Source of the DNA: Thermalbibacter longus
Lineage (GTDB): Bacteria > Chloroflexota > Chloroflexia > Thermomicrobiales > Thermomicrobiaceae
DNA: 55,235 nucleotides
NCBI RefSeq assembly: GCF_023806485.1
Contig: NZ_JAMSLR010000017.1
Coordinates: 1 to 55,235, forward strand
Direction: 5' to 3'
The translations under genes were made by a program, and so were the position numbers. Shown in pieces: positions 1 through 55,235 of this stretch (positions are counted from its first letter, which is position 1; the number at the start of each line of letters is the position of its first letter). The notes under the pieces were generated by a model. It had not been told where the DNA came from. It saw only the letters and a program-made list of their open reading frames with translations, and did not search any database.

Positions 1-45
1 GATCGTGACGTCGTAGACGTCCCGCTCACCTGGTATCTCGCTCAC
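1..45 (-). CDS. N-terminus of a probable FAD-dependent oxidoreductase/monooxygenase (partial)
   Basis: Only the first 15 codons are inside the window. A GTG start at 45 follows a strong ribosome-binding site (GAGGAGGG, 46-60 read in reverse) and opens a frame reading MSEIPGERDVYDVTI. A run ending YDVTI at the extreme N-terminus usually leads into the GxGxxG dinucleotide fold of FAD monooxygenases and thioredoxin-reductase-like proteins, so a flavoprotein is inferred; the fold itself is off the edge. It follows the extradiol dioxygenase gene by 18 nt, so it looks like the next gene of the catabolic operon. If it is a ring monooxygenase it could act like a salicylate hydroxylase, but nothing visible proves this. 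Confidence 0.5.
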   Translation of the reverse strand, partial: MSEIPGERDVYDVTI

Positions 46-63
46 CTCTTCCCTCCTCGATGG

Positions 64-960
64 TCAGGAACCTTTCCGGAACGATTCGGGTGGTCGAATG
101 CCCCATGGAGAAAAGAGATCCGGACTGTCTCCCCAGAACGTTGTCGGAGCAGCACGGTTAGCGACAAGTGCCATCTCCGCGGACAGCTCGTACCGATTAC
201 CGTCCGGGGTCCAGAAGTACATGAAGAGGTTGCCTCCGATACTGTGGCGTCCCGGGCCAACCTCGACCTTTCCCCCCTGTGCCGCGAGCATATCGGCGAA
301 CGCCTTCATGGCTTCGATGCCAGCGACGCGAAAAGCGATGTGATCGAGCGTTTCCCCGTCGTTGCCCAGAAGAACTGCGAGGTCGTGGTGCTGATCGGTC
401 AAATGCAACCAGGCACCTCGCCACCGCCCATCTCCGGTTAGGCGTACATCTGGGAGGTGGAAGCCGAGAACATCGCGGAGAAAGGAAGCGACAGCTTGCA
501 CATCCGTGTGGCGAAGCGTAACGTGGTCCAGGTCGAGCAGAAGCGACGAGCGGCTTTCTGGAAAGCACCGCACAGCAGGGTGAGCGTACGAGTATGAAGC
601 TGCGGAAATCGGGGTGGGGACGACGAATTCCACTCCGTGCCCAGACGGTAAGGAAAACCGGACAGCGGCAGCGATACCGGGTTCAGCATCAGTAACGTGG
701 ATATAGGGCACGCCGTTCTGGCTCAAACGTTCTGCATACGCGGCGAGCGTTTCGGCGTCCGGAACGGCGTAGGCCACGTGACCGAGACCGGTTCCACCCG
801 ACGAGAGGCAGAGGTCGATTGACGGGTCGTGACCGCAGGCAAGGTAAGCGGTATCGTCCTGCTGCTCGACGAGCGTCAGTTGCAGTACGTCTTGATGGAA
901 TGCTAGCGCGGCTTGGAGGTCAGGAACGCGCACTTCGACATGGTGAAGCCAGGGACGCAT
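64..960 (-). CDS. Type I extradiol ring-cleavage dioxygenase (VOC family, two domains)
   Basis: This is a 298-residue two-domain vicinal-oxygen-chelate protein, the size and layout of BphC/NahC/catechol 2,3-dioxygenases, which use Fe(II) to open a catechol ring next to its hydroxyls. The second domain carries the expected metal ligands H146 (LDHVTLR), H207 (LDHIAF) and E258 (YELSAE), nearly the same numbering as in BphC. The N-terminal domain begins HHVEVRVPDL. The ATG at 960 is chosen because AGGAGAGGAG lies directly upstream, although the frame stays open to 1017. It lies 26 nt after the ThDP enzyme gene. With the Rieske dioxygenase and dihydrodiol dehydrogenase upstream it would supply the third step of a dioxygenation, rearomatisation and cleavage sequence. 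The substrate is unknown. Confidence 0.85.
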   Translation of the reverse strand: MRPWLHHVEVRVPDLQAALAFHQDVLQLTLVEQQDDTAYLACGHDPSIDLCLSSGGTGLGHVAYAVPDAETLAAYAERLSQNGVPYIHVTDAEPGIAAAVRFSLPSGHGVEFVVPTPISAASYSYAHPAVRCFPESRSSLLLDLDHVTLRHTDVQAVASFLRDVLGFHLPDVRLTGDGRWRGAWLHLTDQHHDLAVLLGNDGETLDHIAFRVAGIEAMKAFADMLAAQGGKVEVGPGRHSIGGNLFMYFWTPDGNRYELSAEMALVANRAAPTTFWGDSPDLFSPWGIRPPESFRKGS

Positions 961-986
961 CTCCTCTCCTTCCTGTCGCATTGGTC

Positions 987-2630
987 TCAGTGTCCTTGGA
1001 ACGCGAGATCGAACCACTCGTCGCCGCGCACCGCCGGGTTGACCTTCATGTCTAGCACGATTGGATAGCGATCCCGATCACGCAGGACTTGTCCCAACGC
1101 GTACAAGTCCGCGACGGAACGAACGGTATGACCTGTCATCCCGAGTGCGCGGCCGAGCGCGGCAAAATCGATATCAGGGAAGGTCACCGTGGTGGTGTCG
1201 TAGCCCATTGGGGCAAAGTGATGCACCTCGGCACCGTAGGCACAGTCGTTGTACACGATAACAACGAGCGGCAGCTTCAGACGCGCGACCGTTTCGAGCT
1301 CCGGGAGAGACATGAAAAGTCCCCCATCGCCCACTGCGGCAATCGTGACACGATCCGGACACGCTAGTGCGGCTCCGATTGCCGTCGGCAATCCGAGCCC
1401 GATCGACTGGAACGCTTGAGTGAAGACAAAGGCTCGCTCGTCGGGTACGGTCAGATACATGATTGGATAGGCCATAAAATGCCCTGAGTCGATCGCCAGA
1501 ACGCGCTCGGCAGGGAGGAGTTCATCGAGCGCCTTCGAGGCTGTGCGCGGATCGATGAGGTCCGCAGTGGACTTGTCTTCGAACGGCGTATCCTGCCATG
1601 TGGAACGACGGACGCGCTCCGCCACTTCGGGCGTCCGCCATCCCTCTTGCGCCGGTGACAAGAGGTTTGCCAGCGCACTCGCGGTCGCGCGGACATCTCC
1701 GACGCACCCGAACGCGACCGGATAACGAGCACCGATGGCGCCCGGATCGATGTCCACCTGAACGATCTCAGCCCTCGGGTCGAACAGTCTCCCGTGACGC
1801 CGCGTCCACGCCGTCAGCGACGCTCCCATCGCGAGGATCAAATCGGCCTGGCGCATAAGCTCGACAGCCCCAGGGGCCGAGAAGCCACCCGCGATACCGA
1901 GATTCCACGGGTTGCCGGCGAACAGGCCATGCGCGTTGGCTGTGGTCGCCAACAGGGCGCCAACGGCCTCGCCGAGCCGTTCGAGCTCGGCCCGAGCTCG
2001 TGAGATGACTGCGCCTCGTCCTGCAAGGATCAGCGGCCGACGGGCCGTGCGCAGCCGGTCAGCCAGGTGAGCCAGCGTCTCGATATCCGGCGCGTTGGAC
2101 AGGCTCGGAAACGAACTAAGGAGTGGTGTGACGAGCTCGAGCTCGGCGACCTGGATATCTTGCGGCATCAGCAGTACCACGGGGCGACGTTCGAGGAGCG
2201 CTCGGCGCCAGGCCCGCTCGAGATCCGCGAGCGCCGTTTCCGGTGTGTGCAGGCGTTCCGGAATAGCGCCAGCAGCCGCACCGATTCCTTCCTGGTCGAT
2301 GGCGAAGTTGGAGTGAATTGCACCACGGGACACTTCTGCCGTCAGTAAGAGGAGCGGAGTACGAGCCTTGACGGCCTCAACCAGTGGTGTCAGCGTGTTG
2401 GTGAAGCCCGGCCCCATGTGCACAGTGCAGAGACCGACGCGGTTCGTAACCCGCGCCCATGCATCGGCCATTGCGACCGCCCCAGCCTCGTGTCGAGCGG
2501 CGATAAACCGGACGCCACGGAGGCGTAACGCTTCGGCAACGAAGAAGTTGCCGCTACCCACGACTCCGTACAAGGTGTCGACGCCGAGTTGGACGAGGCG
2601 GTCAGCGAGTATTTCGTATACCTGTGGCAC
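987..2630 (-). CDS. Thiamine diphosphate-dependent enzyme (acetolactate synthase/benzoylformate decarboxylase superfamily)
   Basis: This 547-residue protein has the full three-domain ThDP fold: an N-terminal Pyr domain with the catalytic glutamate E48 (ARHEAGAVAMADA), a central domain ending near residue 345, and a C-terminal PP domain with the GDG...N cofactor motif (AAVGDGGLFMSLPELET followed by VIVYNDCAYG). The family decarboxylates or ligates 2-oxo acids, or cleaves 2-hydroxyacyl-CoA. No regulatory subunit gene is nearby, so biosynthetic acetolactate synthase is unlikely. The GTG start at 2630 has AAAGGTG about 8 nt upstream. It sits between the ABC ATPase gene and the extradiol dioxygenase gene, which suggests decarboxylation of an aromatic or ring-cleavage 2-oxo acid. 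Exact activity cannot be read from the sequence. Confidence 0.8.
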   Translation of the reverse strand: MPQVYEILADRLVQLGVDTLYGVVGSGNFFVAEALRLRGVRFIAARHEAGAVAMADAWARVTNRVGLCTVHMGPGFTNTLTPLVEAVKARTPLLLLTAEVSRGAIHSNFAIDQEGIGAAAGAIPERLHTPETALADLERAWRRALLERRPVVLLMPQDIQVAELELVTPLLSSFPSLSNAPDIETLAHLADRLRTARRPLILAGRGAVISRARAELERLGEAVGALLATTANAHGLFAGNPWNLGIAGGFSAPGAVELMRQADLILAMGASLTAWTRRHGRLFDPRAEIVQVDIDPGAIGARYPVAFGCVGDVRATASALANLLSPAQEGWRTPEVAERVRRSTWQDTPFEDKSTADLIDPRTASKALDELLPAERVLAIDSGHFMAYPIMYLTVPDERAFVFTQAFQSIGLGLPTAIGAALACPDRVTIAAVGDGGLFMSLPELETVARLKLPLVVIVYNDCAYGAEVHHFAPMGYDTTTVTFPDIDFAALGRALGMTGHTVRSVADLYALGQVLRDRDRYPIVLDMKVNPAVRGDEWFDLAFQGH

Positions 2631-2663
2631 TTCACCACACCTTTCGTCTCGTAGAGGCCACCG

Positions 2664-3452
2664 TCAGGACGATGCGTTCACAAGCCCCTGCTGAATGCGA
2701 ACCTGTTCCGAGAAGATATCGAGCACCTGCCGCTTGAGCTCCTCATGGTCACGGATGTTCTCGGGATATACATCGAGCAAGATGCGGGTCGGGCGCGCGC
2801 TGAGCACCAGGAGACGCGTCGCGAGGCGGAGGGCCTCATCGACATTGTGTGTGACGAAGAGAATGGTGACGCCAGTCTCGCGCCAAATGCGATGGAGCTC
2901 GTCCTGGAGGATTCGACGGTTCTCCGGATCGAGCGCGCTGAAAGGTTCATCCATCAGCAGCAGCTCTGGCTGGACGGCGAGTGCCCGGGCGATCGAGGCG
3001 CGCTGTTGCATGCCACCCGATAGGTGGTTCGGGAAATAGTCCTCGAAGCCAGAGAGCCCCACGAGACGCAGGTAGCGATGCGCTGTCGCCACTGCGTCCT
3101 GCCGGTTACTGCGACAAACCCGCTCGACAGCCAGCGCAACGTTCCCGGCGATCGTCCTCCAGGGCAGGAGGCGTGGCTCTTGGAAGACGTATCCGACGCG
3201 ATGGTCAGCGGACTGCCTCCCCTCGAGCTTCGATCCATGCAGGTAGATCGCTCCGGAATCGGCACCCTCGATTCCGGCGATGACGCGGAGCAGCGTCGTC
3301 TTGCCACACCCATTGGGACCGAGCAAGCACACGAACTCTCCGTCGCGAACCTGGAACGACAGGGTATCGATGACCGGAACGAGAAAGGTCTTTCGAAGAT
3401 CTTCAACGGCGAGCGCGATCGTGCTCGCTTGCTGGGACTGGGCCACCGGCAT
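2664..3452 (-). CDS. ABC transporter ATP-binding protein, nitrate/sulfonate/taurine (SsuB/TauB) type
   Basis: This 262-residue cytoplasmic ATPase would energise the importer whose permease and binding lipoprotein are encoded at 6371-7180 and 5106-6248. Visible motifs are Walker A (GPNGCGKTT, 45-53), Q-loop Q91 (FQEPRLLPW), signature LSGGMQQR (144-151), Walker B LLLMDEP (164-170) and switch histidine H202 (VTHNVDEAL). The FQEPRLLPW loop is characteristic of the SsuB/TauB group. The frame is open to 3539, but the ATG at 3452 is preferred: it has GAGAGGAG upstream and starts 4 nt after the acyl-CoA ligase stop. The ligase gene separates it from the other transporter genes, which ties uptake to CoA activation. 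The likely substrate is an aromatic or heterocyclic acid. Confidence 0.9.
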   Translation of the reverse strand: MPVAQSQQASTIALAVEDLRKTFLVPVIDTLSFQVRDGEFVCLLGPNGCGKTTLLRVIAGIEGADSGAIYLHGSKLEGRQSADHRVGYVFQEPRLLPWRTIAGNVALAVERVCRSNRQDAVATAHRYLRLVGLSGFEDYFPNHLSGGMQQRASIARALAVQPELLLMDEPFSALDPENRRILQDELHRIWRETGVTILFVTHNVDEALRLATRLLVLSARPTRILLDVYPENIRDHEELKRQVLDIFSEQVRIQQGLVNASS

Positions 3453-3456
3453 CGCT

Positions 3457-5073
3457 CTATCTCCTCTCGCGCCTATCGGCTGGACCTGAAGGAACACGCA
3501 GGTCGCAGGCGATTGCGATCGTCTCTGGCGCACGCTCACGGAGCAACCGCTTCAGGATCTTCCCGGTCGCGCTCTTCGGTAACTCGGAAGCGAATTCGAT
3601 CGAACGAGGGATTTCGAAGCCCGCCAGGTGATTGCGACAGTGTTGGATAATATCGGCCGCGAGCTCGGGCGTCTCAGTGAAGCCAGGGCGAAGCACCACT
3701 ACCGCATGGACAGTTTCTCCCCAAACGGCATGGCGCAACCCTACGACGGCCACTTCTCGTACCGCGGCGTGACTCCGTACGACGTCCTCGACGCGCGGGC
3801 TGAACACGTTTTCACCGCCCGAGATGATGACGTCCTTGATGCGGTCGGTGACGTAGAGGTATCCATGCTCGTCGAGGAAACCGGCATCGCCCGTTCGCAG
3901 CCAGCCATTCACCAGGACCTGCGCGGTTTCTGCCGGACGGTTCCAGTAGCCCCCCATCACCTGCGGGCCGCGCACAACGATCTCTCCAACTTGACCAGAC
4001 GGAAGCGGCGTGCCGTCACCGCTCCAAACGGCGAGCTCGGTCGCGGGCAGCGGGCGTCCGGCTGAGCGGAGCAGGTGCGGCGCATCGGCTAGCCCGACAC
4101 GGTGATCGTGCGGCGAAAGAACAGTCACTGCCTGGGTCGCTTCGGTAAGTCCGTAAGACTGGATGAGCTGCGCACCGAGACCTCGCATCGCTTCCTCGAT
4201 CAGCGCGCGTGGGGCGGGTGAGGCACCGTAGTAGATGAACCGCGGGTGGTCCCCGGACGGGAGTCGATCACCACCCAGGAGATCCAGGCACGCCTGAATC
4301 ATCGTGGGTACCATCACCGTCCAAGCGATTGATCGCGTCGCGAGGAGTTCGATTGCCTCAGCGGGAGAGAAACGTTCGCAGACGACGAGCGGCAAGCCAT
4401 GGCTCAGTGGAACAAGCGCTGAGGGGATGAGGGCAGCGTGGAACAGCGGGGTGACCACGAGGGCTTCGGCCTTCGCCGGCGGTGTGATAGCAGCACCGAT
4501 CTGGCCAACATTGGCAAGGAGGTTCCCCTGTGTCAGGGGAACCCCCTTCAGCGCCCCCGTTGTGCCACTGGTGTAGAGCATCAACACTGGAGTGGCAAGA
4601 TCCCCCGCTGGGTGTTGCAATTCCTGCGCTGCTTCCTGCACCGAGAGCGCCGGCTGTAGAGCGAGGTCATCAACAGGCACCATGTGGAACGATGACCGCA
4701 ACTGCGCTGCTCCCGCCTCTGCGAGCGCCTGCGTGGCCGTGTCGTAGAAGAGGGCACACGGCGACGCATCCTCGAGGACGGCGGCGACTTCGGCAGGGGA
4801 GTAGCGTGTATTGAGCAATACCACGATGCCACCGATATGCGCAGCCGCGAAGAGAAGCAGCAGCGTCTCAGGCCGATTGAGCGCGAGGACAGCGACGCGC
4901 GATCCAGGAGCGACGCCAATCTCCTTCCTCAGGTACTGGGCAAGACTAGCGACGTTGGCAACGGCTTCGCTGACGGTAATGACCCGTTCGTGCCAGGTAA
5001 GGAGCGGCTCCTCGGCACCCTGCTGCAGGCGGGAGAGCAGGACTTCGTTGAGCGATCGTTCGCGCAGGTGCAT
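3457..5073 (-). CDS. AMP-forming acyl-CoA synthetase (ANL superfamily)
   Basis: This 538-residue adenylating enzyme would form an acyl- or aroyl-CoA through an acyl-AMP intermediate. It shows the P-loop-like motif YTSGTTGALKG (about 167-177), the A8 hinge region (GWLRTGDAGFLDEHGYL then DRIKDVIISGGENVFSP) and the catalytic lysine motif LPKSATGKILKR near the C-terminus. Length and motif spacing match medium-chain or aromatic acid CoA ligases. The ATG at 5073 has GGAGGT eight nt upstream. It lies between the binding-protein gene and the ATPase gene of the importer, so an imported carboxylic acid or a pathway intermediate is the likely substrate. Two crotonase-like genes in the same operon could act on the CoA product. 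Substrate specificity is not deducible here. Confidence 0.88.
   Translation of the reverse strand: MHLRERSLNEVLLSRLQQGAEEPLLTWHERVITVSEAVANVASLAQYLRKEIGVAPGSRVAVLALNRPETLLLLFAAAHIGGIVVLLNTRYSPAEVAAVLEDASPCALFYDTATQALAEAGAAQLRSSFHMVPVDDLALQPALSVQEAAQELQHPAGDLATPVLMLYTSGTTGALKGVPLTQGNLLANVGQIGAAITPPAKAEALVVTPLFHAALIPSALVPLSHGLPLVVCERFSPAEAIELLATRSIAWTVMVPTMIQACLDLLGGDRLPSGDHPRFIYYGASPAPRALIEEAMRGLGAQLIQSYGLTEATQAVTVLSPHDHRVGLADAPHLLRSAGRPLPATELAVWSGDGTPLPSGQVGEIVVRGPQVMGGYWNRPAETAQVLVNGWLRTGDAGFLDEHGYLYVTDRIKDVIISGGENVFSPRVEDVVRSHAAVREVAVVGLRHAVWGETVHAVVVLRPGFTETPELAADIIQHCRNHLAGFEIPRSIEFASELPKSATGKILKRLLRERAPETIAIACDLRVPSGPADRRERR
4521..4543. repeat. Perfect inverted repeat inside the acyl-CoA ligase gene
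   Basis: GGTTCCCCTG (4521-4530) and CAGGGGAACC (4534-4543) are exact reverse complements separated by three bases, giving a 10-bp stem with a 3-nt loop. It lies in the coding region just after the YTSGTTG motif. The encoded residues (GVPLTQGN) are typical for the family, so the palindrome may be a codon-choice coincidence. There is no T-run for a terminator. Confidence 0.6.
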
Positions 5074-5105
5074 TGCAAGACCTCCAGCCGGCCCCGGCAG
5101 CCTGT

Positions 5106-6248
5106 CTACGGCTCCCAGAAGAGCGCTGCGCGAGCCTCTTCGGCATTCAGCCAGAGGTCGCTCTGGAGCAACACACCGGATTCGCGATTGAACTTGAGCT
5201 GCATCAGAATGGTGTCCTGCAGATCCTTGCTCAATCCGGCTAGCGGCGTCGTCCGCGAGAGCGCGGTGCTGATGACGTCCGGTGGCAGTTCCGTAACGTT
5301 GGCAAACGCTTGGACGGCCTTGTCATCCCCTGCCTGCCAGAGCTCGGCGACTTCCTCCTGCGCCGCGATGATGTCTTGCATGAGCTCGGGGTACTCGTCA
5401 GCGAGCTCCGGCGAGGTCATGTAGATCACGTGCACTTGCGGGGTGTCGCTGCCGGAGACCTGCTTCCAAAGCTCTTGCTGCGTGACGAGGATCTCCGCCT
5501 GGCCGGAGTTGGTCAGCCGCGAGACCGTCGGCTCCCACATGAGCAGTGCGTCGACGTTCCCGTTGATCAAGAGATTGACCGCATCCGGAGGAGTCGAGGC
5601 CTGAATGAACTCTGTATCGGTCAAGAGGTCGAAATCGTAGAGTCGACGCACCATCGCGTTAATGTCTTGCGTCGTCGTCCCACCGGGAATGCCTCCAACT
5701 CGCTTGCCACGCAAATCGGGGACAGCCGAGACGCCAAGCCCCGGGCGAACCAGGATCGAACCGAGTGTCCCGACCGCCGCGCTGAAGATCTTGAGCGGTA
5801 CTCCTTGCTCGTGCATCTGCGCGGCGATCACGACGGACATGTCGATGATGTCCGCCTGGCCGGCTGCGAAGGCGTTCGCCAGCGCGCTGATCTGATCGAT
5901 CCGGTTCCACTCCAGTTTCCAGCCACGCGCGCTGAGCAAGCCGAGGTCATCGATGGCTTCGCAGCCCGCCCAACCGAGCCGGAGATAGGCGAACCGGAAC
6001 GTCCGGTCGGGCCGCTGCGCCATGGTCGGGCTGGCGGCTGGAGCGACCGTCGGTGTGGCCGCCGGGGTCGCTGTTGCGGCCGCGGGCTGAGTCGGTGAGG
6101 CCGCCGCAGCCTGCGTCGGGGTCGCAGCCGGAGCAGCAGTCGGCGCCGGCTGCTGCTCTTCCGACTGACACGCGGAGATCAGCAGCGAGGTGACGGCAGC
6201 CGATACGGTGCCGATCAGGAATTGGCGACGCGTGTACCGTGTGGCCAT
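5106..6248 (-). CDS. ABC transporter substrate-binding lipoprotein, NMT1/THI5-like
   Basis: This 380-residue exported solute-binding protein of the importer begins MATRYTRRQFLIGTVS. It has a twin-arginine-like RR at 7-8, a hydrophobic core and the lipobox ISAC with C27 as lipidation site. A Pro/Ala/Thr-rich linker (about 30-80) tethers the domain to the membrane, as is common in Chloroflexota. The rest resembles SsuA/NMT1-like receptors (LLSARGWKLEW, AFAAGQADI, DLRGKRVGGIPGGTT). The ATG at 6248 has GAAGGAGGAG upstream and is the only start that leaves a proper signal peptide. It follows the permease gene by 122 nt. The ligand is unknown; aromatic acids, sulfonates and pyrimidine precursors are known for the family. 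Confidence 0.88.
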   Translation of the reverse strand: MATRYTRRQFLIGTVSAAVTSLLISACQSEEQQPAPTAAPAATPTQAAAASPTQPAAATATPAATPTVAPAASPTMAQRPDRTFRFAYLRLGWAGCEAIDDLGLLSARGWKLEWNRIDQISALANAFAAGQADIIDMSVVIAAQMHEQGVPLKIFSAAVGTLGSILVRPGLGVSAVPDLRGKRVGGIPGGTTTQDINAMVRRLYDFDLLTDTEFIQASTPPDAVNLLINGNVDALLMWEPTVSRLTNSGQAEILVTQQELWKQVSGSDTPQVHVIYMTSPELADEYPELMQDIIAAQEEVAELWQAGDDKAVQAFANVTELPPDVISTALSRTTPLAGLSKDLQDTILMQLKFNRESGVLLQSDLWLNAEEARAALFWEP

Positions 6249-6370
6249 GGTCTCTCCTCCTTCTACAGCTACGCCTCTCATCGCCCACACACCACCAGCT
6301 TGGGGTTCAACGACAGGGAGGACGGATCGCACTCGATAGCCCGTCCACCGGGTCGTTTGCCAGACCACCG

Positions 6371-7180
6371 CTAACGCCACCGCGTCAGCCACCGCAGTAG
6401 CGGAGCGAACACGAGGTTGTCGAGCAAAAGCATCATGAGAATCAGGACGACCGCCCATGCGAAGACCGCGTCCGTGCGGAGCGTGTCGCGCGCGTAGTTC
6501 ATCATGTATCCAACCCCGGTCGACACACCGAAGATCTCAGCGACCACGGAGACGCGCAGGCCTAACGCGAAAGCGACACGCATCCCTGCGAAGAGATACG
6601 GAACCAGTGATGGCACGGTAATGTGAAAAAACGTGGCGTACGGGCCGAAGCGATAGACCTGCGCCATCTCGAGGAACTTGCGGTCGAGGTTGTCAATTCC
6701 CTCGAAGACGTTGCTCAAGAGGACCGGGATGGTGATCATCAGCGTGGTGAAGATCGGCGCGCGATCGGTTAGGCCGAACCAAATGAGCGCGAGCACGATC
6801 CAGACGAAGACCGAGGTGGCATTGAGCACGGCGTTGATGTCGCGTAGCACCCCTCGGGCGGTCTGGCGGGAGCTGGCGAGCAAGCCCAGGACGAGAGCGA
6901 GTGCCGTACCGAGCAAAAAGCCTGCAGTGACCCGATACAGCGTGGCTGCAACGTGGGCCCAGAGGTCACCCGAGCGTGCCAGATCGAGGAGCGTGCGCCC
7001 CACCTTTTCAGGTGAAGGAAGGACATAGGGGCTCGTGCGCGCCGCGATGATGGCCCAGGCGACCACCAGCAGGATGAGCACGAGAATCGTGGGGGCATGA
7101 ACGCGGCGAAGGAGTGCCGGAACGCTCGCCGCGCGCGGGCGCGCTGTGGCAGCGGGCTGGGCTACGCGCTGGCTGGTCAT
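6371..7180 (-). CDS. ABC transporter permease, SsuC/TauC type
   Basis: This 269-residue BPD-type inner-membrane permease has about six hydrophobic segments: one near 30-47 (ILVLILLVVAWAIIA), a cluster at 90-190 and the last at 235-260. A central EAA-like loop (MAQVYRFGPYATFFHITVPS) contacts the ATPase. The ATG at 7180 overlaps the TGA of the upstream crotonase gene by four bases (ATGA), which indicates translational coupling. It pairs with the lipoprotein gene immediately downstream and the ATPase gene at 2664-3452. The family imports small oxidised organic anions, and the operon context suggests the pathway substrate. Confidence 0.9.
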   Translation of the reverse strand: MTSQRVAQPAATARPRAASVPALLRRVHAPTILVLILLVVAWAIIAARTSPYVLPSPEKVGRTLLDLARSGDLWAHVAATLYRVTAGFLLGTALALVLGLLASSRQTARGVLRDINAVLNATSVFVWIVLALIWFGLTDRAPIFTTLMITIPVLLSNVFEGIDNLDRKFLEMAQVYRFGPYATFFHITVPSLVPYLFAGMRVAFALGLRVSVVAEIFGVSTGVGYMMNYARDTLRTDAVFAWAVVLILMMLLLDNLVFAPLLRWLTRWR

Positions 7181-7980
7181 ATGCCATCTCCTCTTCCTCC
7201 TCCATCCGGCGAACGCTGGTGGGTGCGCTCAACCTTGCGCGCACGCCATGTTTCGCTTGCTCGCTGGACATCTGCCGATTGGAGACAGAGCGCCAATCGA
7301 TATCGCGAATCGTCGAAGGCAAGGCCGAACGGCGTCTCGAACGCGGTGCGCATCAAATGCTTGCCATGCACCGCCGCGGTGAACGGAATGGCAAGCAGCT
7401 TCTCGATGATGCGCTCGAACTCCCCGGCACCATCAAGTTCGGGGACGATCCAATCGACGAGGCCGACACGTTCTGCCTCGGCAAGCGGAATCGGATCGCC
7501 CAACAAGACGTACCGCCGGGCGAGGCCGAGCCCGAGGAGGCGCGGGAGTCGATACGGAGCCATTCCAGGGAAGAGCCCCTCGTTGATGGCCGGCAGTGCC
7601 AGGACAGCACCCTCGGCGACGATTCGAAAGTCACACGCGATCGCGAGCTGGACACCGCCGCCGAGGCAGTAGCCGTGTATGGCCGCGACGACGAGTTTGT
7701 CCATCGTCTCGATCAATCGGAACGCTTGTTCCTGCATCGGGTAGAACTCAGGGGGCATCCCTACCTCGGCCATCATGTCGAGGTCGAGGCCAGCACAGAA
7801 GGCGCGTCCCGCTCCGCGCACGACGACAAGACGAATGCCTTTATCCTGCGCGATTTCGGTTAGCGCGTCACGCAGATCCGTAACCAGTTCGACATTCAGG
7901 GCATTGAGCTTTTCCGGGCGGTTGAGCGTGAGCGTCGCGACCGCGCCGTCTCGGGATAGCAACACGGTGGAGGTGGTCAT
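7177..7980 (-). CDS. Crotonase-fold protein (enoyl-CoA hydratase/isomerase family), non-canonical active site
   Basis: This 267-residue crotonase-superfamily protein would act on a CoA thioester. The oxyanion-hole segments are present (AFCAGLDLDMM at 60-70 and GYCLGGGV at 103-110). The two glutamates of classical enoyl-CoA hydratase are not: the first position is Q111 (GGGVQLA) and the second is A131 (LPAINEG), with E134 nearby. A plain hydratase is therefore doubtful, and a ring hydrolase, isomerase or lyase on a cyclic acyl-CoA is possible. The C-terminal tail is basic and poorly structured. It overlaps both neighbours by four bases. It belongs to the catabolic operon; the substrate is unknown. 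Confidence 0.82.
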   Translation of the reverse strand: MTTSTVLLSRDGAVATLTLNRPEKLNALNVELVTDLRDALTEIAQDKGIRLVVVRGAGRAFCAGLDLDMMAEVGMPPEFYPMQEQAFRLIETMDKLVVAAIHGYCLGGGVQLAIACDFRIVAEGAVLALPAINEGLFPGMAPYRLPRLLGLGLARRYVLLGDPIPLAEAERVGLVDWIVPELDGAGEFERIIEKLLAIPFTAAVHGKHLMRTAFETPFGLAFDDSRYRLALCLQSADVQRASETWRARKVERTHQRSPDGGGRGDGI

Positions 7981-8729
7981 TCCCCACCTCCAGACGCGGT
8001 GATGTCCTGTTGCCGCGCCAAGCTGTCGAGTAGAGCGCTGAGAGCCAGGCGGTTGGCGTGTTGCGCGGTAAGACTCTCGCTATCGCGAAGAAAGGTCTTG
8101 AGCTGGCGTACAGGATTCGGATCGTACGCCGCGAGGTCACCTGCGAGTTCGATTGCAGCACGGTCAAGCACGTGATCAGGGACGACACGCGATACGAGTC
8201 CTAATCGGACCGCCTCGTCCGCCGGAACCTCGCGGCCGGTCAAGACCATATCGAGAAACGCACGCCACGGCAGCCGTTTCGAGTAGTACGCGGCGACGAT
8301 GACTGGGGGCACCCCCTTCCGCAGCTCGGGGAAAGAAAAGCGAGCTGTTTCCGCGGCAAGCACCAGGTCGCACCGGCAGGCGAGACTGCAACCAGCACCG
8401 ATCGCTCGACCCTGCACTGCCGATATGCTGATACCGGGGAAACTGGCGAGTCGTTCGTTACACGTCACTACGAGCTGGTAGGCCTGCTGCAGGCTGGACA
8501 GCGGCTCACCGTACGACGCCGGCGGGCGACCGAGGCTGAAGTCCGGCCCACTGGCGCACAGTAGCAGCACGCTGGCATCGTCGAGCAGGGTGAGTACCTG
8601 AGCGAGCTCGGCGAGCAACGCTGTACTGAGCGCGTTGCTGTCTTCCGGGTGAGCTAGGCGGACAATCGCACTACGCCCTTGTCGAGTAAGCTCGATGTAC
8701 TTGAACTGCCCTGCCGTCTTGACGCTCAT
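7977..8729 (-). CDS. Second crotonase-fold protein (enoyl-CoA hydratase/isomerase family)
   Basis: This 250-residue crotonase homologue is encoded directly before the other one, with a four-base overlap. The GRAIGAGCSL segment (108-116) gives the second oxyanion-hole peptide. S115 replaces the first catalytic glutamate, while E135 (FSFPELRKGV) is retained at the second. This one-glutamate pattern occurs in isomerases and lyases of the superfamily as well as in hydratases. It differs clearly from the 7177-7980 protein, so this is not a recent duplication. The start at 8729 overlaps the enamidase-like stop by four bases. The two proteins probably perform successive steps on a CoA-activated intermediate. 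Confidence 0.82.
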   Translation of the reverse strand: MSVKTAGQFKYIELTRQGRSAIVRLAHPEDSNALSTALLAELAQVLTLLDDASVLLLCASGPDFSLGRPPASYGEPLSSLQQAYQLVVTCNERLASFPGISISAVQGRAIGAGCSLACRCDLVLAAETARFSFPELRKGVPPVIVAAYYSKRLPWRAFLDMVLTGREVPADEAVRLGLVSRVVPDHVLDRAAIELAGDLAAYDPNPVRQLKTFLRDSESLTAQHANRLALSALLDSLARQQDITASGGGE

Positions 8730-9907
8730 GCTGCTGCCCTTCGATGCTGGATGTGGACCTCACGCACCGATGGCGGCGTATTTCGACTACGCAACGTGTG
8801 TAACTGGCCATCGATGACGACCGCTGCGATTCCTGGAATATCGCCACGCGCAATCGCGGAACGTGCATCGCGGGCCACAGACCCCCATGGCGCGTCGATC
8901 ACCACGAGATCGGCCGGATAGCCCGGTTCGAGAACCCCCGCGTGGAGTCGATATGCGGCTGCATTGTTCCCCGTGGCGAATGACCAGACGACCTCAGGCT
9001 CGAAGTCCGCGAGCGAGGACAACTCGACGATGGTCTTCAGCATGCCGAGCGGCATGACGCCTGTGCCGGTCGGCGTGTCGGTGCCGATGATGACCCGGTG
9101 CAGGTTGCCGGTTTCGCGCGCAAGATTGACGATACGCAGCGCAGACCGCAGGTTCCCAGCCTGCACGATCTGCAAAGCCATGTCGGTTCGAGTCACGAGA
9201 GTATCGACATCCTCGTCCGGGAGCGAGGTCGGCCCACCGTTGATATGACCGAGGACGTGAGGCCGAAGGTGCATGAGATGGCGCGCGAGAATTGGCTGTG
9301 AACCGGGAATGCTGGCTCCCCCGCAGTGAGACATCACCACCATACCGTGCTGCTTGGCCCAGCGCACTTGGGGCTCGCCGTCCATCGGGTCGGCATAATC
9401 ACCGAAACCGAACTTCGCCAGGCGTATGCCAATTTCGGCCAGCTCCCGAAAGTCGTCCTCCGTCAGCGATGGCTCGAGGATCACGCTGCCCGCGTGAACC
9501 TTCATGCCTGCGGGATGGAAGTGTGCGTAACAGTGGTAGGCTGCGACGGCCAGCGCTTTCACCGCGTGGCGGTCGTGTGGCCGACCGGGGGCATGCACCT
9601 CGGACGCCGACACGACAGACGTAACGCCGCCATGGACGTAGCTCTCCAAGAAATCCACCGTCTTCTGGCGAGGGGTATAGTCGCCGATGACCACGTGGCA
9701 ATGCGAATCGATTAACCCCGGCGCGACAGTCATGCCGTTGGCGTCGATAACTTGGTCAGCCTCGCTTATGTGGCCAGCGAGCTGGTCACGGGAACCAACG
9801 GCCGTCACAATTCCGCTTTCAATGACGAGCGTATCGCTCTCTCGGTCGATGGGCTTGTCGAATACGCCGGTAAAGAGCGTGCCCACGTTGGTGATGGCGA
9901 TCTTCAT
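8726..9907 (-). CDS. Enamidase-like metal-dependent amidohydrolase
   Basis: This 393-residue amidohydrolase-superfamily protein resembles enamidase of Eubacterium barkeri nicotinate fermentation, which hydrolyses 1,4,5,6-tetrahydro-6-oxonicotinate to 2-formylglutarate. Shared stretches recalled from that enzyme include GDYTPRQKTVDF, HINGGPTS, SGTG-like PTGTGVMPLG and SRNTPP near the end. Numbered from the ATG at 9907, metal ligands are probably H69 and H71 (SHCHV), K165 (LAKFGFG), H194 (MSHCGG), H221 (GHINGG) and D277 (GTDTPTG). A lysine at 165, where the characterised enzyme is remembered to have a bridging glutamate, would imply carboxylated-lysine metal bridging. GGGGAG precedes the start. 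In this operon it probably opens a cyclic enamide or lactam. Confidence 0.82.
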   Translation of the reverse strand: MKIAITNVGTLFTGVFDKPIDRESDTLVIESGIVTAVGSRDQLAGHISEADQVIDANGMTVAPGLIDSHCHVVIGDYTPRQKTVDFLESYVHGGVTSVVSASEVHAPGRPHDRHAVKALAVAAYHCYAHFHPAGMKVHAGSVILEPSLTEDDFRELAEIGIRLAKFGFGDYADPMDGEPQVRWAKQHGMVVMSHCGGASIPGSQPILARHLMHLRPHVLGHINGGPTSLPDEDVDTLVTRTDMALQIVQAGNLRSALRIVNLARETGNLHRVIIGTDTPTGTGVMPLGMLKTIVELSSLADFEPEVVWSFATGNNAAAYRLHAGVLEPGYPADLVVIDAPWGSVARDARSAIARGDIPGIAAVVIDGQLHTLRSRNTPPSVREVHIQHRRAAA

Positions 9908-9924
9908 TCCCACCACTCCCCGCG

Positions 9925-10521
9925 CTACGTGCGCTGCGCTTGCAAGCGCGCGAGCGCCTCTTCCTTCGAGAGCCCGCCGAGCCGAGCGTGCAGGCGTCCG
10001 CGATTCGCGAGGACAACGACGACGACGATCTCATCTGGCAACGGTGCGTCTGGCACGCGGACTTCAAGGGTGTCGTAGTGGCTCCGTACCCATAGTTCGT
10101 CCTTGAACGCAAGAGGGACATCGATCGCTGTACCCGGCGGGCCAACCTTGCTGTTCGATGGAATCCACGCCCGCGCGCCTCCGAGTGCCTGGCGCAGGGC
10201 GTCGCCGAAGACCGAGGTGATGCAGGCAATCGCGTGCTCCTGTTCCCCGGCCATACCAGCGATCGCCGCTTTGCCGTAGCTTTCAGCGGGGCAGCCGAGA
10301 CACTCGAGCGCGAGTTCGCCGAGAATGCGACCAAGCTCACCTGATGGCCGAATGAGCGCCGACAGGTCGTCGGCTAGAGGCTGCCCTGCGTAGGGATTCG
10401 TGATCACCGCGCAAGCTGCTACCCGACGCAGCGGCCCGTTCGCGTCTGCCCCACCGAGCGTGCTATGCGTCTCGTCAACGATGGTGTACAGCTTCCGGAT
10501 CTGTAACTGCCGATCACTCAC
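9925..10521 (-). CDS. AA_synth/DUF1185 family protein (PF06684-like)
   Basis: This 198-residue protein resembles the so-called amino acid synthesis family (DUF1185): it has the LYTIVDETHS opening, the VAACAVITNPYAG segment, GKAAIAGMAGEQEHA and a C-terminal region rich in VPDAPLPDEIVV. Biochemical function is not established to my knowledge; members often sit near amidohydrolases and flavin oxygenases. The GTG at 10521 has AAGGAGG five nt upstream and overlaps the molybdenum hydroxylase stop by eight bases, so the two are probably translated together. The next gene, 17 nt downstream, is the enamidase-like hydrolase. A role in ring or amide turnover is inferred from position only. Confidence 0.7.
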   Translation of the reverse strand: MSDRQLQIRKLYTIVDETHSTLGGADANGPLRRVAACAVITNPYAGQPLADDLSALIRPSGELGRILGELALECLGCPAESYGKAAIAGMAGEQEHAIACITSVFGDALRQALGGARAWIPSNSKVGPPGTAIDVPLAFKDELWVRSHYDTLEVRVPDAPLPDEIVVVVVLANRGRLHARLGGLSKEEALARLQAQRT

Positions 10522-12874
10522 CTGTGCCTCCTTCTCGCTCGGTTTGCATACAGGCAATGGCTTGGCAAAGCTGTTCAGCGGTATGTGGCATATCGAGGTG
10601 CACTACACCGAATGGGCGAAGCGCGTCGAGCACCGCGTTGCTGATGGTTGGCGGAGCGGCGATCGCGCCCCCTTCGCCAATGCCTTTCACCCCGAGCGGG
10701 TTGGACGGCGAGGGAAACTCGTACAGTGCGGTCTCGATGGTTGGGAGGGCACTAGCCCTGGGAAGCGCGTAGTCGAGTAACGAGGGACTTGTGAAGTAGG
10801 CCTGTGGCGTATATGCCGCATGCTCGAACAGTGCTTGGCCGATGCCCTGCGCGACTCCGCCGTGCACTTGCCCCTCGACAATCATCGGGTTGATCGCACG
10901 ACCGCAGTCGTCGACGGCAATGTAACGCCGCAGGTGAACTTCACCGGTCGAGGGATCGATCTCCACAACCGCTAGGTGGACACCAGCGGCATACGTATAG
11001 TTCGGCGGGTCGTAGGTTACCTGGACGGTCAGGCCAGGTGATTCTCCCTGCTGATGGACCGCAGCGGAATAGTAGGCTGCTGAACAGACCTCCTGAAAGC
11101 CAACGCTCCGCATCGGCGAGCCGCGGACCGTGAAGGTCCCCTGGCAGTAGTCCACGTCCTCGGGAGTACACTCCAGGAGGATAGCCGCGATGCGCTTAGC
11201 GCGGTCGAGGAGGCGTTGCCCAGCGATATACACCGCCGAGCCGCCGATCGTCATCGATCGCGTGCCGAACGTGCCGAACCCAAAAGGTGCTGTTGCTGTG
11301 TCGCCGAACTCGACTCGGAACGACTCGATCGGCAGCTCGAGCACCGAGGCGGCGATCTGCGCGAAAGCCGTTTCGTGCCCCTGCCCGTGCCCCGCGGTCC
11401 CGACCCGAACCGTTACGCCGCCCGAAGGGTCTGCTGTCACGGTCGCGCTCTCCCACAACGGGGACGAGCCTTCCATCGCGGCTGCAGTGGACGGTGTCGC
11501 TCCGCCGAGTTCGACATACGCGGCGATACCGATACCGAGAAGCCGCCCCTGCTCCCGCGCCTCGCGTTGTGCAGCTCGAAGGCCCTCATAATCCGCAAGC
11601 TCGAGCGCGCGATCGAGCATGACGTGGTAATCGCCGGAGTCGTAGGTCAACCCAGTTACGGTAGTGAAAGGGAACGCACCGCGCGGTACGAAGTTCCGGC
11701 GTCGGATCTCCACGGGATCCATCTCGAGCTTGGTCGCTACCATGTCGATCAGTCGCTCGATGAAGTAGATCCCTTCCGGCCGCCCCGCACCGCGATATGG
11801 GCCCGTCGGCACGGTGTTGGTGAAGACGCCGTACCCGGTCACATCGACGGCGGGTATGGCATAACAGCCGTTCAGCAACGGGAGCGTGCGAGCGAGGACA
11901 ACTCCCGAGGTATTCGGGTAGAGGTATGCCCCCAGGTTGAGCCACACCTCGCCGCGTAGTCCGAGTATCCGACCATCGCGGTCAGCAGCGATCTCGAGAT
12001 CGGCGAGCTGATCACGCCCGTGCGTGGTGGCCAGAAAGTGCTCGCTTCGCGTCTCGATCCACTTCACCGGAGCACCGAGCACCATGCTCGCGTAGGCCAC
12101 CGCCACTTCGTCGGGGTACATCGGTTCCTTCGCACCGAAAGCCCCTCCGACGTCGGGCATGATGACCCGGATATCTTGTTCGGGCAGACCGAGGATCTCT
12201 GCGAGGAACCAGCGCGTATGGTGGGGGCGCTGCGTCGAGAGCCAGCAGGTTAAGGTCTGGCGAGCTGGATCATAGTCGGCAACCATCCCACGTGGCTCGA
12301 GTGGATTCGGCACCACGCGATTGTTCCGCATCTCCTGCCGAACGCGCACAGCCGCCTTGGCGAACGCGGCCTCGACATCGCCCTGTTGGAGTCGCCGGGA
12401 AAAGGCGATGTTGGTTTCGAGCGACGGGTGCACGAGCGGGCTGGTGGCTCCCCGGGCTTCGTTGAGCGAGCCCACGGCAGGCAGCGTCTCGAATTCGAGC
12501 TGGATCGCTTCGACCGCATCGAGTGCAAGAGCAGGAGACGTAGCGACGACGAGCGCGATGGGCTCCCCCTGGTACCGTACGATCCCATCTGCCAGTACCG
12601 GGGGCGCTGGCAAGGCTTCGTGCGTAGTCGGAGGCCGGCGTATGAGCGGAATCGGCCGTACGCGAGAGGCGATGTCCGCCGCCGTCAACACGGCGACCAC
12701 ACCCTGAAACCGGGCCGCGGCCGCTGTGTCGAGGAGCGTGATCCTGCCGTGGGGCACTGGGCTCCGTAGAAATGCAGCATAGAGCATGCCCGGCAGATGA
12801 ACGTCACCTACATAGGTTGCACGGCCGGTCAGGAATCGCCGGTCCTCGACACGCCGAATCGAGCGACCGATCAC
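10514..12874 (-). CDS. Molybdopterin-binding large subunit, xanthine dehydrogenase/CO dehydrogenase family
   Basis: This 786-residue molybdenum hydroxylase large subunit inserts oxygen from water into C-H bonds of aldehydes or N-heterocycles. Visible landmarks are the N-terminal GRSIRRVEDRRFLTG, the cofactor-region motifs MPDVGGAFGAKEPMYPDE and GTAGHGQGHETAFAQ, and GIGEGGAIAAPPTISNAV with the catalytic glutamate. The GTG at 12874 forms a GTGA overlap with the dehydrogenase gene and has GGAGGAGG upstream; longer starts lack this. The companion FAD and [2Fe-2S] subunit genes, normally adjacent, are absent here. In this operon it may oxidise an aldehyde or hydroxylate a heterocycle next to nitrogen, as nicotinate hydroxylase does before enamidase. 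CO dehydrogenase is unlikely. Confidence 0.87.
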   Translation of the reverse strand: MIGRSIRRVEDRRFLTGRATYVGDVHLPGMLYAAFLRSPVPHGRITLLDTAAAARFQGVVAVLTAADIASRVRPIPLIRRPPTTHEALPAPPVLADGIVRYQGEPIALVVATSPALALDAVEAIQLEFETLPAVGSLNEARGATSPLVHPSLETNIAFSRRLQQGDVEAAFAKAAVRVRQEMRNNRVVPNPLEPRGMVADYDPARQTLTCWLSTQRPHHTRWFLAEILGLPEQDIRVIMPDVGGAFGAKEPMYPDEVAVAYASMVLGAPVKWIETRSEHFLATTHGRDQLADLEIAADRDGRILGLRGEVWLNLGAYLYPNTSGVVLARTLPLLNGCYAIPAVDVTGYGVFTNTVPTGPYRGAGRPEGIYFIERLIDMVATKLEMDPVEIRRRNFVPRGAFPFTTVTGLTYDSGDYHVMLDRALELADYEGLRAAQREAREQGRLLGIGIAAYVELGGATPSTAAAMEGSSPLWESATVTADPSGGVTVRVGTAGHGQGHETAFAQIAASVLELPIESFRVEFGDTATAPFGFGTFGTRSMTIGGSAVYIAGQRLLDRAKRIAAILLECTPEDVDYCQGTFTVRGSPMRSVGFQEVCSAAYYSAAVHQQGESPGLTVQVTYDPPNYTYAAGVHLAVVEIDPSTGEVHLRRYIAVDDCGRAINPMIVEGQVHGGVAQGIGQALFEHAAYTPQAYFTSPSLLDYALPRASALPTIETALYEFPSPSNPLGVKGIGEGGAIAAPPTISNAVLDALRPFGVVHLDMPHTAEQLCQAIACMQTEREGGTGE

Positions 12875-13731
12875 CGCATCTCCTCCTCCGCGAGATGTGC
12901 GATCTTCACGGTACCGGCGACGCCTCGCCCACCATCTGTGTGGATGACCGTTCCCGTCACGACGCGACTGCACATATGCGACGCCAGGTAGACGTAGGCC
13001 CAGACGTGGTCGGAGGTTTCCGGTGTGACCAGCAGGGGCACCGAGCGCCGAATGCGCTCTGCTCGCTCAGGGCGCTCATCGACCTGGGTCTGGCCCTCAC
13101 CGAATGTCTGAAGTCCACGCAGCGATGTTCCGACTGTACCGCCTGGAGCAACGCCGTTCACCCTGACGCGTGGAGCGAGTTGATAGGCAAGATGAGTCAC
13201 CAGACCGCGCGTCGCAAATTTGGCAGCGCCGTAGAGGATCCCTCCTCCCTCGGGATAGAACGCCGCTGTCGATAGCGTGAGCACGATCGCGCTCGGCTGG
13301 CGAAGGAGCAGGGGAATGGCGCACCGGACGGCGAGGAGATAGGACAAAACGTTCGTCGTGAAGATCTCGGAGAAGGCCTCCGGCAGCAGGCGCTCGTCGA
13401 GATCGAGGATAGTTCGGTAATAGTCGAAGACACCGACAGTGCACACCAGCGTATCGAGCTTACCGAAGGAGTCGCGCGCGCACTCGACCGCTCGCTGCAC
13501 GTCGGTGACTTCGGTCGCCGAGCCGCAGACTGTGAGGAGCGGCGCATCGGTCGTCGCCTCATTCTGTAGTGCAGCGAGCTTGTCCGGATCCCGCCCGAAT
13601 GCGACGACAGAAGCGCCCGCGCGCACGAATCCGAGCGCAACCGCGCGACCGATTCCGGAGGTCGCGCCTACGATCAGCGCGACCTGACCGTCGAGCAGAG
13701 AAGCGGTCGGGATCGGCTGGAGCCCTGTCAC
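12871..13731 (-). CDS. Short-chain dehydrogenase, cis-dihydrodiol dehydrogenase (BphB/NahB) type
   Basis: This 286-residue SDR protein is probably the NAD-dependent enzyme that rearomatises a cis-dihydrodiol to a catechol. It has the Rossmann glycine motif GATSGIGRA (22-30) and the catalytic set S154, Y167 and K171 (STAAFY, ILYGAAK). The C-terminal stretch (TSDHVWAYVYLAS, then GTVIHTDGGRGVAGTVKIA) resembles the corresponding part of biphenyl dihydrodiol dehydrogenases rather than generic SDRs. The ATG at 13731 overlaps the stop of the upstream 81-residue gene by four bases. The assignment is supported by the ring-hydroxylating dioxygenase genes just upstream; the substrate is not known. Confidence 0.82.
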   Translation of the reverse strand: MTGLQPIPTASLLDGQVALIVGATSGIGRAVALGFVRAGASVVAFGRDPDKLAALQNEATTDAPLLTVCGSATEVTDVQRAVECARDSFGKLDTLVCTVGVFDYYRTILDLDERLLPEAFSEIFTTNVLSYLLAVRCAIPLLLRQPSAIVLTLSTAAFYPEGGGILYGAAKFATRGLVTHLAYQLAPRVRVNGVAPGGTVGTSLRGLQTFGEGQTQVDERPERAERIRRSVPLLVTPETSDHVWAYVYLASHMCSRVVTGTVIHTDGGRGVAGTVKIAHLAEEEMR

Positions 13732-13973
13732 GATGGCCCCCAGGGGTTTTCGAGCATCCGGGAGAAGGTATCGACGGGCTGCCAGCTAATCGCTTCGAGC
13801 TCCAACGGGTCGAGATGGATGGTATACCCGAGTTTGGGAGAATGGATCTCGAGTCGCTCCCCGTTGCGCGTCCGGACCTTGCGGACGTGAGCTTCAGCGA
13901 ACTCGTTCTTGATCACGATCGTCTCGGTTACCGGTTCCAGTGCTGGCCATGCGGCATGATTCTCGTGCTCCAT
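13728..13973 (-). CDS. Small protein of unknown function between dioxygenase and diol dehydrogenase genes
   Basis: This 81-residue soluble protein is not recognised. It has no signal peptide, membrane segment or cysteine cluster and looks like a small beta-rich domain (ETIVIKNEFAEAHVRKVRTR, then LEIHSPKLGYTIHLDPLELE). It overlaps the dihydrodiol dehydrogenase start by four bases and follows the dioxygenase beta-subunit gene by 30 nt, so it is firmly inside the operon and a real gene. Possible roles are an accessory subunit, a chaperone or an electron-transfer docking factor for the dioxygenase; none is proven by sequence. Confidence 0.75.
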   Translation of the reverse strand: MEHENHAAWPALEPVTETIVIKNEFAEAHVRKVRTRNGERLEIHSPKLGYTIHLDPLELEAISWQPVDTFSRMLENPWGPS

Positions 13974-14003
13974 CGCACGCCTCCCTGATGATCGTCGAGC
14001 CGA

Positions 14004-14540
14004 CTACAGGAAATAGGACAGGTTCCGAACGGACAGCACACTTTGGTCGACGATGATCGTGCGCCGGGCGATACGCCAGCCAGACTCAGTGCGCCGCAGC
14101 AGATCGGTACGCTGGGTGGACAAGAGCTCGTATTCCGGTAGCTCTCCTCGCGAGCGATAGATCAGGACGTTGTAGTGGACGTGGTACTCGTCCTGCTGGT
14201 CCGCAGGGCGAACACGGATGTTGGACAGATAGTAACGAACACGCGAAGGTGGATCTTCCGCCCAGGCATATTCAGTGTTCAGGCGAGCGACGCGAACGGC
14301 CAGCGTCTGCTTCGTGTCGTCGAACAGCCGGCCGGTCGGCGAAACCTCCCAGGCTGCTCCGCGTTCCCGCGTGACGCGGATCGGCACCTCGTACAAGGCA
14401 TCATCCGTGAAGAGTTCGACCCAATCGTCATATCGCCGCTCGACGAGCAGTGCTGCTTCATCGTAGAGAAACTGCGAAATCTCGTGGTGAAGCAGCAAAT
14501 CGTCGACCGTTGGGGAGGAACGCGTAACCGCTTCAGTCAT
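14004..14540 (-). CDS. Aromatic ring-hydroxylating dioxygenase, beta (small) subunit
   Basis: This 178-residue structural subunit of an alpha3beta3 Rieske oxygenase has the SnoaL/NTF2-like cone fold. Typical features are the N-terminal helical part (EISQFLYDEAALLVERRYDDWVELF), DDALYEVPIR, YLSNIRVR and a C-terminal RTDLLRR...WRIARRTIIVDQS...LSYFL ending. The frame is open to 14663, but the ATG at 14540 gives the family start (MTEAVTRSSPTVDDLLLHHE) and normal length. It follows the alpha-subunit gene by 49 nt. The beta subunit mainly stabilises the complex and sometimes affects substrate choice. Confidence 0.88.
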   Translation of the reverse strand: MTEAVTRSSPTVDDLLLHHEISQFLYDEAALLVERRYDDWVELFTDDALYEVPIRVTRERGAAWEVSPTGRLFDDTKQTLAVRVARLNTEYAWAEDPPSRVRYYLSNIRVRPADQQDEYHVHYNVLIYRSRGELPEYELLSTQRTDLLRRTESGWRIARRTIIVDQSVLSVRNLSYFL

Positions 14541-14589
14541 GGCCTTCCACCTCTCCACTGTGGGCCTGGCACCAGCCTCAGCACCACCC

Positions 14590-15963
14590 CTAGTCAGCGA
14601 CAGGTTGCGTCTCCGGCGGATGGAAGGCTGGCGGCACGCGAGCCGGGTCGACGGGCTCACCAAGGGGTGTCAGCAGATAGTTCAACCAGGTGCCCCAGAG
14701 GTTGCGGAAACCAATCTCCGTAACATACGGGGTAAATGCGCGCCCTGGCCCTGGAAAGTCAGCGATCGGCTCCAGGTCGAGCCCCTGGAGATAGGCAAGT
14801 TCGAAGCTGTCGGCGTTGAACGCGGCGTGCTGCCGGGAGAGATTTGTCCAGTTCTCGAAGTCGTCTTGTTCGAAGGTCCCGGCAGCGCCGAAGGCCAGAC
14901 TGTAGACACGGTAGATCTCGTGCTTCAGTTCGGCGGGGATGTGCTTCGGTACGAGACACCACGTCCACATCTCGATCTTGCCCGGTCCGCGCGGATGCCA
15001 CAGTCGCATAGTGCAGAACTTCAACCCGGGCTGGCCCGGAGCGAGACTGAACGGTTGGATGAGGAACGAGAGGTTCGGGAAGACGGTGGCCACGGACATG
15101 CGGGCGTCGCGGAACACGCTGATCTGCTCAGGGGACAGCGCGTTCATGTATCCTTCGACAACTTCGGGTGGAAAGCCGACGAAAGGCGGTAGCCCTGGCG
15201 TGTGACCGATGCCGATACAGTGGCCTCGACCGGGGATATGGACAGCGTAACCCATAAAGTGCGTGCGGCCACTCGAGGGATAGAACCCGAGCGCAAAGCC
15301 GAACTGGTGCGCGACCGGGGTATGATACCCGTCTCCTCCGAAATTCTCGGCGCAAATCTTCCAGTCCGTATCGGAGACCCAGCGCTCTGGCGGGCCGTAC
15401 ACTTCCGCGCCCTCGGGTCCAGGCTTCAGGAAGAAGTCGAGGTAGAACTGGAAGCCCCCGAGATACTCGTCGAGCGGGTCCGCGTTCGGGTCGAGAGTGC
15501 CGAAGATTAGCCCACCGTACGTGTCGATGCGGACTGGGCGTAGTCCCCATTCGGCTCTGTCCAAGCGTCCACGGTAGACCTCGCGATGATACGGAACGCC
15601 GATGAGCTCGCCCGTATTCTTGAACGTCCAGCCGTGGTACGAGCAGCGGAAGTGCGACGCATTGCCCATCTCGGCCTTGCAGACCTGGTTCCCGCGATGC
15701 GTACAGGCGTTTCGGAATGCTCGCACTTGCCCGTGCTCGTCTCGAACCACAATGACCGAAAGGTCGGCAATCCAGCGCAGCACGTAGTCGCCGGGGTGTG
15801 GGATCTCCGACTCGTGAGCCAGAAACACCCAAGCGCGCGAGAAGAGGCGTTGCTTCTCGAGGGTATGAACGGCTGGATCGTTGAAGATCTTGGCCGGAAT
15901 GCGCCCCTCGGGCAACGTCTCCCACATCCGGTGGAGGTAGTCCGGGATGACGGGGGCAGTCAT
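14590..15963 (-). CDS. Aromatic ring-hydroxylating dioxygenase, alpha (large) subunit
   Basis: This 457-residue catalytic subunit adds both atoms of O2 to an aromatic ring to give a cis-dihydrodiol. The Rieske [2Fe-2S] motif CxHx17CxxH is intact (C87, H89, C107, H110). Mononuclear iron ligands are H214 and H219 (DGYHTPVAH) with an aspartate of QDDFENW (366-372); D211 can bridge electrons from the neighbouring Rieske centre. The ATG at 15963 has AGGAGGT upstream and lies 22 nt after the hydratase-aldolase gene. A ferredoxin and a reductase must feed it electrons, but neither gene is in the window. Motifs are closest to naphthalene/biphenyl/phthalate-type alpha3beta3 enzymes; the substrate cannot be assigned. 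Confidence 0.92.
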   Translation of the reverse strand: MTAPVIPDYLHRMWETLPEGRIPAKIFNDPAVHTLEKQRLFSRAWVFLAHESEIPHPGDYVLRWIADLSVIVVRDEHGQVRAFRNACTHRGNQVCKAEMGNASHFRCSYHGWTFKNTGELIGVPYHREVYRGRLDRAEWGLRPVRIDTYGGLIFGTLDPNADPLDEYLGGFQFYLDFFLKPGPEGAEVYGPPERWVSDTDWKICAENFGGDGYHTPVAHQFGFALGFYPSSGRTHFMGYAVHIPGRGHCIGIGHTPGLPPFVGFPPEVVEGYMNALSPEQISVFRDARMSVATVFPNLSFLIQPFSLAPGQPGLKFCTMRLWHPRGPGKIEMWTWCLVPKHIPAELKHEIYRVYSLAFGAAGTFEQDDFENWTNLSRQHAAFNADSFELAYLQGLDLEPIADFPGPGRAFTPYVTEIGFRNLWGTWLNYLLTPLGEPVDPARVPPAFHPPETQPVAD

Positions 15964-15985
15964 GTGCACACCTCCTGCCTTGCAC

Positions 15986-17014
15986 TCACTGCACGACGGC
16001 GGATCGTGCGGCAAGACGATCACGCACCTCCTGGCGCAAGACCTGCCAGCGGCGCACGTGCTCGAGCGTGGACGAGACGTGATCCTGTGGGAGCAGATCC
16101 ATGTAGTAGGGTGGCCGGCTCGGGCCGGGCTTCATGTACCCAGCCGCCTCGTAGCGCAGGCGCTCGAGTTGGATGTTGTACCGCGCGAACTCGGGGAAGT
16201 CGCGACTCACGATGAACGGCTCGTGCGCCCACAAGATGCGTTCGGCGATCCAGCGCCCTTCTTCGAAATCGTTGGCGAGAAGCACATCACGGAGGTAGAA
16301 GACCGGCTCCGGGCCACAGGTCGCGGTGGTGCTCCAACACCCAGGAACCTGGTCACCGTACAGGCTATACGCAAAGAACCAGATGCACTCGATCGGGAAG
16401 AGACGGATCTTCCCCTGGACAGCCTGAAGATCGTTGTGATAGCGGAATCCGATCGCCGCGCCACCGGCATACTTGACAGCGACAACCTGCGGGATGTCGG
16501 CCAACGCTGCATAGACCTCTGTCGGGATCACGCCGCGAAACGCGGCTGTATTGTCGTAGACGCAGATCGCGAGCTCGGGAACTGCCGCCGCCACGTCCTG
16601 GTAGAAGCGGATCATCGTCTTAGCAGTCATCTCCGACCACATCGGTCGGCCGAGCAGGACGCCGACGGCCCCGATGTCGCGCAGGAAACGCATGCGATCG
16701 ATGGTATCGCGCGTGTTGAGGGTCGTCGCGCCGATGAACAGGGGGAAATCGGGGTTAAAGGCCCGCACCGTTTCGACGACAGCCGATGCGAAGGCCTTCC
16801 ACTCGTCGAGCGTCAGGGTCCCCATCTCGCCGAGGGTGCCATTGGTCGCGATGCTGTCAGCCCCGTCGTGGAGCAGGCTCCGGATCATCCGCTCGGTCTC
16901 GTCGAGGTCGACCGTATCGCGCGCCGAGAGATCGCCACCGTTGTCCTTGGCAGGTGTCGGCGGGTATGCCATTACGCCCTTGAGGTCCTGCGCCGAAATC
17001 CGTGGGAGTGTCAC
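15986..17014 (-). CDS. Hydratase-aldolase of the DHDPS/NAL superfamily, NahE/PhdJ type
   Basis: This 342-residue class I aldolase resembles trans-o-hydroxybenzylidenepyruvate hydratase-aldolase, which splits the ring-cleavage product of bicyclic aromatics into an aromatic aldehyde and pyruvate. Recognisable segments are GVMAYPPTPA, TVDLDETERM, ATNGTLGE, GATTLNTRDTI and LGRPMW. Y153 (CVYDN) and the Schiff-base lysine K181 (VVAVKYAG) match the family. The GTG at 17014 has AAAGGGGT upstream. It is the first enzyme gene after the regulator, 69 nt downstream. Its presence implies that the pathway makes an aryl-substituted ene-pyruvate, so a fused-ring or styryl-like substrate is likely. Confidence 0.88.
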   Translation of the reverse strand: MTLPRISAQDLKGVMAYPPTPAKDNGGDLSARDTVDLDETERMIRSLLHDGADSIATNGTLGEMGTLTLDEWKAFASAVVETVRAFNPDFPLFIGATTLNTRDTIDRMRFLRDIGAVGVLLGRPMWSEMTAKTMIRFYQDVAAAVPELAICVYDNTAAFRGVIPTEVYAALADIPQVVAVKYAGGAAIGFRYHNDLQAVQGKIRLFPIECIWFFAYSLYGDQVPGCWSTTATCGPEPVFYLRDVLLANDFEEGRWIAERILWAHEPFIVSRDFPEFARYNIQLERLRYEAAGYMKPGPSRPPYYMDLLPQDHVSSTLEHVRRWQVLRQEVRDRLAARSAVVQ

Positions 17015-17083
17015 CGATCTACCCCTTTCGATCTTGCGCTCCGCAGCAACACAACACGACAGTGCAGCCCCTTCCCCTGCTTC

Positions 17084-17827
17084 TCAGCCGAGTCGATGAC
17101 CTCCTCTCTGTCGTGTCGCGACTCGTCTCCCGTCAGTCGGAACATCGGAGCTCGGCGTCCCCGTCTTGTCGAGGACACTGAACATCGCGTCGGCAGCATT
17201 CCGGATATGCTGGCGAGATCGTTGGTCCGCGAGGCGGGCGTCTCGACGTTGAATGGCTTCGACGATCTCGCGCATCTCGGCCAAGCTGACCTTGAGCCGG
17301 CCAGGGGCTTGTAGCGACGTCGCGCGCAGGAATCGGAAACGCCATTGCAGCGATTTCAGGAGCGATTCCAGAATGGGATTCCGCGCTCCTGCCAGCAGCA
17401 ACCCGTAGAACTGATCCTTGAGCAGGAGATACCGGCGGAAATCATCCTCTGCGACGGCCTCCGCGAGACTATCCAGAGTCAAAGTCAGCTCGGCGATCTC
17501 GTCATCGGTAGCGCGCTGGGCAAACAGTGCGGCGGCAAATCCCTCCAGGACCTCACGCACTTCGTAGAGTGCAAGCGCCATGGCGCTGTCGAACTGAGCG
17601 ACGATGAGTCGTCCGAGTTCGTCCCGCTCCAGTAGACCTTCGGCTTCCAGCTCGCGCAGCGCCTCGCGCAGGGTCGGTCGAGAGATTCCGAGCGTTGTGG
17701 CGAGCTGCCGCTCGCTCAATCGCGTTCCAGGACGGAGCAAGCGCTGCGCAATCGCCTCGCGTAACACCTGAACCGCTGTGCTTCGCGTGGGTGCGATGAC
17801 TCGCGGAATCTTGGGCAACGTATCCAT
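17084..17827 (-). CDS. GntR-family transcriptional regulator with FCD domain
   Basis: This 247-residue regulator has an N-terminal winged helix-turn-helix (about 10-75: VLREAIAQRLLRPGTRLSER, GISRPTLREALRELEAEGLL) and an all-helical FCD ligand domain (about 85-225: YEVREVLEGFAAALFA). FCD domains bind carboxylic acids, often with a metal, and typically release DNA on binding. It is the promoter-proximal gene of the catabolic cluster, so it probably controls itself and the operon. The ATG at 17827 has GGGAGG seven nt upstream. A perfect TGGTC-N-GACCA palindrome lies just upstream of its promoter. The C-terminal 25 residues look disordered and basic. Confidence 0.9.
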   Translation of the reverse strand: MDTLPKIPRVIAPTRSTAVQVLREAIAQRLLRPGTRLSERQLATTLGISRPTLREALRELEAEGLLERDELGRLIVAQFDSAMALALYEVREVLEGFAAALFAQRATDDEIAELTLTLDSLAEAVAEDDFRRYLLLKDQFYGLLLAGARNPILESLLKSLQWRFRFLRATSLQAPGRLKVSLAEMREIVEAIQRRDARLADQRSRQHIRNAADAMFSVLDKTGTPSSDVPTDGRRVATRQRGGHRLG

Positions 17828-17849
17828 CGCTCGGCCTCCCGCACCGAGG

Positions 17850-17878
17850 AGCGTAGCACGAAATGGCTTGATTGTCAA
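17850..17878 (-). promoter_or_regulatory. Sigma70-like promoter of the catabolic operon
   Basis: Read on the minus strand, TTGACA (17873-17878) is followed after 17 bases by TACGCT (17850-17855). The -35 box is a perfect match and the spacing is ideal. Transcription would start near 17843 and leave a short leader to the GntR start at 17827. No other good promoter was seen in the gaps of the following 17 kb. Confidence 0.75.
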
Positions 17879-17888
17879 GACCGTCTGG

Positions 17889-17899
17889 TGGTCTGACCA
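17889..17899. promoter_or_regulatory. Putative GntR/FadR-type operator
   Basis: TGGTCTGACCA is a perfect inverted repeat around one central base, identical to the core of the FadR operator consensus (TGGTCNGACCA). It lies 10 bp upstream of the -35 box of the GntR gene, a sensible place for a GntR/FCD protein to act. Binding by this regulator is inferred. Confidence 0.65.
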
Positions 17900-18207
17900 T
17901 TTTTGGCTCGTCCTGAGCCGGCTCGGCTCCAGCCACTCGCTCAACGGCTGGACCCACAACGATTTCAAAGCTATCCGTCGCCGAGCAGGGCGTGATTGAG
18001 TAACGCGTGATCCAAACCCGGGGGAAGACGATTCGGCGCTTCTACCTGACCCAGAACAGATATCCTGGTCGCATCCCAGCGAGGTTAAATCGGTTCGCGC
18101 TCAACGACGCCATTGTTCGAGCGATGATTTGATCTGGATTGCATGGAGAAGCTCTCCCAGGCTAGGTGAGATTTTGAGATCCTGTAACGTCAACGAACGT
18201 ACCTCTG

Positions 18208-18224
18208 ATCCGCAGAGAGCGGAT
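18208..18224 (-). terminator. Possible weak terminator hairpin after the dehydrogenase gene
   Basis: ATCCGC and GCGGAT form a 6-bp stem around a 5-nt loop, 16 nt past the stop codon at 18240. No T-run follows, so intrinsic termination is uncertain. Confidence 0.3.
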
Positions 18225-18239
18225 GGGCGGGAGTAGCGT

Positions 18240-19118
18240 CTACCGGCGGCGATTGGCGGTGACGGCCAGGAAGAGGGCAGACATGTCCTCCTCGCCGTGC
18301 CCCATCGCGATCGCCTCCTCGTAGCGCGACCTCACCGCTTCGGTGATCTCCAGCGGCTGCCCGCCGCCCTCGGCTGCTTCCAGAATCAGCCGGGCATCCT
18401 TCAGCGCAAGCCTCAACGAAAAGCTCGGCTCGAATCGGCGCTCGACCATCATCCGCCCCTTGACGCGCGCAAAGGGCGCGTCGAGCGGCCCGCCCTCGAT
18501 CGCCTCGAAGAACCAATCCGGGTCGACGCCGATCGCCTCGGCCAGCGCCAGGGTCTCCGCCAGAGCGCCCAGGAAGCCGGCAATCCAGTTGTTCGTCACC
18601 AGCTTCAGCCGGCTCCCCATCCCCGCCGGCCTTAGCCAGAGCGTCCGTCGCCCGATCGCGTCGAAGATCGGCTGGCAGCGCTCGCGGAGCTCCTCGGGTC
18701 CTGACGCCAGCACGACGAGCGTGCCCTCCTCGGCCGGCTGCCGCGTGCCGAGCACCGGCGCGTCGACATAGGCAATCCCGCTCTCGGCGGCGATGCGCCC
18801 GAGCCGCTCACATCCCTCGATGCCCACAGTGCTCATCTGCAGCCAAACGCCACCCGGCGCTAGCGCGCCCAGCACGCCATCCCGGACCACCTCCTCGATG
18901 ACGCTGGCGTCCGGCAAAAAGGTGATCAGGAAGTCGGCATCCCGCGCCGCGGCAGCCGCGCTCTCCCCGACCTGAATACCCTCGCGCGCCAGCGGCTCCG
19001 CCCTCTGCGGAGTCCGGTTCCAGACCCGCACCTCCATCCCCGCGCGCAGCAGGTTCCGCGCCACCGCGATGCCCATGATCCCGGTGCCCAAAACCGCAAC
19101 GCGTGCGCGACTACTCAT
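18240..19118 (-). CDS. NAD(P)-dependent beta-hydroxyacid dehydrogenase (3-hydroxyisobutyrate dehydrogenase family)
   Basis: This 292-residue protein has an N-terminal Rossmann domain with GTGIMG (11-16), the second motif DAPVLGTRQPAEEGTL (119-134) and the catalytic lysine region RLKLVTNNW with K172 and N176. The family reduces or oxidises small beta-hydroxyacids such as 3-hydroxyisobutyrate, tartronate semialdehyde or succinate semialdehyde. The frame is open to 19247, but the ATG at 19118 starts directly before the nucleotide-binding strand, with GAGAGGGG upstream. It follows the nitrilase gene by 46 nt on the same strand, so the two may be co-transcribed. It is separated from the catabolic operon by 412 bp, so membership of that pathway is unproven. 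Confidence 0.88.
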   Translation of the reverse strand: MSSRARVAVLGTGIMGIAVARNLLRAGMEVRVWNRTPQRAEPLAREGIQVGESAAAAARDADFLITFLPDASVIEEVVRDGVLGALAPGGVWLQMSTVGIEGCERLGRIAAESGIAYVDAPVLGTRQPAEEGTLVVLASGPEELRERCQPIFDAIGRRTLWLRPAGMGSRLKLVTNNWIAGFLGALAETLALAEAIGVDPDWFFEAIEGGPLDAPFARVKGRMMVERRFEPSFSLRLALKDARLILEAAEGGGQPLEITEAVRSRYEEAIAMGHGEEDMSALFLAVTANRRR

Positions 19119-19164
19119 CGACGCACAACCCCTCTCTGGTTTGGTCCCCGTGAGCAGCACGACC

Positions 19165-20172
19165 TCAGCTCTGACTGGTCGCCCGCGCCGCCTCCACGAG
19201 TTCCACTCGCGGCATGTCTTTCGCCTCCGGCTCCGGGACCGTCCCACCGGTGAAGACGACCGCCGGCTTCGGCGACTCGTCTACGACCAGGCGGAAGATG
19301 TCCGGCCGGGCATAGTGCCCGACGACGTCGAAGTCGTACTTCCCCCTGATGATCTCCCTGAGGTCGAGATCGGCCACCAGCACGGTCTCGCCGTCGAACG
19401 CCGGACCGGCCAGCACCTCTCCCAGCGGCGACACGATGAGCGATCCACCTCGGCACAGGACAGCGTCAGGATCGTGCATGCCCTCGATCGGGTAGTCCTC
19501 CGGATAGTCGCGGCGGCGAGCGAACTGGTTAGCCGATAGGACGAAGCACCGCCCCTCGCAGGCGATGTGCCGCATGCTGGCGATCCAGGTGTCCCGGGCA
19601 TCGGCTGTCGGCGCGCAGTAGAGTTGAATTCCTTTCTGGTACATCGCCATCCGGAGCAGCGGCATGTAGTTCTCCCAGCAGATCACCGCGCCTAGCCGGC
19701 CGATCGCGGTTTCGAACACCGGGAGGGTCGATCCGTCGCCGAAGCCCCACACCAGTCGCTCAGCCGCCGTCGGCATCACCTTGCGGTGCTTGCCCATCAG
19801 CTCGCCGGCCGGATCGAAGAACAGGACGGTGCAGTAGAGCGTTCCAGCGGAGCGCTCGATGACGCCGATAACCAGGTACACACTGCGCTCGCGCGCCATG
19901 GTACCCAGCCGCTGCGTCACCGGACCGGGCACGTCGATGGACGATTCCCAGTAGCGCCGGAAGAGTTCCCGGCCTTCCGGCGTGCGCGAGCCGATGGTCG
20001 CGCCGAAGGTAACGCCACGCGGATAGCAGGTGACGAACGCCTCGGGGAAGACGACGAGCCGGGCACCGCTCGCGGCAGCGTCGTCCAGAAAGCGCTGGGC
20101 TTTCTCCAGGGTTCCGTCCAGGTCGAAGGCTACCGGGGCCGCCTGCACCACGGCTGCTCGAACGACGGTCAT
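19165..20172 (-). CDS. Nitrilase/carbon-nitrogen hydrolase
   Basis: This 335-residue enzyme of the true nitrilase branch hydrolyses organic nitriles to carboxylic acids and ammonia, usually as helical filaments. The catalytic triad is intact: E44 ([13 protein letters not shown]), K131 (KHRKVMPT) and C165 ([12 protein letters not shown]). The CWENYMP context is typical of nitrilases rather than amidases or beta-ureidopropionases. The ATG at 20172 has GGGAGGT upstream. It is followed by the dehydrogenase gene. Aliphatic, aryl-aceto and cyanide-hydratase-like activities cannot be told apart from sequence alone. Confidence 0.9.
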
Positions 20173-20417
20173 AGCCGAACCTCCCAATTGTCGCGCGGCG
20201 GATGAATCCTGCTGGTTTCCATTGGCAGGCTTATGGAAGGATCAGCCGGCGCTACAGATGTCCTTCTCAGGCATTATAAACCGAGGGATACCAGGGCCCG
20301 CGGGGCAGCGTTACGCCGGCCTTCGGGCGAGCAGGCTCGCGAGCGCCGAACCATGCGAGACCCGGTAACCTGTCCAGAGAGCGCTAACGCTCGGAGCCGG
20401 CCAGCTCTATTAGGTCG

Positions 20418-20435
20418 AGCCAGCAGGCGCTGGCT
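20418..20435 (-). terminator. Hairpin after the metallophosphoesterase gene
   Basis: AGCCAGC (20418-20424) and GCTGGCT (20429-20435) form a 7-bp stem with a 4-nt loop three bases past the TAA at 20439. There is no clear T-run, so termination is possible but not certain. Confidence 0.4.
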
Positions 20436-20438
20436 GCG

Positions 20439-21437
20439 TTACGAGTGGCAGGTACCTTGCCCGGCGTCGGTAAAGGTACCACCGGCGGCCGGAATGAATT
20501 GCCACTCGTACGAGTCCGGTCGGAGGGTGAGCTTGAGAACGCCGTATGTCTGATGATCCCGCACCTCGCTGGCTGGGTGGATCTCGGCGAACGGCCGCAG
20601 GCTGCGCCCGCCAGTGCCAACCACGAAGGAGCGGATGCCGCGCTCCGGATCGACCTGCCCTTGGTCGTTCAGCGGCGCGAAGCGCTCGTAGTCGTGGTCG
20701 TGACCGGTTAGTACCACGTCGACGCCATACTCGTAAAGGATCTCCCAGATGGCCTGCATCGAACGGAAGTCGCCGTGCTGGCCCGAGCTGAAGCGAGGAT
20801 GGTGCCAGTAGGCGACGGCACACTGGGTAGGGTGCGCCGCCAGATCACTGCGCAGCCACTCCGCCTGAGGGGAGTCGGCGTGACAGCCCCCCACCTGCTT
20901 GCAATTCGAGTTGAGCACCACGATATGCCACCGACCGAGGTCGTATGAGTAGTAGCCCTTGCCTGGCTCACCCGCCAGCTCTCCGAAGTAGGCGAAGTAA
21001 CCGGACGCTCCCGGTGTCTTGTACTCATGATTGCCCACCGCAGGCCGGATCCGCTCCTTGTGCCGGCCCCAGGCAGGGGCGAAGCATTGGGCGTACTCTT
21101 CCGGCTTCCCCGACTCGTAGACCGTGTCACCCAGCGCGGCGATCAAGCCGGGCTGCCCATCGAGGAGCGCCGCTGTTGCCTCGTCACCCTCACTCTTGCA
21201 GGACGCGATATCCCCCACCGCGAAGAGGACGGGATCCGCCTGCTCCACCTTACCCTGCAGCCCGGGCGCGCCCTCGGTAGAGGGTGTGCTCGAGTCACGC
21301 GACGCCGGTGTCTCGAAGCCGGGGAGTTGGACGGGCGTGCTCGGCGTATCGGTGGGCACGCCACAAGCAGGAGCGAGCAGCGTGAGCAGCAGCGCGATAA
21401 GGGCGGGCTTCGAGCGAAATCGTCGCGAGCGCTGCAT
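20439..21437 (-). CDS. Secreted metallophosphoesterase lipoprotein (purple acid phosphatase-like)
   Basis: This 332-residue protein has a lipoprotein signal peptide (hydrophobic LIALLLTLLAPAC, C25 as lipid site) and a Ser/Thr/Pro linker to about residue 65. A calcineurin-like phosphoesterase domain follows, with the dinuclear metal motifs VGDIAS, ALGDTVY, VGNHEY, YWHHPRFSSG and LTGHDHDYER in the usual order. It would face the outside of the membrane and hydrolyse phosphate esters. The ATG at 21437 has GGGAGGG about 9 nt upstream. No operon partner is evident. The substrate is unknown; phosphate scavenging is plausible. Confidence 0.88.
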   Translation of the reverse strand: MQRSRRFRSKPALIALLLTLLAPACGVPTDTPSTPVQLPGFETPASRDSSTPSTEGAPGLQGKVEQADPVLFAVGDIASCKSEGDEATAALLDGQPGLIAALGDTVYESGKPEEYAQCFAPAWGRHKERIRPAVGNHEYKTPGASGYFAYFGELAGEPGKGYYSYDLGRWHIVVLNSNCKQVGGCHADSPQAEWLRSDLAAHPTQCAVAYWHHPRFSSGQHGDFRSMQAIWEILYEYGVDVVLTGHDHDYERFAPLNDQGQVDPERGIRSFVVGTGGRSLRPFAEIHPASEVRDHQTYGVLKLTLRPDSYEWQFIPAAGGTFTDAGQGTCHS

Positions 21438-22086
21438 CGGGCGTACCCTCCCGAGCGGAACGAGTGTCCAATCGCCTATCTATGGGAGACTCGACAGCGA
21501 AGAGCCAGGGAACAAAGCCAGGGATCGGAGGCCCGGCGGGCGATACAGTCGGAGCGTGCGGCCGGTACAATCCCTTGCCACCGGTGGCGAGAGCGCACGC
21601 TGGTAAATATGTCGCACCCAAATCTAGATGCCGGTTCTCGGCATGGCCAGGCAATCGACTATCCATCCGTTGCTCATTTCCTAGTCAACCGGTGTCCAAT
21701 TGCTGTCCACGGTAGACCGGAGGACTCCATAGCGAAGTACGCCGAGATGGCGTTTCAGCATCGCGGTCGCGCCGCTCCACATACCGCGAGCCGATCGCGG
21801 ATCTTCTACCGGACGTCGAGGTGAATAAGAGCAACTCGGGTCACACCCGCGTATCATGAGGTATGTCGACAGCCATTCGACTCCCGAGTTGTGGCAGCGC
21901 ACGAGTGGATCCTGAGCCATCGCCGAGACGACGGCGTCTACGCACTCGGACGCCAGACCCAGTGAGCGACGGCTAGTTCACTGCCCGGCTCGAATCGTGC
22001 GAGGCCTCTGGGAGGATTATCCGGAAGGTGCACACAGCGGGTATCACAGATAGCGCGCAACGTTCGGCCCCAGAGCAGGAGGGCGA
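21438..22086. other. 649-bp gap without a recognisable gene
   Basis: No convincing coding frame was found on either strand; the short open frames have no ribosome-binding site and no family resemblance. A short plus-strand stretch ending at 21963 reads HEWILSHRRDDGVYALG and could be the decayed end of a gene. The last 20 bp contain the CAGGAGGG ribosome-binding site of the next gene. Confidence 0.5.
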
Positions 22087-22740
22087 ATGGCGTTGGACGA
22101 CGTGGAACGAATCGAGATCCGCGGGTCCGCCTGGAAAGTCACCCTGGCGTTCATAGCGTCTGCGGCGTTCGCCCTTACTGGGTTCGCTCTGGTCGTCTAC
22201 TCCGAAGACACGTTCGCTAAAGTTGCGGGAATCCTCTGCATCGCATTCTTCGGCGTGTTCGGTGCGGTGGCGCTGTACGGGCGAGCGCGCGGGGACTACC
22301 AGAGGATAGCCGTTTCACGGGCAGGCCTCGAAGTCTACCTTCCGGGGGTCGGATGGCGGCTTATACCCTGGGGCGACATCGAGGAGATCTCCGTGCTCGA
22401 GGTCGCCGGGCAACAGTTCACCGCGGTGCGCCTCCGGAGCTACGAGGCACTGCTCGCGGGGCTGACCCCCGAGAAGTCCCGTGCGGCCGCGCGCAGGTTC
22501 GCCGCCCTGGGACTGTTCGGGCAAGCCACCGCCGCGCTGCTAGGAGGCTCCCGTTTGGGGCACCTCGTGCAGGGCTCGGAAGCGGTCAGGGACTTGCCGA
22601 GCATGCTCGCGTTCAGCCGAGCAAGGTTCGGGGCGGAGCTGTTGTTCGGGTGGGATCAGCGCGATCGCAATGCTCACGACTTCGCCGAGTTCTTGAAGGA
22701 GTGGCAGCGAGCGGGAAACTCTGAATCAAGGCCCCGGTAA
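22087..22740 (+). CDS. STM3941-like membrane protein with two N-terminal TM segments
   Basis: This 217-residue protein has two hydrophobic segments (about 18-40 and 45-64) and a cytoplasmic domain that looks PH-like (GLEVYLPGVGWRLIPWGDIEEISVLEV). That arrangement resembles the uncharacterised STM3941 family. The C-terminal part is helical and charged. CAGGAGGG precedes the ATG at 22087. It stands alone, converging with the protease gene 186 bp away. Function is unknown; membrane sensing is only a guess. Confidence 0.65.
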   Translation: MALDDVERIEIRGSAWKVTLAFIASAAFALTGFALVVYSEDTFAKVAGILCIAFFGVFGAVALYGRARGDYQRIAVSRAGLEVYLPGVGWRLIPWGDIEEISVLEVAGQQFTAVRLRSYEALLAGLTPEKSRAAARRFAALGLFGQATAALLGGSRLGHLVQGSEAVRDLPSMLAFSRARFGAELLFGWDQRDRNAHDFAEFLKEWQRAGNSESRPR

Positions 22741-22926
22741 TGGAGGCTTGCCCCGGACCCACACGGCACTCAGTGTGAGACGGTGAGCTGCGTTGCTGCG
22801 CGGCGCGGTCGATGAGCTGGAACCACGCCTCACCTCGTGGAAAGCAATGTCGCGGTGGTGACCGAAGCTACGCTCGACCGGTGGCGCAGCGCGCGAGCGC
22901 CCATGCTGACTGGCCATCCAGCCTGA

Positions 22927-23781
22927 TCAAGGGCGTCGCTCGCCCCGGCCACGGTCACGCTGCGGCGGCTCGTATGGAAGCGGGATGTACTGCACCGAGG
23001 GGCGCCGCTGGCTCGTCTGAGGATAGAGGTCCATGAGCTGGTAGACCTCTTCCGGGATTCCGGTGTTGACGGGCAGGCCGAGCGCCTTCGCTTCCTCCAC
23101 CGCGATCGGGTAGTCGTGTGTCCACTGCCCGCAGGTGAGCGCGTCCGCCAGTGGCTCGGCCTGCTCGCGCCCCATCCCGTTCGCCGAGAGGACTTCGATC
23201 ACCGTGGAGCGCACCTGCTTGAGCGCCTTCTCGCCGATATCGGCGAACACGAGCGTCTGATCGTCGATCTCAGCAATCGGCTTCTCCCGGACAACCCTTA
23301 GGAGCGAGGCCGCCGGGAACTGCCCGATCTGGGGATCGACCGGCCCCAGTACCGCGTTCTCGTCCATCACGATCTCATCGGCAGCCAGCGCGATCAGCGT
23401 CCCGCCCGACATCGCGTAGTGCGGCACGAAGACGGTGACTTTGCCTTTGTGACGCACGAGCGCCTGTGCGATCTGCTCTGCCGCCAGCACCAGCCCTCCG
23501 GGCGTGTGCAGGATGAGGTCAATTGGAAGATCGTCAGGCGTTAGGCGAATCGCCCGGAGTACCGCCTCCGCGTCCTCGATGTCGATGTAGCGCGCCAGCG
23601 GGAGCCCGAGGAAGGAGATCGACTCCTGCCTGTGGATCATCGTGATAACGCGCGTGCCACGCTTGCGCTCGATCTGGTGGATCATTCGCAAGCGCTGGGC
23701 TTCCAGAAAGCGCCGCTGCACGACGGGCGTGAGTACCGAAAACAGAAAGAAGAGCCAGAACAGCAGGCCGATGATCTCCAT
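22927..23781 (-). CDS. Membrane-anchored ClpP-like serine protease (SDH proteinase family)
   Basis: This 284-residue protein has an N-terminal transmembrane anchor (2-22) and a ClpP/crotonase-fold domain of the SDH proteinase type (PF01972-like). Characteristic stretches are DLILHTPGGLVLAAEQIAQA, the nucleophile region YAMSGGTLIALAADEIV and LGPVDPQIGQFPAAS. The C-terminus is basic and proline-rich. Relatives are thought to degrade membrane-associated substrates. It is divergent from pspA, whose start is 196 bp away, and htpX lies nearby, so a role in envelope quality control is reasonable but inferred. Confidence 0.85.
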   Translation of the reverse strand: MEIIGLLFWLFFLFSVLTPVVQRRFLEAQRLRMIHQIERKRGTRVITMIHRQESISFLGLPLARYIDIEDAEAVLRAIRLTPDDLPIDLILHTPGGLVLAAEQIAQALVRHKGKVTVFVPHYAMSGGTLIALAADEIVMDENAVLGPVDPQIGQFPAASLLRVVREKPIAEIDDQTLVFADIGEKALKQVRSTVIEVLSANGMGREQAEPLADALTCGQWTHDYPIAVEEAKALGLPVNTGIPEEVYQLMDLYPQTSQRRPSVQYIPLPYEPPQRDRGRGERRP

Positions 23782-23933
23782 CGCCTCGCCTCACCACTCG
23801 CTCGGCTCACAGTTCCCAGGCAACGCCCAGGCAATGCCCATCTACTGAACAAGCTACCAGCCCGAGCACCCACCGGACAAGAGCCCGCGCCGCTTTCAGC
23901 TCGAACCGCTTTCGTGCAAGCCCTCCCCTGCCC

Positions 23934-23939
23934 TATAAT
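23934..23939 (+). promoter_or_regulatory. -10 box of the pspA promoter
   Basis: A perfect TATAAT lies 38 bp before the pspA ATG. The matching -35 region (23911-23916, TTCGTG) is weak, so an activator or an alternative sigma factor may be needed. Confidence 0.55.
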
Positions 23940-23977
23940 CCTTCCCGGCAGCCTGTGCCGGAAGGGAGCGAGCGATC

Positions 23978-24718
23978 ATGGGGTTGATCTCGAGAATGAC
24001 GACCCTCATCAAGGTCAAGCTGAGCCGCCTGCTCGACCGTGCCGAGGACCCGCGCGAGACCCTGGATTACGCGTACGAGCGGCAGCTTCAGCTCCTGCAG
24101 GAAGTGCGCCGCGGCATCGTCGATGTAACGACCTCCAAGCGGCGGCTCGAGCTCCAGCGGGCAAAGCTCCAGGAGAGCCTGGACAAGCTGACGCAACAGG
24201 CGCGCCAGGCGGTGGCCGCTGGTCGGGAGGACCTCGCCCGGCTGGCGCTGGAGCGCAAGGCCGTCGCCCAACAGCAGATCACCACGCTGGATCAGCAGAT
24301 CGCGAGCCTGGAGCAAGAGCAGGCCAAGCTCGAGCAGGCTGAGACGAGGCTGCGGGCGAAGGTCGAGACCTTCCGGACGCGCAAGGAGGTGATCAAGGCA
24401 CAGTACTCCGCAGCCGAGGCGCAGGTTCGGATCAACGAGGCGGTCACCGGCATCTCCGAAGAGATGGCTGATGTCGGTCTGGCACTCGAGCGGGCCGAGC
24501 AGAAGACCGAGCAGCTCCAGGCCCGCGCCGGAGCGATCGATGAGCTGCTCGCCTCCGGCGTTCTCGAAGATCTTACTGCCGGATCACAGGACACGATCGA
24601 GCGGGAGCTCGCCAGGGTCACTGTTACCGAGTCTGTCGAGGCCGAACTGGCGGCACTGCGCCGCGAGCTAGGACAGCCCGAGCAGCCCAAGCAACTCGGG
24701 GAGGGGAGCAGCACATGA
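23978..24718 (+). CDS. pspA: PspA/IM30 (Vipp1) family membrane-stress protein
   Basis: This 246-residue almost entirely helical protein forms long coiled coils (about 25-150 and 155-240). The amphipathic N-terminal helix (MGLISRMTTLIKVKLSRLLD) is the membrane-binding element of the family, followed by AEDPRETLDYAYERQLQLLQ, a hallmark PspA start. Family members form ESCRT-III-like polymers that stabilise damaged membranes. It overlaps pspAA by four bases, so the two are coupled. The pspAB and htpX genes converge from the right, matching the PspA/PspAA/PspAB/HtpX association reported for other bacteria. Confidence 0.93.
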   Translation: MGLISRMTTLIKVKLSRLLDRAEDPRETLDYAYERQLQLLQEVRRGIVDVTTSKRRLELQRAKLQESLDKLTQQARQAVAAGREDLARLALERKAVAQQQITTLDQQIASLEQEQAKLEQAETRLRAKVETFRTRKEVIKAQYSAAEAQVRINEAVTGISEEMADVGLALERAEQKTEQLQARAGAIDELLASGVLEDLTAGSQDTIERELARVTVTESVEAELAALRRELGQPEQPKQLGEGSST

Positions 24719-24993
24719 TCGTGCGGATCTCGACGGAGGGCCAGTACCGGCTGGAGAGCACCTACCTCGACCAGCTCAACGCGATCGATAACGCCGTCGT
24801 GGAGGCCATCGCGGCGAACGACGAGTCGCGCTTCCGGACACTGTTCCAGTCCATGCTCGATCTGGTTCGCCAGCACGGCAAGCCGGTGCCGCCAGAGGAG
24901 TTCGTCGAATCAGACATTATCTTGCCCCCTCCTGATACCTCATTCGAGGAGGCGCGGGAACTCTTCGCCGGCGAGGGCCTAGTTCCGGGCTAG
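24715..24993 (+). CDS. pspAA: PspA-associated protein PspAA
   Basis: This 92-residue soluble protein (MIVRISTEGQYRLESTYLDQLNAIDNAVV...) has the compact PspAA form found beside pspA in actinobacteria, Chloroflexota and archaea. The start overlaps the pspA stop by four bases (ATGA). Its biochemical role is not well established; it is regarded as a PspA partner. The C-terminal third is acidic and ends LFAGEGLVPG. Confidence 0.85.
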   Translation: MIVRISTEGQYRLESTYLDQLNAIDNAVVEAIAANDESRFRTLFQSMLDLVRQHGKPVPPEEFVESDIILPPPDTSFEEARELFAGEGLVPG

Positions 24994-25037
24994 CAGCAGC
25001 CACGCTGGACCGGCGGCGGACCGGGTGCAGAGCGTTC

Positions 25038-25610
25038 TCAAAGCGGAATACCCCACAAGGGATACCAGCGCTCGAGCTCAGGCTCGATCGGGAGTTCGCG
25101 CTGGAGCGCGTTCGCCAGGCGGAGCTCCAGCGCGTGGTCGCGCTGCTGATCTCCGCGCGGCGCGAACGGCGTGAAGCGCCCTCGCTTGTACTGGTAGATC
25201 CAGTAGAACGGTTGGCCATCCGGCGACGTGAACCGGAAGACGGCAGCCAGGAGCTGTTCCCCGAAGCCCTGCTCGAGCAGAGTCTGCGCCAGCATGTGGA
25301 CGGCTGTGATCAGATCCTCGAAGTCAGGATCGCTCAAGATTACCCAGCGGTAACGATAGCGATCGACCTGCGTACGGTACTCGGTGCCAGCTTCGCGGGC
25401 GCTGACCGCGAGCAGCTCGTCGAGTTCCTGGCTCGCGCGGTCGAAATATGGCGACTCAACCGGGCGGAAGACCAGCGCCGCCTCCTGGCCCGGACGGAAG
25501 CCGAGCTGGGCCTCCATCGTGACGACCGCCGTGGAGAGCGCGATCAAGCCCTCGCTCCGGGCTGGTGGCGGCTGCGACCGCCCGAGCAGGATGTCGAGCA
25601 GGCGCTTCAC
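25038..25610 (-). CDS. pspAB: PspA-associated protein PspAB
   Basis: This 190-residue soluble protein begins MKRLLDILLGRSQPPPARSE, with LALE-like mid-segments (RYRYRWVILSDPDFEDLITA), YQYKRGRFTPFAP and an ending ERWYPLWGIPL, all typical of PspAB. Its ATG overlaps the htpX stop by four bases, so htpX and pspAB form a two-gene operon. The convergent arrangement with pspA-pspAA supports one envelope-stress module. Molecular function is unknown. Confidence 0.82.
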   Translation of the reverse strand: MKRLLDILLGRSQPPPARSEGLIALSTAVVTMEAQLGFRPGQEAALVFRPVESPYFDRASQELDELLAVSAREAGTEYRTQVDRYRYRWVILSDPDFEDLITAVHMLAQTLLEQGFGEQLLAAVFRFTSPDGQPFYWIYQYKRGRFTPFAPRGDQQRDHALELRLANALQRELPIEPELERWYPLWGIPL

Positions 25611-26524
25611 AGCCCCTCCATCTCCCGGGCCAGCTCGCGCAGTCGCTCCAGCCGGCGCTCGAGCGATGGGTGCGTCGAGAACAGCTCCATCAAGGAGCTT
25701 CCCTTGATGGCCGGGATGATGAAGAAGGCGTTCAGCTCGGAGACTTCGCGCAGGTCGCGGTCAGGAATACGTTGCATCACCCCACTGATCTTGAGCAGCG
25801 CGGACATGAGCTGCGACGGCGCCCCGGTGATCAGAGCCGCGCCGCGGTCGGCCGCGAACTCGCGATAGCGCGAGAGGGCCAGGACGAGAAGGTGACTGAC
25901 GAAATAGACAGCCAGTGAAACGAAGAAGACGAGCAGGAGAGCGGAGCCTCCTCCCTCTCTCCGGTCACGCCGCGTGCTCCACGAACCACTCCACGAGAGC
26001 ATACGGACAATGAGCTGGGCCACCACAGCGAAGAAGCTGGCGATGGTCATCACCATCACGTCGCGGTTGCGGACGTGGGCAATCTCGTGGGCGAGTACTG
26101 CCTCGACCTCGCGCGGCTCCAGCGTGTCCAGCAGCCCGGTCGTCACAGCCACCACCGCCGCGCGTGGACTTCGTCCAGTCGCAAACGCGTTGGGAACAGG
26201 AGTGTCGACGATGGCCACCTTCGGCTTCGGCACATCGGCCAGCGCCGCCAGCCGCTCGACCATCGCGTGGAGATCCGGAGCCTGCCGCGGATCGACAACC
26301 CGGGCACCGACGCTCAAGAGCGCGATCTTGTCGGAAAAGAAATACTGGAAGCCGGCCATGATCGCCGCGATGATCAGGATCGTAACGGTGTCGAACCCCG
26401 ACGAGATGAGCACCGCCATGAACGCTAGGTAGACGAGCGCCAGAAGCCCCATGACGAAGAGCATCCGGGCGGCTAAGCCAGGGTCGGCACTCCACTTGAC
26501 TACTCGGCGCATCGAGTACGCCAT
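25607..26524 (-). CDS. htpX: HtpX-like membrane zinc metalloprotease
   Basis: This 305-residue M48B protease has four hydrophobic segments, two near the N-terminus (22-60) and two around 155-215. The zinc motif HEIAH (146-150) supplies two histidines and the catalytic glutamate; the third ligand is the glutamate of YREFAADRGA. It degrades misfolded membrane proteins. The ATG at 26524 is preferred over the GTG/ATG starts further up because TAGGAG precedes it and it gives the family N-terminus. It is followed by coupled pspAB. A TATAAT box lies 38 bp upstream. Confidence 0.92.
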   Translation of the reverse strand: MAYSMRRVVKWSADPGLAARMLFVMGLLALVYLAFMAVLISSGFDTVTILIIAAIMAGFQYFFSDKIALLSVGARVVDPRQAPDLHAMVERLAALADVPKPKVAIVDTPVPNAFATGRSPRAAVVAVTTGLLDTLEPREVEAVLAHEIAHVRNRDVMVMTIASFFAVVAQLIVRMLSWSGSWSTRRDRREGGGSALLLVFFVSLAVYFVSHLLVLALSRYREFAADRGAALITGAPSQLMSALLKISGVMQRIPDRDLREVSELNAFFIIPAIKGSSLMELFSTHPSLERRLERLRELAREMEGL

Positions 26525-26561
26525 CGTTCCAGCTCCTATGCGGCGTCGATTCACCGTTGCG

Positions 26562-26589
26562 ATTATACTCTCGTCAACAACCTGTTTCC
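26562..26589 (-). promoter_or_regulatory. Putative htpX-pspAB promoter, possibly ECF-type
   Basis: On the minus strand a TATAAT (26562-26567) is preceded after 16 bases by GGAAAC (26584-26589). The -10 is canonical, but the -35 looks like the GGAAC box used by ECF sigma factors. A leader of about 30 nt would result. The sigma class is a guess. Confidence 0.4.
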
Positions 26590-26782
26590 GTGAGCAATGA
26601 GGGGTGTTCGTGCCGTTCCGGACCGTTGGAACAAGGCTCGCGAAATTGCGTCAGGGCCTCTTCGTTTACCCGCTGGTGATCGCCTCGTTCACCGTTCTCA
26701 CACCTGCTGGCAGGCCGCCCCTGCCCGCTACGAGATACGAGCTGGCAACGGCGGACACCGATCGTGCGAGCTCGAACCGGCG

Positions 26783-28467
26783 ATGGTGACACCACGGATC
26801 TTCTTTCCGCGAGACTTCTTGCACCACCGTCGCCGGGTCGCCGAAATCGTCGCCGTCCTGTCGCGGCATGGCCTGGGCTGGCTCCTCGACCAGCTCGGCT
26901 TCGGCACTCTGGCTGTTCGCGAGCGTGGTCGCCTGCGCGCGCCGCGGCTCGATCATCGAGCGAGCGGAGCGGTTCACCTGCGCATGGCCCTGGAAGAGCT
27001 CGGCCCGACCTTCATCAAGATCGGGCAAGTGCTCTCGACTCGGGAGGATCTGCTTCCTGCCGAGTACATCTCGGAGCTCGCCAGGCTCCGAGACCGCGTG
27101 CCGCCAGTGCCTACCGAGGCGGTGGTTCAAGAGATCGAGCGTACCTTCGGCCGGCCGCTGGCCGATCTCTTCTGCGAGTTCGATCCCGAGCCGCTGGCGT
27201 CAGCCTCGATCGGGCAAGTGCATGCGGCCAGGCTCCGGATCGGCACCACCGTCGTAGTCAAGGTCCGCAAGCCTGGAATCGCGGAGGCGATCGAAGAAGA
27301 CCTCGCAATCCTTGCTCAACTCGCGCGAGTCGCGCAGCGGCGCGCCCCGCTGGCCGAGTATTACGATCTGGTCGGGCTGGTCGACGAGTTTGCCTGGACA
27401 ATCAGGGCCGAGCTCGATTACCGGCGGGAAGGACGCAACGCCGACAAGCTGCGGGAGCAGTTCAGCGGGAACCCCGATATCGTCATCCCCCGCGTGATCT
27501 GGGAGCGAACGGCCGAGTCGGTGCTTACGCTCAAGCGCATCGACGGCATTCCGATCGATGACGTCGCTGCGCTGGATCGCGCCGGGATCGATCGCCCGGC
27601 CCTCGCCCAGCGGGCAGCCCGCGTCGTGCTCGACGCGATCCTGTTGCACGGTTTCTTTCACGCCGATCCGCACCCCGGCAACTTCGCGGTACTCCCCGAC
27701 GGTCGGATCGTCGCCTACGACTTCGGCATGGTGGGGCGACTCGACTCGCACACCCGCGACAGCCTTCTGGAGGCTCTGGTCGGCGTGATCCGCCAGGAGC
27801 CCGACCGCGTCATCGATGCCCTGATCAGGCTGAATATCATCCGCCATGAATCCGAGCGGGCTGGCCTGCGCCGCGATCTCCAGCACCTCATCGACCGTTA
27901 CTACGGGATGGCGCTCGGAGAGTACCGCCTGCACGAGGTCGTCGGTGACCTGCTTACGATCATGCGTCGCCGGCGTCTGGTGCTGCCCACCGAGCTGATG
28001 CTCGTGCTCAAGACGCTGATGATGCACGAGGGCGTCGGGCGACACCTGAACCGAACTTTCAGCCCTTCTCCGTCGCCGAGCCATACGTCCGGCGCATCCT
28101 GCTCGAGCGATATCTGCCTCAGAACTGGCTCCCCAGGATCACCGAGACGGCCGACGACAGCATCCGCCTGCTCACCGAGCTACCCCGGCGCCTCGACCGG
28201 CTGCTCCGCCAGCTCGAGCACTCGGACATCGAGGTGACGATGCATATCGCTGAAGCCCAACAGCTTATCCAGCGACTGAGCGCGATGATCAACCGGCTGA
28301 TCATCGCGATCCTTGTCGCAGCCGGTCTGATCAGCCTGGGCCTGCTGCTCTCGGTCTGGCACCCAGATTGGCTGCTCGCTTGGCTGGGGCCGTTGATGGG
28401 CCTCGGAGTCGTGTTGCTCCTGCTGACGAGTTTCCTGCTTGCCTGGCGTGTTCTACGCGGCCGGTGA
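26783..28467 (+). pseudogene. UbiB/AarF (ABC1) family kinase-like gene split by a one-base deletion
   Basis: The frame starting near 26783 encodes an ABC1/UbiB protein. It has the KxGQ motif (FIKIGQVLSTREDLLPAEY), the Ala-loop (PLASASIGQVHAARL), the ATP lysine (VVVKVRKPG), HADPHPGNF and DFGMVG. After MMHEGVGRHLN the frame runs into a low-complexity Ser/Pro/Thr tail. If one C is restored near 28051, the reading continues as NFQPFSVAEPYVRRIL through to two C-terminal TM helices ending WRVLRGR at 28467, exactly the family layout. A missing base, by mutation or sequencing error, is the simplest explanation. The start is uncertain because no ribosome-binding site is visible before 26783. Confidence 0.85.
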
Positions 28468-28480
28468 TCGGCGGCACCAC

Positions 28481-28504
28481 GGGGAAGCCATTGACGCTTC
28501 TCCC
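28481..28504. terminator. Possible bidirectional terminator between convergent genes
   Basis: GGGGAAGC (28481-28488) can pair with GCTTCTCCC (28496-28504) with one bulged base and a 7-nt loop, in the 45-bp gap between the convergent UbiB-like and DksA-like genes. No T-run is present. Confidence 0.4.
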
Positions 28505-28512
28505 GCGTCGGC

Positions 28513-28908
28513 TCAGCGGCGGCGCTGGCCCTGGGTGGCCTCGAATCGCTCCTGGTCGCGGATACAGCGCTCGGCCCAGGGAATCGCTTCCAGCCGCTCC
28601 GGCTCGATCGGCTGCCCGCACTCGACGCAGATCCCGTAGGTACCGCTGTCCATTCGCTTGAGCGCAGCATCGACCCGGCTGAGCTCATCCTCGAGCGCCA
28701 GCATGAGGGTGGCGTCGACCTCGGCGGAGAAGAGATCCGACGCCTCGTCAGCAGGATGAGTGGCCACCGTGCCCTCGTCTTCCTGATATTGAGACTCTGC
28801 CGAGAGCGAGGACTGTGCCGCGGCGAGCTGCCGTTGGAGATCCATCCTGTGCGCAAGCAGCCGCTCCCGCATCGTCTCCAGCCACGCGGGGTCAAATACC
28901 GTGGACAC
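28513..28908 (-). CDS. DksA/TraR-like protein with an incomplete zinc finger
   Basis: This 131-residue protein has a helical N-terminal half (LETMRERLLAHRMDLQRQLAAA), an acidic middle and the C-terminal finger region TYGICVECGQPIEPERLEAIPWAERC. The family binds RNA polymerase through the secondary channel or serves as a general stress factor. A normal finger is CxxC-x17-CxxC; here the last pair reads CIRD, so one cysteine is missing. The GTG at 28908 has GGGAGGG upstream. It stands alone, convergent with the UbiB-like gene. Confidence 0.82.
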   Translation of the reverse strand: MSTVFDPAWLETMRERLLAHRMDLQRQLAAAQSSLSAESQYQEDEGTVATHPADEASDLFSAEVDATLMLALEDELSRVDAALKRMDSGTYGICVECGQPIEPERLEAIPWAERCIRDQERFEATQGQRRR

Positions 28909-29038
28909 GCCTACCCTCCCTCGCGTTGTGCCCACACCTCGGCACGTCGTCCTGATCATGAACCCCTCCCCAGGCCACTGATGACCAAGCGTGAGCTACT
29001 CCTACCGCATCTCACACCCCGTGCATCGCGCAACGGCG

Positions 29039-30283
29039 CTACAGACCGAGGAGTTCGCATATGAACGCCAGCTCATCCTCGATCATTCGCGTGATCAGGA
29101 AAAGACGACGAACATGCTCCTTGCCTTCACGCGCGAGCTTGCGCGCCTTCTCCCGATGCTGCAGGATATCCCGTACGCGTTCGACGAACCCTTGCTCGTC
29201 CTCTGGGTCGACCAACAACGAGCTCGCTGATTCGACGACCTGCAGCACGATCCCCCCGGTCCGTCCGGCGACGATGGGCGTCTCTTTCCACAGTGTCTCG
29301 CTTACTACGAGCCCGAACCCCTCACGAATCGATTTCTGGATCGCCACGTCGGCGCAGTGCTGGAAAGCATTCACCTCCACGCTGCTGATCCCGGTGAGGT
29401 TGCTCCCGACGTGAATGTCCGGGTCATCGCTCGCTTCTGCCCGTATCCGCTCGTAGAGGTGCCATCCCTCTGGGTCATCGTGTGCCATCGACCCCAGTAG
29501 AGCGAGTTGCAAGCCGGGCACGGCTTGGCGTACCGCCCGGTACACGCGCAAGACCCCCAGCGGATCCTTCCAGGGATCGAACCGCGATACTTGCAGGAGT
29601 AACGGACGACTCCGATCCACGCCGTGCCAGGCCACAATCCGCTCGCATACGTCGGCCGGCAGGCCAATATTCTTGGGGCTGAGTGGGTCAATGCCGGGCG
29701 GGATGATCCGAAGCCGTTCGCGCCGTAACGAGGGCAAGACGAACGACTCCATCGTGAAGATGAACGCATCATACGGCTGCAGAAAGGGGCTGAGAAAGTC
29801 GGCGACTTCAGGGTTAGGCTGCGACGTATCGATGTGGCATCGCCAAATCCAGCGCCCCTGAGCGTTCGCCAGGAAGTGCCTGATGGCTGCAGGCTGCGGA
29901 TCGTGCACGATGTACACGTCGTAGTCGCCTTCCAGGCGACCGGCGTTCGCGGCGCTGTTGTGCAGGTAGATCTCCTGCGCCTCATGGGCGAGCGTGTAGC
30001 GCCCGCCTTGGAGGGCGTTGTGAATTCCCTTCGTCACCTCGAAGAATCGCGTATCGCCGGCGATCACTAGCCAGTCTACGTGCAGGCCGAGCCCTAGAAG
30101 CAGGGCTACCTCCGACCGCAGGAGCTCCGAGACGCCTCCTCCGTACGGGGTTGCGTTGATGTGGACCATCCGCGCGCCGCGCAGGCGAGACGAGAGCTCG
30201 CTCAATCGGGTGATGCTCTCTTCGCCGATGAGCGGCCGGTAGGGTTCCAGCGGCATCGGCGTGAGATCGACACGGTGCAGCAT
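29039..30283 (-). CDS. treT: Trehalose synthase (TreT-type GT4 glycosyltransferase)
   Basis: This 414-residue GT-B-fold retaining glycosyltransferase resembles TreT, which makes trehalose from NDP-glucose and glucose. Key stretches are MVHINATPYGGGVSELLRS near the N-terminus, IVHDPQPAA, RCHIDTSQPNPEV and PPGIDPLSPKN. The donor-site region follows (SIREGFGLVVSETLWKETPI) with the E-x7-E signature and GRTGGI. The ATG at 30283 has GGGGAG upstream. It lies 45 nt after the nicotinate phosphoribosyltransferase gene on the same strand. Trehalose is a common compatible solute in thermophiles, which fits the habitat inferred here. Confidence 0.85.
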   Translation of the reverse strand: MLHRVDLTPMPLEPYRPLIGEESITRLSELSSRLRGARMVHINATPYGGGVSELLRSEVALLLGLGLHVDWLVIAGDTRFFEVTKGIHNALQGGRYTLAHEAQEIYLHNSAANAGRLEGDYDVYIVHDPQPAAIRHFLANAQGRWIWRCHIDTSQPNPEVADFLSPFLQPYDAFIFTMESFVLPSLRRERLRIIPPGIDPLSPKNIGLPADVCERIVAWHGVDRSRPLLLQVSRFDPWKDPLGVLRVYRAVRQAVPGLQLALLGSMAHDDPEGWHLYERIRAEASDDPDIHVGSNLTGISSVEVNAFQHCADVAIQKSIREGFGLVVSETLWKETPIVAGRTGGIVLQVVESASSLLVDPEDEQGFVERVRDILQHREKARKLAREGKEHVRRLFLITRMIEDELAFICELLGL

Positions 30284-30328
30284 CTGCTCGCTCCCCTCGT
30301 TGCACGAGCGGGACACCCGCTGCCCGGA

Positions 30329-31693
30329 TCAGAGCCCCTCGCGCGCCCGGATCGCAGCGACGGCTGCCTGCTGGCGTGCCTGTAGGACAGGGCTGAGTCG
30401 TACGGGATACGGCTCGACGCGATCGATGCGCCGGAGCGACTCCGGGAGTCGCTCCATACTGGCGAGATGTTCCGCCCGCAGCTCCTCCACCGAGGGCAGG
30501 TCGACTAACCGTCCTGCGCGCATAACCGGCTGCAGGAGCGGCTGCCAGCCTGGACCCGGCGACGGCTCGTCGCGCGCGGCGATCAGATCTTGATCGAAAC
30601 GACCATCTGCCCCGAGGTGGCGCCACACCTGCTTCGGCCCGACCAGCGTCTGCTTGCCCGTGCTGAGCTTTAGTGCCGGTCGTCCGTCGTATTCGACGAG
30701 CTTGTAGGCCATGTCCACGAGCGGCGCGTCCTCCGAGGTGCCGAGCCGCGATCCGACGCCGTAACCATCGATCGGCGCGCCAGCCGCCGTCAACGCTGCC
30801 AGCTCGAATTCATCGAGTCCACCGCTTGCGAAGATCTGGATATCCGGGAATCCCGCCTCGTCGAGAATTCGTCGTACCTGTTTGCTCAACTCTGCCAGGT
30901 CGCCGCTGTCCAGGCGCACAGCGCGCACTCGCCGACCCTCAGCTCGCAGCTCCCTCGCTACCTGCACCGCGTGCTGCGCGCCGCGAAGCGTGTCGTAGGT
31001 GTCGATCAGCAGCACTGGATCACCCGGGTAGGTGCGAGCGAACGCGCGGAAGGCCTCCAGCTCCGAGGGAAAGGCTTCGATGAACGAGTGGGCGACCGTG
31101 CCCGTCACCGGGATCCCGTAGCGCTCTCCTGCCAGCACATTGCTGGTGGACGCGAAGCCGGCGAGATAGGCGGCCCGGGCAGCGGCCAATCCGGCATCGA
31201 AACTCGGCGTTCGACGCAGGCCGAAGTCGACGAGCACCTTTCCTGGCGCGGCCAGGCGACAACGGGCAGCCTTGGTCGCCACTAGACTGGGATAGTGGAT
31301 CGCGTTGATAATCAGCGTCTCGATGAGCTGCGCTTCCAGGATCGGCGCCTCGACCTCCAGCACCGGCTCCTCAGGAAAGAGGACCGTGCCTTCTCGAACC
31401 GCCCAGATATCCCCGGTGAACCGGAAAGACGCCAGGCTGTCGACGAAGTCGCGCGGCAACACCGGGAGGGAGCGCAAGTAGTCCAGCGCTTGGTCGTCGA
31501 AGTGGAGCTGCTCGAGATACCGAAGCGCCTCCGTAATGCCAGCCACGACCAGGAAGCTGCGGCGAGGTGGCAGCTTGCGAACGTACAAGCTGAATATCGC
31601 CTTGCCCCGCATCCCTAGCGCGTGGTAGCTCGCAGCCATCGTCAGCTCGTAGAGGTCAGTCGAAAGAGCAACCTGGTGCACTGTCGCGACCAT
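30329..31693 (-). CDS. pncB: Nicotinate phosphoribosyltransferase
   Basis: This 454-residue enzyme joins nicotinate and PRPP, at the expense of ATP, to nicotinate mononucleotide in NAD salvage. Family features are the start STDLYELTMAASYHALGM, DFGLRRTPSFDAG, the loop GTVAHSFIEAFPSE, LLIDTYDTLRGA, VRLDSGDLAELS and the phosphate-binding FASGGLDEFE...IDGYGVGSRLGTS. Length and motifs are complete. The ATG at 31693 has a GGGAGAGAG upstream. It is followed by treT with a short gap. Its 14-kb distance from the enamidase-like gene argues against a shared role in nicotinate degradation. Confidence 0.94.
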   Translation of the reverse strand: MVATVHQVALSTDLYELTMAASYHALGMRGKAIFSLYVRKLPPRRSFLVVAGITEALRYLEQLHFDDQALDYLRSLPVLPRDFVDSLASFRFTGDIWAVREGTVLFPEEPVLEVEAPILEAQLIETLIINAIHYPSLVATKAARCRLAAPGKVLVDFGLRRTPSFDAGLAAARAAYLAGFASTSNVLAGERYGIPVTGTVAHSFIEAFPSELEAFRAFARTYPGDPVLLIDTYDTLRGAQHAVQVARELRAEGRRVRAVRLDSGDLAELSKQVRRILDEAGFPDIQIFASGGLDEFELAALTAAGAPIDGYGVGSRLGTSEDAPLVDMAYKLVEYDGRPALKLSTGKQTLVGPKQVWRHLGADGRFDQDLIAARDEPSPGPGWQPLLQPVMRAGRLVDLPSVEELRAEHLASMERLPESLRRIDRVEPYPVRLSPVLQARQQAAVAAIRAREGL

Positions 31694-31733
31694 GCGAGGG
31701 GACTCTCTCCCTGTTCACTTCGCGTTGCCGGTC

Positions 31734-32465
31734 CTAGCCGGCCTCGGAGAACTGCATTTCGCGCAGCGCTTCGGCCAGGAAGGCCCGGCTAATCTCAACG
31801 ATCGAGCGCACCTGTTCAACCGGTATGCCCTCGGCCTCGGCTACCATGTCTTCGTTCCAGCCATCGACGGTTCGCATCAGGAACACCTCGCGCCAGAGCT
31901 CCGGGAGGCGGTCGAGCGCCTGCTCCAGTAGCGCCTGCGCCTCTTGCGTCAAGAGCAAGTCTTCCGGGAGCTCCGCGTGCGGGTCCGCCAGAATATCGAT
32001 CAGCCGGACTACCTGGTCGGGCCAGTCTTCGCCGAGGGTCGCCACCGGCTCTTCGAGCGAACGCTCGTGCTCGATTCGCCGGCGCTCAGCGTCGATCGAG
32101 GTACGAATGACCCGCCGGGCGAGGCGGCGGAGCCAGCGAAACAGTCCTTGCCGAGGCGCCTCGTGGGCGTGCTGTAGCGCCCGCACGAACACGGTGTCGA
32201 CGAGCTCATCCTCGCTGAGCGCATCCGGCGGGACCGCACCGAGCGCGACCCAACGCCCCAGTTCACGCCGGACGAAGCGCCGCAGCGGGCGGACGTGCTC
32301 GACCAGACGAGCGGCGAATGCCTTTCGCTGGTCTGCCACGCTCACATTGTCCGGGGACTGCTCGCCTCTCACGATCTCCGCCTCGATCTGCGCGTGCAAG
32401 CGTTCAAGCAGGCGCTGCCTCACCTGGCGCTCTTGGTGATCGGCATCTCGGCTCTCGACCGGCAC
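31734..32465 (-). CDS. Atypical sigma-70/ECF-like protein
   Basis: This 243-residue protein has a region resembling sigma region 2 (EDELVDTVFVRALQHAHEAPRQ then FRWLRRLARRVIRTSIDAERRR) and a helix-turn-helix like region 4 (LDRLPELWREVFLMRTVDGW then EDMVAEAEGIPVEQVRSIVE). The 60-residue N-terminal extension and long charged linker are unusual. The GTG at 32465 has AAGGAGG upstream. It lies 95 nt after the HPF-like gene on the same strand, suggesting an operon that couples ribosome hibernation with a transcription response. Whether it really works as a sigma factor is not certain. Confidence 0.7.
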   Translation of the reverse strand: MPVESRDADHQERQVRQRLLERLHAQIEAEIVRGEQSPDNVSVADQRKAFAARLVEHVRPLRRFVRRELGRWVALGAVPPDALSEDELVDTVFVRALQHAHEAPRQGLFRWLRRLARRVIRTSIDAERRRIEHERSLEEPVATLGEDWPDQVVRLIDILADPHAELPEDLLLTQEAQALLEQALDRLPELWREVFLMRTVDGWNEDMVAEAEGIPVEQVRSIVEISRAFLAEALREMQFSEAG

Positions 32466-32560
32466 CTCCCATCCTCCTTACCGCGCGAGTCCGGTCACCG
32501 TTCGTTGCATCATACCGAACGGAAGCTGCTTGCGGCGAAAAGCACCGAACCGGTGCGAGC

Positions 32561-32932
32561 TCAACTGCCTTCCTCCGGCGGCACAGGCGGCTTGACTGTG
32601 CCCGGATGCTGGCGTGCGCGACGGATCGCGTCTTCGCGATGGAGCTTGGAGAGATGCCGTTCGATCGCATCGTAGAGGTCGCTGAAGGCATCACGAAGTG
32701 CTTGGGCCGGGTTTTGACCCGCACCCCGCGCGACCAGATCTCGATCGGGAACTCGGAGGAGGAGCCGAGCAGTGTAGGAGTCACTCCGCTGGTGATGCTC
32801 GATGGTGATGTCGAGCTGGGGCAGGTCAGCGGGCAGTCCCGACAGCCGCCGCTCGAGTACGCGGATCTCTCGCTCGACGACATGCCGAACCTTCTCGGGA
32901 TCAACACCCAGATCGTGGTACCGGAACTGCAT
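32561..32932 (-). CDS. HPF/RaiA-type ribosome-associated factor
   Basis: This 123-residue protein has the S30AE beta-alpha-beta-beta-beta-alpha pattern: YHDLGVDPEKVRHVVEREIRVLERRL, QLDITIEHHQRSDSYTARLLLRVPD and a final helix DAFSDLYDAIERHLSKLHRED. The family binds the 30S decoding region and silences ribosomes in stress or stationary phase. It lacks the long C-terminal dimerisation domain of long HPF. The ATG at 32932 has AGGGAGGG five nt upstream. The sigma-like gene follows, and Hsp20 is divergent 202 bp away. Confidence 0.75.
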   Translation of the reverse strand: MQFRYHDLGVDPEKVRHVVEREIRVLERRLSGLPADLPQLDITIEHHQRSDSYTARLLLRVPDRDLVARGAGQNPAQALRDAFSDLYDAIERHLSKLHREDAIRRARQHPGTVKPPVPPEEGS

Positions 32933-33043
32933 GCATCCCTCCCTGTCTGTCGTACCCGGAGGATCCCATCATTCACGCTGGCTTCGTCCGCATGTCCCAG
33001 ATCGCCGTTTCAGGATAGCACGAGGCAGCGGAGAAGGCTCGTC

Positions 33044-33072
33044 TTGGCGCTCGATGTTCTGTCCAGTACACT
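33044..33072 (+). promoter_or_regulatory. Candidate promoter of hsp20
   Basis: TTGGCG (33044-33049) and TACACT (33067-33072) are spaced by 17 bases and lie 62 bp before the hsp20 start. Matches are partial. No CIRCE-type repeat was seen in this intergenic region. Confidence 0.4.
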
Positions 33073-33134
33073 GCGGTCACGTACACTTCGCTATGTGGAG
33101 GATAGACGCTACTACGATCTGAAAGGAGGCCACA

Positions 33135-33563
33135 ATGAGCATCACGAGCTGGTCCCCTCTGCGTGAACTGGAGACGCTGCGGGAGCGCCTCGACCGGCTG
33201 GTCTCTGAGCTCACCGGCCGCGAGGGCGGCGCATTGGGTATTCCGCTCGACATTCAGGAGACTACCGACGCCGTGATCGTGCGAGCTTCATTGCCCGGTT
33301 ACAGGCCAGAGGATATTGCCGTCGAAATCAACCAGGGCGTGTTGACAATTCGCGGGGAGAGCCGCGAGGAGCGCGAAGAGACCGGGGCAACCTGGCATCT
33401 CAGGGAGCGGCGGGTCGGTTCGGTCTATCGCGCAGTGACCTTGCCAGCGCCTGTCCAGGAGGACGAGGCCCAGGCTTCCTTCGAGCACGGCGTGCTCGAG
33501 ATTCGTCTACCCAAGACTGCGCCGGCCCCGCAGCGGCGCATCCCTATTCAGGTACGATCCTGA
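33135..33563 (+). CDS. Small heat-shock protein, Hsp20/alpha-crystallin family
   Basis: This 142-residue holdase chaperone has the alpha-crystallin domain at about 38-130 (IPLDIQETTDAVIVRASLPG, then DIAVEINQGVLTIRGE and ASFEHGVLEIRLPK). The C-terminal IPIQV carries the I-x-I/V anchor that docks subunits in oligomers. AAAGGAGG lies 7 nt before the ATG. It is divergent from the HPF-like gene, and a long hairpin follows its stop. It prevents aggregation of heat-damaged proteins, expected in a thermophile. Confidence 0.95.
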   Translation: MSITSWSPLRELETLRERLDRLVSELTGREGGALGIPLDIQETTDAVIVRASLPGYRPEDIAVEINQGVLTIRGESREEREETGATWHLRERRVGSVYRAVTLPAPVQEDEAQASFEHGVLEIRLPKTAPAPQRRIPIQVRS

Positions 33564-33587
33564 TCACCGATCGAGAGAGTTCTGCGA

Positions 33588-33620
33588 GAGCCGGGGCACT
33601 CACCTGAGGGGCCCCGGCTC
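33588..33620 (+). terminator. Terminator-like hairpin after hsp20
   Basis: GAGCCGGGGC (33588-33597) pairs perfectly with GCCCCGGCTC (33611-33620), and inside the loop CTCA and TGAG can add four more pairs. It starts 25 nt after the stop codon. The T-run is missing, as is often the case in GC-rich genomes. Confidence 0.6.
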
Positions 33621-33797
33621 GGTCCGCATGCGCGCGGAACCTGAGGGCCCATCATTGACTGGGCTGTGAGCTGACAACATCGAGTCTCGCCCCTCTAGAG
33701 CGCCAACATTTTCGAGATGGCCGGTATACTGGCACAAGCGTGGCCCTGTGGCGTGGCCCGAGCGCGGGCCAGCGCGGACGCTCCAGGAGACGGCCGA

Positions 33798-34550
33798 ATG
33801 CCTGGTCACCGCCCCGAACGAGCGCATCGAACGACGCCCAGTCTAGGCAGCGCTGAGAAGGTCGCCCCGATCCTCGATGCCCTAGAACAGTGCTACGGAC
33901 GGCCGACAAACCAGCCACACGGCAACGTGCTCGAGGAACTCGTCGGGACGATACTCTCGCAGAACACGTCCGATCTCAATGCCGATCGTGCCTTCGACTC
34001 GCTTCGGCAGGCATTTCCGGACTGGCACCAGCTCGCGCAGGCGAGCGACGACCAGATCGTGGAAGCGATCCGCTCAGCCGGTTTGAGCCGCCAGAAGGCT
34101 CCGGCTATCCGCGCGGCAGTCGCAGCGCTGCTGGACGCCGGAGGTGCAGACCGAACTCAGTGGCTCCAGCAAGCGCCGCTGGAGGAAGCGCGCGCCTGGC
34201 TCGAGGCACTACCCGGAGTAGGGCCGAAGACCGCCTCCTGCGTGCTGCTCTTCGCGCTCGGTCGGCCGGCATTGCCGGTGGACACGCACGTCTATAGGGT
34301 CTCTCAGCGGCTGGGCCTCCTGCCTCCCGGTGTCCCGGCGGCGTCAGCGCACAAAAGTCTCGAGGCCATCGTGTCGCCCGACGATGTGTACCGGTTTCAT
34401 GTTCTCCTCATCCGGCACGGGCGCGTGGTCTGCCAGGCGCGTCGTCCGGCTTGCGAACGCTGCGTGCTGACCATCTGGTGCGACTACTACAATCGCCAGC
34501 GGCAGGGGAACGTCCCCGAGCGTGAGCGATCCGCACGGGTCGAGACATAG
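33798..34550 (+). CDS. nth: Endonuclease III-like base-excision DNA glycosylase
   Basis: This 250-residue helix-hairpin-helix glycosylase/AP lyase removes oxidised pyrimidines. The HhH and catalytic lysine are in LEALPGVGPKTASCVLL, and the catalytic aspartate follows in ALPVDTHVYRVSQRLGLLP. The [4Fe-4S] motif C-x6-C-x2-C-x5-C is intact (CQARRPACERC, ending WC). The ATG at 33798 has AGGAGA eight nt upstream; the longer frame from 33717 has no such signal. It is monocistronic or read into the next gene, 139 bp away. Confidence 0.92.
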   Translation: MPGHRPERAHRTTPSLGSAEKVAPILDALEQCYGRPTNQPHGNVLEELVGTILSQNTSDLNADRAFDSLRQAFPDWHQLAQASDDQIVEAIRSAGLSRQKAPAIRAAVAALLDAGGADRTQWLQQAPLEEARAWLEALPGVGPKTASCVLLFALGRPALPVDTHVYRVSQRLGLLPPGVPAASAHKSLEAIVSPDDVYRFHVLLIRHGRVVCQARRPACERCVLTIWCDYYNRQRQGNVPERERSARVET

Positions 34551-34689
34551 CCGGCTGCTTCCGGATCGGCGCGTTTCATGGCGTTCCGGCTCGCCCGCCC
34601 GATACGGGCCCTCGAGCCCTGGATGCGGTTGCGCATGCAGTTCGGTCACCGGTGCCCGACCGCTCGCGGTTGCGACAGAGAGGATGAAC

Positions 34690-35472
34690 ATGATCCGGAT
34701 TACTGTACTGGGCGGAGCGGCGGCTTGCCCTAATCCAGCGCAGGGTTGCTCAGCATATCTCGTCGAAGCCGGCGACCGGCGCCTACTGCTCGACTGCGGG
34801 CCGGATACCCTAGCAACACTCCAGGAATACGCCGCGATCGACGAGGTGTCCGCTGTCATCATCTCGCACCTGCATGCCGACCACACGCTCGACCTGGTTC
34901 CGCTCCGCTACGGGCTCAAGTACATGCCGGGCCTTACGCGGCGCTCAGTTCAGCTCTGGTTGCCTCCGGGAGGGAAAGCCTTCCTGGCTCGACTGGCTGC
35001 GGCGCTGGCGAGCGGCGGCGAGACGGCCGAAGGCTTTTTCGAGGAGGTCTTCCAGGTCGCCGAGTACGTTCCCGATCAGCCACTCGACCTCGGCACGGTG
35101 AGGGTGCGGTTCCACCCAACCCGTCATTTCATCCCCTGCTGGGCTTGCCGGATCGAGTCAGCAGGCCGGGTGATCGTCTATCTCGCAGATACCGGCCCCC
35201 TCCCGGAGCTCGTTCCTTTCGCCGAGAGAGCAGACCTCGTCATCTGCGAAGGGACGTACTTGGAGGAGCCTGGGAGCACCCTAGCCGAGCACCGCGGCCA
35301 TCTCACCGCCCGCGAAGCCGGTGCGCTAGCGGCTGCGGCTGGAGCAGCCCGGCTACTGCTGACTCATTTCTGGGCGACGCTGGGAGTGGAAGCTCTTCGC
35401 CAGGAGGCTGAAGATGGGTTTGGCCAGCCAGTCGACCTTGCGGCTCCGGGCCTGGTCATCGAGATCCCTTGA
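34690..35472 (+). CDS. MBL-fold metal-dependent hydrolase (RNase Z/phosphodiesterase-like)
   Basis: This 260-residue metallo-beta-lactamase-fold protein begins MIRITVLGGAAACPNPAQGC. The zinc motif is SHLHADHTLDLVPLRYGLKY; further ligands are in PTRHFIPCWACRI, YLADTGPL and the C-terminal LLLTHFW. The layout resembles RNase Z-like and cyclic-nucleotide phosphodiesterase-like members, without the exosite arm of RNase Z. The ATG at 34690 is chosen over the one at 34684 because AGAGAGG lies at good spacing. Substrate unknown. Confidence 0.82.
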   Translation: MIRITVLGGAAACPNPAQGCSAYLVEAGDRRLLLDCGPDTLATLQEYAAIDEVSAVIISHLHADHTLDLVPLRYGLKYMPGLTRRSVQLWLPPGGKAFLARLAAALASGGETAEGFFEEVFQVAEYVPDQPLDLGTVRVRFHPTRHFIPCWACRIESAGRVIVYLADTGPLPELVPFAERADLVICEGTYLEEPGSTLAEHRGHLTAREAGALAAAAGAARLLLTHFWATLGVEALRQEAEDGFGQPVDLAAPGLVIEIP

Positions 35473-35580
35473 CCGGCTGCGAGAAGCTTTAGTGCGAGAT
35501 CGGGTCTTCCGGCCCTTGCCACGCCACAGGCTCATGCCCGCTCGCCCGGGTACCCGTCGCTCCGATCCGGGAGGTGCCCG

Positions 35581-36516
35581 ATGGTGAAGGTCATAGAGCC
35601 ACCGTTCTCCCTCGATGGCTTTCTGGTCGGACACTGGACCCATCCGAGCGGAGAGACCGGCTGTAGCGTCGTCATCGCTGAACGGCTATCCCCAGCCGTG
35701 GCCGAGGTGCGCGGCGGCGCCCCGGGCACGCGTGAGACCGAGCTGCTACGGCCAGGAATGCTGGTTCAGCGGGTGGATGCCGTGCTGCTCACCGGCGGCA
35801 GCGCATTCGGCCTAGCCGCCGCGGACGGCGTGACACGCTGGCTGGCCGAGCGCGGGCGCGGCTTTCGCACGAGTGTGACTCCGGTGCCGATCGTGGCTGC
35901 CGCAGTGCTCTTCGATCTCACGCGGCCCGACTCACCTCGCCCCGATGCCGAGGCTGGCTACCAAGCAGCGGCGGCGGCAGTGGCGAACGGCTGGGATTCG
36001 GGGCGGATCGGAGCAGGGGCTGGGGCCCGGGTAGGCAAGGTGGCAGGCAGTGAGAGGTCAACGCCGGCGGGTCTCGGCACCGCGAAGGTAGAGACGCCCT
36101 TCGGGGCCGTCGCCGTACTGGTTGCGGTCAACGCGGTCGGGGACATCATCGATCCTACGACCGGACGGATTCTCGCCGGCACCCGGCACGAGAGTGGAAC
36201 GGGCTGGGCAGACAGCCGGGCACTGCTCCTATCAGGTGGCACGTCCTTGCTATCCAGTCCTTCCAATACAACCATCGCTGTCGTGGCGACCGATATCCCA
36301 GTCGACCACGACACGCTGACTCGCATGGCCATCGCAGCACACGATGGCCTCGCGCGCGCGATCCGGCCTGCCCACACGTTGCGTGACGGCGATACGGTCT
36401 TCGTGGTCGCATCACGCGAGGGCCGGCCCGATCCACACATCACTCTCGCTGCCTCGGCTGCCGCGGAAGTCGCGATGGAGCGGGCGATCTGCCTCAGCGT
36501 GCGGGCGCAGCGCTAA
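35581..36516 (+). CDS. P1 (DmpA/BapA, S58) family aminopeptidase-like Ntn hydrolase
   Basis: This 311-residue protein is of the P1/DmpA fold, whose members self-cleave and act as aminopeptidases or amidases. Typical stretches are GHWTHPSGETGCSVVIAE, VDAVLLTGGSAFGLAAADGV, GRIGAGAGARVGKV and the predicted self-processing site in SPSNTTIAVVATDIPVD, where a threonine would become the new N-terminal nucleophile. No signal peptide is visible, so it is probably cytoplasmic. It precedes the isomerase gene by 102 nt. Physiological substrate unknown. Confidence 0.88.
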   Translation: MVKVIEPPFSLDGFLVGHWTHPSGETGCSVVIAERLSPAVAEVRGGAPGTRETELLRPGMLVQRVDAVLLTGGSAFGLAAADGVTRWLAERGRGFRTSVTPVPIVAAAVLFDLTRPDSPRPDAEAGYQAAAAAVANGWDSGRIGAGAGARVGKVAGSERSTPAGLGTAKVETPFGAVAVLVAVNAVGDIIDPTTGRILAGTRHESGTGWADSRALLLSGGTSLLSSPSNTTIAVVATDIPVDHDTLTRMAIAAHDGLARAIRPAHTLRDGDTVFVVASREGRPDPHITLAASAAAEVAMERAICLSVRAQR

Positions 36517-36618
36517 GTGCCGGCCAGCCGGCAGCAGGTGATACACTCAACGCCGGGGGCAACGGTACCTGGGGGACAAGGCGGCAAGGATTGGCGCGCA
36601 CGGCGAGAGGTCACATCG

Positions 36619-37494
36619 ATGCAGGTTCTCCTCTCCACCGGATCGCTCTCCTGGTACTCGCTCCCCCAGCGCTTTGCCATCGCACGCGCTGCGGGGGTCG
36701 ATGGTCTGGAGTTGCTCCTCACCCCGCGGCTCGCGCGTCGCGGTGTCGAAAGAGTGCGCGAGCTAGAAGAGGAGTACGGACTCCCGGTCCGAACCGTTCA
36801 CTCGATCCTGCGCGTCCAGCTTCGCAGCGCCGAGCAGATGGCCGCGGACATCGTCGAGTCGGCGCTCCTGGCGGCCTCGTTCGACGGATGCTCGGCGCTC
36901 GTTATCCATCCTCCCCCTGCTCCACACGCTCAGACGCGAGAAGCTAGGCAATGGTTCGACGCGGTCGCGAGAGCGTTGGAGATCGCTGAAGGGGCGAGCT
37001 TCCAGCTCGCGCTCGAGAACCTCTCGCGCTCGCGACCGGGACAGCGTCCAACCGCGTTCGATCAGCTCGAATACGTGCTTCGCGTGGTCGGAGAATGGGA
37101 TCTCCGCTTCACGCTCGACACCGCGCATGCCGCCAGCTTTGGTTGGGATCTCGTGGCGACGGCGAGCGCGATGCTGCCGCGGCTCGCGAATGTGCACCTG
37201 AGCGATGCGGTAGAGCGAGACTTTTACCTGAGCTTGGCAAATTCGCTTCTGCGTGATCACCGGCTTCCAGGCCGGGGAAGCCTGCCGCTCGCGCCGCTGC
37301 TCCGGCTTCTGGAACAGCGGCATTACGCCGGCTTCGTGACTCTAGAACTGAGCCCGCTGGCATTCGGGGTTCCACGGCCGTCGCGCGTGATCGAGCAGCT
37401 TCGGGACGCGATCACGTTCTGCAGGCACATCGGACAAGCAACGGCCGGTGGGGTGCCGCCGGGCTCGAGCCAGCGGAGCCGGGAGTCCGGGTAG
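36619..37494 (+). CDS. TIM-barrel sugar phosphate isomerase/epimerase-like protein
   Basis: This 291-residue protein is of the AP-endonuclease-2/xylose isomerase-like family. It opens with LLSTGSLSWYSLPQRFAIA and carries metal-site strands ALVIHPPPAPH, FQLALENLSRS, LRFTLDTAHA and NVHLSDAV, with VTLELSP near the end. GAGAGGT precedes the ATG at 36619. It is the last plus-strand gene before the ribosomal operon and shares its terminator. The family covers many sugar and inositol isomerases, so substrate is open. Confidence 0.8.
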   Translation: MQVLLSTGSLSWYSLPQRFAIARAAGVDGLELLLTPRLARRGVERVRELEEEYGLPVRTVHSILRVQLRSAEQMAADIVESALLAASFDGCSALVIHPPPAPHAQTREARQWFDAVARALEIAEGASFQLALENLSRSRPGQRPTAFDQLEYVLRVVGEWDLRFTLDTAHAASFGWDLVATASAMLPRLANVHLSDAVERDFYLSLANSLLRDHRLPGRGSLPLAPLLRLLEQRHYAGFVTLELSPLAFGVPRPSRVIEQLRDAITFCRHIGQATAGGVPPGSSQRSRESG

Positions 37495-37505
37495 CAGGTA
37501 CGGTA

Positions 37506-37535
37506 TGCGCCGGGAGGACGGTTTCTCCCGGCGCA
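37506..37535. terminator. Strong bidirectional terminator between the isomerase gene and the ribosomal operon
   Basis: TGCGCCGGGAG (37506-37516) and CTCCCGGCGCA (37525-37535) form a perfect 11-bp stem with an 8-nt loop, between the convergent isomerase and rpsI genes. T- and A-rich bases follow about 20 nt downstream on the plus side. Confidence 0.75.
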
Positions 37536-37581
37536 GAGTCGATCTTCTCGAGTTTTCCCTTTACCCGGCGCGGGAAGCGTG

Positions 37582-38013
37582 CTACCGCTTGGTGTACTGC
37601 GGCGCCTTGCGCGCTCGCTTGAGCCCTGGCTTCTTGCGCTCCTTAACGCGTGGGTCTCGAGTAAGCAGGCCGGCACGGCGCAGAACCGGCTTCAGCTCCT
37701 CGTTGAAGCGGAGCAGCGCCCGGGCGATGCCATGGCGCACCGCCCCAGCCTGGCCAGAGAGGCCGCCACCGACGACACGGGCACGCACCTCGAACTGATC
37801 CAGCAGGTTCGTGAGCCGGAGCGGTTCCGCGATCATCACGCGATACAGCTCGCGGCCACCGAAGTACTCCTCCGCTGGGCGGTTGTTGATCACGAAGCGG
37901 CCGCTACCGGGGTAGAGCCGTACCCGCGCGACCGAGGTCTTCCGGCGCCCCACGCCGTAGTAGTAACGCTCTTTGGGTCGCTGCGTCTGCTGCGCTGCTC
38001 TCGCTTCCACCAC
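37582..38013 (-). CDS. rpsI: 30S ribosomal protein S9 (uS9)
   Basis: This 143-residue protein has the S9 hallmarks [17 protein letters not shown], the central [19 protein letters not shown] and the basic tail ending [12 protein letters not shown]. Those terminal lysine/arginine residues reach the P-site tRNA. It carries about 12 extra N-terminal residues rich in Gln/Arg. It is the last gene of the block, 16 nt after rplM. Confidence 0.97.
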
Positions 38014-38029
38014 GGTGTGCTCGACCTCC

Positions 38030-38497
38030 CTACGCCTCGATGTTCAACACTTCGGGCCGCTGCGCCGCATGCGGATGGTTCGGCCCCGCATACACCTTGA
38101 GCTTCTTGAACTGCTGCCGGCCGAGCGGCCCCTTGGGCAACATCCTTCGGACGGCCAGCTCGATCGGGCGGGTGGGATGCTTGGCGATCAGGTCGCGGAA
38201 CGTGGTCGCCTTGAGCCCGCCGGGATAGCCGGAGTGACGGTAGTAGATCTTGTCGACGTTCTTGGTGCCAGTTACCCGCACCTTATCCGCGTTGATCACG
38301 ATGACGAAGTCACCCACATCGATGTGCGGGGTGAACGCCGGCTTGTGCTTGCCACGGAGGAGCACAGCGATCTGCGTCGCCAGGCGTCCGAGGGTCTTCC
38401 CCTCGGCATCGATCAGGTACCACTTGCGCTCGACCTCACCTGGCTTCGCGACGTAGGTGCGCTGAATTTTGGCTCTCTTCTTCGGCTTGACTCCCAT
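38030..38497 (-). CDS. rplM: 50S ribosomal protein L13 (uL13)
   Basis: This 155-residue protein has the L13 core [42 protein letters not shown]-like [15 protein letters not shown] and [14 protein letters not shown]. The N-terminal [13 protein letters not shown] is a short basic extension. The ATG at 38497 has AGGGGAG upstream but lies inside the 3' end of truA, a 62-base overlap. No later start is available, so the overlap appears real. Confidence 0.95.
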
Positions 38498-39350
38498 ATG
38501 TCTCTCCCCTGCCGTAGCTTACCGGATTGTGCCCTGGCTCAGGCGGACGCTCGTCGAGCTCCTCGCCAGAATAGGCCACGCGCCACAGTACCAATCCCTG
38601 CGGCGGCGCCGGAGGTGGCGCCAGGCGTCGATCCCGGGCCTCCAGCAACTCGCCGAGCCAATCCGGAGTTCGTTCCCCTGTGCCCACAGCCACCATCGCG
38701 CCCACAATGTTCCGCACCATGTGCGGGAGGAACGCGTCTGCGCCGATCTGAAACTCCAGGAGGCGCGCGCCACGATCGACTCGATCGATCGACTGCTCGA
38801 GCGGGCGCCAGCGCGCCACGGTGATTGTGCGCACACTTCGCTTTCCCGATCCCGGGATCCCGAGCCCCTTCCCGGCGAACGAGCGCAAGTCGCGGGTACC
38901 CACCAGTACCGCCGCTGCTGCTTGCATCGCCTCCACATCGAGCGATGCGCACACACGCCAGGCGTAGCGCCGGAGCAGGAGCGGCGGGGCGTGCCCCGAC
39001 CAGATACGGTAGCGGTACTCCCGATAGCGGGCCGAGCGGCGGGCATTGAAGCCGGGCGGTACGGGCTGAACCCGGTAGACCACCACGTCATCGGGCAGCA
39101 CCGCGTTGAGCGCCCGAGCCAGCTCTTCCGGGCCACGCTTCCAGGCCAGCTCGCCGCTGGCCACCTGCCCCACGGCATGCACGCCGCGATCGGTTCGGCC
39201 AGCCAGGACGAGAGTGACTGGACCGCCGGTAAGCCGGCCCAGAGCCTCTTCGAGAACGCCCTGCACGGTTCGGCGGCCGGGTTGCCGCTGGGAGCCGGCG
39301 AACTCGGTCCCATCGTAGCCGAAGTCGATTCGGAAGAGCTGAGCTCCCAT
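38436..39350 (-). CDS. truA: tRNA pseudouridine(38-40) synthase
   Basis: This 304-residue TruA makes pseudouridine in the tRNA anticodon arm. The catalytic aspartate is in [16 protein letters not shown]. Other family motifs are [39 protein letters not shown] and [17 protein letters not shown]. The C-terminal 30 residues (from about [11 protein letters not shown]) exceed the usual end and overlap rplM. The start is uncertain: ATG 39350 fits the family N-terminus, but a GTG lies at 39371 and neither has a strong ribosome-binding site. Confidence 0.92.
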
Positions 39351-39380
39351 CCCACGGCTACCGCCGCCCACACGCCCGTA

Positions 39381-39734
39381 CTAGGCCACGAACTCGATCA
39401 AGGCCATCGCCGCGCCATCGCCCCGGCGTGGACCGAGCTTGTAAATCCGGGTGTAGCCTCCGGGCTGCCCCTCGAAGCGCGGCGCGATAACGTCGAACAG
39501 CTTTGCCACAGCGCGCTCATCGGCCAGGCGTGCCATGGCCAGGCGGCGATGGTGTTCCGTATCCTCGCGCGCGAGCGTGACCAGCCGCTCGACGATCGGG
39601 CGAATCGTCTTCGCCTTCGCCTCCGTTGTCCTGATCCGCTCGTGCAGGATCAACGAGACCGCCAAGTTGCGGAAGAGCGCCTTTCGCTGGTTCGTGTTCC
39701 GGTTGAACTTCCGCCCGGCTTTCCGGTGCCGCAT
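39381..39734 (-). CDS. rplQ: 50S ribosomal protein L17 (bL17)
   Basis: This 117-residue protein opens [20 protein letters not shown], followed by [19 protein letters not shown] and the C-terminal [23 protein letters not shown], all diagnostic of L17. It lines the exit-tunnel region of the large subunit. It starts 3 nt after the rpoA stop, the standard order of the alpha operon. Confidence 0.98.
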
Positions 39735-39737
39735 GCG

Positions 39738-40754
39738 TCAGGCCTCCTCGTCCTGTTCCAGCGGGCTCGCCGCCTCGGTCTCCTCCGCTTCTCCGAATTC
39801 AGCCGCTGGCGTACCGGCCGCATCGGCAAACAGCGGCCCCTCGGTGTAGCCGAACTCAGCGAGCTTATCCCGCAGCTCCTGGAGCGCTCGCGGGCCAAAA
39901 TTCCGGATCCCCAGCAACTGTTCCGGTCGAAGTGCCAGTACCTGCGCGACTCGTTCGATACCCCGAGCGCGCAACGCGTTCAGGACACGCTGCGACAGAC
40001 CGAGCTCCGAGAGCAAGCGATTGTCTTCGACCGGAACGGCAGCCTCGCCCTCGATCTCCTCGGCGACACCCTCGCGCTCGAACTCGGCGATGATGCTGGC
40101 ATGGTCGACGAGGATACGCGCTGCCTCGCTGAGCGCATCGGCCGGGTCGATGGTGCCGTCAGTGACGACCTCGATAATCAACCGATCGTAATCGGTCATC
40201 TGGCCAACACGCGTATGCTCCACGACGTAGTTGACCTTGACGATCGGCGTGAAGAGCGCATCGATCGGGATCTCACCGAGCGAGTAGATCTCCTGAGCCT
40301 CGGCCGGCAGGTAGCCACGGCCACGGCCGATGACGAGATCCATCTCCAACCGCGCATCGGCGTGGTCGAGGGTCGCGATGACATGCTCGGGGTTCACGAC
40401 TTCCACCTCGCTCGGCCAGTCGATATCCCCGGCACGAACCACGCCCTCACCTTGAGCGAACAGCGTCGCGCGCGCTTCACGGAAATCGGTAACCGCTCTA
40501 AGGCGCACTCCTTTGAGATTGAGCACGATCTCGGTCACGTCCTCGCGAACGCCCTCGATCGCCGAGAACTCGTGCCAGACGTCGGCGATCCGGACACGCG
40601 TGATCGCCGCACCCGGCAACGAGCGCAGCAGAATCCTGCGCAGGGCGTTCCCGAGCGTGGTTCCATAGCCAGGATCGAGTGGTTCGATGACGAAGCGCCC
40701 GTATGTGGGCGCGCCATGTGTCTGCTTGACGCGAGGTCGGGCAAAGTCCAGCAC
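39738..40754 (-). CDS. rpoA: RNA polymerase alpha subunit
   Basis: This 338-residue alpha subunit has the assembly domain at about 15-235 (FVIEPLDPGYGTTLGNALRR, LRSLPGAAITRVRI) and a C-terminal DNA- and activator-binding domain with HhH motifs at about 255-320 (LGLSQRVLNALRARGIERV, LRPEQLLGIRNFGPRALQEL). An acidic tail closes it (EETEAASPLEQDEEA). The GTG at 40754 has GGGAGG nine nt upstream. The 52-nt gap to rpsD is ordinary. Confidence 0.98.
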   Translation of the reverse strand: MLDFARPRVKQTHGAPTYGRFVIEPLDPGYGTTLGNALRRILLRSLPGAAITRVRIADVWHEFSAIEGVREDVTEIVLNLKGVRLRAVTDFREARATLFAQGEGVVRAGDIDWPSEVEVVNPEHVIATLDHADARLEMDLVIGRGRGYLPAEAQEIYSLGEIPIDALFTPIVKVNYVVEHTRVGQMTDYDRLIIEVVTDGTIDPADALSEAARILVDHASIIAEFEREGVAEEIEGEAAVPVEDNRLLSELGLSQRVLNALRARGIERVAQVLALRPEQLLGIRNFGPRALQELRDKLAEFGYTEGPLFADAAGTPAAEFGEAEETEAASPLEQDEEA

Positions 40755-40806
40755 GCTTCACAGCCTCCCGAGCTCGTTCGATCGCCGCACGTCAGTCGCC
40801 ATCGGA

Positions 40807-41454
40807 CTAGCGGCGGCTGTAGTACTCGACGACGAGCTGCGTATTGATCGCCGGAATGTCGATCTGGTCGGCCGCCGGCAAGCTGACGACCCGGCCGCTC
40901 ATCGTCTCCAGGTCGCGCGTGAGCCAGGCCGGCACCGGCTTCGACTGGGCAGTCTCCTGCACCACCTTGAAGTACTCACGCTCACGGCTCTGCGGCCGCA
41001 CGGCGATGATGTCGCCCGGGCGTACCAGGTAGGACGGAATATCGGTCTTGCGGCCATTGACCAGGAAGTGTCCATGCGTGACGAGCTGGCGGGCCTGCCG
41101 GCGGGAGTCGGCAAAGCCGAGCCGGTAGACCACGTTGTCCAGTCGCCGCTCCAGGATCTGGAGCAGGTTCTCGCCGGTCAGGCCCGGTCGACGCTCCGCC
41201 TCCTCGAAATGCCGGCGGAACTGCCGCTCCAGGATGCCGTAGAGCCGCTTCAGGCGCTGCTTCTCACGGAGCTGCAGCGCGTATTCCGACGGGCGTCGAG
41301 TCCGCTTCTGGCCGTGCTGGCCCGGCGGGTAGTTCCTGTTGGGCTGTCGCTTCACGATCGGGCACTTCGGGCCGAGACAGCGCTCGCCCTTGAGGTAGAG
41401 CTTCATGCCCTCTCGTCGGCACAGCCGGCACACTGGTCCGGTATAGCGTCCCAT
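40807..41454 (-). CDS. rpsD: 30S ribosomal protein S4 (uS4), zinc-binding form
   Basis: This 215-residue S4 nucleates 30S assembly. The N-terminus carries four cysteines (CRLC, then RCLGPKC), the zinc-binding C+ form. The S4 RNA-binding domain ([42 protein letters not shown]) sits at about 105-165. It lies in the standard order rpsM-rpsK-rpsD-rpoA. In other bacteria S4 represses this operon; no leader structure was identified here. Confidence 0.98.
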
Positions 41455-41506
41455 TCAACCTCCCTCGCCACGCTGGGCGATGTGTATGCGCTCCTGAATC
41501 GATGGG

Positions 41507-41917
41507 CTACGTGCGACGCCGCTTCGGTGGCCGGCACCCGTTATGCGGTACCGGGGTCACGTCGGTGATCGAGAGGACTTGCAGCCCGGCAGCCTGGAGC
41601 GAGCGGATGGCCATCTCACGCCCCGCCCCTGGCCCCTTCACGTAGACGTCCACCTGGCGCAGGCCGTGCTCCATCCCCTTACGGGCTGCGCTCTCCGCAG
41701 CTACTTGAGCCGCGTACGGCGTGCTCTTGCGAGAGCCCTTGAAGCCAGAAGAACCCGCGCTCGCCCAGGCGATCACGTTGCCGTTCGGATCGGTCAGGGT
41801 CACGATCGTATTGTTGAACGTCGCCTGGACGTACGCTCGCCCACGCGGGATGTTCTTTCGCTCTCGCCTGCGCAGTCGCCCTCTCGTGCGTCCAGCGCCG
41901 CGCCGTCGCTCTGCCAT
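41507..41917 (-). CDS. rpsK: 30S ribosomal protein S11 (uS11)
   Basis: This 136-residue protein has [39 protein letters not shown] and the C-terminal [18 protein letters not shown], the S11 signature at the platform near the E site. The N-terminal arginine-rich stretch ([14 protein letters not shown]) is somewhat more basic than in enterobacteria. It lies 72 nt after rpsM. Confidence 0.98.
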
Positions 41918-41989
41918 CTGCTCAGGTCCTCCCCGTCTTCACCCCGAATTACACGACGACATTCGATACGAGTCACCGAGGAGAGCGCG

Positions 41990-42376
41990 TCACGAAGCCC
42001 CCTGCCGGGCCCGCTTGGTACCACCGATCCGCGGGCGCGGCCCCTTGCGTGTGCGGGCATTGGTGCGCGTCCGCTGGCCGCGTACCGGCAGGCCACGACG
42101 GTGCCGTAGCCCCCGGTAGCAACCGATGTCGATCAGCCGCTTGATGTTCATGCTGACCTCGCGGCGCAGATCGCCTTCGACCACCATCTCCTTCTCGATG
42201 ACGTCACGAAGGCGCTGCACCTCATCGTCGGTAAGATCCTTGACCCGCGTGTCCGGGCTAATTCCGGTGCGAGCCAGGATCTTCTTCGAGGTCGGCAATC
42301 CGATACCGTAGATGTAGGTCAGCGCGACCTCGACGCGCTTGTCCCTGGGCAGATCAACTCCTGCGATCCGCGCCAT
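41990..42376 (-). CDS. rpsM: 30S ribosomal protein S13 (uS13)
   Basis: This 128-residue head protein begins [20 protein letters not shown], continues [19 protein letters not shown], and ends with a basic tail ([18 protein letters not shown]) contacting P-site tRNA. It starts 12 nt after rpmJ. Confidence 0.98.
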
Positions 42377-42388
42377 GCCCGCCAGCTC

Positions 42389-42502
42389 CTAACCTTGCCG
42401 CTGCTTATGCTTCGGGTTCGAGCAGATGACCCGCACGACCCCACGGCGACGGATGATCCGGCACTTGTCGCAACGCCGCTTAACCGATGCCGCTACCTTC
42501 AC
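42389..42502 (-). CDS. rpmJ: 50S ribosomal protein L36 (bL36), zinc-binding form
   Basis: A 37-codon gene that length cut-offs easily miss. GTG at 42502 opens [20 protein letters not shown] and ends [12 protein letters not shown] with TAG at 42389-42391. The CxxC...C...H zinc ribbon is intact (CDKC, C27, H32). GGGAGGG lies upstream. The position between infA and rpsM is the conserved one. Confidence 0.96.
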
Positions 42503-42544
42503 GACGTCTCACCCTCCCCGTGCTTCGCTCTCGTCTCATCCGGA

Positions 42545-42766
42545 TCAGCCACGCAGGCGGTAGGTGATCCGCCCACGGGTGAGGTCGTACGGTGACAGCT
42601 CGATCCTGACCCGATCCCCAGGAAGGATCCGGATGAAATTCATCCTGAGGCGCCCGGAGACATGAGCCAGGACCTCGTGACCGTTGTCCAGCTCCACCCG
42701 AAACATCGCGTTCGGCAGCGCCTCGGTCACCGTTCCCTCGACCTCGATGACATCCTTCTTCGGCAC
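42545..42766 (-). CDS. infA: Translation initiation factor IF-1
   Basis: This 73-residue OB-fold protein has [40 protein letters not shown] and [20 protein letters not shown], the near-invariant IF-1 core. It binds the 30S A site during initiation. The start is GTG. A possible promoter lies 50-80 nt upstream, inside the end of map. Confidence 0.98.
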
Positions 42767-42818
42767 ACGACACCTCGATCACGCGCGATCGCTCGCACGC
42801 ATCACAAAGATACAGTAT

Positions 42819-42846
42819 ACCATAGGGCCGATCAGCGTGCCGTCAA
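42819..42846 (-). promoter_or_regulatory. Possible internal promoter before infA
   Basis: On the minus strand TTGACG (42841-42846) is followed after 16 bases by TATGGT (42819-42824). A better -10, TATACT (42814-42819), overlaps it but would need a 21-base spacer. It would give separate transcription of infA-rpmJ-rpsM-rpsK-rpsD-rpoA. Confidence 0.4.
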
Positions 42847-43581
42847 GATCACCGGCCCTTCCGAGCCGATCCAGATAGTGTGCTCGTAGTGCGCGGTCAG
42901 ACTCCCGTCCCGCGTCGACACCGTCCAGCCATCGTCCGCCACGACGGTCTCGGGGCCACCGGCACTCAACATCGGCTCCACCGCCAGCGTCATGCCAGGC
43001 CGCAGGCGTATCCCGCGCCCAGCCGGGCCCGTGTTTGGAACCGACGGCTCCTCATGGAGATCCAGACCGACACCATGACCCGAGTAGCCGGTGATCACGC
43101 TAAATCCCTGCGCCCTAACGTAGGCCTCGATGGCTGCGCCGAGATCACTTAGTCGTCGGCCCGGGTAGGCCACCGCCAACGCGGCGCGAAATGCGCCCTC
43201 CGCCGCGGCCACCAGTCGTTGAGCTAGCGAATTAGGGGAGCCGACGACGAACGAGACCGCCGCATCGACGTAGAGCCCTCGGTACTCCACGCCGACATCG
43301 AGCGAGAGCAGGTCGCCGTCGCGCAGTACACGCTTCCCCGGGATGCCGTGCAGCACCTGCTCGTTCACCGAGGTGCAGATGCACGCAGGATAGCCCCGAT
43401 AGCCCAGAAATGCCGGCCGGCCACCCAGCTCGCGGATTCGCTCGCATGCCAGCGCGTCCAGCTCTCCTGTCGTGACACCCGGCCGAGCCACCGCCCTGAG
43501 CTCGTCGAGCACGGTCGCGGCGATCCGGCCCGCAGCGCGCATCAGCTCGATCTCGCGCGCCGACTTGAGCGTGACGGGCAT
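42832..43581 (-). CDS. map: Methionine aminopeptidase, type I
   Basis: This 249-residue pita-bread metalloprotease removes initiator methionine. Metal ligands lie in LSLDVGVEYRGLYVDAAVSF, GYSGHGVGLDLHEEPSVP, LRPGMTLAVEPM and the final YEHTIWI. The ATG at 43581 is preferred since GGGAG lies at ideal spacing; a GTG at 43587 would overlap the adk stop. The neighbours adk and infA are the usual ones. Confidence 0.97.
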   Translation of the reverse strand: MPVTLKSAREIELMRAAGRIAATVLDELRAVARPGVTTGELDALACERIRELGGRPAFLGYRGYPACICTSVNEQVLHGIPGKRVLRDGDLLSLDVGVEYRGLYVDAAVSFVVGSPNSLAQRLVAAAEGAFRAALAVAYPGRRLSDLGAAIEAYVRAQGFSVITGYSGHGVGLDLHEEPSVPNTGPAGRGIRLRPGMTLAVEPMLSAGGPETVVADDGWTVSTRDGSLTAHYEHTIWIGSEGPVILTAR

Positions 43582-43583
43582 CG

Positions 43584-44267
43584 TCACGCTCCCAGTCGGG
43601 AGACCAGGGCAGCGAGAATCGACTGGCTGACCTCCTCGATCGGCCTGTCGCCGTCGATGTCGACCAGAAGCCCTCGCTGGCGGTAGTACTCGAGCAACGG
43701 CGCGGTCTGTTCCTCATAGATATCGAGCCGGCGGGCGATCGCCTCCGGCGTGTCATCGCTACGCTGGATGAGCGGCCCGCCGCAGCGGTCGCAGATTCCC
43801 TCCTGGCGCGGGGGATTGAAAACGCGGTGATAGGTCGCGCCACACTGCTGGCACACCAGCCGGCCGCTCAACCGCTCGATGAGCGCCTCGCGCGGCACCA
43901 CCAAATGGATCACCGCGACGAGATTATCGCCTCGCTCGCGCAGTACGCGATCGAGCGCCTCCGCTTGGGCCCTGTTGCGCGGAAAGCCGTCCAGAAGAAC
44001 ACCTCGATAGTCTGGCTGCTGGCGATCGAGCTCATCCAGCCTCGCTACGAGGACGCGTACCGTTAGGTCGTCCGGCACCAGCGCCCCTCGGTCGTAATAC
44101 GACCGCACCTCACGGGCGAGCTCATTGTCGCTCGCCATCAGCGCGCGGAAGAGATCGCCGGTCGCGACATGCACGAGCCCGAGTTGCGGGGCAACCACGG
44201 CCGCTTGTGTTCCCTTGCCCGATCCCTGGGGCCCGATGATGAGAACGTGCGTCCGGTTACTCCCCAT
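43584..44267 (-). CDS. adk: Adenylate kinase, zinc-containing long form
   Basis: This 227-residue P-loop kinase interconverts AMP, ADP and ATP. P-loop: IIGPQGSGKGTQ (9-20). NMP-binding part: HVATGDLFRALM. The LID domain carries two CxxC pairs (CQQCGATYHRVFNPP, GICDRCGG), which bind structural zinc as in thermophilic and Gram-positive enzymes. GFPRN is present. It lies between secY and map, 9 nt after the secY stop. Confidence 0.97.
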   Translation of the reverse strand: MGSNRTHVLIIGPQGSGKGTQAAVVAPQLGLVHVATGDLFRALMASDNELAREVRSYYDRGALVPDDLTVRVLVARLDELDRQQPDYRGVLLDGFPRNRAQAEALDRVLRERGDNLVAVIHLVVPREALIERLSGRLVCQQCGATYHRVFNPPRQEGICDRCGGPLIQRSDDTPEAIARRLDIYEEQTAPLLEYYRQRGLLVDIDGDRPIEEVSQSILAALVSRLGA

Positions 44268-44276
44268 GCGTGCCTC

Positions 44277-45575
44277 TTAGCGGATGAACCCCTCGTAGTT
44301 CCGCATCATCAACTGGGCCTCGAGCTGCCGCATGGTATCGATAGCGACACCGACTACGATCAGGAGCGATGTAGAGCTCAGGAAGAGCACCGTCACGCCG
44401 GTTATCTTGGCGGCAATGTACGGCAAGACTGCCACGAGGCCCAGGAAGAGAGCGCCGACTAGCGTAATGCGCATCAGCACGTGAGTCAGGTACTGATCGG
44501 TATTGCGACCCGGGCGGATACCGGGGATGAAGGCTCCCTGACGCTGGAGCGTCTCAGCGATGTTCTGCTGCTGGAACAGGATCATGGTGTAAAAGTAGGT
44601 GAAGGCGACGACGAGCACGAAGTATGCGATCTGATATGGTGCGCTGTTGGGGTTGAAGACCGCGGCGATGCCGCCGGCCAGATCGCGCAGCCAGGGGCGC
44701 TCCGAAGTGGTGAGGAAGTTCGCGATCATACCTGGCAGCACCAGAATACTGATGGCGAAGATCAAGGGGATCATCCCTGCGGAGTTCACCTTGAGCGGGA
44801 TGAACGTCGTGCCACCGCCGTACACCCGGCCTCGGCGCACGCGCCGCGCGTGCTGTACCGGGATGCGCCGCTGCCCCTCGTTGATCAGCACGATGCCGAC
44901 GATCGTGAGCAGGCCGATCGCGAGGAAGGTCACTGTCCCGATCAGGTTCTGCGTGAGCGTTCCGCCGGTCAAGAGGTTGCCCACCGAACTGGGCAAGCTG
45001 GCGACGATTCCACCGAAGATGATGATCGATACGCCGTTCCCGATCCCGTTTTCAGTGATCAGCTCGCCGAGCCAGACGAGGAAGACGGTGCCGGCCGTCA
45101 TAGTGAGCAACAGCGCCACGCTGCGGAGCGCGGTCACTGAATCGAACAGGCCGAAGTCGCGCAGGACACCGGCCTGGGCCATCAGCGCAGCCTGCCCGTA
45201 CCCCTGGAGCAACGCGATAGGGACAGTCAGCCAGTGGGTGTACTGGTTGATCTTGGCCCGGCCGATGTTCCCCTCCTTGGAGAGCTCGGTGAGCCGGGGG
45301 ATCACCGGAGTCAAGAGCTGCATGATGATCGACGCAGTGATGTAGGGGTAGACGCCCATCGCGACGATCGAGAAGTTCGTCAAGGTGCTACCCGAAAAGA
45401 GGTTGAGGATGCCGAGGAGCTGGTTCGACTCGAGAAGTTGCCGCAGCGCCTCCTGATCCACGCCGGGAACCGGGATCGTCGCCACGAAGCGGAAGATCGC
45501 CAGTATCCCGAGGGTGAACAGCATCTTCTGCCGAAGATCGGGGATCTTGAAGGCGTTGATGACGGCCTGCAGCAT
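44277..45575 (-). CDS. secY: Preprotein translocase subunit SecY
   Basis: This 432-residue ten-TM channel has the plug and TM2 region (LLGILNLFSGSTLTNFSIVAMGVYPYI within 55-85), TM5 GNGVSIIIFGGIV, the cytoplasmic loop QRRIPVQHARRVRRGRV and TM9-10 near the end. Its ATG overlaps the rplO stop by one base (TAATG), so translation is probably coupled. It forms the inner-membrane protein channel with SecE and SecG, which are not in the window. Confidence 0.97.
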   Translation of the reverse strand: MLQAVINAFKIPDLRQKMLFTLGILAIFRFVATIPVPGVDQEALRQLLESNQLLGILNLFSGSTLTNFSIVAMGVYPYITASIIMQLLTPVIPRLTELSKEGNIGRAKINQYTHWLTVPIALLQGYGQAALMAQAGVLRDFGLFDSVTALRSVALLLTMTAGTVFLVWLGELITENGIGNGVSIIIFGGIVASLPSSVGNLLTGGTLTQNLIGTVTFLAIGLLTIVGIVLINEGQRRIPVQHARRVRRGRVYGGGTTFIPLKVNSAGMIPLIFAISILVLPGMIANFLTTSERPWLRDLAGGIAAVFNPNSAPYQIAYFVLVVAFTYFYTMILFQQQNIAETLQRQGAFIPGIRPGRNTDQYLTHVLMRITLVGALFLGLVAVLPYIAAKITGVTVLFLSSTSLLIVVGVAIDTMRQLEAQLMMRNYEGFIR

Positions 45576-46015
45576 TACTCGATGACCTCCACCGTTCCGC
45601 CGGCCGCCTCGATCTTCTCGCGGGCGGTGACGGAGAACTTGTGGGCGCGCACGTGAAGCGGCCGGGTCACGTCTCCGTCACCCAGGATCTTCACCGGCAG
45701 CTTCTCGTCGCGCACGATGCGCAACTCGTAGAGCAGCTCGGGCGTGATCGGCCCATCGACCTCCAGCTCGTTGAGCCGGCCGACGTTGACCACCTCGAAG
45801 ACGGTCTTGAAGATGTTCGTGAACCCGCGCCGGTAGCCGAGCCGGAGGTACAGCGGGTTCTGTCCGCCCTCGAAGCCCGGGCGCACCTTCCCCCGCGCCT
45901 TCTGGCCTTTGGTGCCGCGCCCAGCAGTCTTGCCCTTGCCGGCCGCGATCCCCCGCCCGACGCGGGTCTTGGGCTTGCGCGAGCCCGGAGCGGGTTTCAG
46001 GTCATGCAGCTTCAT
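45575..46015 (-). CDS. rplO: 50S ribosomal protein L15 (uL15)
   Basis: This 146-residue protein opens [20 protein letters not shown], followed by the glycine/lysine-rich [20 protein letters not shown] and the C-terminal globular domain ([19 protein letters not shown]). The ATG at 46015 overlaps the rpmD end by 14 bases. It ends in a one-base overlap with secY. Confidence 0.97.
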
Positions 46016-46262
46016 GCTCCGCACCCTTCTGCGAAGTCCTCGTCCGACCCCGACGCGCCGGGGTCTCCTCAGGCACGATCTCCTCGACGCGCACGAGATG
46101 TCGCACCTTGTTCACCATGCCACGAATCGAGGGCGTGTCCGGTTTCTCGACGGTCTGGTGCAGGCGACGCAGGCCGAGCGAACGGAGAGTATCCCGCTGC
46201 TCCTGCCGATAACCGATCGCGCTCTTGACGTACGTGATTCTCAGCATCTTGCTACTGCTCAT
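46002..46262 (-). CDS. rpmD: 50S ribosomal protein L30 (uL30) with C-terminal extension
   Basis: This 86-residue protein has the L30 core at about 6-62 ([53 protein letters not shown]). About 25 residues more than in most bacteria follow ([20 protein letters not shown]). The ATG at 46262 overlaps the rpsE end by 11 bases; ATG 46247 would make the protein five residues shorter. Confidence 0.93.
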
Positions 46263-46809
46263 CGCTCTTCGCCCGCCTCCTCGCCCGCATGCGCTCGACC
46301 GGGATCGACCGGCGCCGCGCGACGTCCTCAGCTGATTCTAGCTGGCTCAGAGCCAGCAGTGCCGCCTGCGTCACGTTGACCGGATTGTTGCTCCCGTGAG
46401 TCTTGGCGATGAGATCGCGAATACCGGCTGCTTCGGCAACGGCGCGCACACCGGCGCCGGCGATCACGCCCGTGCCCGGCGCGGCCGGCTTCATGATCAC
46501 CCGGGTCGCCTTGAACTTCACCTCGACCTCGTGCGGAATCGTCCGCTGGTCGAGCGGCACCCGGATCAGTCGCTTCTTCGCATTCTCGACCGCCTTGCGG
46601 ATCGAGTCCGGCACCTCACCGGCCTTGCCGATCCCCACCCCGACATGGCCCTCGCCATCGCCGATGACGACGACGCTGCTGAAGTGGAAGCGGCGTCCGC
46701 CCTGCACGACCTTGGCGACACGGTTGATCTGTACGACGCGCTCGCGCAGCTCTCCCACCTGGTCAGGGGAGACAAGACGCGATCGCCTCAAAATGGCTTG
46801 CGCACTCAC
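46252..46809 (-). CDS. rpsE: 30S ribosomal protein S5 (uS5)
   Basis: This 185-residue protein has the double-stranded-RNA-binding-like N-domain ([39 protein letters not shown]) and the C-domain ([39 protein letters not shown]). It shapes decoding accuracy on the 30S. GTG start with GGAGCGAGGTGA upstream. The C-terminus is arginine-rich. Confidence 0.98.
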
Positions 46810-46828
46810 CTGCGATCACCTCGCTCCG

Positions 46829-47203
46829 CTAGAATTCGAGGCCCGCCTCCCGGGCCCCGTCGGCCAGTGCCTTGACTCGTCCATGGTACTTATAGCCGCC
46901 GCGATCGAAGACGATCCGGGTGATTCCCTTGGCCCTGGCTCGCTCACCGATAACCTGACCCACCACGCGCGCCTCCGCCACCTTCGGGTGCTCTTCCGGG
47001 AAACGCTCGCGCACTTCCTGCTCCAGGGTAGAGGCGGCCACCAGGGTGCGCCCGCTGGTGTCGTCGATAATCTGGGCATAGATGTGCTCGTTACTGCGAA
47101 ACACGTTCAGTCGCGGTCGCTCGGGCGTCCCTGACACCTTGGCGCGCACCCGCAAGTGGCGCCGCTCGCGTGGCGAGAGCTGTCGCTTGTACTGAAACCG
47201 CAT
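46829..47203 (-). CDS. rplR: 50S ribosomal protein L18 (uL18)
   Basis: This 124-residue protein binds 5S rRNA. Signature parts are [51 protein letters not shown] and the ending [20 protein letters not shown]. The gap to rplF (93 nt) is large for this operon and contains a perfect hairpin. Confidence 0.98.
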
Positions 47204-47249
47204 AGCCGATCGAACCTCCTGAGAAGCTACTGGTCACTCGATCCCGGCA

Positions 47250-47273
47250 CTGCCGATCCCTTCGAATCGGCAG
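47250..47273. repeat. Perfect hairpin in the rplF-rplR gap
   Basis: CTGCCGAT (47250-47257) and ATCGGCAG (47266-47273) are exact reverse complements with an 8-nt loop. It sits in the 93-nt gap, about 45 nt before the rplR start. No T-run follows on the transcribed strand, so it is more likely an RNA-processing or regulatory structure than a terminator. Confidence 0.6.
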
Positions 47274-47296
47274 GGCCCTTTCGAGCTCCCACTTCT

Positions 47297-47842
47297 CTAC
47301 TTCCTGGCCTTCCCGGCCTTCCCGGCCTTGCGCCGGATCTGCTCACCCAGGTATCGAATGCCCTTGCCCTTGTACGGCTCAGGCGGACGCACGCGGCGGA
47401 TCTGCGCCGCAATCTCGCCGACGAGCTGCTTGTCGATCCCCACCACACCGATCCGAGTAGGAGAATCGAGAACGAAGCTAATCCCGGCTGGTGGGTCAAT
47501 GCGCACTGGATGAGAGAACCCGACGTTCAACACCAGGGTCTTCCCCTCCAGCGCGGCACGGTACCCGACCCCCTGGATCTCGAGATCCTTGCGGTAGCCT
47601 TCGGTGACGCCCTGCACCATGTTCGCGATCAGCGTCCGGTAGAGGCCATGCAACTGCTTGTGGCGTCGTTCCTCGGACGGCCGCTGGACGTGCAGCGTGC
47701 CGTTCTCCCGCGTGACGATCATCTCCGGATCGATCCGGAGCTCGAGCTCGCCCTTCGGCCCCTTCACCCGGACCAGCCCGGACTCCACGCTTACCTCGAC
47801 CCCAGAGGGGATCGGAATTGGTCGCTTCCCGATACGTGACAT
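47297..47842 (-). CDS. rplF: 50S ribosomal protein L6 (uL6)
   Basis: This 181-residue protein has two repeated beta-alpha domains (SRIGKRPIPIPSGVEVSVES, LVRVKGPKGELELRI; then VGFSHPVRIDPPAGISF) and the C-terminal RPPEPYKGKGIRYLGEQIRR. The last residues form a short Lys/Ala/Gly repeat (KAGKAGKARK). It lies near the GTPase-associated centre. Standard place after rpsH. Confidence 0.98.
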   Translation of the reverse strand: MSRIGKRPIPIPSGVEVSVESGLVRVKGPKGELELRIDPEMIVTRENGTLHVQRPSEERRHKQLHGLYRTLIANMVQGVTEGYRKDLEIQGVGYRAALEGKTLVLNVGFSHPVRIDPPAGISFVLDSPTRIGVVGIDKQLVGEIAAQIRRVRPPEPYKGKGIRYLGEQIRRKAGKAGKARK

Positions 47843-47877
47843 GCCAGCAACCTCCCGTCCCGGCGTTGGTCGGACCG

Positions 47878-48276
47878 TCAGAAGACGGTGCAGAGCACCT
47901 CGCCGCCAATGCCACGGCGCCGGGCCTCGACGTCACTCATTACCCCTTGTGAGGTCGAGACGATCGCGATGCCGAGCCCATTCTTCACTCGCGGTAGCCG
48001 GTCCTTACCGGCATAGATGCGCAGACCCGGCTTGGAAACCCGCTTGATCTCTCGGATCGCATGGCGGCGATCCGGCGTGTACTTCAGCCGAATCTTCAAA
48101 ATTGGCCGTGGCTCGGCAGGCTCGACGGAATAGTCCTCGATATAGCCTTCTTCCTTGAGGATCCGGGCAATCTCGATCAGGATGCGCGAGGCGCGCATGC
48201 TCGTCTCTTGCTTGCGCCCCATCCCGGCGTTCCGGATCCTCGTGACCATGTCCCCGATCGGATCTGTAATCGTCAT
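47878..48276 (-). CDS. rpsH: 30S ribosomal protein S8 (uS8)
   Basis: This 132-residue protein begins MTITDPIGDMVTRIRNAGMG and ends with the rRNA-binding GLGIAIVSTSQGVMSDVEAR, RRGIGGEVLCTVF, as in all S8. ATG at 48276 is the family start although the frame is open further upstream. S8 autogenously controls the spc operon in E. coli; no matching site was recognised here. Confidence 0.98.
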   Translation of the reverse strand: MTITDPIGDMVTRIRNAGMGRKQETSMRASRILIEIARILKEEGYIEDYSVEPAEPRPILKIRLKYTPDRRHAIREIKRVSKPGLRIYAGKDRLPRVKNGLGIAIVSTSQGVMSDVEARRRGIGGEVLCTVF

Positions 48277-48319
48277 CGCCCAGTCTGCCTCGCTCCGCTC
48301 AACCGCTTGCCGACCACGC

Positions 48320-48505
48320 TTACCAGCTCGCCTTCTTGACCCCGGGCAACAGTCCCTGGAGGGCCAGTTGCCGGAAGCAGATCCGGCAGACGCCGAACTT
48401 GCGGATGTACGCCCGCGGCCGGCCACAGAGCTTGCAGCGGTTATGTTGCCGCACTGCGTACTTCTGTGGCTTCATCGCCTTGACGATCTTCGACTTCTTC
48501 GCCAT
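48320..48505 (-). CDS. rpsN: 30S ribosomal protein S14, zinc-binding short form
   Basis: This 61-residue type Z S14 has two CxxC pairs ([25 protein letters not shown]) that bind zinc. The C-terminal helix [15 protein letters not shown] is diagnostic. It lies between rplE and rpsH as usual, with a GGAGG sequence about 7 nt before the ATG. Confidence 0.98.
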
Positions 48506-48523
48506 CGCTCCTCCAGGTCGAGT

Positions 48524-49090
48524 CTAGCTGCGGAAGGGCATCCCCAGCAGTTCCAGCAGGCGTCGCCCTTCCTCATCCGTACGGGCTGTGGTCACGATGC
48601 TTACCTCCAGCCCGCGCACGCGGTCGATCTTGTCGTAGTCGACTTCTGGGAAAGCCAGTTGCTCGCGCAGTCCAAGCGTATAGTTCCCGCGTCCATCGAA
48701 GGAGCGCGGCGAGAGCCCGCGGAAATCCCGGATGCGCGGTAGCGCGATCGAGATCAGCCGATCCAGGAAATCGTACATGCGATTGCCACGCAGCGTCACC
48801 ATCACCCCGATCGGCATGCCCTTGCGCAACCGGAACGCCGCGATCGATTTTCGTGCCTTCGTCACGACCGGCCGCTGACCGCTGATCGCTGCCAGATCGT
48901 TCATTGCGGCATCGATCGCCCGCGGGTTGCTGACCGCCTCACCCAGGCCGATGTTGAGGACAATCTTCTCCAGCTTCGGCACTTCGAAGATGTGCCGGTA
49001 GCCGAACTCCTCCATCAGCTTGGGCACCACCTCTTCGCGGTAGAGCTTCTTCAACCTGGGCTCGACTCGCTCCTTGACCTCTGCTCCCAT
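48524..49090 (-). CDS. rplE: 50S ribosomal protein L5 (uL5)
   Basis: This 188-residue 5S rRNA-binding protein has [56 protein letters not shown] and [20 protein letters not shown]. It belongs to the central protuberance. It starts 16 nt after rplX. Confidence 0.98.
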
Positions 49091-49106
49091 ACCTGCCCCA
49101 GCCCTG

Positions 49107-49451
49107 TCACGAGCGTGCCTTGGTGGGCACTGGCTTCTCGATCACCGCATCGCACTTCTTGCAATAACGAACCTTCTGGCCACCCTCGGTGATGCGGAAG
49201 CCGACCCGCGTCGGCTTGCCACAGTGCGGGCAGAGCAGCATCACCTTGGAGACATGGATCGGTGCCTCCATCTCGATGATCCCGGCTTGCCGCACACCGG
49301 GGATGGCCCGCTGGTGCTTCTTGACGATGTTGACCCCCTCGACGATGACCCGGTCCTCGCGGGGCAGATTCCGTCGCACGCGCCCGCGCGCGCCCCGATC
49401 CTTGCCCCGGAGGACGATGACCTCGTCTCCGGTCACGATCTTCTCCGCCAT
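49107..49451 (-). CDS. rplX: 50S ribosomal protein L24 (uL24) with a zinc ribbon
   Basis: This 114-residue assembly protein has the KOW motif near the N-terminus ([20 protein letters not shown]). The C-terminal half carries [14 protein letters not shown] and [13 protein letters not shown], two CxxC pairs that likely bind zinc; E. coli L24 lacks them, while several other phyla have them. The ATG at 49451 has AAGGGGG upstream. Confidence 0.97.
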
Positions 49452-49464
49452 CGGCACCGCCCCC

Positions 49465-49833
49465 TTACAGCACTTCCGGCGCCAACGAGATGATGCGCAT
49501 GAACTGGCGCTCGCGCAGTTCCCGGGCAACCGGGCCGAAGATGCGCGTCCCCCGCGGGGTACCCTGCGGCGTGATCAGGACGGCCGCGTTGTCGTCGAAC
49601 TTGATGTGCGAGCCGTCCGCTCGCCGGTAGCCCTGCGCGGTACGCACCACGACCGCTCGGACCACATCGCCCTTCTTCACGCTGGCGTGCGGCTGGGCTG
49701 ACTTGACCGAGGCGACGATGATGTCGCCTACTGTCGCATACTTCTTCGCCGAGCCACCCAGCACGCGGATGCACATGATCTCCTTGGCGCCGGTGTTGTC
49801 GGCGACGACGAGACGAGTGTGCGGCTGGATCAT
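49465..49833 (-). CDS. rplN: 50S ribosomal protein L14 (uL14)
   Basis: This 122-residue protein begins [20 protein letters not shown], has the conserved [20 protein letters not shown] and ends [12 protein letters not shown]. It forms part of the intersubunit bridge. The ATG overlaps the rpsQ stop by four bases (ATGA). Confidence 0.98.
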
Positions 49834-50171
49834 GACGTCGCCTCCTCCTCTCCCTGTTCCTCTTCAGCGATCTCGGCAGCGACCTCGGGCGTCGCTCGCT
49901 CGAGGATCTGGCGCACGATCCAGCGCTTGGTCTTGCTGAGCGGCCGGGTCTCCTCGATCAACACGAGGTCTCCGATCCGGCACAGGTTGTGCTCATCGTG
50001 CGCCTTGAACTTGCTCGTGCGCCGCACCGTCTTCTTGTAGATCGGGTGACGGCGGAAATAGTCGACGGCCACCACGACCGTCTTGTCCATCTTGTCCGAC
50101 ACCACCCGACCGACCTTGGTCAGCCGGCGCTTGGGTCGCCCCTGGGTCGAAGTCTCAACACGTGCTTCCAT
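49830..50171 (-). CDS. rpsQ: 30S ribosomal protein S17 (uS17) with acidic tail
   Basis: This 113-residue protein has the S17 OB core ([57 protein letters not shown]). The last 20 residues, beyond the usual length, are strongly acidic ([11 protein letters not shown]). ATG 50171 is chosen with AGGTGG upstream; GTG codons at 50183 and 50180 directly after the rpmC stop are alternatives. Confidence 0.95.
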
Positions 50172-50183
50172 GCGTCTCACCAC

Positions 50184-50465
50184 CTACGACTGCTGCCGCA
50201 TCTGGCGGGCCTTGCGCTTCTTCCGCTCGCGGCGCGTGAGCTTGGGTGGCGGCAGCAGGCCCTGCTCCGCCAGTGCCTGCCGCTCACGCTCCGTGAGGAT
50301 CGTGTAGATTCGGGCAATATCCTTGCGAATCTGCCGGATCCGCATCGGGTTCGCCAGCCGGCCTAGGGCGGCATCGAAGCGCAGGTCACGCCACTCCGAG
50401 CGCAGCTCGTCGAGCCTGCGCTGGAGCTCCTCATTCGAGAGCGCACGGATTTCAGCCGGCTTCAC
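50184..50465 (-). CDS. rpmC: 50S ribosomal protein L29 (uL29), extended
   Basis: This 93-residue protein has the two-helix L29 core (VKPAEIRALSNEELQRRLDE, LRSEWRDLRFDAALGRLANP, RIRQIRKDIARIYTILTERE). A 25-residue basic C-terminal extension (PKLTRRERKKRKARQM) is absent from the usual 65-residue form. GTG at 50465 has GGGAGGAG upstream. L29 lies at the tunnel exit near SRP and trigger factor sites. Confidence 0.95.
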   Translation of the reverse strand: MKPAEIRALSNEELQRRLDELRSEWRDLRFDAALGRLANPMRIRQIRKDIARIYTILTERERQALAEQGLLPPPKLTRRERKKRKARQMRQQS

Positions 50466-50486
50466 GGCAACTCCTCCCACTTCCGG

Positions 50487-50927
50487 CTAGGCTTCTGGCG
50501 CGGTCGCGGCTTCCACGGCCGTTTCGCGCTTCACGATGCGGCACTTGCACGGCAGTTTGAAGATCGCTCTGGTCAGCGCCTCTACGGCGAGATCCTCGCG
50601 AACCCCCGCCAGCTCGAACAGGATGCGGCCAGGCTTCACCACTTCCATCCAGTACTCAGGGTTGCCCTTGCCGCTCCCCATCCGCGTCTCCGCCGGCTTC
50701 TTGGTTACCGGCTTGTCCGGGAAGATGCGAATCCAGACCTTTCCACCACGCCGGACCGCGTTCGTAATCGCGCGGCGGGCCGCCTCGATCTGGCGCGCCG
50801 TGACGTAGGCCGGCTCCAGGGCCTGGATTCCATACTCCCCGAACACGACCGTGTTGCCGCGAGTGGCAATTCCTCGTGTTCGGTAGCGATGGTGCTTGCG
50901 GTGCTTTACCCGCCTCGGCATCAACAT
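50487..50927 (-). CDS. rplP: 50S ribosomal protein L16 (uL16)
   Basis: This 146-residue protein opens [20 protein letters not shown], followed by [40 protein letters not shown] and [15 protein letters not shown]. It lines the A-site tRNA path and is needed for peptidyl-transfer centre assembly. The Ala/Thr/Glu tail is slightly longer than usual. Confidence 0.98.
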
Positions 50928-50944
50928 CGTCGCACCCGTCCATC

Positions 50945-51625
50945 CTAATCAGCCACAGCGACGGCCTCGACAGCCTCCGGAACGCCACGCTTCTCCGGCA
51001 GCACGTCGCCGTGGTAGATCCACACCTTGACGCCGATCTGGCCGTAGGTCGTCGGCGCGTGCACCTGCGCGTAGTCGATGTTCGCTCGTAGGGTCTGCAA
51101 GGGCACACGCCCGACCATCTCGGTGACCGCGCGCTTCATTTCGGCACCGCCCAGGCGCCCCTTAACCTTGATCTTGACGCCCTTCGCCCCCGCGCGCATC
51201 GCCTGCGCCGCGGCATGCTTCATCGCGCGCCGGTAGGAGACGCGGCGGGTGATTTGCTCGGCGATGCTCTCGGCGACGAGCTGGGCATCCAGCTCTGGCT
51301 TGCGCACTTCCTGGATATTCAGGTGGACCTTCTTGCCCACCTTCGCCTCGAGGAGCTGGCGCAGCCGCTCCACGTTCGCACCCTGCTTGCCGATGACGAC
51401 GCCCGGCTTCGACGTATGGATCGTGACGTCTACCCGGTTCACCGCACGCTGGATCTCGATGCGCGAGATGCCGCCACGCGCCAGCTCCTGATTGATCAGG
51501 TTCCGGATCTCCAGATCCTCATGGAGCTGATCGCGATAATGCCGGTCCTTTTCGGCGAACCACTTCGACTTCCAATCATGGACGATGCCGAGCCGGAAGC
51601 CGATGGGATGAACTTTCCTGCCCAA
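50945..51625 (-). CDS. rpsC: 30S ribosomal protein S3 (uS3), TTG start
   Basis: This 226-residue protein starts at TTG 51625, one base after the rplV stop, with AAGGGGG upstream; the family N-terminus [12 protein letters not shown] follows directly. The KH domain is at about 40-105 ([20 protein letters not shown]) and the C-terminal domain has [19 protein letters not shown]3 lines the mRNA entry pore. Starts further upstream would overlap rplV heavily. Confidence 0.96.
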
Positions 51626-51626
51626 G

Positions 51627-51971
51627 CTAGGCCCCCTTCTGCATCTCGTCGAGGACGACGGTGATGTGAGTGGTTCGGTGCCACTTCCGCCCCACGCGGC
51701 CGCGGGCCCGTGGTTGCCAGCGCTTGTAGCGCGGCCCGTCATCGGCGTAGATGCGCTTGATGTACATCTGCGACGGATCCAGATCATAGTTGTGCTCCGC
51801 GTTGGCCGCCGCAGACTTGAGCAGCTTGAGCACGACCGGGGCCGACTTCTGGGGCAGGAAGCGCAAGATCGCCATCGCTTCGGTCAGCGGCTTCCCGCGC
51901 ACCGCGTCGATCACCAGACGGGCCTTCCGCGGTGAGACCCGGATTTCGCGGACCTTAGCCGTCACTTCCAT
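51627..51971 (-). CDS. rplV: 50S ribosomal protein L22 (uL22)
   Basis: This 114-residue protein has [40 protein letters not shown] and the tunnel-lining beta-hairpin region [20 protein letters not shown]. It stands between rpsS and rpsC. It affects macrolide binding in other bacteria. Confidence 0.98.
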
Positions 51972-52002
51972 CGCTCGTCACCGTCTCCCTCAGGCTGCAT
52001 CG

Positions 52003-52287
52003 CTACCGGCGCCGCGTCGTCCGCTCGGCATCCTTGCCATGACCACGGAACGTCCGCGTCGGCGCGAACTCTCCGAGCTTGTGGCCGACCATCTGCTCGG
52101 TGATGAAGATCGGCACATGTCGCCGGCCGTCATGGACCGCGACGGTGTGCCCGACCATCTCCGGGAAGATGGTCGAATCGCGCGCCCACGTGCGGATCAC
52201 CCGTCGTTCGCCGGTGCGGTTCAGTTCATCGATCTTCTTCTTCAGTTTCTGATCGATGTACGGTCCCTTCTTCGACGACCGTCCCAC
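52003..52287 (-). CDS. rpsS: 30S ribosomal protein S19 (uS19)
   Basis: This 94-residue protein opens [20 protein letters not shown], has [20 protein letters not shown] and ends with [17 protein letters not shown], matching S19 fully. GTG start. It forms a complex with S13 in the 30S head. Confidence 0.98.
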
Positions 52288-52315
52288 GTTCGCCTGCCTC
52301 CCGTCTCAGCACCGG

Positions 52316-53149
52316 CTACGAGCGACCTTCATAGCGGCGTCGCACGATGAACTTATCCGTCTTCTTGTTGCGCCGTGTCCGATACCCGAGGGCGGGCTTG
52401 CCCCACGGCGTCTTCGGCGGCATTCCGGCCGGCGCCTTGCCTTCGCCACCACCGTGCGGGTGATCGCGCGGCGTCATCGCCGAGCCGCGCACCACCGGAC
52501 GCCAGCCCATGTGCCGCTTCCGGCCCGCCTTCCCGATTCGCACGTTGGCGTGGTCCACGTTGCCGACCTGGCCGATCGTCGCCATGCACTCGAGCCGCAC
52601 CATCCGCACTTCGCCTGATGGCATGCGGATCTGGGCGTACTCGTCCTGCTTGGCCAGGAGCTGTGCCGCCGCTCCGGCCGCCCGGACGAGTTGCCCGCCG
52701 CGGCCTGGATAAAGCTCGATATTGTGGATCTGTGTACCGAGCGGTATGTTCGCCAGCGGCAACGCGTTACCGACGCGCACCGGCGCATTCGGCCCTGATT
52801 CTACTACATCACCCACCTTGAGCCCAAGCGGCGCAAGGATGTACCGCTTCTCGCCGTCACGGTAGTGCAGCAGCGCGATGAATGCGCTCCGGTTGGGATC
52901 GTACTCGATCGCAGCGACTTTGGCCTGGATGCCGTGCTTGTTCCGCTTGAAGTCGATACGCCGGTAGAAGCGCTTGTTCCCGCCCCCCCGGTGACGCACG
53001 GTGATCCGACCCTGATTGTTGCGGCCCGCGTTCTTCTTGAGCGGTTCGAGCAGGCTCTTCTCGGGCTCCTTCTTCGTAATCTCCTCGAACGTGAGCACCG
53101 ACATATTGCGGCGCCCCGGCGAGGTTGGCTTGTACTTCTTAACCGGCAT
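52316..53149 (-). CDS. rplB: 50S ribosomal protein L2 (uL2)
   Basis: This 277-residue protein has the RNA-binding core ([36 protein letters not shown]) and the catalytic-centre-proximal C-terminus with [20 protein letters not shown], including the conserved histidine. It is needed for subunit association and peptidyl transfer. It stands between rplW and rpsS. Confidence 0.98.
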
Positions 53150-53176
53150 CGTCTCGCTCTCTCTCCAGACCCGGCC

Positions 53177-53479
53177 TCAGAGCTGGCTGAACAGGTCGAT
53201 CGTATAGCCGGGTTCCAGGGTCACGATCGCCTTCTTCCACGATGCCTCGCGGCCCATGACGGGCAAGCGCCCACGCCGGCGGATCCGGCGTCGAGGCTTG
53301 CCCCGGACGTTCATCGTGTTGACCTTCTTGACCTTGACGTTGAACGTCCGCTCGACCGCCTCTTTGATCTGGATCTTGTTGGCGTCCGGCGCCACCTCGA
53401 AGGTGTACTGGTTCATCTCCATGATGCGCGTATTCTTCTCGGTGATGAGGGGGCGCCGGAGAATGTCCTGGTAGTCCAT
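53177..53479 (-). CDS. rplW: 50S ribosomal protein L23 (uL23)
   Basis: This 100-residue protein opens MDYQDILRRPLITEKNTRIM, has VAPDANKIQIKEAVERTFNV and GKPRRRIRRRGRLPVMGREA. It lies at the tunnel exit and is the dock for trigger factor and SRP. It ends ...ETLEP-like VTLEPGYTIDLFSQL and starts 2 nt after rplD. Confidence 0.97.
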   Translation of the reverse strand: MDYQDILRRPLITEKNTRIMEMNQYTFEVAPDANKIQIKEAVERTFNVKVKKVNTMNVRGKPRRRIRRRGRLPVMGREASWKKAIVTLEPGYTIDLFSQL

Positions 53480-53481
53480 GG

Positions 53482-54120
53482 CTACTGTCCCTCCTGTGCC
53501 CAGAGCCGATGGATCTCATCTACCGCTTCGCGCATCAGGATCATCCGCTCGTACTTCAGCCCATCGCGGACGTTCATGTACTGCGCCATGAGCACCTTGA
53601 CGTTCTCGAGGTTGCCGGCACTCCGGTAGACATTGTCGCGCGGCCGATCCACCACGACGATCGTCGAACGCGCGTCGCTGAGCGGCAGCCTGCTCAGCAC
53701 CGCTTTCATCGCCTTCGTGCGCGGTTCGATCTCGCTCAGCCCCTCGACCACCACGATCTGGTTCTCGCGCTGCTTCGCGGAGAGGACGGAGCGAATCGCC
53801 AGGCGCCGCATCTTCTTCGGCATGTCCTTCGTGTACTTGCGCGGGTGCGGCCCCCAGACCACCCCACCGCCCTTCCAGTGGGGAGCCCGGATACTTCCCT
53901 GCCGGGCACGGCCGGTGCCTTTCTGACGCCACGGCTTCCGACCGCCGCCCCGGACCTCGCCCCGCGTCTTCGTATCGTGCGTTCCGGCTCGGGCATTGGC
54001 AAGCTGCCGCACCAACGCCTGGTGCATCACCGGCACGTGCGGCTGGATCCCGAAGACGGAGTCCGCGAGCTCGATCTGCCCGACCTGCTGGCCCTGAAGA
54101 TCAAACACCGCAACCTGCAC
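53482..54120 (-). CDS. rplD: 50S ribosomal protein L4 (uL4)
   Basis: This 212-residue protein starts at GTG 54120 with GAGGGAGG upstream. The tunnel loop is plain: TKTRGEVRGGGRKPWRQKGT and GRARQGSIRAPHWKGGGVVW. The globular part has ALRSVL-like AIRSVLSAKQRENQIVVVEG. L4 regulates the S10 operon in E. coli; the leader would be before rpsJ, mostly out of the window. Confidence 0.97.
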   Translation of the reverse strand: MQVAVFDLQGQQVGQIELADSVFGIQPHVPVMHQALVRQLANARAGTHDTKTRGEVRGGGRKPWRQKGTGRARQGSIRAPHWKGGGVVWGPHPRKYTKDMPKKMRRLAIRSVLSAKQRENQIVVVEGLSEIEPRTKAMKAVLSRLPLSDARSTIVVVDRPRDNVYRSAGNLENVKVLMAQYMNVRDGLKYERMILMREAVDEIHRLWAQEGQ

Positions 54121-54134
54121 CGCTCGCCTCCCTC

Positions 54135-54785
54135 TCACGCCGTGGTCGCCGCGGCGCGCTTGCGCTGCTTGACCGCATGACGCACGATCACCAAGCCGCC
54201 GTTAGCGCCCGGGACCGCGCCCCTGACCAGCACCACATTCCGGCTGGGATCGACTCGCATCACGTGCAGATTCTGGACGGTCACCCGCTGCACGCCCATC
54301 CGGCCAGCCATGCGCTTGCCCTTGTGGACGCGTCCAGGGGTCGTCGTCGGGCCGATCGAGCCTGGAGCACGCAGCCGGTCGGACTGGCCGTGCGTCTTCG
54401 GCCCACCGCGGAACCCGTGCCGCTTGACGACGCCCTGGAAACCGCGTCCCTTGCGCCAGCCGGTCACGTCCACGAGCTGGCCGGGCTCGAACAGGGTACA
54501 GTCGAGAACCTGGCCAACGGAGAAGGACGCCGAATCGTCGACCTTGACCTCGCGCAGGTAGCGCGGCTGTGCCCCCGAAGCCCGGAGATGTCCCTGCATC
54601 GGCTTGTTGAGGCGCTTCTTGTGCCCGAAGCCGAGCTGGACCGCCTCGTAGCCGTCCTTGTCTTTCGTCTTCACCTGGGTCACGACGCACGGGCCCACCT
54701 CGAGCACCGTGACTGGCACGGCACGGCCCGCATCGTCGAAGATTTGGGTCATACCCAGCTTGCGGCCGAGTAGTCCTTCGATCAT
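54135..54785 (-). CDS. rplC: 50S ribosomal protein L3 (uL3)
   Basis: This 216-residue protein begins [20 protein letters not shown], contains [40 protein letters not shown] and ends in a basic Ala/Thr tail. ATG 54785 has GGGGAG upstream. It is an early assembly protein close to the peptidyl-transfer centre. Confidence 0.98.
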
Positions 54786-54870
54786 CAGCTCTCCCCAGTC
54801 TAGGTGGCAGCTCCAGACACAGGTGCCCTCGCTGCCCTCAAGAGCATGATCCGGCGCGTCAAGCGCACCG

Positions 54871-55188
54871 CTACAGCTTGATCTCGATGTCAACCCCAGC
54901 CGGCAGCGTGAGGCGCATCAGCGCCCGGATCGTGGCGTGGCTGGGCTCGAGCACATCGATGAGCCGCTTGTGCGTGCGGATCTCGAAATGCTCCTGCGAG
55001 TCCTTGTCGATGAACGGCGAGCGGATCACCGTGAACCGCTCGATCTTGGTCGGCAACGGGACCGGGCCCGCCACCTTTGCGCCGGTGCTCTCGGCCGTCT
55101 CCACGATCTGGCGTGCCGACTGGTCGAGAATACGGTGGTCGTGCGACTTCAGCCGTATTCGGATCTTCTGCGCAGGGCGCCGGGACAT
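54871..55188 (-). CDS. rpsJ: 30S ribosomal protein S10 (uS10)
   Basis: This 105-residue protein has [40 protein letters not shown] and [20 protein letters not shown], the complete S10/NusE signature; it also joins NusB in antitermination. AGGAGGT lies upstream. It begins 20 nt after the tuf stop, so the S10 operon is probably read on from tuf. Confidence 0.98.
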
Positions 55189-55208
55189 ACTCGTCTACCT
55201 CCTGGACG

Positions 55209-55235
55209 CTACTTCAGGATCTTGGTGACGACGCC
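55209..55235 (-). CDS. tuf: C-terminus of elongation factor Tu (partial)
   Basis: The last eight codons plus TAG (55209-55211) read GVVTKILK, the universal EF-Tu ending in a GAGVVTKI context. The rest lies beyond the right edge. An EF-Tu gene before rpsJ is the usual str-S10 arrangement. Confidence 0.85.
   Translation of the reverse strand, partial: GVVTKILK

Follow-up and report, generated by a model that had tools for sequence, protein, structure and literature searches.

A short palindrome in front of a GntR/FCD regulator gene of Thermalbibacter longus is very probably the operator core of the gene cluster's own regulator, as judged by its conservation before the orthologous operon of Thermomicrobium roseum. 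It lies in a 55,235-nucleotide stretch covering contig NZ_JAMSLR010000017.1, here called the window. The combined reading, in which an FCD-type regulator would bind this core, repress its own operon and be released by an inducer, is assigned a probability of roughly 0.7. The features concerned are as follows.

17889-17899, minus strand: palindrome TGGTCAGACCA, read directly from the letters, the core of the candidate operator
17880-17898, minus strand: block GGTCAGACCACCAGACGGT, the palindrome with an adjoining CAGACGGT box, 18 of 19 positions identical before the T. roseum orthologue
17873-17878, minus strand: predicted -35 hexamer TTGACA, with GGTCTTGAC at nearly the same distance from the ATG in T. 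roseum
17850-17855, minus strand: predicted -10 hexamer TACGCT after a 17-bp spacer, TATAGT in T. roseum
17835-17840, minus strand: ribosome-binding GGGAGG, with GGAGG at a near-equal distance before the ATG in T. roseum
17084-17827, minus strand: GntR/FCD (VanR-type) regulator of 247 aa, first gene of the operon, assigned by Pfam, model and structure search
15986-17014, minus strand: PhdJ/NahE-type hydratase-aldolase (DHDPS fold), solved relatives 6dan (PhdJ, E 6.9e-78) and 9frt
14590-15990, minus strand: Rieske ring-hydroxylating dioxygenase alpha subunit, from domain and profile matches
14004-14543, minus strand: ring-hydroxylating dioxygenase beta subunit, from domain and profile matches
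13731-13973, minus strand: small protein, function unassigned, 80% identical to an 85-aa T. roseum protein in the same place
12871-13731, minus strand: dihydrodiol dehydrogenase-like SDR (HcaB/BphB-like), below the curated cut-offs of those models
64-12880, minus strand: remainder of the operon, same gene order in T. roseum

TGGTCTGACCA stands at 17889-17899, ahead of the regulator gene. Along the minus strand the order is TGGTCAGACCA (17899-17889), 10 bases, TTGACA, 17 bases, TACGCT and 22 bases including GGGAGG, followed by the ATG at 17827. The initial annotation had described a perfect palindrome 10 bp from a TTGACA-N17-TACGCT promoter in front of a GntR/FCD gene; upon rechecking of the coordinates, each of these elements and distances was found to be correct. 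The start codon at 17827 is supported by the T. roseum protein, which aligns from residue 1.

Conservation of the site extends beyond the palindrome. The pattern GGTCAGACCA[C/T]CAGACGGT precedes the regulator gene both in the window genome and on the T. roseum megaplasmid. When the 200 bp upstream of each gene were compared without gaps, the top-scoring match paired GGTCAGACCACCAGACGGT with GGTCAGACCATCAGACGGT, with 18 of 19 positions identical and a score of 16. Alignment of 300 dinucleotide-shuffled pairs gave a mean score of 7.6 and a maximum of 11, and none of the 300 reached 16. It is this 19-bp match that places the site above chance and lends good support to the earlier prediction of an operator for the neighbouring GntR gene. 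A C replaces T at the outer left base of the palindrome core in T. roseum; GGTCAGACC shows perfect symmetry in either species. The region contains a TKGT-N3-ACMA palindrome before the regulator's own operon, as seen for FadR/FCD-type operators, and it is conserved in one orthologue. The position given in the initial annotation held, but its bounds were too short, as the conserved block together with T17899 spans 17880-17899. The candidate operator very probably comprises 17880-17898 and T17899, which leaves 1 bp between it and the -35 hexamer. GntR-family sites have been described with weaker extra half-sites lying 7-12 nt from their centre (PMC4494728), which the CAGACGGT part resembles; this box is possibly an extra half-site or a direct repeat. 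An imperfect second GTCAGAC (TCGTCAGACTC) was also observed in the T. roseum locus (L067) around 19914, 44 bp upstream of the main block.

With Y at the variable base, the block has a single exact copy in the window assembly and a single one on the megaplasmid, the only T. roseum replicon covered by this count, and no further exact copy was present among 158 genomes of the class, leaving only one other operon with the exact block. Allowing 3 mismatches added two places in the window assembly and one on the megaplasmid, compared with a single reversed-control match in each. Up to 2 mismatches, the 158 genomes contained 17 two-mismatch places besides the window's, compared with 20 for the reversed control. 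The 17 surrounding loci (1.7-3.0 kb each) matched none of 18 query proteins, and these places were rejected as further operators and attributed to chance.

The 11-bp word alone proves nothing, since the 3.63-Mb assembly has 3 exact copies of TGGTCNGACCA and 6 of its reversed control; there was accordingly no genome-wide enrichment of the 11-mer in that assembly. With at most one mismatch, TGGTCNGACCA occurred 3 times in the window, with 1.67 expected. In the genome search that the initial annotation had proposed, the two exact words besides the window's are both on reading frames, which suggests from their placement that the regulator is local rather than global. One of them is inside a 413-aa reading frame. 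The other, TGGTCTGACCA at L003 1501-1511 (G000:C45:32436), overlaps the start and first codons of a 178-aa frame, the product of which looks secreted by eye; this copy is probably due to chance. The word also does not accompany the GntR family, as upstream of 32 other GntR-family matches there were no symmetric TNGTNNNACNA sites and two loose ones, a weak negative in that distances were counted from where the protein match begins, with start codons unverified. Comparison of the best palindromes upstream of 17 other GntR matches and the window returned no single common motif; TTGTCGACAA was seen in L037 and also in L011, which is outside the cassette search, and was then traced through the cassette loci described below. 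Rfam matched nothing in the window.

The regulator scored 58.7 bits against PF00392 and 97.3 bits against PF07729 (curated cut-offs 27 and 24.3), as expected of an FCD-type GntR protein. In the best of five AlphaFold2 models, for which four sequences were used (mean pLDDT 84.3, against 65-76 for the other four), a winged helix is followed by six C-domain helices at residues 81-105, 108-126, 130-148, 151-171, 177-193 and 197-222. Six C-domain helices are reported to mark the VanR subclass and seven the FadR subclass (PMC12042122); with six in the best model, the regulator models as a VanR-type FCD protein. The top PDB folds returned by Foldseek include Atu1419/VanR, PmiR and AlkR, and AlkR had the highest TM-score by target length among the matches listed (0.90), with 20% identity in the structural alignment.

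The site had also been called FadR-like. The half-site part of that description stands, as the palindrome has the TGGT/ACCA half-sites of FadR, and E. coli FadR probes in a published primer table contain TGGTCCGACC and TGGTACGACCA (PMC4259882). TKGT/ACMA is, however, described as a motif common to the FadR/FCD subfamily as a whole (PMC4494728), and the regulator itself is not FadR. That identity was excluded by 27% identity to E. coli FadR over 158 aa, by the six C-domain helices and by the lack of FadR_C (PF07840), which scores 252 bits in E. coli FadR and is absent from the window and T. roseum regulators. Residues Glu34, Arg35, Arg45 and Arg49 of FadR are tabulated as DNA contacts, with Arg at the second contact position favouring G/C at the variable base of TKGT (PMC4494728). 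The window regulator has Glu, Arg, Arg and Arg at these positions, and by alignment its second-position Arg fits the TGGT of the palindrome. The rule is a loose one, because actinobacterial relatives share the Arg beside TTGT-type sites.

The usual metal ligands of FCD domains are Asp or Asn plus three His. At these positions the window regulator has K, Y, M and H where the GntR protein of the Rhodococcus locus L081 has N, H, H and H, and the metal-binding set is not present. Alignment with PmiR agrees on Y, M and H at the last three ligand positions and places the first at a gap. The T. roseum regulator has K, Y, I and H, and those of loci L037-L039 have Y, L and H at the last three positions. 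Across the FCD regulators of these cassettes (window, L037-L039 and L067), most metal ligands appear to be lost, with Tyr in place of the first His and a hydrophobic residue in place of the second. Pockets with most of the ligands missing suggest that these regulators respond to an effector of a different kind, and such pockets could make them sensors for aromatic intermediates.

Eleven related loci were compared. Three of them (L037-L039), all actinobacterial, contain a GntR match 32-36% identical to the window regulator, as judged inside the fetched stretch, so that regulators just beyond it would escape. A sister palindrome, WTGTCGACAW, was present in all three of the cassette loci that have a GntR match and in one of the eight that lack it, compared with at most 0.07 per locus in shuffles of nine loci (L043 and L044 omitted). 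The three regulator-bearing loci contain two, three and two copies, two each being at or upstream of the likely start of the regulator (L037 4611 and 4770; L038 4469 and 4636; L039 4407 and 4593; 159-186 bp apart); one site each in L037 and L039 falls within the longest regulator frame. This spacing recalls the two palindromes of Atu1419, which are 190 bp apart (PMC7797058). The actinobacterial palindrome lacks a central base and has T where the window has G; it is related to that of the window but not identical. The aldolase, AA_synth, amidohydrolase and regulator were matched in L038, and no dioxygenase was. L043 has a single WTGTCGACAW at 12157, far from the aldolase and with no regulator match; the aldolases of L043 and L044 are 37-39% identical. 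Aldolase searches of 400 genomes of the phylum (E ≤ 1e-60) returned the window's own and one at 40% identity, and those of 393 genomes of the class of bacterium HR24 (E ≤ 1e-100) returned HR24 alone, in which no close relative of the regulator was found (best E 2.9e-6).

The genes behind the regulator include, after the SDR, the large subunit of a molybdenum dehydrogenase, an AA_synth protein, an amidohydrolase, two enoyl-CoA hydratases and an ABC permease, followed by a substrate-binding protein, an AMP ligase, an ABC ATPase, a TPP enzyme and a catechol 2,3-dioxygenase-like VOC protein. The window begins at base 1 of the contig, so the operon may continue past it. The closest solved relatives of the aldolase are PhdJ and trans-o-hydroxybenzylidenepyruvate hydratase-aldolases. 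Seen beside the dioxygenase, the dihydrodiol dehydrogenase and the proteins resembling catechol 2,3-dioxygenase, this aldolase suggests an aromatic substrate of bicyclic or phenylpropanoid type. The small protein of unassigned function sits between the dioxygenase beta subunit and the SDR, and small hypothetical genes are likewise placed in L080 and L081. No FAD or iron-sulfur subunit accompanies the molybdenum hydroxylase large subunit (10514-12880) among the annotated neighbours in either the window or T. roseum.

The T. roseum counterpart was identified by a protein search of a plasmid collection, in which the best 20 of 713 records comprised a 53.7% identical regulator relative on megaplasmid NC_011961.1 and 19 others at 38-42%. 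All 17 operon query genes were matched on the megaplasmid in the same order, from the regulator to the VOC dioxygenase, at 53-87% identity (L067, locus 20001-37758). The regulator is among the least conserved proteins of the operon, at 54% versus 86-87% for the aldolase and dioxygenase alpha subunit. The two genes upstream of the window operator have no match in the 40.7-kb T. roseum locus; those on the same strand at 18240-20187, a 3-hydroxyisobutyrate dehydrogenase-like and a nitrilase-like gene, are outside the shared unit. The words dioxygenase, aromatic, naphthalene and GntR do not occur in the main text of the T. roseum genome paper (PMC2615216), and searches of the open-access literature, which used no block-specific term, returned no paper on the operon or operator.

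The two promoters are alike in position and differ in where the block lies. GGTCTTGAC is located at -55 to -47 relative to the ATG in the window and at -53 to -45 in T. roseum, and this near-equal distance puts the -35 boxes in register. A 17-bp spacer follows the -35 in both species, and the -10 hexamer after it is TATAGT in T. roseum and TACGCT in the window, where only 3 of 6 positions agree with TATAAT. A consensus promoter scan listed none at this site. Over positions 1-17900 a scan gave no promoter-like sites and 12 terminator-like sites (7 on the minus strand) compared with 8.2 in shuffles, a result that neither supports nor excludes internal signals. The T. roseum block (L067 19957-19975) falls within TTGACG...TATAGT (19952-19980) and spans the 17-bp spacer, whereas the window block is upstream of the -35, its position with respect to that hexamer differing by 25 bp. 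The window spacer contains AATCAAGCCA, which aligns to GGTCAGACCA and may be a decayed second copy of the operator.

An autoregulated local switch is the favoured reading, and repression is most likely its sign. The site is about 60 bp from the regulator's start codon and would form the core of its operator. A VanR-type dimer is predicted to use its winged helix to bind GGTCAGACC and to make a second contact on the adjoining CAGACGGT box, and the bound dimer would cover the upstream edge of the -35 of the presumed operon promoter. When inducer is lacking, the regulator would hold down expression both of its own gene and of the downstream aromatic-degradation genes, until released by an aromatic substrate or an intermediate of the pathway. 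Control of the whole cluster in this way assumes a single transcript.

Repression is taken as the default because a protein bound in the T. roseum spacer would be expected to block polymerase and because repression is reported as the general mode of action of GntR-family regulators, those of biphenyl operons among them (PMC10282184). The window block, upstream of the -35 and with its palindrome centred at about -51 from the assumed start, is also compatible with activation, which is kept as a possibility on the precedent of BphR1. BphS is a repressor, whereas BphR1, whose operator does not overlap the promoter, is an activator, a difference attributed to operator position (PMC10282184). It is rather unlikely that the window protein is an activator or dual regulator that, when inducer-bound, recruits polymerase from just upstream of the -35 while the T. 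roseum orthologue acts as a repressor bound in the spacer. The poor -10 of the window, next to the better one in T. roseum, would suit such a scheme; with the block 1 bp from the -35, however, a bound protein could simply clash with sigma. The narrower proposal, that the 25-bp move of the operator together with the weaker -10 turned the same regulator from repressor to activator of the same operon, is unlikely, and if true would be a clean natural experiment on the evolution of regulatory logic.

The preference for a palindromic operator bound by a dimer was also weighed against a repeat structure. GAC recurs at 8-bp spacing in both promoters (GACCACCA GACGGTCT in the window; GACGGTCA GACCATCA GACGGTAT in T. 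roseum), conservation runs past the palindrome into the second repeat, and up to three NanR dimers are reported to occupy GGTATA repeats (PMC8012715). An operator made of direct repeats with an 8-bp period, occupied by several NanR-like dimers and yielding the palindrome as a by-product, is nevertheless quite improbable: plain palindromes accompany related regulators, the symmetry of GGTCAGACC is perfect in both species, and the third GAC of the window is out of step (9 bp). That the operator is instead CTTGA-caa-TCAAG, which has 5-bp arms on the -35, with TGGTCTGACCA incidental, is highly improbable given that it is absent among T. roseum palindromes with arms of at least 5 while the GGTCAGACC block is kept. 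A chance palindrome or part of a plus-strand terminator hairpin, as the unenriched 11-mer and a listed hairpin followed by T (17878-17894, plus strand) might indicate, is scarcely credible beside the conserved 19-bp block, flanking genes on the minus strand on both sides, the lack of a same-sense T run after the block in T. roseum and terminator-like matches at shuffle level (1 vs 0.7).

The repressor operator favoured here provides a bounded, testable candidate for an uncharacterised aromatic-degradation operon, and T. roseum supplies a comparison pair with the same genes and operator and a different promoter geometry.

Among known systems, AlkR of Pseudomonas aeruginosa (GntR/VanR, PDB 9isw) has the same VanR-type FCD fold with six C-domain helices. 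AlkR protects ATTGTCAGACAAT by footprint (PMC12042122), an operator with a GTCAGAC core in common with that of the window, and, like the predicted window regulator, is a local switch for a hydrocarbon-oxidising gene (PMC12042122). It differs in operator flanks (TT/AA vs GG/CC in the window), in its response to long-chain acyl-CoA and in an operator placed over -10 regions (PMC12042122). Atu1419 of Agrobacterium fabrum (VanR, PDB 6z74) is likewise described as an FCD/VanR aromatic-acid repressor with short palindromes at its own promoter, but its operator is ATGTATACAT, with two sites, a tetrameric protein and Zn in the pocket (PMC7797058). E. coli FadR shares the TGGT/ACCA half-sites and the DNA-contacting Glu/Arg residues, and differs in its FadR_C domain, in its local identity of 27% and, as stated in PMC12042122, in its acyl-CoA ligand.

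At the level of gene content, the nearest parallel is with the nar clusters of Rhodococcus (NarR1; pNAPH, L081), where a GntR gene is near dioxygenase alpha and beta subunits, a dihydrodiol dehydrogenase and a DHDPS-type aldolase; a GntR gene is reported to accompany the cassette (PMC5006600). The L081 GntR gene, which we infer to be narR1, encodes a protein only 30% identical to the window regulator, and the 19-bp block is absent from L081 within 5 mismatches. The biphenyl operons under BphS and BphR1 resemble the window in having a ring-hydroxylating dioxygenase operon controlled by a GntR protein, with the sign of control tied to operator position (PMC10282184).
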